Source: Deltaproteobacteria bacterium
Lineage (GTDB): Bacteria > Myxococcota_A > Polyangia > Polyangiales > Polyangiaceae
Direction: 5' to 3'
Assembly: GCA_016875405.1 (NCBI GenBank)
Contig: VGRJ01000025.1
Coordinates: 1-46,192, forward strand
Length of the DNA stretch: 46,192 bases
Part shown: piece by piece, positions 1-46,192 of the stretch
Position numbering within the stretch: the first letter of the stretch is position 1
Layout of the letters: each line of letters opens with the position of its first letter
Program-made: the position numbers and the translations under genes
The notes under the pieces: generated by a model
Told to the model about the DNA's origin: nothing
Databases searched by the model: none
What the model saw: the letters and a program-made list of their open reading frames with translations, nothing else

Positions 1-190
1 GGTTTCGTCCGAGCGTGGGCGTGTCGAGGTCGAGCGGGCATGCGAGGCGCACCTCGAGGGACGTGCTCGCCCCCCACGCGAAGCCGTCGAAGATCCGCGG
101 CGCAACCATGAGTGGTACGGGCGGAGTCTCGAGGACGAGTCGTGCTCGCGGCCGGGCCTCGCGACGGCTCGTCGTCGTGCCTCCGAACAC
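1..190 (-). CDS. Possible start of an unidentified gene, cut by the window edge
   Basis: A frame on the minus strand stays open from a GTG at 190..188 to the window edge (63 codons). About four fifths of its third positions are G or C. The GTG lies two bases after the stop of the large kinase gene, which would suit translational coupling. The fragment reads ...VLETPPVPLMVAPRIF... and then a stretch of alternating hydrophobic and polar residues; I recognise no domain. The only Shine-Dalgarno-like bases (GGAG) lie about 13 bases upstream, which is far. It could be the third gene of a minus-strand unit or chance openness in GC-rich DNA. Confidence 0.3.
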   Translation of the reverse strand, partial: MFGGTTTSRREARPRARLVLETPPVPLMVAPRIFDGFAWGASTSLEVRLACPLDLDTPTLGRN

Positions 191-192
191 GC

Positions 193-3100
193 TCACTGGC
201 AAGCTCCGCGCTCGTTCGACGCTCGCACCGCGTGTCCGTCACGCCAGAGGACGGGCACCGCTTGTCGCACCTCGCGAAGGAGCTCGCAGCGCGGCCGCTC
301 GAGCGCGCGAAGGTCCCAAGCGAGGCCGTCACCTCGTTGCGTTGTGGCGAAGAGCGACCCTCGGACAACGACGAGCTCCGTCACCGGGCCATGAAGCCTT
401 CCACGCTCGAGGCGGCGCACGTCGTCGGCAGCCCAGAGGGCCACGTCGCCGCCGCCAGTCCCTGCAATCCACGTGTCGGCGGGTCCGGGGACGATCCGAA
501 GAACGGGGCTCGCGGTGGTTCCATCGAACTCGACGACGGCGGGCCCGCCAAAACTCCGGCGTTCGATGTGTCCGTCGTGGTAGCCGACGACCAGCGTGCT
601 CCCGCGCGCGGCGAGCGCGCTCACCCTGCCTTCGACAGGAGCGCTCTGCGAGCGCTCGAGGGCTCCGTCGAGGAGGGTGACTTCCCGCGCGTCGGCGACG
701 AGGAGGCCCGTGTCCGCCTCGCCGATGGCGGTGAGGTCGCGTCGCTCGAGCGTCTTCGTGGCTCCGCTCGCGAGGCGCGTCACGCCCCGCTCGCCGAGCG
801 CGTAGCACCCTTCGACGGTGGCGATGACGACTCGACCTCCCCCGACCTCGGCCTTACCGCGCACGCGGTCTGTGGCGAGCTCGTGCTCCTCCAGCGTCCC
901 GTCGGTTCGCAACACGCAGAGGATCTTCCCGTCGCGGCTCACGGCGCTCGCTTGCGCGTCCTCGAGCGCCTGACCCCAGCGGGTCCCGGGTGCCGCGAGC
1001 GGCTCCCCGCTGGCCGTGGTCCAGCCTCGCTGCGAGCGGATCGCTACGGTAGCGTCGAGGCTCGGCACCTCGGCGGCTCGTGCCTCGGCGAGGGGGACCG
1101 TGCCTCGCGTGAACCAGCGTGGCCTCCACCCGTCGGTGTCGAAGAGCTGCACCGTCGTGTCGTCGCTCGCCGTCACCGCGAGCGTTCCGTCCGTCGACAA
1201 GGCCACCGTGTTGACCTCTCCTGCGTGCGCGTCGACGAGCTTCGTCACGCCCGCCTTGTCGATGATGCGAATGGCTCCGTCGGCGCACGGCGCTGCGAGC
1301 CATCGCCCCTTCGCCTCGTACTCCATCCCGTAACAGCGCACGCCGGCCGCCGCGATCTCCTTCGTCTCGCCGTTCTCGAGGTCGACTCGGACGATCGCGC
1401 CGTCTGCGCATGCGACCGCGACGGCGGGCTCGAGCGGGTGCATCGCTGCGCCGTAGATGCGGCCGCGCGCGAGGTCGTGGTCCTTCGTGAGCTTCCCCTC
1501 CGCGAGATCGAAGATGCGGACATGGCTGTCATGCCCAACCGTGGCGACGCGGAGGCTCAGCCGATCGAACACGATCCCTCGGATGCGGTCGCGCCCTTGC
1601 GCGAGGAGCTTCGTGCTGCCCGACTCGAGGTCGATCGCGAGGATCGCTCCGTCGTGAGCGCCCGCTACGGCCGTGCGCCCGTTGGGTGCGATCGCCAACG
1701 AATAAATGGAGCTTTTGTGCGATAGCAGCACGCGCTCCGGTGCGCCTGCGGACGTCCACTGGCGGACGACGCCATTGCCGTCGCCCGTGAGGATCGTCCT
1801 TCCGTTCGGAGCGATCGCCACGGCGTTCAGGGGAACGGCGCTCGCCTCGCTCGCGTGCCGCACGGCGCCCGTCTTCGCGTCGCGGATCACGAGCCGCCCG
1901 TCGTTGCCTGCAGAGACGAGCCAACTCGCATCCGACGCCAGCGCTGCTTGGTTGACCGGTGAGTCATGCCCACGCACGGCGGCCGAGGCTTCGCGATCGA
2001 GTCGAAGGACGAACGCCTCCTCGTTCAGCGTCGCGACGGCGACGCGCGCGCCGTCGGGAAAGAACGCGACGTCGGTCGAGGCGCTCGGCAACGTGTAGTC
2101 GCGGAGCTTCGCTCGGCGGTCCACGTCCCACACGACCACGTGATGGTCGTCGCTCGTCGACGCGAGGCGCGTGCCGTCGCTCGAGTAGACGACGCGATAG
2201 AGCCCGGAGGAGTGCCCGGCGAGGCGCGCCACCTCGCTCTGCTTCGCGAGGTCGTAGAGCCTCACCAGGCCGTCGAAGCTGCTCGTCGCGAGCTCGGCGC
2301 CGTCGGGGCGGAAGGCCAAGCCATACACCGTGTGCTCCTCGCCCACGAGCTCACCAGCGGGCTCGAGCGTCCCGGCCTTCCAGATTCGGACACGGCCCTT
2401 GGCGTCACCGCTCGCGATCCGCTCGCCGTCGTGGCTCCAACCGATGCCGCGGATCGGCGCGTCGTGCGCGGCCTTCGACAGGAGCTCGCGACCATCGCGG
2501 ACATTCCACACGCGGATCTCGCCCGCATAGCTTCCAGCCAAGAGCCGCTCGCCATCGGGCGAGAAGCGCGCGGTGTGGATGGCGTCCTTGTACCCCTTCA
2601 ACACGTGGGTGGTGACAAGCCGCTCGGCATCCCAGATACGAATCGTGCGATCGAGGCTCGACGAGGCGAACCAGCGCCCGTCGGAAGACGCGGCGACCGA
2701 CAGGATCTGGTCGGTGTGGCCTCGTAGCGCGCGCCGCTCCCGAGTGACCGCGTCGAAGACGTTCACGACGCCGTCGCTGCTCCCCAACACGACGCGCGCC
2801 CCATCGGGAGCGACGGCGACACCAAAGGCGCGCCCGCCGACCGTCGCCGACCACTCCACCGGATTCTCGGAGGCTTGGCGCCAGAGCAGCCGGGCCGTGA
2901 CCGAGTCGTCGATCTCGAGCGCCTCACGGATCTTCGCGCGAGCTTCGAGCGCCTGGCCTTGGACGAGGGCTGCGCGTGCGCCCTCGCGCAGCGTCTCGGC
3001 GCGCCCGCGTTCGGCTCGATCGCGCTCCTCGGCGATCGTGAAGCCCGCGAGGATCGAGCTCACCGCGATCGCCGCCGCGACGAGGAAGGCGCTCACCACC

Positions 3101-5640
3101 ACGAGGCGTCGTCGTCCGCGTCGACTCTTTTCGATGTGCTCGCTCGCGTGGACGAAGTCCCGAATCGACGCGGGGAGCTCGGCCGACGTGCGGGTGACGA
3201 ACCTGCGAGCCTCGGCGAGCGCATCGCCTCGCCATAGCTGCTCGTCGCTCGTGCCTCGATCGAGCCACAGTCGGGCTGCCTGTTCGAGCTGGGCCATGAC
3301 CACGACGTCCTCGTGGGACTCCTCGACCCAGCGTCTCAGCGTCCCCCACGTACGAATGAGCGCTTCGTGGGCGAGCTCGATGACCGTGGCCGAGCGCTCG
3401 TCGAGCCATTTCGTCGTCGAGAGGAGCCGCGCCTCGATGAGCTGCAGGACGATGACGGGCCCGTCCTCCCCGAGTCCCTCGAGGAGCGCGTCCCGGGCCA
3501 CGACCTTGCGCGTCCTCTCAGGCGTCACGAGTCGAAGCAGCATCCGTCGCGTGGTCGCGACCTGCGCCTCCGTCATCCCCGCGAGCACGCCATCCGCGTG
3601 ACCGGCGAGCGCACCCGCGACGCCGCCGAGCTCGTCGTAGGCGGCTCGCGTGAGGAGGCGGCGCTCGCGATCCCGCTTCGTCCAGAGCAGGTTCGCGGTG
3701 AATTGCAGGAGCGGCAGGCAGTTCGGCTGATCGTGGACGGCCTCGACCATTTCGCGGGCGAGCGAGCCGTCTTCGAACCTGTAATCCCGTGCGCGCAGCG
3801 GCCCTGTCAGGACTTCCTCGAGGGCGCTTGCGTCCGGACGCCGGAGCAGAGTGACGCGCCCAAGGGCGGAGCCGACACTCGCCGTCACCGCCAAACGACC
3901 GAAGAAGTCGTCGCGGATCGTGAACACGACGCGCACCGGCTCGAGAGGGTCATCGATCGTCGTCGCGAGCGACTCGACGAAGGTCTTGACCGTCTCGTCG
4001 TCGAGCCCCTGCGTGAAGAGCTCCTCGAGCTGGTCGACGAACAGGAGGACGCGGGTGCCCCGCGCCTCGGCGAGCGCGCGGAGCTCGAAGCCAAGGTGCC
4101 CCGGGTTCTCGTGGAGGCGCGCCGCGACCTCGAAGAGATCGCGGCGAAACGAGCCGCTCGTCGACATCTTCACGGTGGTCTGCTCCACGCGTCGCTCTTT
4201 GCGGGCGGGGGCCTCCGCCGGTGGGACGAAATGCTTGCGCGAGAGGCGCTCGGTCATCGTCTCGTGGTCGCCCGGTGAGACCGTTTGCAGCTGCGCTCGC
4301 GGTCGCGGGTCCGGGGTTACGGCAGCGGGCTTCACGACGCGGGTCGGCGCTTCGAAGGCCTGACGCTCCTTCAGCGAGGGGTTCGAGGTGTCTTCCCCTT
4401 CGACGAGCCGCGCCGCGAGCGAGGCGAACGGATCTCGCCCGATGCGGATGGCGATCACCGTCCAGCGCTCCTGCTCGAGCAAACGCGGCACGACGCCTGC
4501 CTGTACGAACGAGCTCTTCCCCGAGCCCGAGGCCCCGACGACCGGCAAGATGCAATCGGTGCGAACGCGCTCGACGAACGCCGCGATCTCTTGCTCACGA
4601 CCGAAGAAGATGTGCTCGTCGTCGCGGGTGAACGGGGCGAGGCCACGGAACGGGCTCGCCCCCTCGTCGCGGGGACGGCGGGTCACGCTCACCATCGCCT
4701 GCAAGCGGTCGACGAGGCTCGCGGCGGTCGGACGATGCGCGAGGCTCTTTTCGAGGCAGGCTGCGACGAGATCATCGACCTCGGCGGAGGCGGACACAAG
4801 CTCCCGGACCCGCGGTGCCGCGCTCGAGCTGCACACCTCGACAGCCAGCTCGTGCAGGTTCGTTGGGTGATAGGGGAGGCGACCCGTCAGCATCGCGAAC
4901 AGCACGACGCCGGTCGCCCAGACGTCGGTCGCCCCCGTGCAGGGATCCTCCAGCCATTGCTCGGGTGCCATGTAGGCGGGCGTTCCGACCCCGAACGTCT
5001 TCGCGGCGAGCTCATCGATGGCGGAGCGCACGCCGGTCGCGACCGTCTCCTCCACTCCTTGAGCGCGGGCTGCGGGGTCCTCCGGACGGCCCATCACCTT
5101 GGCGAGGCCGAAGTCGAGCACCCGCACGCGGCCGTCCTGACCCAGGTGCACATTGCCCGGCTTGAGATCGCGATGAAGCACCCCGTGTCGGTGCGCCTCC
5201 GCGAGCGCTTCGGCGATCGCGAGCGCGATGCGGAGGGCCTCGGCTTCGCTCGGGAGCCGCTGACGCATGCGCTCGAGCAGCGTCTCGCCTTCGAGGTACT
5301 CGAGCGCGAGGTAGGGGCAGCCCGCATACTCGCCGACGGCGTAGATCGTGACGATGTTGGGGTGACTGAAGCGGGCCGTGGTCTGCGCCTCGACGAGGAA
5401 GCGCTCGCGCATCGTGGCGGACTGGAAGTGCCCTGGCGCGACCACCTTCAAAGCCACGCGGCGTCCGAGCCGGAGATCACGGGCGGCATAGACCTCGCCC
5501 ATCCCGCCGCGGCCGACGAGTCGCGTGATGCGGAAGTGGTCGACGACCGTCCCTGCGGCGAGCGTCTCGTCAAACTTCGACGAGGGCGCCTCGGACAGCG
5601 GTGCTTCGGCGTCGTGCTCGTCGACCTCGGGGGACTCCAT
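193..5640 (-). CDS. Ser/Thr protein kinase fused to STAND-type ATPase and WD40 propellers
   Basis: A very large (1815 aa) signalling protein. Residues about 35-315 form a Pkn2/Hanks-type kinase: glycine loop GRGGMG (44-49), VALK lysine 65, HRDLKPGN with catalytic D158, DFG at 176-178 and GTPAYMAPE at about 219. All catalytic residues are present, so it should be active. An AAA/STAND-like NTPase (nSTAND1 type) follows, opening with SPFRGLAPF and FFGREQEI and carrying Walker A GASGSGKSS (369-377) and a Walker B-like LLFVDQLEELF. A hydrophobic segment after RRGRRRL (about residue 870) looks like one membrane helix. The remainder is a long run of WD40 blades (HTDQILSVAASSDGRW type) reaching the C-terminus. 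In such proteins the propeller is thought to sense or bind partners and the NTPase to transmit this to the kinase. It lies 36 bases after a phosphodiesterase-like gene on the same strand. Domain calls are firm; substrate and signal are unknown. Confidence 0.93.
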   Translation of the reverse strand: MESPEVDEHDAEAPLSEAPSSKFDETLAAGTVVDHFRITRLVGRGGMGEVYAARDLRLGRRVALKVVAPGHFQSATMRERFLVEAQTTARFSHPNIVTIYAVGEYAGCPYLALEYLEGETLLERMRQRLPSEAEALRIALAIAEALAEAHRHGVLHRDLKPGNVHLGQDGRVRVLDFGLAKVMGRPEDPAARAQGVEETVATGVRSAIDELAAKTFGVGTPAYMAPEQWLEDPCTGATDVWATGVVLFAMLTGRLPYHPTNLHELAVEVCSSSAAPRVRELVSASAEVDDLVAACLEKSLAHRPTAASLVDRLQAMVSVTRRPRDEGASPFRGLAPFTRDDEHIFFGREQEIAAFVERVRTDCILPVVGASGSGKSSFVQAGVVPRLLEQERWTVIAIRIGRDPFASLAARLVEGEDTSNPSLKERQAFEAPTRVVKPAAVTPDPRPRAQLQTVSPGDHETMTERLSRKHFVPPAEAPARKERRVEQTTVKMSTSGSFRRDLFEVAARLHENPGHLGFELRALAEARGTRVLLFVDQLEELFTQGLDDETVKTFVESLATTIDDPLEPVRVVFTIRDDFFGRLAVTASVGSALGRVTLLRRPDASALEEVLTGPLRARDYRFEDGSLAREMVEAVHDQPNCLPLLQFTANLLWTKRDRERRLLTRAAYDELGGVAGALAGHADGVLAGMTEAQVATTRRMLLRLVTPERTRKVVARDALLEGLGEDGPVIVLQLIEARLLSTTKWLDERSATVIELAHEALIRTWGTLRRWVEESHEDVVVMAQLEQAARLWLDRGTSDEQLWRGDALAEARRFVTRTSAELPASIRDFVHASEHIEKSRRGRRRLVVVSAFLVAAAIAVSSILAGFTIAEERDRAERGRAETLREGARAALVQGQALEARAKIREALEIDDSVTARLLWRQASENPVEWSATVGGRAFGVAVAPDGARVVLGSSDGVVNVFDAVTRERRALRGHTDQILSVAASSDGRWFASSSLDRTIRIWDAERLVTTHVLKGYKDAIHTARFSPDGERLLAGSYAGEIRVWNVRDGRELLSKAAHDAPIRGIGWSHDGERIASGDAKGRVRIWKAGTLEPAGELVGEEHTVYGLAFRPDGAELATSSFDGLVRLYDLAKQSEVARLAGHSSGLYRVVYSSDGTRLASTSDDHHVVVWDVDRRAKLRDYTLPSASTDVAFFPDGARVAVATLNEEAFVLRLDREASAAVRGHDSPVNQAALASDASWLVSAGNDGRLVIRDAKTGAVRHASEASAVPLNAVAIAPNGRTILTGDGNGVVRQWTSAGAPERVLLSHKSSIYSLAIAPNGRTAVAGAHDGAILAIDLESGSTKLLAQGRDRIRGIVFDRLSLRVATVGHDSHVRIFDLAEGKLTKDHDLARGRIYGAAMHPLEPAVAVACADGAIVRVDLENGETKEIAAAGVRCYGMEYEAKGRWLAAPCADGAIRIIDKAGVTKLVDAHAGEVNTVALSTDGTLAVTASDDTTVQLFDTDGWRPRWFTRGTVPLAEARAAEVPSLDATVAIRSQRGWTTASGEPLAAPGTRWGQALEDAQASAVSRDGKILCVLRTDGTLEEHELATDRVRGKAEVGGGRVVIATVEGCYALGERGVTRLASGATKTLERRDLTAIGEADTGLLVADAREVTLLDGALERSQSAPVEGRVSALAARGSTLVVGYHDGHIERRSFGGPAVVEFDGTTASPVLRIVPGPADTWIAGTGGGDVALWAADDVRRLERGRLHGPVTELVVVRGSLFATTQRGDGLAWDLRALERPRCELLREVRQAVPVLWRDGHAVRASNERGACQ

Positions 5641-5676
5641 GCGCGAAGCGCCGACTATATCTCGCTCTGAAACGGG

Positions 5677-6858
5677 CTAGGGGTGCGTTGCGAGTACCGT
5701 TCGAACACCGCTGGCGTGTCCCGCGACCAGCTCGTCGAGTAGCCTGCCTTGGTCGTGGGCGGGAGGCTCGATCCGCGCCAGCAAGCGGACCGTGGCCGCG
5801 ATGTCGGCGAGGTGCCCCGGTGCAGCGAGCGGAATCCAGCCTCGGGCCGCGATGCTGCGGCCGGCTGCGACGAGCCACACTCGACCGGATTCCGCCGAGT
5901 CGCCATGGTCGGCGAAGCTATGGTCTCGGCCATGATCGGTCGTGACGACGAGCAGCGTCTCGTCGCCCGAGCGCTCGCGCTCCTCGAGGGCGCGCGAAAG
6001 CCGCCCGACGACCTCGTCTGCGCTTCGCAGGGCTCGGAGGTACTCGCAGTAGTTGCCGTGATGCGCATGCTCGTCGGTGTCTCCGAGCCCGACGAAGAGA
6101 AACGCGGGCCGTCGCTCGTCGAGCACGTGAAGCGCGACCTCGGCGGTCGCGTGATCCGGGCGATAGTCGCCGTAGCCAGGCGCCGGGTCTGCGTTCGCGG
6201 CGGCCTCCCAGGCTCGCCGCGCGAGAGGTCCGAGCTCACCACGGACGTCGCGTCGTCCCGCCGACACGAACACGCTCGGGTCGAATCCTGCGGCTCGCGC
6301 GATGACCGGCCACGACGACACGACCGCTGCGCCGCCGCGTGGTGCGAAGTCGTCGGCGAGCGTCGGCCAGCGCGTCCCGACACACTCGTTGTCGAGGCAT
6401 CCGGTGGCCCTGCGCCCGGTCATCAGCTCGACGTACCCGGGCAGCGACACGTAGCGCGGTCCACTCGCGCGGAACGGGTGGCCGCTCGGGCCGCCGAGGC
6501 CCGCCCCGCGCTCCTGCAAGAGGCGCTCGAGGTGAGGCGTCGTGGGTGTGTCCGGTTGGTCGTCCGATCCCTTGGAGCACAGCGACCGGCGTGTGGGGTC
6601 CGGTCCGTCAACGACGTCCTGCCAGCGTACGCCATCGACCGCCACCAGAACCACGGTGAGGCGGTCGTTCTCGGTGTGCGCCTTGGGCACCGTGGCTCTT
6701 CGAAGGGCGGCGAGCCGCGTACTGTCGGTGAGACGGTAAGGTAGGACCTGGTTGTGAGTGCCATCGCTCCCACAGGCGCCGACCGCGAGTGCGAGCCAGG
6801 ATGCGATGCGCTTGAGTCCTTCGAGCGTCTTCGAGTGCGAAGGCGTAGATGGCGTCAT
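5677..6858 (-). CDS. Alkaline-phosphatase-superfamily phosphodiesterase-like lipoprotein
   Basis: A 393 aa protein with an N-terminal hydrophobic stretch ending in VGAC (Cys29), a plausible lipobox. The body resembles type I phosphodiesterase/nucleotide pyrophosphatase and related alkaline-phosphatase-fold enzymes: VVLVAVDGVRW supplies a first metal-binding Asp (75), SLPGYVELMTG (about 138-148) occupies the usual nucleophile region, GDTDEHAHHG (about 259-268) gives the D-x-x-x-H metal pair, and TTDHGRDHSFADHG (about 306-319) gives the D-H and final His ligands. It probably hydrolyses a phosphate or sulfate ester outside the cytoplasm; the substrate cannot be read from the sequence. It precedes the giant kinase gene on the same strand (36-base gap), so the two may be cotranscribed, and it diverges from the DUF2252 unit across 163 bases. 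Confidence 0.82.
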   Translation of the reverse strand: MTPSTPSHSKTLEGLKRIASWLALAVGACGSDGTHNQVLPYRLTDSTRLAALRRATVPKAHTENDRLTVVLVAVDGVRWQDVVDGPDPTRRSLCSKGSDDQPDTPTTPHLERLLQERGAGLGGPSGHPFRASGPRYVSLPGYVELMTGRRATGCLDNECVGTRWPTLADDFAPRGGAAVVSSWPVIARAAGFDPSVFVSAGRRDVRGELGPLARRAWEAAANADPAPGYGDYRPDHATAEVALHVLDERRPAFLFVGLGDTDEHAHHGNYCEYLRALRSADEVVGRLSRALEERERSGDETLLVVTTDHGRDHSFADHGDSAESGRVWLVAAGRSIAARGWIPLAAPGHLADIAATVRLLARIEPPAHDQGRLLDELVAGHASGVRTVLATHP

Positions 6859-7021
6859 GCTCGAGCTTCGTAACCCACGCGAGTGGCCGCGCTGCGGCGA
6901 GCCCGTGACATCCCGGGAAACTCGCGTTCACGCGGCCTTATCGGTCCTCGCAGACGCCGCGTCGATGTCACGTGAACGACACCTGGCTCGACTAGGTTGA
7001 GCGCCCGTGACCCTACGGGCC

Positions 7022-8479
7022 ATGCGCTGCTTTTCCGCCGCCGGAGGTGTCCGCCTGGCGACCGCGCTCGTCGCGGTGTGGCTCGCCGCGTGTGGCGGCG
7101 ACGGCGACCGGACCGGGACAGTCGTCGGTGCGATGGTACGCGCGGATCTCACGCTCCTGCGCCATCGTCCCGCGCTCGTCGCAGAAAAATATCGAGTGAT
7201 GGGAGCGAGTCCGTACGCCTTCCTCCGCGGGAGCTTCCCCGTGTTCGTTCGCGATGCGCTCGATCCGAGCATGGGTCTCGTACCGCCCGAGGCCTCCCTG
7301 CCGGACACATTGGCGTTTGGAGTCGGAGACGCGCACCTCGAGAATTTCGGCACGCTCCGCGCGAGTGACGGGACGTTCGGACTCGAGGTGAACGACCTCG
7401 ATGCGGCCGACCGCTACCCGTTTCATTGGGACTCGCTCCGGCTCCTCTCAAGCCTCGTGGTCGCAGTTCGGCTGTCGAACCCCACGGACACGGATGCGCG
7501 GGCGGCGGCGCTCGCCGCGGAGGAAACTATCGTCCTTGCTGGGGCGCGCGCCTACGTCGACGAGCTCGTCCGCTTCGCGACCGGGGGCGAGCCCCAACGA
7601 TTCGACGACGGTGCGGGGGCGCCTCTTGTCGAAGAGGCCTTCGAGCGCTCGAAGGACGGGGCGACGTCGCGCTCCGAGCTCGGCGAACTCACCGTCGTCG
7701 AGCAAGGCGTCCGGCGGTTCATTCGCGGGCCGCTCGACGGCGACTCCTCGAAGATCCTGCGAGATCTCCCGAGGCGCGGTATCGAAGCGGTCGCGCGTGC
7801 GCTCAGCGATGCTCGGGAGAACCGGGGCGACGCGCCCTCGGTCGAGTCCATGCGCGTGCTCGATGCGGTTCAGGAATTGGGCTCGGGGGTCGCGAGCCTA
7901 CCGCGCATCCGCGTGCTGGCACTCGTCGAGGGAGAGACTTCGTCGACCGACGACGACCGCGTCTACGAGCTGAAGGAGCTGACCGACACCCCCGCGCTCG
8001 GCTGGCGCGCGCCGGGTCGGGTGGCCGACGACGTCCTAGCGCGAGTGCGGCTCTCGGCGGCGACGCTATGGTCTCGCCCCGACGCGGACCCATCGTGGTC
8101 GACGGCGACGCTCTTCTCGTTGCCCGTTCAGGTGCGCCTCGAGACCGACGCGCATCGGACGCTGCGCGTTCATAGGTTGACAGGTGTCAAGGCAACTCCG
8201 GAGGCTCTCGAGGCGCTCGCGGCGGTCCTCGGGGCAAAGCTCGCGGCGATTCACTGGCGCTCCGAGGGCGCTTCGGCCGTGGCGTCACGGTTGCGTCACG
8301 ACCCCGAGCGAGCGTCGTCGAGCCTCGCGACCGTTGCGCGCGGCTACGCCTCCACGGTCCTCGACGACCACGAACGCTTTCGTTCGGCGTTGCTCGACCT
8401 GGGGCCAACCCTGGGGGTCCGCGCGAGCGACGACGAGCCCCTCGTGTCTCCGCTCGACGAGCTCGTGGAGGGGCGATGA
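7022..8479 (+). CDS. DUF2252 family lipoprotein
   Basis: The protein begins with a lipoprotein signal: from the ATG at 7022, LVAVWLAAC places the lipid-modified Cys at residue 24. An in-frame GTG at 7007 would add five residues; I prefer 7022 because it gives a compact signal peptide. The body matches DUF2252 (COG4320): EKYRVMGASPYAFLRG near the start, GDAHLENFG, the acidic EVNDLDAADRYPFHWD, and KELTDTPALGWR further on. The family looks distantly kinase-like, but its activity is not established. Many relatives are cytoplasmic, so an exported lipid-anchored form is notable. Its stop overlaps the start of the porin-like gene by four bases (ATGA). Confidence 0.85.
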   Translation: MRCFSAAGGVRLATALVAVWLAACGGDGDRTGTVVGAMVRADLTLLRHRPALVAEKYRVMGASPYAFLRGSFPVFVRDALDPSMGLVPPEASLPDTLAFGVGDAHLENFGTLRASDGTFGLEVNDLDAADRYPFHWDSLRLLSSLVVAVRLSNPTDTDARAAALAAEETIVLAGARAYVDELVRFATGGEPQRFDDGAGAPLVEEAFERSKDGATSRSELGELTVVEQGVRRFIRGPLDGDSSKILRDLPRRGIEAVARALSDARENRGDAPSVESMRVLDAVQELGSGVASLPRIRVLALVEGETSSTDDDRVYELKELTDTPALGWRAPGRVADDVLARVRLSAATLWSRPDADPSWSTATLFSLPVQVRLETDAHRTLRVHRLTGVKATPEALEALAAVLGAKLAAIHWRSEGASAVASRLRHDPERASSSLATVARGYASTVLDDHERFRSALLDLGPTLGVRASDDEPLVSPLDELVEGR

Positions 8480-9738
8480 GCGAGCTCCGACTCGTCCTGC
8501 CACTCGCCGTGCTCGTCCTCGCTGCGTCGATGACGAAGAGCGCGGCGGCGGAGCCTCCGCCAAGCGAAGCCGCCTCCGCCAACCCCCCTCTTGCGCCCTC
8601 TCGCGAGCCTTCGCCTTCGCCAGTCGATGACCGAACAAGTGCGGACGCCCCCGCTGGTCTCGCCGTGAGTTCGGCCGCTCCGGCGAGCCGCGAGGCGGGC
8701 GACTCCGATGGTCACGACCCTACCTGGCTGCGCACGACGCCCACCTTTCGGGCTGGAAAGCTCGTCGTCGCGCCCGTACTCGACGTGATCGCGCAGTACG
8801 TCCTCAGCATTCGCAAGGATGACGCCGGAGAGCCGGATTGGTTTCACGAGTTCGAGCTGCCGCGGGCGCAGTTCGGAGCGGTCGCGCGCTACGGCGAGGC
8901 GAGGGTGGGTGTCGTGGCGGAGACGGTGCGCTCGACGAGTGGTGGTGCGCTGATCGGGCTCGCGGGCGACAGCATCGTCCTTCGCATCCGTGCAGCGTTC
9001 CTCGGCTACCGCCTGTTCGAGCGCCTCAGCTTGAGCGCTGGCGTGGTACCGACGCTCACGATCCCCGCGGTGGAGAGCTCGTCGGGTCTTCGCGTCCTAG
9101 CGCCCACGGGCCTCGAGCTGACGGGCGCATCGAGCCCGGCGGACCTTGGCACGACCGCGAGGCTCGAGCTGCCGCGAGGCTTCGGTACGGTCGCGGTCGG
9201 TGGCTACAATGGCGAGGGGTATACCGGTCGCGAGCTGAACCGCGGCAAGAACCTCGAGCTCGCGGCGTTCGTTCATCCTGGCGCGCTCGGTCCTCCATGG
9301 ATTCGCCCGCTCACGGTGCAAGCGTCGTACGTGGCAGGGTCGAACGGGACCGGGCTCGCGCGCGCCGATCGGCTCTCGGCCGGGCTCGCGTACTCGGAGC
9401 GACGCGTCAGGGTCGGGGCGCTCGTCACCTACGGACTCGGACTCGTCGACGACGGCGCCCGGCGATGGTTGCTCGTCGACGGATATGGTCGCGTCGAGCC
9501 ACTTGCAGGGCTCATCCTTGGGGCTCAGCTCATGCATTTTCGGCGCGATCTCTCGATGCCCGGCGACGTGCTCTCGATCGTGACGGGCTCCGTGGGCTAC
9601 CGACCCGTCGAGGCGCTCGAGGCGCTGCTTGCCGTCGACCGCCAGGTCGCCGGCGAGATGGCCGCACCGACCCTTCCTGGTCTCGATTCATGGCGCATTC
9701 GCGCCGTGGCACGTTTTCAACTGGAGCATCCGAAATGA
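8476..9738 (+). CDS. Porin-like outer-membrane beta-barrel protein
   Basis: A 420 aa protein with a signal peptide (VLPLAVLVLAA...KSAAA), a Pro/Ser-rich linker to about residue 75, then alternating amphipathic strands typical of phosphate-selective porin O/P-like or other single-chain barrels: FELPRAQFGAVARYGEARVG, RAAFLGYRLFERLSLSAGVV, and GYNGEGYTGRELNRGKN as an extracellular-type loop. The last strand ends RAVARFQLEHPK rather than in the classical aromatic residue. GGAGGGG lies four bases before the ATG. The start overlaps the DUF2252 gene and the stop overlaps the lamin-tail gene, each by ATGA, so the three products are probably made together. Solute specificity is unknown. Confidence 0.8.
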   Translation: MSELRLVLPLAVLVLAASMTKSAAAEPPPSEAASANPPLAPSREPSPSPVDDRTSADAPAGLAVSSAAPASREAGDSDGHDPTWLRTTPTFRAGKLVVAPVLDVIAQYVLSIRKDDAGEPDWFHEFELPRAQFGAVARYGEARVGVVAETVRSTSGGALIGLAGDSIVLRIRAAFLGYRLFERLSLSAGVVPTLTIPAVESSSGLRVLAPTGLELTGASSPADLGTTARLELPRGFGTVAVGGYNGEGYTGRELNRGKNLELAAFVHPGALGPPWIRPLTVQASYVAGSNGTGLARADRLSAGLAYSERRVRVGALVTYGLGLVDDGARRWLLVDGYGRVEPLAGLILGAQLMHFRRDLSMPGDVLSIVTGSVGYRPVEALEALLAVDRQVAGEMAAPTLPGLDSWRIRAVARFQLEHPK

Positions 9739-10382
9739 ACTCGAACCCTGTGCACATCATCTTCCTCATGACGGCTCTCGCTGCGGCACCGCTTGGTTGC
9801 TCGGAGGCGGCCGACTCCGACCCTTCGTCCTCGAGCATGAGCAGCGCGGTCGCCACGGGGAGCTCATCCTCGGTAGCGTCTAGCGCGTCGGCCTCCAGCA
9901 CTTCGACGGGAGCAGGTGGCACGGGCGGTGGCACGCTCGGTGTCGTACTGAACGAGGTGAGCGGCGTCGGGGACGACTACCTGGAGCTCTACAACGCGGG
10001 CGACGCTCCCGTCGACCTCTCGGGCTTCAAGGTGGCTGATGATGACGGCGGCATCCCGAAGCTCGCTGAGGCGAGTGTGTTTCCGACTGGGACGAACCTC
10101 GCGCCCGGCGCATACCTGTTCGTCCTCGCCGACCTCAAGACGGCGATGGCGGGTCCCCAGACGATGTGCGACCCGGGCCCGAGCCCGTGCTTTCAGGCCA
10201 CCTTCGGCATCTCGAAGAGCGGCGATGTCCTCTACCTCCTCGACGGGACGGACGCCGTGGTCGAGAGTGTGCCGTTTCCTGCGACGGTGCTCGATGGTCA
10301 ATCCTGGGGACGACTCCCGAACGGGACCGGGAGCTTCGCCGCGAACAAGCCTACCCCGGGCGCTGCGAACGCAGCCCCCTGA
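9735..10382 (+). CDS. Lamin-tail-domain lipoprotein
   Basis: A 215 aa protein whose ATG at 9735 overlaps the TGA of the porin gene. The signal peptide ends in APLGC, a lipobox; a Ser/Thr/Ala/Gly-rich tether follows to about residue 65. The remainder is a lamin-tail (LTD) fold: VLNEVSGVGDDYLELYNAGD, then PVDLSGFKVADDDG, LAPGAYLFVLAD and a closing SWGRLPNGTGSFAANKPTPG, which is the standard LTD ending. A CDPGPSPC segment could form a disulfide. Bacterial LTD proteins are exported and thought to bind partners or surfaces; this one is probably a surface or periplasmic partner of the porin and DUF2252 proteins. The longer frame open upstream is an out-of-register shadow of the porin gene. Confidence 0.85.
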   Translation: MNSNPVHIIFLMTALAAAPLGCSEAADSDPSSSSMSSAVATGSSSSVASSASASSTSTGAGGTGGGTLGVVLNEVSGVGDDYLELYNAGDAPVDLSGFKVADDDGGIPKLAEASVFPTGTNLAPGAYLFVLADLKTAMAGPQTMCDPGPSPCFQATFGISKSGDVLYLLDGTDAVVESVPFPATVLDGQSWGRLPNGTGSFAANKPTPGAANAAP

Positions 10383-10393
10383 GCGAGTGGCTC

Positions 10394-10444
10394 CGGGTAG
10401 CGAAGGCCCCCCGCGTTGACGGCGGCGGGGCTCGGCGCTACCCG
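10394..10444 (+). promoter_or_regulatory. Long hairpin between the lamin-tail gene and pyrR
   Basis: Perfect 9-base arms CGGGTAGCG (10394-10402) and CGCTACCCG (10436-10444) enclose a second stem, GCCCC (10406-10410) with GGGGC (10427-10431), and an inner CCGC/GCGG pair. The structure starts 12 bases after the previous stop and its 3' arm reaches the G of the alternative pyrR GTG start. It has no U-tract, so it could be a Rho-independent-like terminator of the upstream unit, an attenuator, or a structure that limits pyrR translation. The Bacillus PyrR-binding consensus is not visible to me. Confidence 0.45.
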
Positions 10445-10452
10445 TGCCCTCG

Positions 10453-11013
10453 ATGACGACCGCAGTGGGCACCGAGGCGGAGCGCAAGCTCCTCGACCCA
10501 CCCGGCGTCGAGCGCGCGCTCGAGTCGCTCGCGTCCTCGCTCGTCTCCCGCCACGGCGGCGCCTCGTCGCTCGCGCTCGTCGGGATCCGCACGGGCGGCT
10601 ACGATCTCGCGGAGCGGCTCGCGTCGATCCTCGCGCGCGAAGGCGCGTCCGTGCCGCTCGGCGCCATCGACATCGCGCTCTACCGAGATGACGTCTTCGA
10701 GGGCTTGCCGCGGCCTGCGGTCGGCTCGACCGAGCTGCCGTTCTCGTTGCCGGGGCGGGTCGTCGTGCTCGTCGACGACGTGCTCTACACGGGGCGCACC
10801 GTGCGCGCGGCGCTCGACGCGCTCATCGACTACGGCCGCCCGCGCGCGGTCGAGCTCGCCGTGCTCGTCGATCGCGGCCACCGCGAGCTCCCGATCCAGC
10901 CGGATCACGTCGGGCTGCGCGTCGAGACGACCCGACAGGAGCAGGTCGAGGTGCTTGGGGCGCGGGTGCCTGCGGCGACCCGCGTCGTCGTGCGTGCGAG
11001 GAGCCCGCGATGA
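10453..11013 (+). CDS. pyrR: PyrR bifunctional pyrimidine operon regulator / uracil phosphoribosyltransferase
   Basis: A PyrR-family protein with a type I phosphoribosyltransferase fold. Diagnostic features are [14 protein letters not shown] (PPi loop), the IDIALYRDD segment typical of PyrR, and the PRPP-binding motif [14 protein letters not shown]. PyrR binds pyrimidine operon mRNA when UMP is high and has weak uracil phosphoribosyltransferase activity. From the ATG at 10453 the length is 186 aa, normal for the family; an in-frame GTG at 10444 would add three residues but lies at the edge of the upstream hairpin. The stop overlaps the pyrB start (ATGA), so the regulator and aspartate carbamoyltransferase are translationally coupled. 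Whether it still works as an RNA attenuator here is unproven. Confidence 0.93.
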
Positions 11014-11996
11014 GCGCGACTGGGCGCGCCTTCGCGAGTCGTCACCTCCTCGGCATCGAAGGGCTCGGCGCCGACGAGCTCGTCCTGCTTCTCGACCTGG
11101 GCGAGCGCTTCCTCGAGCTCGGCGAGCGCCCGATCAAGAAGGTGCCGACGTTGCGCGGCCGAACCGTGATCAACCTGTTCCTCGAGGCCTCGACGCGCAC
11201 CCGGACGAGCTTCGAGATTGCGGCGAAGCGGCTGTCTGCCGACGCCGTCAACGTGTCGGGCTCGGGCTCGTCCACGAGCAAAGGCGAGAGCCTGCTCGAT
11301 ACGGCGCGAAACCTCGTGGCGATGCGCCCGGACGTCGTCGTGCTCCGCCATCAAGCCTCGGGCGCAGCCGAGTTCGTCGCGCGCCACGTCGACGCGGCGG
11401 TCGTCAACGCCGGCGACGGCACCCACGAGCACCCGACCCAGGCGCTCCTCGACGCGTCGACCATTCGTCATCACAAGGGCAGCATCGCCGGCCTCGAGAT
11501 CGCGATCGTCGGCGATATCGAGCACTCGCGCGTCGCGCGCTCGAACCTCTACGCGCTCACACGCCTTGGCGCGAACGTGCGCCTCTGCGCCCCGTTCACC
11601 ATGATGCCGCAGGGCATCGAGTCGCTCGCAGGCGACCACCGTCGCCAGGTGTCGACCCACGCTCGGCTCGAGTCCGCGCTCGAAGGCGCAGACGTGGTGA
11701 TGATGCTGCGGATCCAGCGCGAGCGCATGGGCGACGGTCCGGCGCGCTTCCCGACGAATCGGGAGTACTCTCGGCACTTCGGCCTCTCGCCGCGCACCGT
11801 CGCCTTCGCGAAGCCCGACGCCATCCTTATGCACCCGGGCCCGATCAACCGCGGCGTCGAGATGGACCCGACGATTGCCGACGGGCCGCGCTCGGTGGTG
11901 CTCGAGCAGGTCACCCGCGGTGTCGCGATCCGGATGGCGGTGCTCTACGTGCTCGGGACGGGCGGGGCCGTACCGAGCGAGTTCGGCAGCGCTTGA
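11010..11996 (+). CDS. pyrB: Aspartate carbamoyltransferase catalytic subunit
   Basis: PyrB condenses carbamoyl phosphate with aspartate, the first committed step of pyrimidine synthesis. The 328 aa length fits the family. The carbamoyl-phosphate loop [12 protein letters not shown] lies at about residues 54-65; the mobile [14 protein letters not shown] loop, [14 protein letters not shown], and [12 protein letters not shown] near the C-terminus are all intact. GGAG precedes the ATG by about seven bases. No pyrI or pyrC follows: the next gene downstream is the broken sigma factor on the other strand. Confidence 0.97.
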
Positions 11997-12035
11997 GCGC
12001 GCATCGCGGGCGACGCTTGGTCGGCTTGATCACGA

Positions 12036-12632
12036 TCATGCCACGTCGACGAGGTGGTCGCGCAGATTCTCTCGCGCGCGGGCCTCGAGCTGCCGCACGC
12101 GCTGGCGGCTGATGCCGAGCCGCTCACCGGGCGTCGCGAGGATCGCACCGTCGTCGTCGAGGTACCGTCGCTCGACGATCTAGCGCTCGCGGCTCGAGAG
12201 GAAGCCGAGCGCGTTTGCGACCTCCTGCTCGATGCGGCGCTGGCGTTCGTAGCTCGCGGCGAGCTCCTCCGGCGAGGCTCCCGGGTCGACGAGCGCGCCT
12301 GCGCGGGCGCTCTCGTCGTCGAGCATCAGAGCCGGCATCGAGAGCGCGAGCCGAACCGAGGCGACCTCTTCGAGCGGCGCCTCGAGGGCACTGGCGAGCT
12401 CGGCGTCGCTGACCTCGCGGCCGCGTGACTGGCGAAGCTTCTGCACGGTGCTTGGGAGCTTGCTCGCGAGCTTGCGACCCATGCGCGTCGACGGGGCATG
12501 CACGATGCGGCGGTTGTCGAGCGCGTAGCGTCGGACAAAGGCGCGGACCCACCACGCCGCGTAGACCGCGAAGCGTACACCGCGCTCGGGCTCGAAGCGC
12601 AGCGCGGCCGCCTCGTGGCAGCTTGCCCCGCG
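12036..12632 (-). pseudogene. Decayed sigma-32-type RNA polymerase sigma factor
   Basis: On the minus strand an open frame from 12632 encodes clear sigma-70-family sequence: LRFEPERGVRF then VYAAWWVRAFVRRYALDN (region 2.3/2.4), a region-3-like stretch with KLPSTVQKLRQSRGREVSD, and region 4. Region 4 is cut by an in-frame TAG (12182..12180) between LSSRER and IVERRYLDDDG, exactly where the family usually has Tyr; beyond it the frame continues to the helix-turn-helix ERLGISRQRVRQLEAR and stops at 12038..12036. The 5' end is also missing: a TAA at 12635..12633 lies just upstream, no ATG precedes region 2.3, and about 80-90 residues (region 1.2/2.1) of a normal factor are absent. Weak similarity upstream in another frame suggests a frameshift as well. 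I see two independent lesions, so a functional RpoH-like factor is unlikely. Confidence 0.82.
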
Positions 12633-12704
12633 TTACGATCGCGCCGTGGCAGATCACCGCAGAGCGGGCTGACAGTCCGCTTCGGTGTGGCGTATGGTGC
12701 GCTC

Positions 12705-14258
12705 GTGCCGACCGATTCTGCGCCCGACCCCGAGCGAGCGAGCGGCCCCCCTGGTGAGGTCGAGACACTCGCAGCGATCGACCTCGGTTCGCACAGCTTT
12801 CACATGATCGTGACTCGCCTCGAGGGCGGTCAGCTGCACGTGCGCGATCGGTTGCGCGAGCGCGTGAGCCTCGCCGCTGGGCTCGACTCCGACCGTCGGT
12901 TGCGTCCCGAGGCGTCCGAGCGTGCCCTCGAGTGCCTTCGTCGCTTCGGTCAGCGCGTGAATCACTTGCCGCGCAGCTGTGTGCGAGCGGTCGGGACGAA
13001 CACGCTGCGGCAGGCGCGCAACGGCGCCGACTTCCTCGCGCGCGCGGAGGACGCGCTCGGTCACCCGATCGAGGTCATCTCGGGCCGTGAGGAGGCCCGC
13101 TTGATCTACCTCGGGGTCGCGCAGACGAACCCCGCGAACCAGGGGCGGCGGCTCGTCCTCGACATCGGCGGTGGCAGCACCGAGTGCATTCTCGGTGAGG
13201 GCTTCGAGATCGTCGACGCCGACAGCCTCTTCATGGGCTGCGTGAGCTACTCGACCCGCTTCTTCGGCGATGGCGTGCTCGACGAGCGACGCTTCCGCCA
13301 GGCGGAGGTCGCGGCGGAGCTCGAGCTGCAGCCGATCGCGCGCGGCTACGGCGCCTCGGTTGGAAGCGGCGTGCTCGGGTGTTCCGGCACCATCCACAGC
13401 ATCGCCGGGATCCTGAAGGAGAACGGCTGGTGCGACGAGGGCGTGTCCGCGCAGGGGCTCCGCAGGCTCCGCCGTGCGCTCGTCGAGTGCGGCTCCGTCG
13501 AGCGGCTTGCGCTGCCGGGGCTCTCCGAGGATCGGCGCCCGGTGATCGCGGGCGGCGTCGCCATCCTCGTCGCGCTGTTCGAGGATCTGGGCCTGCAGCA
13601 CCTCGCGCTCTCTCCCGGCGCGCTCCGCGAGGGCGCGCTCTACGATCTGCTCGGGCGGATTCACCACGAGGACGTGCGTGAGCGCACGATCGGCTGGTTT
13701 CAGGAGCACTACCGCGTCGACGTCGAGCATGTCGCGCGTGTCGAGAAGACCGCGCTCTCGCTCTTGTCGCAGGCCACCCTCGACTGGAAGCCGCAAGACC
13801 ACGAGCACGCGCGCCAGGAGCTGCGCTGGGCGTCACGGCTCTTCGAGATCGGCCTCGCGATCAACCACACCGGCTACCACAAGCACGGCGCTTATCTCGT
13901 CGAGAACTCGTACATGGCGGGCTTCTCCCGCGAGGAGCAGCAGACGCTTGCGGCGATGATTCACACCTCGCGCCGCAAGGTGCACCGTGAGGTGCTCGAC
14001 GCGGTCCCCGCCGCGCGTCGCGAAGACGTGACGATGCTCGCGGTCCTCTTCCGGCTCGCCGTGCAGCTGAACCGAAGCCGCGACGCCGACCTGCCGCGCT
14101 TCGTGCTTCGGGTGAAGGGTGAGCATCGGCTGCGGCTCGCGTTCCCTGCCGGCTGGCTCGCCGAGCGTCCGCTCACGCTCGCCTCGCTCGAGGAGGAGGC
14201 GCGCTACCTCGCGAGCTTTGGCTACAGCCTCGAGTGGCGCGAGCTCGACGACGGTTGA
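12705..14258 (+). CDS. ppx: Exopolyphosphatase / guanosine-pentaphosphatase family protein
   Basis: A 517 aa Ppx/GppA protein from the GTG at 12705; the frame is open further upstream but there it overlaps the sigma remnant. The N-terminal sugar-kinase/Hsp70-like fold shows AAIDLGSHSFHMIV (phosphate loop 1), GTNTLRQARN, SGREEARLIYLG and VLDIGGGSTECIL (phosphate 2). The C-terminal part is the HD-like domain usual for Ppx/GppA, with LFEIGLAINHTGYHKHGAYL. The family removes terminal phosphate from polyphosphate and/or converts pppGpp to ppGpp, linking it to phosphate storage and the stringent response. It converges on a lipoprotein gene. Confidence 0.93.
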   Translation: MPTDSAPDPERASGPPGEVETLAAIDLGSHSFHMIVTRLEGGQLHVRDRLRERVSLAAGLDSDRRLRPEASERALECLRRFGQRVNHLPRSCVRAVGTNTLRQARNGADFLARAEDALGHPIEVISGREEARLIYLGVAQTNPANQGRRLVLDIGGGSTECILGEGFEIVDADSLFMGCVSYSTRFFGDGVLDERRFRQAEVAAELELQPIARGYGASVGSGVLGCSGTIHSIAGILKENGWCDEGVSAQGLRRLRRALVECGSVERLALPGLSEDRRPVIAGGVAILVALFEDLGLQHLALSPGALREGALYDLLGRIHHEDVRERTIGWFQEHYRVDVEHVARVEKTALSLLSQATLDWKPQDHEHARQELRWASRLFEIGLAINHTGYHKHGAYLVENSYMAGFSREEQQTLAAMIHTSRRKVHREVLDAVPAARREDVTMLAVLFRLAVQLNRSRDADLPRFVLRVKGEHRLRLAFPAGWLAERPLTLASLEEEARYLASFGYSLEWRELDDG

Positions 14259-14263
14259 GCATC

Positions 14264-14289
14264 GGTCGGCCGGGCGGGGCGCCTCGACC
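14264..14289. terminator. GC-rich hairpin between convergent genes
   Basis: GGTCG (14264-14268) and CGACC (14285-14289) pair around a G-rich interior that can extend the stem. It sits between the stops of ppx (plus) and the lipoprotein gene (minus). No U-tract is present, so it may be a Rho-dependent end or a chance fold. Confidence 0.25.
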
Positions 14290-14304
14290 GCGCACGACCT
14301 TCGG

Positions 14305-15021
14305 TCACTCCTCGATCTCCTCGTAGAGATCGGCCGGGCTCGTCGCGAGCGCGCGACCGCTCGGCATCGTGTTCGGTTGTTGGTTTCCGAGCTCGACGAG
14401 CTGCGCGTGGTAGACGACCGTGCCGTCGTCGGTGACGAGCTTTCCTCCGAGCGTCTCGCCAGGAAACCCGCTCACCCCGTAGGTCGTGAGCGTGCCGTGC
14501 TGCACGCCGACGCTCACCCGATAGTCGGTACGGAGAGCGAAGAGGGACGTCGCACCCACGCGGAACACCTCGCCGTTGCGACCGAGCTCTCCCTCGCTGT
14601 CGTCGGCCGCGGGGACGAGCTCGGCCATCCTCGCCTCGTAGGCCGCGACGCCGTAGGGCTCGAGTCGCCCGCGGGAGAGTCGCCCGACGCTGAGAAGCTC
14701 GCCGCGGCGCGCCCCGTCATCGACTCGGAGCCGCAGGGTGTCGCTCCTCTCGGCGTCTTCGATGGTCACGTCGAGCACGAGCAGGCCGGCTCTCCTCGAG
14801 ACGACACGCTGCACGACCGTGGCGGGCTCGCTTCGGTAGGAGCCGCTCAGGCGGTAGACCGCGTAGTCGCCCGGGAGGCTCATGGGGGCGCTCTCATCGA
14901 GGCGCGGGAGCCCGAGCCGCAGCGAGCTCGCGAGGGCGCTCGTGTCCTCGACGGGGACCGTGCGGAGCGGGGGGGCGCAGGCGGCGAGCAGAACGGACAG
15001 GACGACGATCACGTTCTTCAT
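14305..15021 (-). CDS. Putative lipoprotein of unknown function
   Basis: A 238 aa protein beginning MKNVIVVLSVLLAACAPP, a textbook lipoprotein signal with Cys15. An in-frame ATG 15 bases upstream exists, but 15021 gives the normal signal. The mature part is mainly beta (GDYAVYRLSGSY, LVLDVTIEDAERSDTLRLRV, GTLTTYGVSGFPGETLGGKL) and ends in acidic ADLYEEIEE. No known domain was recognised. A promoter-like element lies directly upstream (see 15028-15056). It diverges from the CPBP protease gene across 104 bases. Confidence 0.75.
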   Translation of the reverse strand: MKNVIVVLSVLLAACAPPLRTVPVEDTSALASSLRLGLPRLDESAPMSLPGDYAVYRLSGSYRSEPATVVQRVVSRRAGLLVLDVTIEDAERSDTLRLRVDDGARRGELLSVGRLSRGRLEPYGVAAYEARMAELVPAADDSEGELGRNGEVFRVGATSLFALRTDYRVSVGVQHGTLTTYGVSGFPGETLGGKLVTDDGTVVYHAQLVELGNQQPNTMPSGRALATSPADLYEEIEE

Positions 15022-15027
15022 ACCCAA

Positions 15028-15056
15028 AGCATACATTGTCCTACATTGTCTTACAA
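15028..15056 (-). promoter_or_regulatory. Promoter-like element with tandem GACAATGTA repeats
   Basis: Reading the minus strand, TTGTAA (15056..15051) and TATGCT (15033..15028) are separated by exactly 17 bases, and each matches the housekeeping consensus at four of six positions. The spacer contains two direct copies of GACAATGTA (15050..15042 and 15040..15032, ten-base period), a possible repressor or activator site. Transcription would start close to the ATG at 15021, implying a leaderless or nearly leaderless mRNA. These are the most AT-rich bases of the local intergenic region. Confidence 0.4.
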
Positions 15057-15125
15057 AGGCTTTTGTCGGCCACGTGCCTTCGCGCGACCAGGCCTCGAGC
15101 GCGCAGCTAGGATGACGAGACCACG

Positions 15126-16211
15126 ATGGACAATGGCGCCGAGGAACGAGAGGGCTCGCTCGCCGAGCTCGTGACGCTCGTCCCCTTGGTGCTTGCGCCG
15201 CTCGCGGTGTGGCGTGCGCTCGCGAGGCGAGGGCGCTCGGGAGAGCGTGCTCCGAGTGCGCGGCTCTGGTCACGGCGACTCGCGGTGCTGGCCGGCATCG
15301 ACGCGCTGCTGGTCGTCGTGGTGGTCCTCGCGAAGGTGTTCGGTCGCGCCGGGGTCCGCGAGGCGGCGCCGGCGCCGCTGCCGATCGAGCCGACCTCGCC
15401 CTTCGAGCCGCTCTTCTACGTCGAGTGCGCCGACATGTGGCGTGAGCAGCTCGTGACCTCGCTGGCTCCGGTGTTCGTCGGCTGTACGATCGTGGCAGGG
15501 CTCTGGTGGCGCGCGCGGGTGCGTGATCCGGGGCATCGGGCGCGCTGGGGCCTCGTGCTCGTCCCGCTCGGGCTCGCGCCCGTCGTCGGTATCGGCGCCG
15601 CTCAAGCGGCCTGCGTCGCCTTCGGCGGCTGGTCGACCGGCGTCGGTCTCCTGGGCGTCCTCGCGCAGGGAGCGGTGATGTTGCTCGGTGGTGGTGTCGC
15701 CATGAGGCTGGCGCGGGACGAGCTGCGCCTCGTGCTCGGTCCGCGCCTCGAGGCTGCGCGCACGACGGGGCTCGCGGCGGTCTACATGCTCTCGGGGCTC
15801 GCGCGGGTCGCGGTGCTGGTCTTCGCTCTGAGCTCGCTCACGCCGGAGCTTCACGTCGTTCACGACTCGGGCCTCGAGGCCGTCGTCGGCGGGGAGCACG
15901 GGCTCCTCGGGCGCGGGCTCGTCCTGCTCGCCGCCGTCGTCGTCGCGCCTCCGGCGGAGGAGGTTCTGTTTCGCGGCCTCCTCCTCCCTGGCCTCGCGCA
16001 CAGCATGTCGCCGCTGCGCGCGCTCGTCGTGAGCGCGATGGTGTTCGGCCTCTTCCACGTGCCGAGCCACGGGCCGGCGGCGATCCTCCCCGGGATCCTC
16101 GGACTCGCGTTCGGCTGGGCGCGGCTGCGGAGCGGTGGGCTTATGGCGCCCATCGCGCTCCACGTTGCGAACAACCTGCTCGTCACCTTGCTCGCCTGGG
16201 CCGCGGCCTGA
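15126..16211 (+). CDS. CPBP family intramembrane glutamic endopeptidase
   Basis: A 361 aa membrane protein with several hydrophobic helices. The C-terminal third holds the CPBP (CAAX protease and bacteriocin-processing; former ABI) motifs: PPAEEVLFRGLLLPG (EExxxR), FGLFHVPSHG (FxxxH) and ALHVANNLLV (HxxxN/B). These residues form the intramembrane active site. Bacterial members process or protect against peptides, or affect prenylated or lipidated proteins; the substrate here is unknown. The N-terminal region is unusually long for the family and includes a periplasmic-type segment with YVECADMW. It is followed 81 bases later by an FKBP isomerase on the same strand. Confidence 0.9.
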   Translation: MDNGAEEREGSLAELVTLVPLVLAPLAVWRALARRGRSGERAPSARLWSRRLAVLAGIDALLVVVVVLAKVFGRAGVREAAPAPLPIEPTSPFEPLFYVECADMWREQLVTSLAPVFVGCTIVAGLWWRARVRDPGHRARWGLVLVPLGLAPVVGIGAAQAACVAFGGWSTGVGLLGVLAQGAVMLLGGGVAMRLARDELRLVLGPRLEAARTTGLAAVYMLSGLARVAVLVFALSSLTPELHVVHDSGLEAVVGGEHGLLGRGLVLLAAVVVAPPAEEVLFRGLLLPGLAHSMSPLRALVVSAMVFGLFHVPSHGPAAILPGILGLAFGWARLRSGGLMAPIALHVANNLLVTLLAWAAA

Positions 16212-16292
16212 CGGGTGCGCGCGTGCGGCGGCCGGGCCCGCTTGCCAATTTTCGTGCCCGATCGGCGGGGCTGCGCCACACTCCGCGCCACC

Positions 16293-17225
16293 ATGAATCC
16301 GAACCGCGTGATCGCGTCCGTCGCCCTCTCCCTCGTCTCGTTCGCCGCTTGTCAGGGCGGGGCTCCCGCTCGGGAAGAGGTGAACGTCGTCATCCCGAAG
16401 CCGAGCGCCGAGGCGTCGAGCAGCGGTGCAGCCTACGCGAGCACGCCCACGCCGCCCGCGAAGCCCGCTGACATCCCCGCCCCCGCCGACGTCGCGAACC
16501 CGCCGGCCGACGCGGTCAAGGAGAAGAGCGGCCTCACGAGCAAGGTGCTCACGCCGGGCACCGGCAAGGAGCGCCCGCGCACGTTCGACTCGGTCAAGGT
16601 GCACTACACGGGCTGGACCAAGGACGGGAAGATGTTCGATAGCTCGGTCGCGCGCGGCGCTCCCGCCGAGTTCGGCGTCGAGGAGGTCATCAAGGGCTGG
16701 ACCGAAGGGCTTCAGCTCATGGTCGAAGGCGAGAAGCGACGCTTCTGGATCCCAGGCGTCCTCGCCTATGGGGATACGCCTCGCATGGGCGCGCCCGCGG
16801 GTGATCTCACCTTCGACGTCGAGCTCCTCGCGATCCAGAAGGGTGCCGAGCCGCCGGCGGTCCCGACCGATCTCGCGAAGCCGCCGAAGGACGCGAAGAA
16901 GACGAAGAGCGGCCTCGTCTACCGTCACTTGACCAAAGGCAAGGGCAAGGCTCACCCGAAGGAGACCGACCGAGTCAGCGTCCACTACTCAGGCTGGTCG
17001 AAGGACGGGAAGATGTTCGACAGCTCCGTCACCCGCGGAAAGCCTGCCGTCTTCCCGCTGAACCGCGTCATCAAGGGCTGGACCGAGGGCGTGCAGCTCA
17101 TGGTTCAGGGGGACAAGGTACGCTTCTGGATCCCGGCCGAGCTCGCCTACGGCGACAAGCCCACGAGGCCTGGCGCGCCTGCCGGCGAGCTCGTGTTTGA
17201 CGTGGAGCTCATCGAAATTCAGTAG
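16293..17225 (+). CDS. Lipoprotein with two FKBP-type peptidyl-prolyl isomerase domains
   Basis: A 310 aa protein starting at the ATG at 16293, with a signal ending SFAAC, so probably a lipoprotein. A Pro/Ala-rich tether precedes two tandem FKBP domains of about 105 residues. Both contain VxVHYTGW/VSVHYSGW, SKDGKMFDSS or TKDGKMFDSS, EVIKGWTEGLQLM or RVIKGWTEGVQLM, RFWIP and LAYGD, and end FDVELL or FDVELI. The conserved Y, D, W and I/V residues of the active site are present in both copies, so both may catalyse proline isomerisation during periplasmic or outer-membrane protein folding. The high similarity of the copies points to an internal duplication. Confidence 0.93.
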   Translation: MNPNRVIASVALSLVSFAACQGGAPAREEVNVVIPKPSAEASSSGAAYASTPTPPAKPADIPAPADVANPPADAVKEKSGLTSKVLTPGTGKERPRTFDSVKVHYTGWTKDGKMFDSSVARGAPAEFGVEEVIKGWTEGLQLMVEGEKRRFWIPGVLAYGDTPRMGAPAGDLTFDVELLAIQKGAEPPAVPTDLAKPPKDAKKTKSGLVYRHLTKGKGKAHPKETDRVSVHYSGWSKDGKMFDSSVTRGKPAVFPLNRVIKGWTEGVQLMVQGDKVRFWIPAELAYGDKPTRPGAPAGELVFDVELIEIQ

Positions 17226-17240
17226 CCGCTCGGGGTGTGA

Positions 17241-17256
17241 GCGACGGGGCCGTCGC
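17241..17256. terminator. Hairpin between convergent genes
   Basis: GCGACG (17241-17246), loop GGGC, CGTCGC (17251-17256): a perfect six-base stem between the FKBP stop and the stop of the converging lipoprotein gene. No U-tract, so bidirectional termination is an inference from position. Confidence 0.4.
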
Positions 17257-17278
17257 CTGCGCGTCCTCGTCGACGGTG

Positions 17279-18943
17279 TCAGGGGACCTCGAGCACGCCC
17301 TCGACGTTGCCCTGGATCGTCTTCGAGGGTTGAGCCGTGGCGTCGGCGATCGAGAGGTCTCCCTTGCCGCCGGCAGGCGCCGAGTAAAAGTCGCGTCGCC
17401 CGTCGACGAGCAGGTCGCCCAACGCGAACACGCGCTTCGAGTCCCGCGAGAAGAACGCCAGTTCGAGGTCGAGGGTCGCGAGGGGCGCGGGCAGGATCGC
17501 GCGCATCCCGCCCTTGCCGGCCGCGGGCACGACGAACACCGTGAAGGCGTCGTCGGGATCGGCCGCAAGGAGCTGCCAGTCCGCGATCACCGCGAGCTGC
17601 TTTCCGTCGGGGCTCCACGCGAGCGGCGCGCCGCTGCTCGGCCCTCGCGTGCCGGCGGGTGGTGGCGCCGTCTGCACGTTCGATACGCTCGTGGCCGACG
17701 CGTCGTCGAGCGACGCGACGTGGACCTGGTAGAGGCTCTTCCACGGCGCGTTCGCCGTGAACGCGAGGCGTGTCCCGTCGGGCGACAGCGCGAACGCCGT
17801 CACCGTCGCCTCGCCCGCTCCGTTCGCCACGAGGCTCGCCGGGACGGCCTCGAGGGTCACCCCGTCGACGCTCGCGCGGTAGAGCCGCGGCGCCGCGAGC
17901 CCCTCGTGTCCCGAGCGAAAATACACGCGATTCGTCGCGTCCCAGGCGATGTGGCCAGGCGCGACCGCGCTACCCGACCCGAGACCTGCGGTCGCGACGA
18001 GTGAGGTCGGTGGTCCTCCGGCCACGACGTCGGTCACGAACGCTCCGACGACCCCGTCGGTCTCGAGGTCGCCCGTGAAGGCGAGCCGCGCGGAGAGCGC
18101 GTCGACGTGGCGCGCCCAGGCGAACCTCTCGACGTCGAGCGCCTTGTCGAGCGGCTCCTGGCTCACCCTGAGCGGGGCGGGCGAGCTGCCGTCGGTCGCG
18201 AGCACATAGAGGCCGACCGCGTCGTCGAGCTCGAACTCTCCCTTCACGGCGAGCCAGCGTCCATCCGGCGAGAACTGCACCTCGTGGATCGCGTGCGCTG
18301 CGCTCGGCGCCTCGACGAGGACGAGCGGAGCCGACTCGAGCGCCGCGTCGTAGAGCCACACCACGGGCTTGCCGAGCGCCTTCGGTATCGCGACGAGCGC
18401 GATGCGCTTGCCGTCGGGTGACGCGACCATGGCGCGCACGTCGAGCGCAACCCCGAGGCCCGGCAGCAGCGCCGCCTTCTTCGTGACGTCGGGGAACGCG
18501 ACCCGCGAGACCGCGGCCGTCAGCGGATCGCTGAAGTTTCCGAACACGAATGCGCTGTGCTTTCCCTCGTCGAACGCGTCGTCGAGTGCGACGTCCTTCC
18601 CGGTCGAATCGGGGCACGCCTCGTCCTTCGGGGTCGCGGCGCCGGTCGAACCTCCGCCCGCACCGCCCGCGCCGCCCGCGCCGCCCGCGCCGCCCGCGCC
18701 GCCCGCGCCCGCGGTCCCGCCACCCGTCCCGCCATCGCCTCCGGCCCCACCGTCCCCGCCGCCGCTCGAGACGACGACGACGCTGCCGCTCGAGGAGGTC
18801 GTCGCCGTCGCCGTCGCCGTCGCGCCAGCGCCAGCGCCTGCGCCTGCGCTCGCGCCGCGCTCGTCGCTCTTCTTCCCGCAGGCTGCGAACGCCGCGACGC
18901 CGACGGGCAGCGCCCACCACCACTCCAGCCTCGCTCGTCGCAT
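17279..18943 (-). CDS. Lipoprotein with TolB/WD40-like propeller and Gly-Ala-rich tether
   Basis: A 554 aa protein with a signal ending AAFAAC. Residues about 30-105 are extreme low complexity: Ala-Thr, Ser-Gly and then Ala-Gly-Gly repeats. The mature domain starts near ACPDSTGKDVALDD and has repeated beta-propeller signatures of the TolB/PD40 type: ASPDGKRIALVA, FSPDGRWLAVKG, LSPDGTRLAFTA, WSPDGKQLAVIA and FSRDSKRVFALG. Such propellers bind proteins or act as surface scaffolds; no catalytic motif was seen. It converges on the FKBP gene. Confidence 0.85.
   Translation of the reverse strand: MRRARLEWWWALPVGVAAFAACGKKSDERGASAGAGAGAGATATATATTSSSGSVVVVSSGGGDGGAGGDGGTGGGTAGAGGAGGAGGAGGAGGAGGGSTGAATPKDEACPDSTGKDVALDDAFDEGKHSAFVFGNFSDPLTAAVSRVAFPDVTKKAALLPGLGVALDVRAMVASPDGKRIALVAIPKALGKPVVWLYDAALESAPLVLVEAPSAAHAIHEVQFSPDGRWLAVKGEFELDDAVGLYVLATDGSSPAPLRVSQEPLDKALDVERFAWARHVDALSARLAFTGDLETDGVVGAFVTDVVAGGPPTSLVATAGLGSGSAVAPGHIAWDATNRVYFRSGHEGLAAPRLYRASVDGVTLEAVPASLVANGAGEATVTAFALSPDGTRLAFTANAPWKSLYQVHVASLDDASATSVSNVQTAPPPAGTRGPSSGAPLAWSPDGKQLAVIADWQLLAADPDDAFTVFVVPAAGKGGMRAILPAPLATLDLELAFFSRDSKRVFALGDLLVDGRRDFYSAPAGGKGDLSIADATAQPSKTIQGNVEGVLEVP
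18655..18712. repeat. Nine-base tandem repeat coding for Ala-Gly-Gly
   Basis: About six copies of the unit GCGCCGCCC (plus-strand view) encode consecutive Ala-Gly-Gly tripeptides in the tether of the lipoprotein on the minus strand. Slippage could make its length variable between strains. Confidence 0.8.
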
Positions 18944-19008
18944 CGCGTGTGTCGTGAGAGCTTACACCGTTGGGTGGGCGTGCGCGCGCGCGACGCTCCC
19001 CAAAGCCG

Positions 19009-19470
19009 CTATTCCGCCGACGCGACGTCGTGCGTGACGCCCACCGTCGGCGTCGCCGCGGCCACCGTGCCATAGAGGGGGCAGCGACGTTGAAACCCCG
19101 CGACGAGCGCCGCGGCGTCGGCCGCGCTCACGCCGGCGAGCTTGAAGTGCAGGCGGATCTCGTTGAACAAGGTCAGGTCCCCGCGTGGCTGCGCGGCGCG
19201 ATCGAGGCGGGCGTGGATCGTTCCCGAGACGGGCCCGAGCGCGAGCCCTTGGTCGCGCGCGATCACCTCGATGAGCTCGACGCCGCAAGTGAGGACCGAC
19301 GCGAGGAAGAGCTCGGGCGGCGTCAACGCCTCGCCGGCGCAGCCGTTCTGCACCGGGCCGTCGACGATGAAGTGATGGTTGCGGGCGCTGCACAGCACCC
19401 GACCAAAGGTGCCGGTCGAGCGCGCAGAGAGGTCGAACTCGCGGACGGCGGAGGGCGCGGCTTCGGTCAT
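19009..19470 (-). CDS. OsmC/Ohr family protein
   Basis: A 153 aa OsmC-like protein; this family reduces organic peroxides using two cysteines. Both expected cysteines are visible: one in LTPPELFLASVLTCGVELIE and one in FQRRCPLYGTV. The start chosen, ATG 19470, overlaps the stop of the VOC gene as ATGA; a second in-frame ATG nine bases upstream (19479) would extend the overlap. The fold and the spacing of the cysteines fit the family, though the paired residues that separate OsmC from Ohr were not resolved. With the VOC protein it may form a small detoxification pair. Confidence 0.9.
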   Translation of the reverse strand: MTEAAPSAVREFDLSARSTGTFGRVLCSARNHHFIVDGPVQNGCAGEALTPPELFLASVLTCGVELIEVIARDQGLALGPVSGTIHARLDRAAQPRGDLTLFNEIRLHFKLAGVSAADAAALVAGFQRRCPLYGTVAAATPTVGVTHDVASAE

Positions 19471-19850
19471 GGTGGGCATGATGGCTCGGGGTGATGGCTC
19501 ACCGCAACGCGGTTGCCCTCCGGGTCGCGGAAGTAGCTCGAGAAGGACGTTCGGCTCTCGACGACGACGCCCCGCTCTTCGAGCGTTCGCTCGAAGGACG
19601 CGCGCGCTCCCGGTTCGATCCGGAAGGCCAAGAGGAACGGCCCGCGCCCGAGCTGCACCCGGCGCTCGGGCTCGGTCGAGTGCTCGATCATGAGCAGGCT
19701 CCCGCCGAGCTCGAGCCAGATCGAGCGGAGCGCCCCGTCGCCCTCGTGATGTCGCGCAACCTCGGCGAGCCCGAACGCCTCCCCGTAGAACGCTGCGAGA
19801 CCCGCGACATCGGCGGCGCCGAGCGCGACGTGGTGAAGGGGCATCGCCAT
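19467..19850 (-). CDS. VOC (glyoxalase/dioxygenase-fold) family protein
   Basis: A 127 aa single vicinal-oxygen-chelate domain: LHHVALGAADVAGLAAFY at the start, GLAEVARHH, WLELGGSLLMIEHS and SYFRDPEGNRVAVSHHP at the end. His near the N-terminus and Glu in the FRDPEGN region are typical metal-ligand positions, but which chemistry it performs (glyoxalase, lyase or antibiotic binding) cannot be decided. Its stop is fused with the OsmC start, so the two are probably cotranscribed and translationally coupled. It diverges from mgtE. Confidence 0.87.
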   Translation of the reverse strand: MAMPLHHVALGAADVAGLAAFYGEAFGLAEVARHHEGDGALRSIWLELGGSLLMIEHSTEPERRVQLGRGPFLLAFRIEPGARASFERTLEERGVVVESRTSFSSYFRDPEGNRVAVSHHPEPSCPP

Positions 19851-19957
19851 GCGTGGGGTTCCTTGCCCGCGAGATGGTCGCGGAGGCCCGCGGTCGTTGC
19901 AAGGTCCGTCTCGGGCAGGTAACGTCCGCCGCGTCCAATGGGGCCTGTGAGTCGACG

Positions 19958-21295
19958 ATGGCAGCGTTGCACCAGCCAGGAGACGGCGAAGAGCGCCTCA
20001 GCGCCGATGAGCTCCGCGAGGTCTGGCCCGTGCTCGCCGAGGACGAGCGGATCGAAGGCTTCCTCGTCCTGCCGCGCGAAGACGGCGAAGACTTTTTCCT
20101 GAGCCTCGCGCCGCGCGAGCAGGCGCAGCTGCTGTCGGAGGTTCCCCCGGAGCAGCGTCGAGTCTGGATGCGACTCCTTGCGCCGGACGATGCGGCCGAC
20201 GTTCTGCAGGAGATCGAGCCCGAGCTTCGCGACGAGCTCGTCAAGCTGCTCGACGACGCGACGCGGCGCGAGGTGCGGGCGCTGATGGCGTACGCCGAGG
20301 ACGACGCGGGTGGCCTGATGAGCCCGCGCTTCGCCCGCGTGCGTCCCGACATGCAGATCGACGAGGCGATCCGTTACCTCCAGCGCCAAGCACGCGAGCG
20401 GCTCGAGACGATCTATTACGCCTACGTCCTCGACTCGGACCAGCGCCTGCTCGGCGTGTGCTCATTTCGCGAGCTCTTCGCGGCGTCGGCCGATCGACTC
20501 GTGCGCGACGTCATGCACGGTGAGCCGGTGACCGTGCGCGAAGAGATGGATCAGGAGGAGGTTGCACGTTTGATCAAGCGGCATGGCTTCCTCGCCCTTC
20601 CCGTTGTCGACGAAGATGAGCGCATGAAGGGCATCGTGACCCTCGACGACATCGTCGACGTCGTTGAAGAGGAGGCGACCGAGGACGTCCAGAAGTTTGG
20701 CGGCATGGAAGCGCTCGAGGCTCCCTACATGGAGACCTCGTTCCTCAACATGATCCGGAAGCGAGGCGGCTGGCTCGCGCTTCTATTCGTTGGCGAGATG
20801 CTGACGGCGACCGCGATGGCGCGCTTCGAGCACGACATCGCCCGCGCCGTCGTGCTCGCGGTCTTCGTCCCGCTCATCATCTCGAGTGGGGGCAACTCGG
20901 GCTCGCAAGCTTCGACGCTCATCATCCGTGCGATGGCGCTCGGTGAGGTGCGGCTCCGCGATTGGTGGCGGATCGTGCGGCGCGAGCTCGCCGCTGGCGT
21001 CACCCTAGGTGTCCTGCTCGCCGTCCTTGGAGCCGTCCGCATCGTCGCGTGGGAGAAGGCATTTCATACCTACGGGGTCCATTACCCTGAGCTCGCGGTC
21101 ACGGTGGGCGTGAGCCTCATCGGGGTGGTGACCATGGGGACCCTCTGTGGCTCGATGCTCCCGCTCCTCTTGAAGCGGGTGGGGCTCGACCCCGCGAGCG
21201 CATCGGCGCCGTTCGTCGCGACGCTGGTCGACGTATCGGGCCTGCTCATCTACTTCACGGCGGCGAAGCTCGTGATGGGCGGTCTCGTCTTCTGA
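19958..21295 (+). CDS. mgtE: Magnesium transporter MgtE
   Basis: A 445 aa MgtE-type Mg2+ channel. The N-terminal helical superhelix domain (SADELREVWPVLAEDERIEG..., LLAPDDAADVLQEIEPE) gates the pore in response to cytoplasmic Mg2+. Two CBS domains follow (RFARVRPDMQIDEAIRYL and DVMHGEPVTVREEMDQEEV...LPVVDEDERMKGIVTLDDI), then five C-terminal membrane helices including VFVPLIISSGGNSGSQAST, the conserved pore helix of the family. The start at ATG 19958 gives a normal length; the frame is open upstream but without family sequence. The 107-base leader looks too short for an M-box riboswitch and I see none. Confidence 0.95.
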   Translation: MAALHQPGDGEERLSADELREVWPVLAEDERIEGFLVLPREDGEDFFLSLAPREQAQLLSEVPPEQRRVWMRLLAPDDAADVLQEIEPELRDELVKLLDDATRREVRALMAYAEDDAGGLMSPRFARVRPDMQIDEAIRYLQRQARERLETIYYAYVLDSDQRLLGVCSFRELFAASADRLVRDVMHGEPVTVREEMDQEEVARLIKRHGFLALPVVDEDERMKGIVTLDDIVDVVEEEATEDVQKFGGMEALEAPYMETSFLNMIRKRGGWLALLFVGEMLTATAMARFEHDIARAVVLAVFVPLIISSGGNSGSQASTLIIRAMALGEVRLRDWWRIVRRELAAGVTLGVLLAVLGAVRIVAWEKAFHTYGVHYPELAVTVGVSLIGVVTMGTLCGSMLPLLLKRVGLDPASASAPFVATLVDVSGLLIYFTAAKLVMGGLVF

Positions 21296-21303
21296 CTTCA
21301 CCA

Positions 21304-21319
21304 AGACCGGCGCGGGTCT
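21304..21319. terminator. Short hairpin between convergent mgtE and lipoprotein genes
   Basis: AGACC (21304-21308), loop GGCGCG, GGTCT (21315-21319). An alternative fold pairs CCGGC with GCCGG just downstream. Weak, without a U-tract; assigned by position only. Confidence 0.25.
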
Positions 21320-21368
21320 GCCGGCACCACAGTGAAATCTCGATGTGCGAAGGCGGCTCGCGCCGGGC

Positions 21369-22454
21369 TCACTTCGCCTGGGCTGCGGGACCGCCGCCGC
21401 GGATGACCTCGGCGAGCTGCTTGCCGAGCTCGTCGATCTGCGCCGCAGGGATCGCGATGTCGACGAGCGTCTCGCCGGAAGCGCTCGAGATCTTCGCGTA
21501 CTTTGCCATCGCCACGAGGCCGGCCGAGGGGTCTCCCGGCGGCACGGGCTGGCTCGTCATCTGCCCTAGGATCAGCTTCAGCGCGCCGGCGAGCTCGGTG
21601 GCCGCGGCGTCGTCGGTCATGCCGATCCGCACCTGAAGGGAGGGCTTCGCGAGGTCGATCGTCAGCAGCGCGCGGCCAGCCTTCGCAGCCTGCGCCCCGA
21701 ATGGCGTGCCGGGGCTCGCCATCGCCTTCTTCATCGCCTCCGCCGGCATCACGAACGCGATCGCCGCGTCGGTCGGGAGCCCGAGCTTCGAGCCGTCTCC
21801 GCCGCCCTTCAGGGCCGTCTCGAGCGAGGCCTTGTCGCCCGCGATCACCACCGCGCCGTCGGCGGCCTGCCCGATCACCGTCGAGCCGTCCTTCGCGACG
21901 GCGACCTTGTTGCCGCCGAGCTCCTCGATCACGAGGGCGTCCTTCTTGCCGTTCTTCTCGAGCGCCGGCACCACGGCGCCGGGCTTGAAGTTGCCGCCGA
22001 GCACCATCGTGAACTCATTCGACGCCCCTTGCCCCATGCCGGTGGGCCCGAACCCCTTCGCGCAGAACGCGATCTCCTTGATGTCGGTCAAGGGGTCGAT
22101 CCCGGCGTCCGCGATGAAGGCCCGGAAGTTCTTGTCGGACTCGCTCGTCGGAGCGGCCTTCTTCATGTCCTCGAGCGCGGGCGCTACCTGCGACTTGACC
22201 GCCGGTACGGCGAGAACCTTCGCGAGATCGATGCGCGCGATGGTGTCGCAGCTCGACGGCAGGTGCGCGAGCGCCACCGAGCTGCCGGCCACGGGCGCCG
22301 GAGCCGAGGCGGGCGCATCCTTCGCGGGCACGGCGACGCTCGCAGCTGCCGAGTTGGCTGCCTGGGCGGCCCCAGCGCTCGTCGGAGCGGCCTCCTTTTT
22401 GTCGCAGGCGATGAGGACGAGGAGCGAGGCGAGGGTGAGCGTACGGCGGAGCAT
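21369..22454 (-). CDS. Putative lipoprotein of unknown function
   Basis: A 361 aa protein with signal LASLLVLIAC (lipobox Cys17). AGGA lies six bases before the ATG. An Ala/Ser/Pro-rich tether reaches about residue 60; the mature part starts LAHLPSSCDTIARIDLAKVL and has repeated alpha/beta motifs (DIKEIAFCAKGFG, TMVLGGNFKPG, GAVVIAGDKASLETAL, AAIAFVMPAEAMKKAM, GRALLTIDLAKPSLQVRIGM). The style recalls DUF3352-like or substrate-monitoring exported proteins common in myxobacteria, but I cannot assign a family. Two Cys residues (SSC and AFC) may form a disulfide. It is the last gene of a four-gene minus-strand run from the esterase. Confidence 0.8.
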   Translation of the reverse strand: MLRRTLTLASLLVLIACDKKEAAPTSAGAAQAANSAAASVAVPAKDAPASAPAPVAGSSVALAHLPSSCDTIARIDLAKVLAVPAVKSQVAPALEDMKKAAPTSESDKNFRAFIADAGIDPLTDIKEIAFCAKGFGPTGMGQGASNEFTMVLGGNFKPGAVVPALEKNGKKDALVIEELGGNKVAVAKDGSTVIGQAADGAVVIAGDKASLETALKGGGDGSKLGLPTDAAIAFVMPAEAMKKAMASPGTPFGAQAAKAGRALLTIDLAKPSLQVRIGMTDDAAATELAGALKLILGQMTSQPVPPGDPSAGLVAMAKYAKISSASGETLVDIAIPAAQIDELGKQLAEVIRGGGPAAQAK

Positions 22455-22541
22455 TCGAGGTCCTTTCGACGGGCGAAGCGCGCCCGGACGTCGCGACCTT
22501 TCGCGGAGCCCGCGCCGCGCGTCAACGCGGATGTCGCCGGC

Positions 22542-23855
22542 TCACGGGATCGTGCCCCCGACCCGGACGCGGCGGAGCGTGGTGAAGGCCCGGTAGCCGC
22601 CGCTGTAGCTTTCGACGGCCGAGCCCAGGACCACCTCGCCGCTGGGGGACGCCGACACTTCGAAGAGCGTCGGGCGAGAGAACGGCTCGAGCGAGTCGAG
22701 CGGCATCGAGGTGGAGAGGCTCCCGTCCTTGCTCAGCGCGACGAGCTCGCGCTCGGCGGGGCTCGGCGCCGAGCTTCCTGGGTAGTACGCGTAGCCGTCG
22801 GTCGGAGGGTCCTCGGTGCGCCCCGTGACGAGGAGGCCGCTCGGCAGGACGGCCCCGAAGCGCTCGCCCCCGTACGAAAGGAAGCTCCCGAGGCGTTTTG
22901 CCCAGACGATCTGCCCGTCCTCCTCGAGCCGCGCCACCGTCTGGCCTCCAAGCCAGCGGCCGACCCCGAGATCGTAGAGGGCTCCGCGCGCCATCAGCGC
23001 GTAGCCGTCCTCCCAGCGGGTGGCGTGAACGTTGGCCTCGCCGACGAAATGACGGGCCCAGACCGCATTCCCCTCGTCGTCGAGCTTGGCGAAGAACATC
23101 GCCGCGCCCGATGACCCGAGCGTCTCGCCGCCAAGACCGATGACCTCGGAGAAGTTGCCGCCGACGAGCAACGAGCCGTCGTCGTTCAGCACCGCGGTGT
23201 CGACGCTCGCGAGCGAGCCGTACGTGCGGGCCAGCGCCACGTTGCCGTCGGCGTCGAGCTTCACGAGGTACGCCGGCCGCGAGACGGGCTGACCCGGGAC
23301 GAGCGATCGGTCATCGATGGTCAGGCCGACCGAGTAGGAGCCGGCCAGCACGACCCCCGAGGCGTTCGCGGCGAGCGTTGCGGCCCCGTTGCCGCCCCCC
23401 TCGTCATAGACCTTCGACCAGAGCACCTTGCCGTCGCCGTCGAGCTTCAGCAGGAAGGACGCCGGGTAGGCGGGTGCCTCCAGCTTCTCGCCGAGGACAA
23501 CGGCGGGCGCGGCGAGCGCGTGCGCGAGGTAGAGGTGTCCGGCGCCGTCGACCGCCATCTTGTGCCACACGTTGGGGGGCAGCGACGCGACCCAAGCCTG
23601 GGTGCCATCGGGAAGCACCCGAGCGAGGTAGCTGGCGCCGGAGTCCTTCCAGCCGGCGACCATCAGGCCGCCGTCGTCCCAGGCGAGCACGGTGTCGGCG
23701 TACGTGTTATCGGGCAGCGTGGCCTGCCACTCGAGGCTCATCATCCTCGAGCGCGTGACGGGCTCCTCGCATCCCGAAAGCGCGCCGAGGGCGACGCAGA
23801 GCGGTGCGAATCGGAGCGAGCGGAGAGCGCGTTGGAGCGAAGCCGAGGACCACAT
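22542..23855 (-). CDS. Lipoprotein with beta-propeller repeats
   Basis: A 437 aa protein; the signal ends LGALSGC, a lipobox. The mature part has repeated four-strand blades resembling SBBP/PQQ-like delta-propellers: DGGLMVAGWKDSGASYLARV, PASFLLKLDGDGKVLWSKVY, PAYLVKLDADGNVALARTY, AMFFAKLDDEGNAVWARHF and TVARLEEDGQIVWAKRL. Such repeats are frequent in myxobacterial surface proteins and carry no catalytic residues. It follows the PhoD gene by 33 bases on the same strand, so the two are probably cotranscribed. Confidence 0.83.
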   Translation of the reverse strand: MWSSASLQRALRSLRFAPLCVALGALSGCEEPVTRSRMMSLEWQATLPDNTYADTVLAWDDGGLMVAGWKDSGASYLARVLPDGTQAWVASLPPNVWHKMAVDGAGHLYLAHALAAPAVVLGEKLEAPAYPASFLLKLDGDGKVLWSKVYDEGGGNGAATLAANASGVVLAGSYSVGLTIDDRSLVPGQPVSRPAYLVKLDADGNVALARTYGSLASVDTAVLNDDGSLLVGGNFSEVIGLGGETLGSSGAAMFFAKLDDEGNAVWARHFVGEANVHATRWEDGYALMARGALYDLGVGRWLGGQTVARLEEDGQIVWAKRLGSFLSYGGERFGAVLPSGLLVTGRTEDPPTDGYAYYPGSSAPSPAERELVALSKDGSLSTSMPLDSLEPFSRPTLFEVSASPSGEVVLGSAVESYSGGYRAFTTLRRVRVGGTIP

Positions 23856-23888
23856 GACGTCGCAGTCTACGCGCGTTCGGCTCGCAGG

Positions 23889-25661
23889 TCAGCCTCCCGC
23901 AGCGACCTCGATGCGGCTCACACCGGCGGGCGTTCGAAGGGCCACGCGTTCGACCTTGCCGTCGAACGTCGGGGTCGTCACGCCCGCCACGAGCAGGTAC
24001 GTGACGCGCAGCTCCTTCGCGCCATCGACGTCGACGACGCCGATGCCGTTCGCCTTGGTGCGCGCGAGCCGGTAGTGCGGTCCCGCTTCGACGAGCAGCG
24101 CGTCCATCTTCGGGACCAGGGTGCCAAGCCCGAGCGCGGTGAAGGTCGGGCTCGCGTCGATGACGCGCTGCGTGATCTCCTGGATCGAGGTTGAGCTGAG
24201 GCCTCCCACGACGTACTCGACGGCCGTCGGGCTCGCCGGCGCATCGAAGTCGACGTGGAGCTCGGCCGCGAGGAAGGCGTGGATGTCGCCGGTCAGCACG
24301 ACGAGGTTCTTCGTCGAGGCGAGCGACTCGAGGATGGTGCGGCGCTCGGAGCGGTAGCCGTCCCATTGATCGGTGGAGAAGTAGAAGAGATCCTTGAAGG
24401 CCTCGGGCACGTCATAGCTCGAGAGGTCCACCGTCATTTGCGCGACTTGCGTCTCGCTACCCCAAAACTTCCAGGTCGCGCTCGAGGCCTTCACGCCGTC
24501 GACCAGCCAGTCACGCTGCTTCGCGCCGAGCATCGTCGGGGCTGCGGTGACCTCCTTCGGGTCGAAGCCGCTCTTCAGCACGAAATTGCGCGCGCCGAGG
24601 GAGCTGTTGGCCGTGAGCTTGGCGACATCGACGTCGACCGGTCCCTCGGGGATGACGTGATCGGAGCGGTAGCTGCGTTGATCGGTGAGGAAGAGCTCGA
24701 GGTGTTTTCCCCAACGAAAGGAGCGGTAAATCGTGAGATCGTCCGGCGGCGCGGCGGCCTCGTCGAAGCTCACGTCGGCGGGTTGATATTCGAACCAGGC
24801 GCGGCTCGCCGCGTGGCGACGGTCCGGGCTGTCCTCGTCGCCCTTGGCGTCGTTCCAGTGCGTCGAGTGCGCGCCCCAGCAGTCGTCGGCGAACTCGTGG
24901 TCGTCCCAGATCGCGAGGAACGGCACGAGCGCGTGGACGCGCTGCAGGACCGGATCGCTCCGGAACTGGCGGTAGAGGGAGCGGTAGTCCTCGAGCGTCA
25001 GCGCGGCGCGGATGCTCGTCGTGTCGTCGCCGATCTCGAGCCCATCGGCGAGCGTGATGCGTCGAGCGTCGGTCACGTCCTGGAAGCGCGGATCGCCCGC
25101 CGTCTCGTAGACGTAGTCGCCGAGATGCACGATGAAATCCGGGAGCTGCTCTTCGGCGAGCAGGGCTTGATACGCGTGAAAATAGCGGCCGTTGAAGTCC
25201 TGGCAGGCAGCGATCGCGAAGCGCGGAGAGACGTCGGCGTCCGGCAGCGGCGCCGTCCGCGTGCGCCCTGTCACCGAACGCACGCCCTGCGCGGCGAAGC
25301 GATAGTAGTAGCGCGTGTAGGGCGCGAGGCCCGTCACCTTCACGCGCACCGTGAAGTCGGCTTCGGCGGACGCGGTCACCTCGCCGGTCGCGACGAGGCT
25401 GGTAAACGCCTCGTCGAGGGCGACCTCGTAGCTCACGGCGTGGTCGACCCCGCCGGAAGACACGGCTCGGACCCAGAGGATCACGCTCTCGGCCCGTGGA
25501 TCGCCCGACGCGAGTCCTTGTGGAAAGGTGCGCGCGCGTGCCTCTTCGTCGCTTTCCGCGTCCTCGGACGAGCAGGCCGCGAGCATTCCCGGTGCGGACG
25601 CGGCGACCGAGAACCAACCGAGCGACTGGAGGAAACGACGACGATCGAGCCGGGCATTCAT
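23889..25661 (-). CDS. phoD: PhoD-like alkaline phosphatase / phospholipase D, Tat-exported lipoprotein
   Basis: A 590 aa protein with a twin-arginine signal (RRRFLQSLG) and a lipobox (GMLAAC), so exported folded and lipid-anchored. A fibronectin-like N-terminal domain (FPQGLASGDPRAESVILWVR; YTRYYYRF) precedes the metallophosphatase core: AIAACQDF, VHLGDYVYE, FLAIWDDHEFADDCWG, WLVDGVKAS and NLVVLTGDIHAF, which supply the Fe3+/Ca2+ ligands of the PhoD family. A strong Shine-Dalgarno AAAGGAGG lies four bases before the ATG, the best ribosome site I saw in this window. PhoD releases phosphate from phosphomono- and diesters, often under phosphate starvation; no Pho box was identified. Confidence 0.94.
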   Translation of the reverse strand: MNARLDRRRFLQSLGWFSVAASAPGMLAACSSEDAESDEEARARTFPQGLASGDPRAESVILWVRAVSSGGVDHAVSYEVALDEAFTSLVATGEVTASAEADFTVRVKVTGLAPYTRYYYRFAAQGVRSVTGRTRTAPLPDADVSPRFAIAACQDFNGRYFHAYQALLAEEQLPDFIVHLGDYVYETAGDPRFQDVTDARRITLADGLEIGDDTTSIRAALTLEDYRSLYRQFRSDPVLQRVHALVPFLAIWDDHEFADDCWGAHSTHWNDAKGDEDSPDRRHAASRAWFEYQPADVSFDEAAAPPDDLTIYRSFRWGKHLELFLTDQRSYRSDHVIPEGPVDVDVAKLTANSSLGARNFVLKSGFDPKEVTAAPTMLGAKQRDWLVDGVKASSATWKFWGSETQVAQMTVDLSSYDVPEAFKDLFYFSTDQWDGYRSERRTILESLASTKNLVVLTGDIHAFLAAELHVDFDAPASPTAVEYVVGGLSSTSIQEITQRVIDASPTFTALGLGTLVPKMDALLVEAGPHYRLARTKANGIGVVDVDGAKELRVTYLLVAGVTTPTFDGKVERVALRTPAGVSRIEVAAGG

Positions 25662-25665
25662 GGAG

Positions 25666-25673
25666 CCTCCTTT
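25666..25673 (-). promoter_or_regulatory. Strong Shine-Dalgarno of the PhoD-like gene
   Basis: AAAGGAGG on the minus strand, four bases before the ATG at 25661. It supports this start and suggests high translation. Confidence 0.7.
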
Positions 25674-25784
25674 CTAGCGCAGGGGAGCCTCGGCTGTCGC
25701 TTCCCGCGCGCCGCCCAATCCGCGAGCTCGGCGAGGACGCGGCAGCGGAAGCTTCTCGGGCGCGTGGGTGCGATTCGCCACCCG

Positions 25785-27764
25785 TTACGGGTGGCCATTC
25801 GGATACGACGGCGGCACCGTCGCCCGTCCCTTCGCCAGCGCCGATTGAAAGAACCCGAGGTATTGCGTCACGCCTTCGGTTGTGAAGTAAAGCTCGCCGT
25901 GCTTCGCGCGCTTCCCGTCGGTCACGTCGAACTGGCTCATCGCGCCCGTTGCTCCTGTCGCGAGGTTGCCGGTGAGAGGGCCATTGTCAGCGGACAGCCC
26001 GCTCACGGGTCGCAGCGGATCCAACAGCGCGAGGTGTGCGGCGCGGGCCAGCGCCTCGCTCGTGGAGTTGGGCACGATGCCGTCATCGAGCACCTCTTGC
26101 ACGAGGACATCGCGCGCGCGCCAGCCGTCGACGCCAGGTAGCGCCTCGAGCGTACCGAAGCGGGCGTAGTTGAGCGGATCGCCGGGGTCGACGATCGCCT
26201 GAATGACCGCAAAGAAGCGCGCGACCTCGCCAGGCGGCACGCCCGGGGGTGTGAGCGCCTTCACGAGGAGCCCGAACGTCCCGGAGTCGCGCAGCAGCGT
26301 GGTGAGACCCGCTCCGCCCACGTTCCACACGGCCGCGGAGATTTCCGGCGCCATCGCGAAGATCGTCGCGCCTTGCACCGCTCCGAACGAATGCCCGATG
26401 TAGAGGACTCGGCTGGTGTCGAAGTCCGGCTTGCCGTCGGGAGCACCGAGCGGCAGCAGGTCGGTGTCCTTGAGCGACTCGATGAGCTCGAGGAGGACGA
26501 GCTGATCGAGCGCCATCTGGCGGAAGTTGTCGCGCGCCTTTCCGATGACGAAGCTCTTGTCCTCGATCTCGATTCCGAAGAACTTGAACACCGCGGTCGC
26601 GCTCGCATCAGGGTCCAGGGCGCGCGTGCCGTGGTGGGGCGAATCGATCGCGACCACCGCGGCGTTCAGCGACGCGAGCCGCTCTGCGGTTCCCCAACAG
26701 CCGTCCTTGTCGCCGGCGAGCCCGTGCTGGAAGATCACCAAGGGTCTCCGCTCCGAGCTCTCGGCGTCGCTGACCGCCAGGAACACCTCGATGCCGACCT
26801 GCTCCTGTGCCTTGGGTGCACCGTCCGCGCCGATTTGAAAGCGTCCGGTCGTACCGTTGCGATACTCCGTCGCCTCGTAGACTGCGCGCAGACGCAGGCG
26901 CTTGTCGGGCGCTTGCATGGCCGTCTCGAGCGACCAGGGCTCGAGCAGCTTTGGCGCTCCGGTCGTGCGCACTTGCTTCGCGGCGGCGAGCAGTTCGTCG
27001 TGGACCGTCATCGTCGTGAACGAGGTGGCGAGCTTTACGCGCTCCCGCTCGACCCCAAACGACGCGAGGGTCGCCAAGCCCTCGCCGACCTCGATTGCAT
27101 AGGCGTCCGACGCGCGGCCCTCGAGCAGTTCGCTCATGAGCGGAGAGCGGTGGACAGGGCCCCCATCTGCCGCACGCAAAGCATCCGTCACCGCGAACAA
27201 GTAGCGGGTGCGCGGACGAAGCGGCTCTGCCGGCTGAGCGATGAGCACGTACTCGTCGTGAAGGAAGTAGTCGTCTTTGGGCTGCTGCCAGTAGCGAGCG
27301 ACGAGGCCGCGCGCCTTGCCACGCTCCGGGGACATCGGGTCGACGTCGATGAGCACGAAAGGCGAGGTCGGAAGCGCGAACTCGGCCGCGTCCATGATGG
27401 GGGAGGGAGAATCGGAGGGTTCCGGTGGCGGCGCGAGCCCGGTCACGTCGAGCGGCGCGGTGAACGAGACGATGACGCCGCCGGTCGTGGAGAAGCCGTC
27501 GTGCTTGTTGAGCTCGGAGAAGGTGGCCTCCAGCATCGGGTCGGCGACGAGATCCGTGGAGCCTCCCGGGAGGATCCTCACCCGGAGCCCGGTCGGGCTC
27601 GCGGCGTCCGGTACGGTGTATCGGTTCGACGGATATGGCGTCAGCACGGTGACCTCCGCCTCGCCGTAGATCGCTTCCGCGCCGGGCGGCTCGTTGCCGA
27701 TGTTGAGCGAGCCGTCGCAACCGATGGTCGCAGCGGCCAACAGCACGAGGAGGAGCTTCGCCAT
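25785..27764 (-). CDS. VolA-like surface esterase/lipase lipoprotein
   Basis: A 659 aa protein from the ATG at 27764, with signal LLLVLLAAATIGC (lipobox). The N-terminal half resembles the bacterial virulence-factor lipase N-terminal domain: PYPSNRYTVPDAASPTGL, KHDGFSTTGGVIVSFTAPLD, FVLIDVDP and LRPRTRYLFAVTDALR. The C-terminal half is an alpha/beta hydrolase: PLVIFQHGLAGDKDG (oxyanion region), YIGHSFGAVQG with nucleophile Ser in G-H-S-F-G, then a distal Asp and His. VolA of Vibrio is a surface lysophospholipase; by analogy this protein may hydrolyse lipids or esters outside the cell, useful to a predator, but that is inference. The frame is open further upstream without signal-like sequence. 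A hairpin lies in its 5' leader. Confidence 0.87.
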   Translation of the reverse strand: MAKLLLVLLAAATIGCDGSLNIGNEPPGAEAIYGEAEVTVLTPYPSNRYTVPDAASPTGLRVRILPGGSTDLVADPMLEATFSELNKHDGFSTTGGVIVSFTAPLDVTGLAPPPEPSDSPSPIMDAAEFALPTSPFVLIDVDPMSPERGKARGLVARYWQQPKDDYFLHDEYVLIAQPAEPLRPRTRYLFAVTDALRAADGGPVHRSPLMSELLEGRASDAYAIEVGEGLATLASFGVERERVKLATSFTTMTVHDELLAAAKQVRTTGAPKLLEPWSLETAMQAPDKRLRLRAVYEATEYRNGTTGRFQIGADGAPKAQEQVGIEVFLAVSDAESSERRPLVIFQHGLAGDKDGCWGTAERLASLNAAVVAIDSPHHGTRALDPDASATAVFKFFGIEIEDKSFVIGKARDNFRQMALDQLVLLELIESLKDTDLLPLGAPDGKPDFDTSRVLYIGHSFGAVQGATIFAMAPEISAAVWNVGGAGLTTLLRDSGTFGLLVKALTPPGVPPGEVARFFAVIQAIVDPGDPLNYARFGTLEALPGVDGWRARDVLVQEVLDDGIVPNSTSEALARAAHLALLDPLRPVSGLSADNGPLTGNLATGATGAMSQFDVTDGKRAKHGELYFTTEGVTQYLGFFQSALAKGRATVPPSYPNGHP

Positions 27765-27783
27765 CGCAGTTGCGTTCCAACGG

Positions 27784-27815
27784 GGAAGAGGAGCGCGGAA
27801 GCCTTGCTTCCTCTT
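27784..27815 (-). promoter_or_regulatory. Hairpin in the leader of the esterase gene
   Basis: GGAAGC and GCTTCC (stem about 27797-27811, three-base loop) are nested within outer GAAGA/TCTTC arms. The structure starts about 20 bases before the esterase ATG. A second hairpin, CGGCGG-GCAAG-CCGCCG at 27913-27929, lies on the FG-GAP gene side of this 224-base divergent region. Function unknown. Confidence 0.3.
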
Positions 27816-27988
27816 CTCGACGGACGACCGACCGGAAACGTGACGACCTGCCATCCGCACGCGAGGAGACCACCTCTTGTGTCGCGCTGTAAACGCGCAT
27901 TTTGAAGACAAGCGGCGGGCAAGCCGCCGTGGGGAGGCGGGCGCCTTCGGGTTGACCGAGCGGGCCGCGTGAGCTTTCATGACCCGGA

Positions 27989-29755
27989 ATGCCTTCTCTC
28001 GCAGTCGCGACAAACTTCTGGATGCGTGTCGGTGGCGCGCTGGCCATCGCGCTCGGGCTGGCGTGCACGCAATGCGGAGACGACTCGAGCAGCGCGTCGA
28101 CGACGTCTGCCTCGACCGGCTCTGCCGGCGGTGCAGGAGGCGGGGTCGAGGTCGCGCCCGCACTGTCGGGGCTGGAGATCTCGGAGGGTTCGCTCGTGCC
28201 TGCCTTCAGTCCCGACGTGACGAGCTACGCGGTCGAGGTCCCGTTGACGACGACGTCGCTGACGGTGACGGCCACGGCGTTGGCCGACGAGACTCTCCGG
28301 ATCGATGGTCTCGACGTGGGCTCGGGCGCGGCCACGCTGATCGATCTCAAGCCTGGCGCGAACACCATCGTCGTCGAGGTGTCGGGCTCCGGAGGGATGG
28401 TCGCGTACACGATTTCCGTACAGCGGGGGCTCGGCGTGTCGAGCTACCTCAAGGCGGACGCCTCGCAGGCGGGCTGCGAGTGCGGCTCGGTCGTGGCCGT
28501 CTCGGGCTCGACCTTGGTGATGGGCTGTTATCGCGACAACGTCCTGGTGCAGGGCGAGGGTGGCGCGGTGTTCGTGTTCGAGCGCGAGGCGAGCGGCTGG
28601 AAGTTCGCGCAGAAGCTCGTGCCTGCGGTCCACGCGCCCGGCGATCGATTTGGCATGTCGGTCGCGATCGAGGGAGACGTGCTCGTGGTGGGCGCGCCAG
28701 GGCGCTCCTCAGGCACCGAGATGCACGGTGCGGCTTACGTTTTTGAACGCGACGCCGCGGGCGTCTGGTCGGAGCTCGTGCAGCTGAAGGCGACGGGCGG
28801 TGGTCACCTCGACCAATTCGGTGAGAGCGTCGCGGTCTCCGGAGACCGGGTGGCCGTGGGTGCGCCCGGTGAAGACGGGTCCGCGACAGGCGTGAGCGGC
28901 GTCGTTGACGAGCTGGCGCTGGGAGCCGGTGCCGCATACGTCTTCGTACGCTCCGGAGCGGTCTATACGCAGGAGGCGTACATCAAGGCTGCAGATACCG
29001 CCGCGCTCGACCTGTTCGGGACGGACTTGGCGCTCTCGGCAGACAGGCTCGTGGTGGCAGCGCCGGGCGAAGACTCCGCGGGCGCGGGCGTGGGCGTCGA
29101 TGGGGTGGGCACCGGCGCGATCGATTCCGGAGCGGTCTACGTGTACGAACGCAGCGCGACGGGCTGGGCCCTGACGAGCCAGATCAAGGGACCATCGCCC
29201 AGCGCATCGGATATGTTCGGCGCGGCGCTCTCGCTGCGTGGGGATGCGCTGCTGGTGGGCATTCCCGGCGACGACGCGACAGGAGCGGGCGTCGGCACGG
29301 ACGCTTCGGACGCGGGGTCGCTCGACTCGGGCGCGGCCGCGCTGTACCGCGTCTCGTCGAGCGGCGAGTGGTCGCTCGAGGCGCACTTCAAGTCGCCCGC
29401 ACCGTCGCCATTCGATGGCTTCGGTGGCGCCGTCGCCATCGAGGGGCCGTTGGCGCTCATCGGCTCGCCGCGCGAGGATGGCAGCGGCGCGGGCGTGGGC
29501 TCCGTCGTCGACGAGGGCAGCCCCTCGTCGGGTGCGGCGCACACGTTTCGCCGCTTCGGTGGCGCCTGGCTCGACGACGCGTACGTAAAGGCGCCGGTGA
29601 ACGTGCCGGGCGTACGCTTCGGCTCCGCGCTCGCGCTGGGGCCCGACGACGTCGTCGCAGGGCTCCCCTACGACCCCTCCGACGCCGATGGCGTCGACGG
29701 TGACCCGAGCGACGCGAGCGCCCCCGATGCCGGTGGGGCGTTTGCCATGCGTTGA
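27989..29755 (+). CDS. Exported protein with cadherin-like domain and FG-GAP-type propeller
   Basis: A 588 aa protein. The ATG at 27989 gives a somewhat long N-region; an internal ATG at 28022 (MRVGGALAIALGLAC) gives a more usual signal peptide and may be the true start. After a Ser/Thr/Gly tether comes a cadherin-like beta-sandwich (LSGLEISEGSLVPAFSPDVT...YAVEVPLT...YTISVQRG). The rest is a seven-blade-style repeat array with DRFGMSVAIEGDVLVVGAP, DQFGESVAVSGDRVAVGAPG, DLFGTDLALSADRLVVAAPG and later copies, each followed by GAAYVFER or GAVYVYER; this is the FG-GAP/integrin-alpha-like repeat. Acidic loops could bind Ca2+. No enzyme motif; a surface adhesion or scaffold role is inferred. The dockerin gene follows 40 bases later. 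Confidence 0.87.
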   Translation: MPSLAVATNFWMRVGGALAIALGLACTQCGDDSSSASTTSASTGSAGGAGGGVEVAPALSGLEISEGSLVPAFSPDVTSYAVEVPLTTTSLTVTATALADETLRIDGLDVGSGAATLIDLKPGANTIVVEVSGSGGMVAYTISVQRGLGVSSYLKADASQAGCECGSVVAVSGSTLVMGCYRDNVLVQGEGGAVFVFEREASGWKFAQKLVPAVHAPGDRFGMSVAIEGDVLVVGAPGRSSGTEMHGAAYVFERDAAGVWSELVQLKATGGGHLDQFGESVAVSGDRVAVGAPGEDGSATGVSGVVDELALGAGAAYVFVRSGAVYTQEAYIKAADTAALDLFGTDLALSADRLVVAAPGEDSAGAGVGVDGVGTGAIDSGAVYVYERSATGWALTSQIKGPSPSASDMFGAALSLRGDALLVGIPGDDATGAGVGTDASDAGSLDSGAAALYRVSSSGEWSLEAHFKSPAPSPFDGFGGAVAIEGPLALIGSPREDGSGAGVGSVVDEGSPSSGAAHTFRRFGGAWLDDAYVKAPVNVPGVRFGSALALGPDDVVAGLPYDPSDADGVDGDPSDASAPDAGGAFAMR

Positions 29756-29795
29756 CCCTCTACACGAACTCACACCACCCCAAGCAGGAGCGCAC

Positions 29796-32252
29796 ATGAA
29801 TTCGAAATCCTCGCTGTTGCGACGGAGCCTCGCCGCGGTCCTCGCAGGAGCAGCGGCGGTGTTCGTCGGCCTGTCCAGCGGTTGCATCGCCCCGAGTGCT
29901 GAGTCCACGCGCTCCGCGCACGAGTCGGCGCCCGATGCAGACCACGATGGCAGTGATCCTCACGAACCCGACGGCGCCACGGGAGCTGCTCCGGGGCAGG
30001 GCGCCAGCGCGAGCGCCAGCGTCGCGGGCTGGACCGCGCTCGGCGATACGGGCGCGCCGGGCGAGGTGCGGCGGGTCATTCCGCTCACCCAGGGCGGATA
30101 CGCCGTCCTCGTGAAAATGCCGGACAGTAAGTCGGCAGTGTACAAATGGAGCGGACAGACCGGACCGCAAGAATGGTCACTGCTGCGCCCGGTGACTCCC
30201 GATCCCCCGAACCAGGGTCAAGCCCCGATCGGTGACGTCTCCGACATCGCAGAATTCGATGGTCGACTCTATGCCTCGGGACCGTTTACATGGTCTTCGG
30301 GCCAGCAAATCTTCGACGGGATGTTTTCTCAGGGCGTCTTGAGTGACGCCAGCCGATGGGTCATCTCGATGGCACTCGACGCGAGTCCTCCGCAGTGGGT
30401 CGCCATGTCGGCCAACAATACGCTGGGAGCATCCCCTTATTCCGACTACGCGCCGAACGGGAACCTCTTCCTCCATGTCGTGCCGGCGGGACCCCTCCGC
30501 GGCCTCTACCTCCTCGGCGGTGGGCTCGGCTGTTCGCATTCCGGCTGCGCGCAGGAAGGAAACACGATCCTCCGGCTTCGCCCCTCGCCCAATGGGATGG
30601 CGGGCGGACTCGGAGCCGTTTCGATATCGTCTCCAGGGGGAAAGCAGGCACGAGCGGTTGCGCACGGCGCGATGCCTCTCACTGCGGGCGCGGCGCCCAC
30701 CCCGGTGCTCGTCGTCGGCGGGCTCGTCCAGCACGTCACCGACGGGGTGCCCGACCCGCGGGGATACGGTCTCGCCGCGTGGGACGGTACCGCGTGGCAC
30801 CCGGTTGCCACCGGGATCGAGCCACCCAAAGTCGTATGCATAAACCAGATGTGTGACCTGGGCCTCGCGCAGTCCGTCCTGGGCCTCGCGTTCGTGGGGA
30901 CCGACCTGTACGTGTCTGGCGAGTTTGCCACCGTTCCGCCCGCACCCAACGTCACCGACGCGCTCGGACCTTGCGGATACGACCCGTTGGAGACGTGTCA
31001 GGTGTTGAACGGCTTCGCGCTTGTGAGGGACGGCCAGTGGCACGCGCTCCGTGACTCGCGTTTCGCGCTCCCCGGGCTCGCCTTTGCGGGCCTAGGCTCG
31101 CCGATGGGCAAGCGGCTCGTCGCGACGAACGATGGCGTGCTCCTGCTCGGAGGTCCGTGGATCCCTGGCCAAATCGCTGGCGCCACTGATTCCACTTCCC
31201 CTCTCGTTTCCCGGCCGCTCGGAACGGACGACAAGAACGGCATCCTGCGCTGGAAGGACAACCGTTGGGACAGCCTGCAAGGCGGCACGCAATGCGCCGC
31301 GAACGACTCCCAATGCTCCGGCGTCGTGCACGACGTCGCCGTCGTGCCGGGTCGCCCCTCGTTCCTCGTCGCGGGCGAGTTCTCGGCCGTCGGCCGTGCG
31401 CAGATCAACGCCGCCTCGTCGAACAAACTCGCCCTCTTCACGCCAGGGGACGAGGAAGAATGCGTTGCAGACATTGACGGCGACGGCGCAGTCAGTGGCA
31501 CCGACCTCACCAGCCTCCTCTCGATGTGGGGCGCAACGGGCGAGACCTCCGCCGACTTGAACGACGACGGGAGCGTCAACGGTTCCGACCTCACCGTCCT
31601 GCTCTCGGCCTGGGGCCAATGCCCCGTGGGCATTGCTCCGTGCGGGGCGCCGCTCGTCGATGCGCGGGATGGCCGCAGCTACCCCACCGTCCTCGTCGGA
31701 ACGCAGTGTTGGATGGCGGCCAATCTCGATCACGGCGTGCAGATCTCCGCGTCGAGCGTGGGCAGCACCGCATTGGACGATTCGGTTACACAGAAGCTTT
31801 GTTACGCCAACGCGGCCGCAAACTGTACGATGCACGGCGGGCTCTACGAGTGGAGCGAGGCGATGCAGTTCGCGCCCTCGGATCCCCTCTCCAGAGGGCG
31901 GACGCGTGGAGCCTGCCCCGAGGGTTGGCACATCCCGACGGATCTCGAGGTCCAGCTGCTCGAACATGCGCTCGGCATGACGCCGAGCGACGTCGTCGGC
32001 ACGGGCTACCGGGGCACGCTCGAGGGCAAGAAGCTCAAGGAAGGCGGGAGCACCGGGTTCGACATGAAGCTCTCGGGCCGTCGCGTCGCCCAGACCAACA
32101 CGTTCTCCGGGCTCGATGCCACCGGAGGGTTCTGGACGGCGACCGCCGCGACGAGCGCATCGTGGACGAGGCAGTTCAACACCATGGACAAGCTCGGTCG
32201 GTTCTCGACGACGGCGGTCGACGCTTACGCGATCCGTTGCGTGCGCGACTGA
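29796..32252 (+). CDS. Lipoprotein with dockerin-like repeats and C-terminal FISUMP domain
   Basis: An 818 aa protein; CAGGAG precedes the ATG by about eight bases and the signal ends VGLSSGC. Residues about 75-550 are propeller-like with repeated GxLYxSGxF elements (FDGRLYASGPFTW, GTDLYVSGEFATV, SFLVAGEFSAVG), resembling delta-60/Kelch-type repeats. Two dockerin-I-like EF loops follow (about 565-610): DIDGDGAVSGTDLTSLLSMW and DLNDDGSVNGSDLTVLLSAW, each with the Ca2+-binding D-x-D/N-x-D/N-G pattern. The C-terminal approximately 200 residues are a FISUMP domain: DARDGRSYPTVLVGTQCWMA, GGLYEWSEAM, CPEGWHIPTDLEVQ, and GGFWTATAAT. Codons in the first half are less GC-biased than in neighbours (for example tgg tca ctg, aaa tgg), hinting at acquisition. 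Its end overlaps the converging matrixin gene by 77 bases. Confidence 0.87.
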   Translation: MNSKSSLLRRSLAAVLAGAAAVFVGLSSGCIAPSAESTRSAHESAPDADHDGSDPHEPDGATGAAPGQGASASASVAGWTALGDTGAPGEVRRVIPLTQGGYAVLVKMPDSKSAVYKWSGQTGPQEWSLLRPVTPDPPNQGQAPIGDVSDIAEFDGRLYASGPFTWSSGQQIFDGMFSQGVLSDASRWVISMALDASPPQWVAMSANNTLGASPYSDYAPNGNLFLHVVPAGPLRGLYLLGGGLGCSHSGCAQEGNTILRLRPSPNGMAGGLGAVSISSPGGKQARAVAHGAMPLTAGAAPTPVLVVGGLVQHVTDGVPDPRGYGLAAWDGTAWHPVATGIEPPKVVCINQMCDLGLAQSVLGLAFVGTDLYVSGEFATVPPAPNVTDALGPCGYDPLETCQVLNGFALVRDGQWHALRDSRFALPGLAFAGLGSPMGKRLVATNDGVLLLGGPWIPGQIAGATDSTSPLVSRPLGTDDKNGILRWKDNRWDSLQGGTQCAANDSQCSGVVHDVAVVPGRPSFLVAGEFSAVGRAQINAASSNKLALFTPGDEEECVADIDGDGAVSGTDLTSLLSMWGATGETSADLNDDGSVNGSDLTVLLSAWGQCPVGIAPCGAPLVDARDGRSYPTVLVGTQCWMAANLDHGVQISASSVGSTALDDSVTQKLCYANAAANCTMHGGLYEWSEAMQFAPSDPLSRGRTRGACPEGWHIPTDLEVQLLEHALGMTPSDVVGTGYRGTLEGKKLKEGGSTGFDMKLSGRRVAQTNTFSGLDATGGFWTATAATSASWTRQFNTMDKLGRFSTTAVDAYAIRCVRD

Positions 32253-33165
32253 CTCGGCGCCTCCAAGCGACATAGGCCAACCCGAGCGCCGCCGCGAAGC
32301 TCGCGGGCGCTCGGGGGCGCTCGCTCGCGTCGACCTCACAGGCGGCAGCGCAGGAGGCCGGCGCGGCGGACGGCTCCTCGACCGGGTTGGGGTCGGACGG
32401 CTCGGTGGCCATGTCGCAGCGTTGCTCGAGGGCTTCGCTCGTCGGACATGCGGCGGAGGCCGCGTCGGCGAGCGCGTCGCATGCGCCGAGGCGGTCGTCG
32501 GGCGTCAGCTCCCGCCAGGCGATGGACCCGATGGGCGGGTCGGCGTACATGGTCGCTGTGCTCTCGCCCGAGTGCGCGAGGCCCAGGACGTGACCGAGCT
32601 CGTGCGTGAGCAAGCCCTGGACATCGACCTCGACGACCGAGTCGCTGGTCGTCAACGCGCGCGACGAGGCATCGAGCTCGATGTCAGCGTCGAGCAACGT
32701 CGCGGTCGTGACATCGAACGTGAAGGTGGTGAGCGCATAGACGCCCGGGTAGGGCCAACCCTCGTCGAGCACCCGGATGCGTGTGACGTAAGGCGCTCCG
32801 TCGACGGTGGGCTCCGAATCGCACGCCAGCGGGTCCACCTCTCGCCAATGGCTCGTCACCGTTGGACCACAGTCGGTGGAGCTCCACGTTGCGCTCGCTC
32901 GCGAGAGCGCCGTGCGGGTCGCCTCACGGTCAAGGAAGACCGAGGGCTCCGGCGCGAGCGTCCAACGAAAGCACGAGGACGGCCACGCGAGCGTGACACT
33001 GCAATCGTCGGCGGTCGGAGGCTCGCAGCGGCGACCAACTGCGCCGTTTTCACACAGTGCCGCTCGACAGTATGCGTACGCCTCGGGGGTAAATAAGCCG
33101 AGCAAGACCGCTGTCACGGCCAGCATCCTCGTGGATTTGCTGCTCTCCCGCCTGCGAGTCTGCAT
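32176..33165 (-). CDS. Matrixin-type zinc metalloprotease with MYXO-CTERM-like tail
   Basis: A 329 aa secreted protease. After the signal (MLAVTAVLLGLFTPEAYA) comes a Cys-containing N-terminal part (YCRAALCENG...CEPPTADDC) that may hold a cysteine switch or disulfides. The catalytic core has the metzincin zinc site HELGHVLGLAHS and the Met-turn TATMYADPP, typical of M10A matrixins. The C-terminal part has a Cys-rich CAAAC, a hydrophobic SFAAALGLAYVAW and RRR, the layout of a MYXO-CTERM surface-sorting tail. A further basic tail of about 24 residues after the arginines is unusual; it is encoded inside the overlap with the converging dockerin-FISUMP gene, suggesting loss of an earlier stop. Surface display or secretion via the myxosortase route is inferred. 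Confidence 0.85.
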   Translation of the reverse strand: MQTRRRESSKSTRMLAVTAVLLGLFTPEAYAYCRAALCENGAVGRRCEPPTADDCSVTLAWPSSCFRWTLAPEPSVFLDREATRTALSRASATWSSTDCGPTVTSHWREVDPLACDSEPTVDGAPYVTRIRVLDEGWPYPGVYALTTFTFDVTTATLLDADIELDASSRALTTSDSVVEVDVQGLLTHELGHVLGLAHSGESTATMYADPPIGSIAWRELTPDDRLGACDALADAASAACPTSEALEQRCDMATEPSDPNPVEEPSAAPASCAAACEVDASERPRAPASFAAALGLAYVAWRRRVSRARNGSRKRRPPSSRTDRACPWC

Positions 33166-33241
33166 GAGCGTGCCTCGTCACGCAGTATCTCGCGCCTTCG
33201 ATTCACGAGCGACGACGAATCGTCATGCCGTGCGTCGTCTC

Positions 33242-33269
33242 GCTCGTGCCACGAGCGGCGAGGCCTCGC
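33242..33269. terminator. Hairpin plus palindrome downstream of the truncated membrane gene
   Basis: GCTCGT-GCC-ACGAGC (33242-33256) is followed by the 12-base palindrome GCGAGGCCTCGC (33258-33269). They lie in the 191-base gap between the matrixin start (33165) and the stop of the membrane fragment (33357); no gene is visible in that gap. A terminator or protein-binding site is possible. Confidence 0.3.
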
Positions 33270-33356
33270 GTCGCGCGCACGATTCTGAAGCTGTCGCAGC
33301 CGACAACACTCACGATTGGCTTGGCGTGCCGATGGCGCAGGCGGCAAGAGCGCCAC

Positions 33357-33657
33357 TCAGGGAAACGCCAAGGCCACGATGCCGATCACGAGCGCGAGCC
33401 CCGCGAGCGCAGCCATCAAGCGCGGCGCGCGTGGGGCCATGGTCTCGCCGTCGCGCTGCGACAGGAACACCAGGGCGGCCGCGGCGCATCCGAACCAGGT
33501 CGCGACGACGGCGCGCCACACGAACGCCATGTGGGTCGAGACGAGGATGAGCCCGGGATCGACCGCGGGCGCTCGCATTCGCTCGAGCACCCGCTCGACG
33601 ACGTACGTCAGCGGCGCCGTGAAGGCGAACGCGATACCGGCGAGCGCGAGGGCGCGC
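33357..33657 (-). pseudogene. 5'-truncated small membrane protein
   Basis: On the minus strand a frame from about 33657 encodes RALALAGIAFAFTAPLTYVV, VDPGLILVSTHMAFVWRAVV, WFGCAAAALVFL and MAALAGLALVIGIVALAF, i.e. three or four membrane helices in a coding-like pattern. No start codon precedes the first helix: upstream the sequence immediately becomes the antisense of the plus-strand gene and meets TGA TAG. A GTG at 33590 could still give a 77 aa protein lacking the first helix. The family is not recognised. I infer that the 5' end was removed by the same event that truncated the gene at 33658. Confidence 0.6.
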
Positions 33658-35010
33658 GCGCGGCTCGGCTATCAGCCCGTGGGCAATGCGCCGTGGACGG
33701 GGCTGCCGATGACCAAGCTGCCGGGCGGGTTCGGCGCGCTCATCCCCTGCAACGATGTCGCCGCCGCGGGCACGCTCAGGCTCTACGTCGAGGTCACCGA
33801 CGAGAACGGCAAGCCGATCGCGCAGGCGGGCAGCGCCTCGAATCCAATCGAGGTGTCGATCGAGGCGACCCCAGAGGGCAAGCCGCCCGCCTTTCCCGGT
33901 CAGGCGCCGCCGCGCTCGTGCGCCCCTCCGAAGTGCGCGCCGGGGATGCCGGGTTGCCGTGAGTCATCGAGCGCCGCGGCCGCTCCGCCGCTCCACGGCT
34001 GGGGTGAAAGCTGCGCGGGGTCGCGCGACTGCAAGCCAGGTCTCGCCTGCGTCGACGGCAGCTGCGAGAAGGACGGCGTCTCGGGACGCAACGACGTACC
34101 GGCGGTTGAAGACGAGCCCGAAAGCTTCGCGGAGAAGCCGACCGGGGCGAAGACCTTCCCGCTTCCGAACCACCTCGTGACGGCAGGCGTGCAGGTTGAC
34201 GTGCTCCTCGCGCGGACGGCCGATGACGTGTGCGGCGCGCTCGAGCCGGCGTCGGGTGGGGTGTCGATGCTCGACGACTACGCCTGCTTTCGCTCGGACG
34301 GCACCGGCGAGTTCCTCGGGAAGCCGCTCCCGGGTCAGTCGAATCAGCTGCAAGGCGGCGCCGCGTCCGGGGGTGCCCGGTTGCTCGTCGGCTACGACTT
34401 CAACCTGCGACGCGCGAGCGAGGCCCTGCGAGGCTTCGTGGTCTGGGCGCGGGTCGGAGCCTCCCTCGGCGGTTCGCCGGGGCTCGGGAGCGCCGCCGAC
34501 AGGTTCTATGAGTGCACGAACACCTTCCCGGACGCCGATGGCACGACACCCGACGTTTATGAAGGTTTTTGCCGAGAAAACCGCGCCAAGGACTTCATGC
34601 CGTTTCACGCGGAGCTCCAGCTGAAATGGTTTCCGCTCGAGCGGCTCCTGCCCGCAAGTGGTCTCCACACGCCGCGGCCTTACCTCGTGACGGGGTTCGG
34701 TGTGGGTCAGGTGGACGGGGGCGTCGCGGTCAGCCTGTGCGACACCGTCGACGAAGGTGGCCTGCCGCTGGATCCAGCGGCGCCCAGCGCGAGCGACGCC
34801 GCCATCTGCGGCACCTCGCCTCCTGCGGTCCGGCGCGAGGGCCTCGAGGCGTACCAAGTCACCGGGCGCAACTTCATCCCGCTCGGCGTCGGCGCGATCT
34901 TCCCGGTCCACGAGCACGTGGGAATCAACATCGAGCTGAAGGGCATGTGGATGTTTCCCCAGAACGGCTTCGTCCTCGCGCCGTTCATCGGCCCGGTCGG
35001 CATGTTCTAG
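33658..35010 (+). pseudogene. 5'-truncated outer-membrane beta-barrel protein
   Basis: From about 33658 the plus strand encodes RLGYQPVGNAPWTGLPMTKL, GGFGALIPCNDV, LRLYVEVTDENGKPIAQAGS, a Pro/Cys-rich linker (PPKCAPGMPGC), a Cys-rich SRDCKPGLACVDGSCEKD segment and then a barrel with LLVGYDFNLRR, ELQLKWFPLERLLP, YLVTGFGVGQVDG and a closing FVLAPFIGPVGMF. This resembles a myxobacterial group of outer-membrane proteins in which comparable sequence is preceded by a signal peptide and other N-terminal residues. Here none of that exists: the frame is open back to 33316 but reads as antisense of the membrane-protein fragment. The copy is probably non-functional or mis-targeted. Confidence 0.65.
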
Positions 35011-35012
35011 CT

Positions 35013-35041
35013 CACGGTGACGGCGTCGCGACGCGACCGTG
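35013..35041 (+). terminator. Strong hairpin after the truncated barrel gene
   Basis: CACGGT (35013-35018) pairs with ACCGTG (35036-35041), with the inner self-complementary GCGTCGCGACGC between them. It starts two bases after the TAG. No U-tract; termination is inferred from position and stability. Confidence 0.45.
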
Positions 35042-35090
35042 CCCGAGGGCGAGTTGACCCGCCCGGTTCGTGCTGGCACGGTGTCGAAGG

Positions 35091-35113
35091 ACGGGCTCCC
35101 GGACTAAGCCCGT
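35091..35113 (+). promoter_or_regulatory. Hairpin just upstream of the binding-protein ribosome site
   Basis: ACGGGCT (35091-35097), nine-base loop, AGCCCGT (35107-35113): a perfect seven-base stem ending three bases before GGAG (35117-35120), the likely ribosome site of the gene at 35130. It could modulate translation or be part of the upstream terminator region. Confidence 0.35.
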
Positions 35114-35129
35114 GCTGGAGGCCGTCACC

Positions 35130-35969
35130 GTGACCACCCAACGCACCCACCGTCGCTCGCTCCTCGTCGCCACCTTCGCCTCGCTCGCCGTGGGGCTTGG
35201 CAGCGCGCCGGCCGCGGCCGGTCCGAACGTGCACGTCGTGATCATGATGGACCATGGCGCCGGGAGCCCGGGGCAGGCGCAGCCATACGTCGACAAGCTG
35301 ATGGAAGCGGCGAAGGCCGCCAACGGCTGGGACGCCGTCGAGGGCAAGTACCTCACGAAAAAGAAGGCCGCGAAGGCCTACATCGCCGACAAGAAGCCCC
35401 AGTTCGGGATCTTCTCGCTGCCGTCGTTCCTCGGCATGCGCAAGGCCAATGGCCTCGAGGTCGTCGGCGTGGCCGAGGTCGATGCCGCAGGCGGTCGCCG
35501 GTACCACCTGGTCTCGAAGTCCGCGAAGGACCTCGCCGGGTGCAAGGGCCAGAAGGTCGCGAGCAATCATTTCGGTCAGAAAAAGTTCCTCGACAAGGTC
35601 GTCGCGGGGGGCGCCTTCACCGTGAAGGACTTCGAGGTCGTGAAGACGAAGCGCCCGGTGCAGACGCTCAAAGCCGTCGTGGGCGACGAAGCCGTGTGTG
35701 CGCTGGTCGACGATGCGCAGCTCGCCGAGCTCGCGAAGGTCGAGGGCGGAACGGCGGTCAAGTCGGTCTGGAAGTCGGCGGAGCTGCCGCCGATGGCGGT
35801 CGTGGCGTTCTCTGGCGTCGGAGCCGCGGAACGTGCCAAGTTCAAGGCCTCCCTCGGTTCGCTATGTTCCGGCGAAGGCAAAGCGCACTGCGACAAGGTC
35901 GGCATCAAGGCGATTCGCCCGTCCGACGAGGGCCCGTTCGCATCCGTCATTCAGAAATTCGTCAAGTGA
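35130..35969 (+). CDS. PhnD-like periplasmic solute-binding protein
   Basis: A 279 aa protein from the GTG at 35130 (GGAG nine bases upstream); another in-frame GTG at 35112 lies inside the hairpin. The signal peptide is LLVATFASLAVGLGSAPAAA. The mature part resembles ABC-type phosphate/phosphonate or sulfonate binding proteins (PhnD/SsuA-like type II fold): KKKAAKAYIADKKPQFGIFS, KSAKDLAGCKGQKVASNHFG, LDKVVAGGAFTVKDFEVVKT and a hinge GDEAVCALVDDAQLAEL. No permease or ATPase gene adjoins it; instead its stop overlaps the start of a TatT-like lipoprotein (GTGA), suggesting a joint role. The ligand is unknown. Confidence 0.75.
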   Translation: MTTQRTHRRSLLVATFASLAVGLGSAPAAAGPNVHVVIMMDHGAGSPGQAQPYVDKLMEAAKAANGWDAVEGKYLTKKKAAKAYIADKKPQFGIFSLPSFLGMRKANGLEVVGVAEVDAAGGRRYHLVSKSAKDLAGCKGQKVASNHFGQKKFLDKVVAGGAFTVKDFEVVKTKRPVQTLKAVVGDEAVCALVDDAQLAELAKVEGGTAVKSVWKSAELPPMAVVAFSGVGAAERAKFKASLGSLCSGEGKAHCDKVGIKAIRPSDEGPFASVIQKFVK

Positions 35970-36604
35970 TCGCGTCGGCCTCGCTGGCGCTCGCGCTGGC
36001 CGGCTGCTTCGACGTCATCCACCTCCGCCCGGAGCTGCGCGCCCCGGCCTCACGCCGTGACGCCCTCGCCCTCGCCGACGCCCTCGAGCGGATGATCGAG
36101 GAGGGCCGCGCGACGAACGACGACCGGGCGGCCGCCTACGATGCCGTATGTGCCTGGACTGCCGGCTCCGTCGAGTACGCGTTCGCCCGCGCCTCGCTCG
36201 CCGGCCGCCTCGCGCAGGTCCGGGGCGTGACGGCGATCCAGCTGGTCCGCGACATGGAGTCCTGGGGTCGCGCGGCGCTGAAGCTGGATCCGCGCTGGCG
36301 AGATGGCGCGCCGCGGCGGCTCGTCGGCACGATGTACGTCCTCGTCCCAGGCAGCCTCGTGCAGCACGGGAACTCCGAGGACGGGCTCGAGCTCCTCGAG
36401 AAGCAGGCGAAGGAGTTTCCGGACGAACCGGTCAATCGCCTCCGGCTCGCCGAGGCGTACGTCACGCTGGGGGATCCGGAGCCGGCGCAAGAGCACCTGT
36501 GTTTCGTCGTCGCGCACGAGAAATCGCTTAAGAAATCGGATGACGCACTGCTCGAGTCGCTGCTTGAACAAACGGGCGGTCGCACCAAGCTCAGCTGCGA
36601 TTGA
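35966..36604 (+). CDS. TatT-like (TRAP-associated TPR) lipoprotein
   Basis: A 212 aa protein starting at GTG 35966, overlapping the previous stop. The signal is very short: LALALAGC puts the lipid-modified Cys near residue 14. The helical body (ALADALERMIEEGRATNDD; SVEYAFARASLAGRLAQVRG; DMESWGRAALKLDP; GLELLEKQAKEFPDEPVNRL; YVTLGDPEPAQEHL) looks like TPR-type hairpins and matches what I recall of TatT, a trimeric TPR lipoprotein that partners solute-binding proteins of TRAP transporters. Its coupling to a solute-binding gene supports this, although no TRAP membrane component is present here. Confidence 0.7.
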   Translation: MIASASLALALAGCFDVIHLRPELRAPASRRDALALADALERMIEEGRATNDDRAAAYDAVCAWTAGSVEYAFARASLAGRLAQVRGVTAIQLVRDMESWGRAALKLDPRWRDGAPRRLVGTMYVLVPGSLVQHGNSEDGLELLEKQAKEFPDEPVNRLRLAEAYVTLGDPEPAQEHLCFVVAHEKSLKKSDDALLESLLEQTGGRTKLSCD

Positions 36605-36610
36605 CGCGTC

Positions 36611-36671
36611 GCGATGCGCGGTCACGCGAAGAGCCAGACCAAAACCGCGATGAGCGGTCACGCGAAGAGCC
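36611..36671. repeat. Two 25-base direct repeats in a convergent intergenic gap
   Basis: Copies at 36611-36635 and 36647-36671 (period 36 bases) differ at one base and share the core GCGGTCACGCGAAGAGCC. They fill most of the 75-base gap between the stops of the TatT-like gene and the kinase gene. Confidence 0.75.
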
Positions 36672-36679
36672 CGATCGCG

Positions 36680-37600
36680 CTAGCCCGGGAGGGCGAAGGT
36701 CGTGCGGGTCTTCTCGGCGCTCGGACCGCGGCCGTTCATCACCACGCGGATGAGCTCGTTCCACATCGTGCTGACGTAGGCGAACCGCTGGTGCTGCTCG
36801 ACCGCGAGCGCGGTGTGGACCCAGCGGTCGAGCTCGTCGGCGGGGAGCTCCGGGCGCAGCGGCGAGAGCTTGGGGCGCTCGCCCATCGTCGCCGCCATCA
36901 GGATGTCGACCATCGAGTCACCGACGAAGGGGGGGCGACCGGCGAGCGCGCGAAAGACGACCGCCGCGAACGAATAAACGTCGATGCGATGATCGAACTC
37001 CTTCGCCTGCCATACCTCGGGGGCGATGTAGCTCGGCGAGCCCGCGACCATGCCGGCCTGCGTGAGCTGCATCGAGCCCTGGATCTTGGCGAGCCCGAAG
37101 TCCATGAGGCGCGTCCCGCCTCCCTTCTCCGGATAGAGCAGGATGACGTTCGAAGGCTTGAGGTCGCGGTGGATGATGCCCTTCGAGTGGGCCGCGTGGA
37201 GCGCGCGCGCGACCGGGTCGAGCACCTCGAGGACGCGGAAGGAGCTCATCCGATCGCCGAAGAGCTCGATGTCGCGCAGGTGGTCGGCGAGCGTTTCGCC
37301 TTCGAGCAGCTCCATCGCCATGTAGACGAAGCCGTTCTCGTCGTCGGTGCCGAAGCCGAACACGCGAACCACGCTCGAGCCCCAGAGCGCCTGGAGCGAC
37401 TGGGCCTCACGCCAGAGCCGGACGGTGTACTGCGGATCTTCGGCGATCGACTGGCTGAGGATCTTCAGGGCGACGTCGATGCCCTGCTCCTGGTCGAACG
37501 CGCGGAACACGAGCCCGTGGCCGCCGCGTCCAAGCTCGGAGTCGAGCCGATACCGCTTGTCGATCAAGTCGCCAGGCTTGGGATCCGCCGCTGCCGCCAC
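36680..37600 (-). CDS. Ser/Thr protein kinase (short, soluble)
   Basis: A 306 aa stand-alone Hanks-type kinase: YRLDSELGRGGHGLVFRAFD (glycine loop), VALKIL (lysine), HRDLKPSNVIL (catalytic loop), MDFGLAK (DFG), GSPSYIAPEVW, and DVYSFAAVVFRALAGRPPF. All catalytic residues are intact. There is no transmembrane helix or sensor domain, and the protein ends shortly after the kinase lobe (TTFALPG). It is the last gene of a unit with the RND exporter (54-base gap) and aminotransferase. The substrate is unknown; an exporter or enzyme of the unit is an obvious candidate. Confidence 0.94.
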   Translation of the reverse strand: MAAAADPKPGDLIDKRYRLDSELGRGGHGLVFRAFDQEQGIDVALKILSQSIAEDPQYTVRLWREAQSLQALWGSSVVRVFGFGTDDENGFVYMAMELLEGETLADHLRDIELFGDRMSSFRVLEVLDPVARALHAAHSKGIIHRDLKPSNVILLYPEKGGGTRLMDFGLAKIQGSMQLTQAGMVAGSPSYIAPEVWQAKEFDHRIDVYSFAAVVFRALAGRPPFVGDSMVDILMAATMGERPKLSPLRPELPADELDRWVHTALAVEQHQRFAYVSTMWNELIRVVMNGRGPSAEKTRTTFALPG

Positions 37601-37654
37601 GTCTCGAATACGCTCCGGGTGCGGAATCTAATCGAAACCGCCCCGGAGCGCGAA

Positions 37655-40471
37655 CTATCCCTGCGCGCGTCCGTAGCGCGTTCGCCGCGCGAGCGCCGGG
37701 ATGACCACGAAGGTCGCCACCGCCGCCACCAGCATCGCGGCCCCCGTGAGCCCGCCCACGGTCTTCAAGGGGCGCGCCTCGCCGAGCGTGAGCACGAGGA
37801 AGCCGGCGCTCACCATGACGGCGTTGCTGAAGCTCGCCAGCCCCGAGTGAGCGACGGCGTGCCGCGCCGCCTGGGCCTCGCCCTCCGCCTGGGTCGCGCG
37901 CCATCCCGCCAGCAGGTGGACTCCGTAGTCGACCCCCGCGCCGATGATCAGGCTCGCGAGCATCGAGGTCCCGACCTCGAGGTGGAGGCCGAGCAGGCTC
38001 ATCGAGCCGTAAATCACGACGAGCGTGAGCGCGGTCGGCGCGATGCCAAGCAGCCCGGCGGTAAGCGAGCGGTACAGAATGACCATGATCAAGAGCACGA
38101 GACCGAGGGAGATCGCGAGGCTCTTCCACTGGTTCGTGCGGACGCTGAGGGAGAGGCCGCGGTTCAGGACGGGGGTCCCGCTGACCGTGTAGGCAATCGC
38201 GCCGTCGCTCACGCCTCCCGATGTGGCGAGCAGCGCGCCGCGGTTGTCGAGGTCACGGAGGATTTCTCCGATGCGCGACTCGAAGCGCTCACCCTTCGCG
38301 CCCTCGGGCGCCTTCGCCCCAAGCGCCGTGAGCAGCTGACGCGCACGCGCACCGAGCAACTCCGGCCGCCACGCCTGATCGAGCGCACCACGCACCACGT
38401 CGGCGAGATCATCGAGCTCGTCCGAGGAGGGGTCCTCCTCGGTCACCTTCGCCAGGGCAGCCAACAGCGCCTCATCGTCCGGGGTGGGACCGAGCTTCGC
38501 GATGGCCCGGCCGAGCGCCTCCGAGTCGGCCGCGATCTCGCGGTCCGTAGACGCCGCGAGCAGCTTCTCGAGCCGAACGGCCGCGGCCTTCGCGTCGGGC
38601 GTGGGCGCGGGCATCGAGAGCGGCTTGGCGAACGCATCGCTCGGCGGCACGGTGACGCCGAACGAGTGAAAGAGCGCGCGCAGCTCGGCCGTGACGACCT
38701 CGATTCGGCGCGCGTCGCGGGCCCCGACGTCCTCGGCCGTCGGCTCACCGTTGCGCCCGACGAAGCGGTAGGCGCGGATCGCCTCGGTCGCGACGAGGCG
38801 CTCGATTCGCGCGAGCAGCTCACCGACCGCCGCGTGATCATCGGTGTCGATCTTGACGAGCACGAGCGCGTGCGGACGCTTCGCGCCCTCGGTGCTGAGC
38901 TCCTCGGCGACGAGCTGCCGGACCGAGGGGCGCCCAGCGAGGAACCGGTAGAGCGGGAGGACCTGCTCGGTGGACGGCGGGATCCGGCGCTCGCCAACCA
39001 TCGCCTCCGAGGACAGGGACAGCACCTGCCCGATGTGGGTGACCGAGCTGACGTGCGGCAAGAGCGCGATCGTGTCGGCGACGCGCTGCACCTCACGCAG
39101 GACGTCCGCGTCGTTCATGTCACCGTCGACCGCGAGCTGGATGAACTGCGAGCCTCCGAAGCGCTCCTTCAAGAAGGTCTCGGCCTCGTCGGGCGGGCTC
39201 CCCTTCCCGAAGAACGCGGAGTTCTCCATGCGCGCGTCGACCCGCGAGGCGAGCGCACCGAAGACCAGTGCCACCAGCGCGAGCGCCACCGCGACGGGCT
39301 TCCGACGAGCGGTCATCGACGCGGCGAACTCCGCGAGCGCCGCCGTGAACCGCTCACCACCGAGCGCGCGCGCCGACGCACCCGTCAGCACCAGGACCGC
39401 GGGGACGAACGTGAGCGAGAGGAGGAGCGCTATCAGGATGCCGAGCCCGGCGAACACCCCGAACTCGCGGAGCGGCCCGATGTCCATCGCGCAGAACGAG
39501 AACAACCCGGCCGCCGTGATGAGGCCAGCACCGAGGACCGGAGGCCCGACGTCGCGAAGCGTCGCCACGACGGCCTCGTCGGCGTCGAGCTTCGCTCGCT
39601 CGGTGAAATACTGGACGATCACGTGGGTGACGTAGGCGCTCCCGAGCGCGAAGAGGATCACCGGGAGCGAGCCGAGCACCACGTTCGCCGGCGTCCGCGA
39701 GAAGCCCATGAGCCCCTGGGCGATCACGATGCCGATCCCCGCCGACGCGATCGTCAGCAGCACGCCAACCACGCTGCGGAATACGAGCACGACGATGACG
39801 AGCTTCACCAGGATCGCCCACGGCGTGAGCCGACGCATGTCGGCCTGGGTGACGTCGTAGATGTAGGTCGAGATGAACGGCGCACCGCCCCAGTATTTCT
39901 TCGTGTCGGGGAACGCCTCGACGACGCGGCGCTTCACGCGTGACGAGAGGTCGCGCGGGCTCGTGCCGGACTTGCCGAAGTTGTAGATGAGCACCGAGCG
40001 ACCATCGGCAGAGATGAGGTTGCCGACGACGTGGTCACGGCTCATCACCTTGTCGCGGAGGGCCGCCTTCTCGGCGTCGTTCTTCGGAAGCGCGCCGACG
40101 AGGTAGTCGACGCGAGCGCCACCGTTCTCGGGCGTGAAGTCTTCTACGCTCGTCAGGCTGAGCGAGTAGGCGACGCCCGGCTCATCGTTCAACGTCTTCG
40201 TCAGGGCCCGCAATTTTCCGAGGAACGCGGGGTCGAACGGGTCGTCGACCTCCATCCCCACGAGGGCGACGTCGAGGCCGCCAAAGCGCTCGTTGACGAG
40301 GTGAAACTGGGCGATGTCGACGTTCCCCTTCGGGAGGAACTTGAGGACGTCGTCATCCTGATCGACCCGCGTCGCGTGGAACGCGCCGAGCGCGGTGGCG
40401 AGCAGGGTGACGCACACCACCGCCCAGGCGACCTGTCTGCGGGTCAGCGCCCGCGCGAGTGCTTCCATCAT
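37655..40471 (-). CDS. RND superfamily (MMPL/HpnN-like) exporter
   Basis: A 938 aa transporter with the duplicated RND layout: helix 1 (WAVVCVTLLATALGAF), a first large periplasmic loop (DDDVLKFLPKGN..., FGGLDVALVGMEVDDPFDP), helices 2-6 (ILVKLVIVVLVFRSVVGVLL; VVLGSLPVILFALGSAYVTH), helix 7 near TARRKPVAVALALVALVFGA, a second loop, and helices 8-12 (LAISLGLVLLIMVILYRSL; MLASLIIGAGVDYGVHLLAG). It resembles lipid-type exporters such as MmpL/HpnN rather than drug efflux pumps, and no fusion protein or TolC partner is adjacent. Its ATG overlaps the stop of the aminotransferase gene by four bases. Confidence 0.9.
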   Translation of the reverse strand: MMEALARALTRRQVAWAVVCVTLLATALGAFHATRVDQDDDVLKFLPKGNVDIAQFHLVNERFGGLDVALVGMEVDDPFDPAFLGKLRALTKTLNDEPGVAYSLSLTSVEDFTPENGGARVDYLVGALPKNDAEKAALRDKVMSRDHVVGNLISADGRSVLIYNFGKSGTSPRDLSSRVKRRVVEAFPDTKKYWGGAPFISTYIYDVTQADMRRLTPWAILVKLVIVVLVFRSVVGVLLTIASAGIGIVIAQGLMGFSRTPANVVLGSLPVILFALGSAYVTHVIVQYFTERAKLDADEAVVATLRDVGPPVLGAGLITAAGLFSFCAMDIGPLREFGVFAGLGILIALLLSLTFVPAVLVLTGASARALGGERFTAALAEFAASMTARRKPVAVALALVALVFGALASRVDARMENSAFFGKGSPPDEAETFLKERFGGSQFIQLAVDGDMNDADVLREVQRVADTIALLPHVSSVTHIGQVLSLSSEAMVGERRIPPSTEQVLPLYRFLAGRPSVRQLVAEELSTEGAKRPHALVLVKIDTDDHAAVGELLARIERLVATEAIRAYRFVGRNGEPTAEDVGARDARRIEVVTAELRALFHSFGVTVPPSDAFAKPLSMPAPTPDAKAAAVRLEKLLAASTDREIAADSEALGRAIAKLGPTPDDEALLAALAKVTEEDPSSDELDDLADVVRGALDQAWRPELLGARARQLLTALGAKAPEGAKGERFESRIGEILRDLDNRGALLATSGGVSDGAIAYTVSGTPVLNRGLSLSVRTNQWKSLAISLGLVLLIMVILYRSLTAGLLGIAPTALTLVVIYGSMSLLGLHLEVGTSMLASLIIGAGVDYGVHLLAGWRATQAEGEAQAARHAVAHSGLASFSNAVMVSAGFLVLTLGEARPLKTVGGLTGAAMLVAAVATFVVIPALARRTRYGRAQG

Positions 40472-41679
40472 GTCCGGTTCTCCGTGGCGAGGGTGTCGAG
40501 CGCGGCCGCGAGGCGTTCGACCCCACAGAGCACGCCGGGCAGCGGCTCGCCCGTGAAGCAGAGCCGCGCCGAGGTCGTGTGCGCCGCACCGAAGGCGTCC
40601 CCGGGGGCGAGCAGCACCCCGTGATCGATCGCAAGCTCGAGAGCGTGCTGGAGCGAGCGGCCGGCGAGCCTCTCGGTGAGGTCGAGAAACACGAAGCTAC
40701 CGCCGCGGGGGACGTGATGACACAGACCATGGCGCGCGAGCTCCGCGCAGGTGGCATCGCGCGCTTCCTTGTAAATTCGCGCGGCATCCGACAAGAACGG
40801 CTCGCTCGCCTGCACCGCGGCGAGGGCGGCCTGCTGCATGGTGACCGGCACGTTGTAGATGGTGTGGTTCGACATCCGGCGCACCGCATCGATGACGCGC
40901 GGCGCGGCGTTGACATAGCCGATGCGGGCCCCTGCGAGCGCGTGGCTCTTCGAGAGCGAGTGGCTCGTCACGGTTCGATTCGCCATGCCGGGGAGGTTCG
41001 CGAACGGCTCGTGCGCGCCCTCGTACACGAAGTCTGCGTAGACCTCGTCGGAGAAGACCCAGAGGTCGTGTGCCTCGGCGAGCTCCGCGATGGCGGCGAG
41101 CTGCGCCCGCGGAAACACGTAACCATCGGGGTTGCCGGGGCTGCTGAAGTAGATGGCGCGCGTGCGCGGACCGAGCGCCCGCTCGAGCCTCGTGCGGACG
41201 CAGGCGCCCGGGGGATCGAAAAGCTCCTGGGTGAGCGGCACCTCGATCGGCACCGCGCCCGCGGTGGCGAGCACGCCCGTGATCAGAGGCCAGTACGGGG
41301 TGACGACGAGCACCTCGTCGCCGGGATCGAGCAGCGCGCGCGCTGCACAGAAGAGCGCGTGCGTGCAGCCCGCTCCGACGTGCACGCTGTCCAGCCCGTG
41401 CACCGTCGCATGGCCCCGTTCGGCGAGGCGCCCGGCGAGCGCGCTCCGCAGCTCGGGAAGTCCAGGCACTGCGCCGTAGGTCCCGAGCGCCGGCACCTCG
41501 AGCCGACGGAGGCTCTCGAAGGCCGCAGCGGGAGGCGGCAGGTAGGTGTCGCCGATCTGCAGCGGGACGAGCTCCCCACCGCGAGCGCGGAAGGCATCGA
41601 TGCGAGACTGGAGCGCGGCGAATACGCTGTTGCGAACCGTGCTCGCCGCACACGAGAGCCTGGGCCCCGGGGTCTGCAT
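40468..41679 (-). CDS. PLP-dependent class I/II aminotransferase
   Basis: A 403 aa fold-type I aminotransferase. Visible residues: GTYGAVPGLPELRSAL, SSPGNPDGYVFP (Asn183), WVFSDEVYADFVYEG (Asp211), SLSKSHALAGARIGY with PLP lysine 244 and Arg252, and C-terminal RLCFTGEP, where the substrate-carboxylate arginine is expected. It resembles aspartate/tyrosine-type aminotransferases; the amino-acid specificity cannot be read. The gene starts a unit with an RND exporter and a kinase, and the stop/start overlap with the exporter suggests that the enzyme's product or pathway is linked to export. Confidence 0.92.
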   Translation of the reverse strand: MQTPGPRLSCAASTVRNSVFAALQSRIDAFRARGGELVPLQIGDTYLPPPAAAFESLRRLEVPALGTYGAVPGLPELRSALAGRLAERGHATVHGLDSVHVGAGCTHALFCAARALLDPGDEVLVVTPYWPLITGVLATAGAVPIEVPLTQELFDPPGACVRTRLERALGPRTRAIYFSSPGNPDGYVFPRAQLAAIAELAEAHDLWVFSDEVYADFVYEGAHEPFANLPGMANRTVTSHSLSKSHALAGARIGYVNAAPRVIDAVRRMSNHTIYNVPVTMQQAALAAVQASEPFLSDAARIYKEARDATCAELARHGLCHHVPRGGSFVFLDLTERLAGRSLQHALELAIDHGVLLAPGDAFGAAHTTSARLCFTGEPLPGVLCGVERLAAALDTLATENRT

Positions 41680-41755
41680 GAACGTCGTTCACGCTACCAC
41701 GGGGCTCGCGCCAACCCCGCTTAAGTGGCGACGTGAAGCGCGCTCCGACGGCGCG

Positions 41756-42832
41756 TCAGAGGCCGAGCCAAGGACCAGCCTCGAGCACGGTCTTGCCTCG
41801 CCGGAGCTCGAAGTGCAGCACGGGCGACTTGCCGCCGCTGCGCTTGACCCAGCCGATGCGACCTCGCTCCGCCAGCGCATCGCCGATCTTCACGTCGAGG
41901 TTCTGGAGGTTGCCGTACGTCGAGAAGTAATGGTCGCCGTGGTCGATGACGACGGTCATCCCTCGGTCGGTCTCGCCGGCGAACGCGACGGTGCCAGGGT
42001 AGACCGCGCGCACGGCCGTGTCGCGGCTCGCGCGGAGCTGGAGCATCGAGACGGAGCTGTCCTTCTGCGAGACGACCGCGCGACCGGCGAGCGGGAACGA
42101 GAGCCGCCCCTTCATCTGTGCGAAATTCGAGGTCGGGTCGGCCGCGAGGGGGCCGGTGTCGGCACCGTACACCGCGGTGTGAGGTGGCTCCGACGAGCTA
42201 CCGAACGCACGCTGGAATGCGTCGCGGCGATCGTCGGCTTCCTGCATGACCTGCTGCGCCTGCTTCATCGCCTCGCGCTGGACGAGCAGTGGGGCGCGCT
42301 CCGCCCGAACGAGCCGGAGCTCGCGCTTCGCCGTCGCTTGCCGTTCGCGCAGCTCGGTGTCGGCCTCGAGATCCCGCGTCAGCGCGGCCCGCAAGCGCTC
42401 GACCTTCGACGCGTGGTCGACGAGGCCGTCGAAGCCTCCGCCCACAGGGAGCATGCCGACGCGGACGAGCCGGTAATACTGGCGACCGCGGGCGGTGATG
42501 CGCTTCTGCACCGTATCGAGGCGCGGGCCGAGGTCATCGAGATCGCGCGACAGCTCGCGCTCGCGCCGCTCGAGCTTGGCCATCACGACGTCGAAGTCGG
42601 TCGCTTGCACGGCATCACGATCATGCAGGGCATCACGATCATGCAGGGCATCACGATCGTGCACCGCATCCCGATCGTTCACGGCATCGCGGGGCGGCGC
42701 GTTGTCGACGACGGTGCGCGTCGGCACGTAGGCCCCCGCGGTGCCGGCCACGAGCACCGCAAGCAGGAGGCCCACGAGCCCGCGCCGGATGCGGCTACGG
42801 CTCTCGTCCGTCGCGCGCCGCTGCTTCGCCAT
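41756..42832 (-). CDS. M23-family peptidase, EnvC-like, partner of FtsEX
   Basis: A 358 aa protein: a membrane/signal helix (RRGLVGLLLAVLVAGTAGAY), a charged hexapeptide-repeat linker (DAVHDRDALHDRDA...), a long coiled coil (VVMAKLERRERELSRDLDDL to QQVMQEADDRRDAFQRA), then a LytM domain: MKGRLSFPLAGRAVVSQ, YPGTVAFAGETDRGMTVVID, HGDHYFSTYGNL, and LHFELRRGKTVLEAGPWL. The HxH-type HFELR and HGDHY motifs are present, but the usual first zinc His (as in NxGIDIxAP) appears replaced by MLQLRASRDT, so it may be a degenerate activator like EnvC rather than a hydrolase. It starts one base after ftsX, completing an FtsEX-EnvC module that controls septal wall splitting. Confidence 0.88.
   Translation of the reverse strand: MAKQRRATDESRSRIRRGLVGLLLAVLVAGTAGAYVPTRTVVDNAPPRDAVNDRDAVHDRDALHDRDALHDRDAVQATDFDVVMAKLERRERELSRDLDDLGPRLDTVQKRITARGRQYYRLVRVGMLPVGGGFDGLVDHASKVERLRAALTRDLEADTELRERQATAKRELRLVRAERAPLLVQREAMKQAQQVMQEADDRRDAFQRAFGSSSEPPHTAVYGADTGPLAADPTSNFAQMKGRLSFPLAGRAVVSQKDSSVSMLQLRASRDTAVRAVYPGTVAFAGETDRGMTVVIDHGDHYFSTYGNLQNLDVKIGDALAERGRIGWVKRSGGKSPVLHFELRRGKTVLEAGPWLGL
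42611..42682. repeat. Four 18-base tandem repeats in the M23 gene
   Basis: Units at 42611-42628, 42629-42646, 42647-42664 and 42665-42682 (plus-strand GGCATCACGATCATGCAG, later copies diverged) encode hexapeptides of the type D-A-V/L-H-D-R between the membrane helix and the coiled coil. Copy number could vary and change linker length. Confidence 0.85.
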
Positions 42833-42833
42833 G

Positions 42834-43721
42834 TCAGATCCGAACGGCCTTCCGCAGGCTGAGCCAGGCGGTCGCGGCGCCGAGGAGCGCGCCGAGCAGC
42901 ACCATCGTGGTCATCACCGGCCAAGGCAAGAACGAGGGGTGGACGCCGAGCAGCCCGGCGAGCTCACGGTCGAAGCGGCCGCTGACGATCGTGTAGAGCA
43001 CGCCGAGCAGGACGATGGCGGCGGCGGCCCCCGACGCTCCCTGGATCGCACCCTCGATGATGAAAGGTCGGCAGACGAAGCGGGTCGTCGCCCCGACGAG
43101 GCGCAACACCTCGACCTCGAGCTTCCGCCGCTCGAGCAAGAGCCGCATCGTCGACGCCACGACGCTGATGACCGCGGCGAGAACGACGACGGCGAGAAAC
43201 AGGCTCGCGGTGACCCCGCCTCGCAGGAGGGACGAGAGCCGCTCGGTCCAGCGCTGGTAGGTCTCGACGGTCTCGACGCTCGGCAACGCGCGCAGCTTCA
43301 GCGCGATGACCCCGAGGTGCTCGTCGTCGATCGTGTCGTCGAACGCGAGCTCGACCGAGCTCGGGAAGGCATCGACCGGGAGGGCCGCGAGCTGCGGATC
43401 ACCGCCCGACTGCACGACCTCGCTGCGCGCATCCTCGCGCGAGACGAAGCGAGCCTTCTTCACACCCTGGGTCGCCTCGAGCGCCTTCACGAGCGCCTGG
43501 ATGTCCTCGGTCGACGCGTCGTCACGCAGGTAGACCGTGGCCCGTCCCGCGCGCGACCAACGATCGCGCACGGCCGCGAGGTTCGTGACGACGAGCATCG
43601 CGGAGGCGAGGCAAACGAACGCCACGGCGAGCGAGAAGATGGTCATCGCTTGCAGGCGCCAGTTGCTGCGGCCTGCTCGCCAAGTGCCGAGGAATCGGTA
43701 CGTCGGTCCGGGGTCACTCAT
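42834..43721 (-). CDS. ftsX: Cell-division membrane protein FtsX
   Basis: A 295 aa FtsX: N-terminal helix (LQAMTIFSLAVAFVCLASAM), an extracellular loop (ATVYLRDDASTEDIQALVKA... SSVELAFDDTIDDEHLGVIA... ETVETYQRW), then three helices (SLFLAVVVLAAVISVVASTM; GASGAAAAIVLLGVLYTIV; VMTTMVLLGALLGAATAWLS) with the conserved RRKLEVEVLRLVGAT cytoplasmic loop. FtsX with FtsE transmits ATP hydrolysis to periplasmic hydrolase activators. It begins nine bases after ftsE and ends one base before the M23 gene. Confidence 0.94.
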   Translation of the reverse strand: MSDPGPTYRFLGTWRAGRSNWRLQAMTIFSLAVAFVCLASAMLVVTNLAAVRDRWSRAGRATVYLRDDASTEDIQALVKALEATQGVKKARFVSREDARSEVVQSGGDPQLAALPVDAFPSSVELAFDDTIDDEHLGVIALKLRALPSVETVETYQRWTERLSSLLRGGVTASLFLAVVVLAAVISVVASTMRLLLERRKLEVEVLRLVGATTRFVCRPFIIEGAIQGASGAAAAIVLLGVLYTIVSGRFDRELAGLLGVHPSFLPWPVMTTMVLLGALLGAATAWLSLRKAVRI

Positions 43722-43730
43722 CGCAAGTCC

Positions 43731-44540
43731 TCACACCGCGACGCGGATTCCGCTGTCGCCGTCGTCGGCCCAGTCGAAGGCCTCAAGGCCGCTGCGCGCG
43801 TCGGTCGCCTTGCCCTCATCGAGCACCACGACACGACGCTCCCGCACGTCGAGCAGCGACCGATCGTGCGTCGCGAAGAGCACGGTCGTGCCTTGATCGT
43901 TGATGTCCTCGAACAGCCCGAGGATGTCGACGGCGAGCAGGGGGTCGAGGTTGCCGGTCGGTTCGTCCGCGAGGATCAGCGCTGGCTCGGCGACGATCGC
44001 CCGCGCGATCGCGACGCGCTGCTGCTCTCCGCCCGAGAGCGCGCTCGTGCGGGTAGCGCCACGACCGGTGAGGCCGACGCGCTCGAGCGCCGCGCCGACC
44101 CGGGAGCGGATGAGCCGCGTCGGCAAGCCGAGCACCTCAAGCGCGATGGCGACGTTCTCGAATGCAGACCAGTCCGGCACGAGCTTGAAGTCCTGAAAGA
44201 CGATCCCGATGTTGCGACGGAGCGCGGGGATCGAGTCCGGCGTGATGCGTGCGATGTCGCGCCCCATGAAGCGGATCACGCCTTCGTCGGGGCGCTCGGC
44301 GCGGTAGAGCAACCGCAGCAGCGAGCTCTTGCCCGAGCCCGACGGACCGGTGATGAACACGAACTCACCGCGCTCGATGGTGAGCGAGAGCGCGCGAAGG
44401 ACCGGCCGATCGGCGACGTAGGATTTGCGGACGTCCTCGATCACCAAGATGGGCTTGTCGGCGGCCGAGGCATCAAATCGCCTCCCGCGCGGATCTCCGG
44501 AGCCCACCCCGGATCCCTTCTCGCCTCGCACCGATCGCAT
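43731..44540 (-). CDS. ftsE: Cell-division ATP-binding protein FtsE
   Basis: A 269 aa ABC ATPase: Walker [11 protein letters not shown]-loop [18 protein letters not shown] (the FtsE-type QDFKL), signature [15 protein letters not shown], Walker [13 protein letters not shown] and H-loop FATHDRSLL. The ATG at 44540 is chosen; the frame is open further upstream to 44594 but lacks family sequence. The N-terminal 28 residues are longer than usual and the C-terminal extension ([14 protein letters not shown]...) is unusual too. It forms an operon with ftsX and the M23 gene and diverges from the PilZ gene across 99 bases. Confidence 0.94.
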
Positions 44541-44639
44541 CAGGGTACGACCTAACAAGGAGGATGGGGCCAGGGAAACTTTTCGGCTGTGCAAACCTCA
44601 CCCTGCCGACACCTTCTTTGCTACGCTCGTTCCGATTCC

Positions 44640-45764
44640 ATGTCCGACCCGAAGGAACTCGCCAGCAAGGCCCGGAACACCCTGTCGCAAGCGCTCGAGT
44701 CGCTCCAGTCCGGCGACGACGTCCCCGAGTCGCTGATCGAGCTCGCCGCCCCGATCGCGAAGTCGATGGGGACCCTGCATCGGATCGAGAAGAGCGGGAG
44801 CGGCAAAGCCGAGGAGATCGACGCAGCCCTCGACAACGTCCGAAGCGTCCTCGATGCGCTGCAGGAGGTGAGCCACGAACACCCCGCCGTCGAGCAAGCG
44901 ATGGAGACGGTCGCCGGCTCGCTCAGCAAGATGTTCGCGCTGTCGCGGGCTCTGAAGGCCGCGGCCGCACCCAAGCCCGAGCCCAAGCCCGAGCCCAAGC
45001 CGAAGGCGGAGGAGTTCAAGCCGACCCCGAAGACGGTGGCGATGCCGCCGGAGGTCTCGGAGGGACGGTTGAACCAGGGCCGCGCGGTCGCGCGCGATCC
45101 GGAGGTGCACGTGCCGCCGCCGGCAGCCCACACCGATCCGATGCCGGCTGCCCGGACCGCGGTCAGCGAGGAGGGACGGCGCGCGGAAGCCCCCACCCGG
45201 GTCGCCGCTCGCCCGGCTCCGACCGAGCCCGAGGCCCCCGTCCGGGTCGCCGCTCGCCCGGCTCCGAACGAGCCCGAAGCCCCTGTCCGGGTCGCCGCTC
45301 GCCCGGCTCCGACCGAGCCCGAAGCCCCCGCACCGCGCTCGATCCGCCGCACCGGGAGCGCGCCGGTCTCCGAGCGCCTGCCCTCGAAGGACAAGCAACG
45401 CGTCGCCGGGACCGAGGGCGAGCCGCTCCCACCCGAGGGTGCGCGCGTGCAGTCGGTCGAGCTCGGCGCTTTCTCCGCCTCGAACTTCTATAAGGGTCTG
45501 AGCGGCAACGACGTGATCGAGCACGGCGGGATCTTCGTCGCGACCTACCAGATCCCGAAGGTCGGGACGCCGATCGCGGTGCGCGTTCACCTGCCGGGTG
45601 ATCTCGAGTTCGACGCGGACGCGGTCGTCCAGTGGACGCGCGACGTCGGCGAGGACAGCGAGCCCGGCTACGGCGCGCGCTTCACCCGCGTGTCCCACGA
45701 GGCCCGTCAGCTCGTCTACCGCTACGTGCGGAACCGCGAGCCGATGTTCTACGACGATCTCTGA
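44640..45764 (+). CDS. PilZ-domain protein with coiled N-terminus and Pro-rich repeats
   Basis: A 374 aa protein. Residues about 1-115 are helical (SKARNTLSQALESLQSGDDV; EEIDAALDNVRSVLDALQEV). A Lys-Pro-Glu and Ala-Pro-Glu-rich linker follows, including three copies of a 15-residue unit VAARPAPTEPEAPVR. The C-terminal approximately 100 residues resemble the Myxococcus-type PilZ-like domain: LGAFSASNFYKGLSGNDVIE, GGIFVATYQIPKVGTPIAVR, DADAVVQWTRD, and GYGARFTRVSHEARQLVY. The usual RxxxR motif is absent and the D/NxSxxG motif is degenerate, so cyclic-di-GMP binding is doubtful. It diverges from ftsEX and its stop is two bases before the next gene's GTG. Confidence 0.85.
   Translation: MSDPKELASKARNTLSQALESLQSGDDVPESLIELAAPIAKSMGTLHRIEKSGSGKAEEIDAALDNVRSVLDALQEVSHEHPAVEQAMETVAGSLSKMFALSRALKAAAAPKPEPKPEPKPKAEEFKPTPKTVAMPPEVSEGRLNQGRAVARDPEVHVPPPAAHTDPMPAARTAVSEEGRRAEAPTRVAARPAPTEPEAPVRVAARPAPNEPEAPVRVAARPAPTEPEAPAPRSIRRTGSAPVSERLPSKDKQRVAGTEGEPLPPEGARVQSVELGAFSASNFYKGLSGNDVIEHGGIFVATYQIPKVGTPIAVRVHLPGDLEFDADAVVQWTRDVGEDSEPGYGARFTRVSHEARQLVYRYVRNREPMFYDDL
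45201..45335. repeat. Three 45-base tandem repeats in the PilZ gene
   Basis: Units start at 45201, 45246 and 45291 and encode 15 residues each (VAARPAPTEPEAPVR and close variants), differing mainly at one Asn/Thr and the final unit. They belong to the proline-rich linker. Confidence 0.9.
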
Positions 45765-45766
45765 TC

Positions 45767-46192
45767 GTGGTGCGACCTTCGGCGGTCCGTCCGGACTGGC
45801 GCCGAGGGCTCCTCGCTGCCCTCGCAGCGACCGCCATGCTCACGGGTTCGGTCGGCGAGGCGCACGCCGAGAACGATCCTGCGCTCGAGCGCTGGACCCT
45901 CGAGACGCCGCACTTTCGCATCACCTACGACACGGTCCTCGAGCCGGTCGCCGTGCGCGTTGCCGAGCTCGGGGAGGCCATTCATGGCCGGCTCGCCGGG
46001 CCGCTCGGTCACGACCCGGACGACGTCACCCACATCCTCATCACCGATCAGACCGACGTCGCGAACGGCTCGGCGATCGCGGTCCCGTACAACCAGATCC
46101 AGCTGTTTGTCACGGCACCGGGCGATCTCTCTCCGCTCGGAGACTACGACGATTGGCTCCTCGGGCTGCTGACGCACGAGTACACGCACATC
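45767..46192 (+). CDS. Secreted HExxH-containing protein, start of gene only
   Basis: The frame starts at GTG 45767 (or the adjoining GTG 45770), two bases after the PilZ stop, and remains open to the window edge (142 codons). It has a signal peptide (GLLAALAATAMLTGSVGEAHA) and then WTLETPHFRITYDTVLEPVA, ILITDQTDVANGSAIAVPYN, and LLGLLTHEYTHI at the edge. HEYTH is the HExxH zinc-binding motif, as in the peptidase-MA-like (gluzincin) proteins that in myxobacteria often continue into a TolB/PD40 propeller. Only the N-terminus is visible, so activity and length are unknown. Confidence 0.8.
   Translation, partial: MVRPSAVRPDWRRGLLAALAATAMLTGSVGEAHAENDPALERWTLETPHFRITYDTVLEPVAVRVAELGEAIHGRLAGPLGHDPDDVTHILITDQTDVANGSAIAVPYNQIQLFVTAPGDLSPLGDYDDWLLGLLTHEYTHI

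Follow-up and report, generated by a model that had tools for sequence, protein, structure and literature searches.

Two genes without 5' ends meet at a very probable join between the DNA of two related bacteria

Two genes that both lack their 5' ends meet in a contig which we regard, with a probability of about 0.9, as chimeric and most likely of the metagenome type, its left arm belonging to the main organism and its right arm most likely to a second, related species, part of which was binned together with it. The broken genes would thus meet at a point where the DNA of two bacteria has been glued together, and would accordingly be an artefact of the data rather than a new genetic structure. 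The contig (C25), hereafter the window, is the whole stretch of 46,192 nucleotides analysed; it belongs to an assembly (G000) of 218 contigs and 5.02 Mb, with a recorded completeness of 99.13% and a contamination of 2.33%, which we compared with four congeners: G001 (97% complete), G002 (67%), G003 (85%) and G004 (98%). Four observations carry this reading: a 121-base overlap with the end of another contig (C103), a gene that becomes complete when it is read through that contig, a gene order conserved in relatives, and a right arm that is duplicated, including a second ftsEX pair.

The gene to the left of the join, on the minus strand, encodes a small membrane protein, for which a Pfam/NCBIfam search of 33357-33663 returned no family at E 0.01. 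Its frame runs from stop to stop over 103 codons (33357-33668), and the first 26 of these contain no start codon; the earliest ATG, GTG or TTG is an internal GTG that would yield a product of 77 aa. The homologous frames in G004 and G001 have 125 and 126 aa, and similarity to them begins near the beginning of the window frame, in agreement with the original prediction that the start of this gene is missing. When we searched G000 with the junction region, the first 121 bases of C103 proved identical to 33543-33663 (plus strand) of the window, and the two sequences diverge from 33664 onwards. Read from C103 into the window, the membrane gene is complete (120 codons), with an ATG at C103:177 and a GGAG upstream of it; 56 bases of it (18.7 codons) lie beyond the overlap, so that the first 19 codons are located wholly or partly on C103:122-177 and the window carries only the 3' part (33357-33663). 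The following gene on C103, a frame of 342 aa, has the same strand as the membrane gene, and its homologue adjoins an intact membrane gene, again on the same strand, in G004 (C2:298990-300505) and in G001 (C253:5587-7081). In the less complete genomes G002 and G003 (67% and 85%) neither the membrane gene nor its C103 neighbour gave a match. The native continuation of the left side is thus present elsewhere in the same assembly, on C103.

Contig C115, pieces of the left arm of the window (10558-33663) and C103 lie in this order along G004:C2, at approximately 273.1-301.9 kb. The collinearity is imperfect: 19024-21282 is locally inverted, and 830-10557 had no match in the G004 stretch compared. 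On C103 itself (2702-16239), the order differs from that of G004 after base 2702, with 8597-15962 inverted, and this change could be either a real inversion or a second misjoin. Apart from short repeats, no second copy of 14000-33540 was found in G000 among the 40 candidates scored, out of 1052 at first look.

To the right of the join, a plus-strand frame is open over 33289-35010, and protein similarity begins only at 33652-33658; to the left of this point it overlaps the membrane gene in antisense. What remains is an outer-membrane-type protein gene of 450 codons (33658-35010), for which Pfam and NCBIfam gave no family at E 0.01. About 240 N-terminal residues are missing in comparison with a full-length paralogue on contig C15 of the same genome (C15:17859-19877; 672 aa after the ATG), and in an alignment of seven sequences the window copy begins at a conserved AKLRYKPFG stretch, in the form ARLGYQPVG. 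All 18 homologue loci considered (20 were returned, from which we omitted the window itself and G004:C55, which is cut by a contig end) have 187-343 extra in-frame residues before the first aligned point of the window copy, and this extra part contains a stretch that, judged by eye, resembles a signal peptide. The loss of the N-terminal part, apparently with the signal peptide, that had been read from the sequence is thus borne out by the homologues.

The family is present in 54 of the 59 genomes searched, its own included. With the truncated protein as the query, no locus was retrieved from named genomes; with the family alignment there were 23, in records titled as Polyangiaceae, Polyangium, Sorangium, Minicystis, Byssovorax, Myxococcales or delta-proteobacterial bins. 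The missing N-terminal part was not found in G000, in which 20 small contigs read entirely as N; a search with this half returned, apart from the C15 paralogue, matches at 34% in the interior of C124 and at 24% on C1. The outer-membrane-type gene was also not seen upstream of the copies of the next gene of the window (starting at 35118) on C71 of G000 and in G001, G002, G003 and G004, with less than 1 kb of upstream sequence readable in C71 and G002, so that the adjacency of these two genes is tentative. In G004 the homologous gene is distributed among three contig ends (C15, C55 and C23 of that genome); 141 bases of it are common to the ends of C15 and C55, and C55 and C23 have very similar 3' parts of the gene with different downstream sequence. 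Such branching suggested cassette recombination of this gene, for which we saw no support in G000.

The junction itself occupies 33652-33663. The original prediction had placed the meeting point at about 33657; both truncations are real, and the coordinate needs correction, as 33658-33663 is compatible with both genes and the native continuation departs at 33664. Counted from their starts, the membrane gene is interrupted by the join after 19 codons and the outer-membrane-type gene after about 240. The switch had been predicted to fall within a GC run, and such a run is indeed present at 33652-33662, although it is not rare: the window contains 12 alternating GC runs of at least 9 bases. Neither the exact junction 32-mer nor the native 30-mer occurred in viral contigs, which has little bearing on chromosomal DNA.

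Unlike the left arm, the right arm (33664-46192) appears foreign to its place and is largely redundant. Window 35158-46192 is collinear with G000:C71:24064-13149 as a second copy at about 76% identity (76.6% over 9,966 columns and 75.7% over 888 columns). On G004:C2 it corresponds to 134.8-123.9 kb, in the opposite orientation and some 164 kb away from the position of the left arm, so that the two arms lie at separate places in G004:C2 (about 299 kb vs 135 kb); in G001 they are located on separate contigs, C253 and C87. Contigs C127 and C71 follow G004:C2 over 100-135 kb, with local inversions, and by this order they look like the resident copy of the block. The gene at 35118-35969 (plus strand), which encodes a periplasmic binding protein with Phosphonate-bd and BstB-like profile matches, has one copy in each of G001-G004 and two in G000, the second on C71. 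The ftsX-like gene (42837-43730, minus strand; TIGR00439, below cut-off) has its other G000 copy at C71:15587-16414, and the ftsE-like gene (43737-44585, minus strand; TIGR02673, over cut-off) is 83% identical in protein to its C71 counterpart. FtsX and FtsE, usually encoded by single genes, are thus both present twice, within a collinear duplicate of about 11 kb. At a threshold of E 1e-20 or better (none of the 97 genomes reaches the curated cut-off), the FtsX profile matched 89 of 97 genomes, its own included: 86 once and three twice (G000, G068 and G073).

Ten pairs of frames were listed between the right arm and C71, and nine were taken as coding, one of them cut by the end of the window; the tenth lies opposite a TPR gene, and the product of that gene is itself 78% identical to its C71 counterpart. 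The nine pairs have protein identities of 56-88%, dS of 0.56-0.84 and dN of 0.07-0.31. Judged by their sequences, these open and constrained pairs suggest the pattern of two species, and less that of one genome with a spare copy. In base composition (tetranucleotides and GC), the right arm ranks at the 49th percentile among 41 reference pieces taken from G000; we had considered composition as a means of separating the arms and discarded it, because it does not distinguish them, though congeners would be expected to look alike.

The right arm carries a conserved gene cluster resembling bacterial sterol transport genes (35118-40471), which is collinear in G000:C71, G001:C87 and G004:C2 (123.9-134.8 kb). 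Its BstB-like binding protein matches the NCBIfam BstB profile at E 4.5e-27, below cut-off, and also PDB 7t1m (named MCA1014 in its record, which we take to be BstB). The BstC-like TPR protein has an NCBIfam match at E 4.4e-12, below cut-off, and matches to PDB 8g53 (E 1.4e-38) and to 7t1s, BstC (E 1.1e-8). The cluster further includes a kinase and an MMPL/RND transporter, the latter with weak sterol-sensing and BstA matches below cut-off. Within it, 36604-36671 is about 89% identical to a repeat with a period of 35 bases found where contigs C44 and C104 of G000 begin.

We therefore had to weigh what else might have brought two such genes together. The original prediction attributed both losses to one deletion that removed a divergent promoter region together with the 5' ends of two neighbouring genes, which would account for two genes without 5' ends that point apart; this explanation fails, and we give it almost no credence, because neither G004 nor G001 nor C103 has the two as divergent neighbours; in all three the 5' neighbour of the membrane gene is another gene on the same strand. 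The proposed comparison with relatives that keep both genes and the spacer thus revealed, in G004 and G001, this same-strand neighbour and not the outer-membrane-type gene. A chimeric assembly join, which the original prediction had offered as the alternative, is instead favoured by the C103 overlap, the gene order and the duplicated right arm. The right arm might also be an old second copy of the block within the same genome, with the join as an assembly error within one organism. Its composition, like that of the rest of the genome, and the low recorded contamination (only 2.33%) are compatible with this, as is the identity between the two copies (76.6/75.7%), which is slightly higher than that of the right arm to G001 and G004 (about 71-75%) over the shared block. 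However, two FtsX genes are uncommon, with 86 of the 89 matching genomes having one, the nine coding pairs are open and constrained, and G001-G004 each have a single 35118 gene, so that we consider an old copy quite improbable. Even less probable, in our view, is a real and recent recombination that moved a segment of at least 12 kb from a related species of Polyangiaceae, with ftsEX and the Bst-like genes, into the membrane gene in part of a natural population, in which both forms would be present. In favour of it, both continuations were assembled and a GC-rich stretch lies at the join, and, judging from the order in G004, one inversion between about C2:134.9k and about C2:299.3k would give the relative orientation of the arms. 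Yet recombination would have to bring in a diverged block that carries another ftsEX, C103 begins with an intact membrane gene, and the required second junction was not seen in the examined part of the genome, i.e., among the ends of the 45 contigs with letters (8 of them in part) of 218.

The preferred explanation, a chimeric contig, also has points against it: base composition does not separate the arms, the missing 5' part of the outer-membrane-type gene did not turn up on any other contig of G000 with readable letters, two further genomes of the 89 (G068 and G073) likewise have two FtsX matches, G002 and G003 have no match for the membrane gene and its neighbour, and the other contig-end overlaps in G000 vary in such a way that no single assembler k-mer explains them. 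Under this explanation, the left arm up to 33663 would be part of the chromosome of the main organism, with C103 as its true continuation, the right arm (33664-46192) would come from elsewhere, most likely from a second, related species partly binned with the main organism, and the two sources would most likely have been connected, by the assembler or by a chimeric read, across the GC-rich stretch 33652-33663.

Other contig ends in G000 show exact overlaps of 99, 102, 110 and 126 bases, several of which are simple or internal repeats; since the lengths differ, we do not claim one fixed overlap length as the signature of an assembler k-mer. The 126-base overlap is between C97 and C100. The last 830 bases of C115 overlap collinearly with window 1-830; the outer parts of this overlap, 102 and 99 bases long, are exact, and 101 mismatches lie between them, which would fit the assembly of two alleles on different contigs. 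Further overlaps and repeats concern C71 (9640-10494 and both ends): the last 110 bases of C45 are found unchanged within it, and it has a repeat of about 230 bases in its middle and at either end. C71 may have an assembly problem of its own.

Junctions produced by microhomology-mediated deletion or translocation can have a short GC-rich stretch at the breakpoint and two truncated genes. The window resembles them in both respects but differs in that the same assembly also contains the intact arrangement and no reciprocal junction was seen in the part examined. A closer parallel is the chimeric contig that results from misassembly, i.e., fragments from multiple sources wrongly assembled together, as set out in the GUNC paper (PMC8201837). 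The likeness consists in two origins within one contig and in redundant single-copy genes in the bin; the difference is that the partner here is apparently a congener, so that composition is silent and gene duplication and gene order are needed. In metagenome bins, according to the same paper, errors of computation (misassembly and mis-binning) are expected to predominate, and misassembly is rated as relatively rare beside mis-binning, which counts against a chimera in our case; for megahit a benchmark counts 22.15 chimeric contigs per genome, as against 2.63 for SPAdes (PMC11261854).

With regard to data quality, the genes to the right of 33664 and those on the left should not be taken as neighbours, and in G000 usually single genes are present redundantly on at least one contig. 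A real join, on the other hand, would mean that congeners had exchanged DNA on a large scale.
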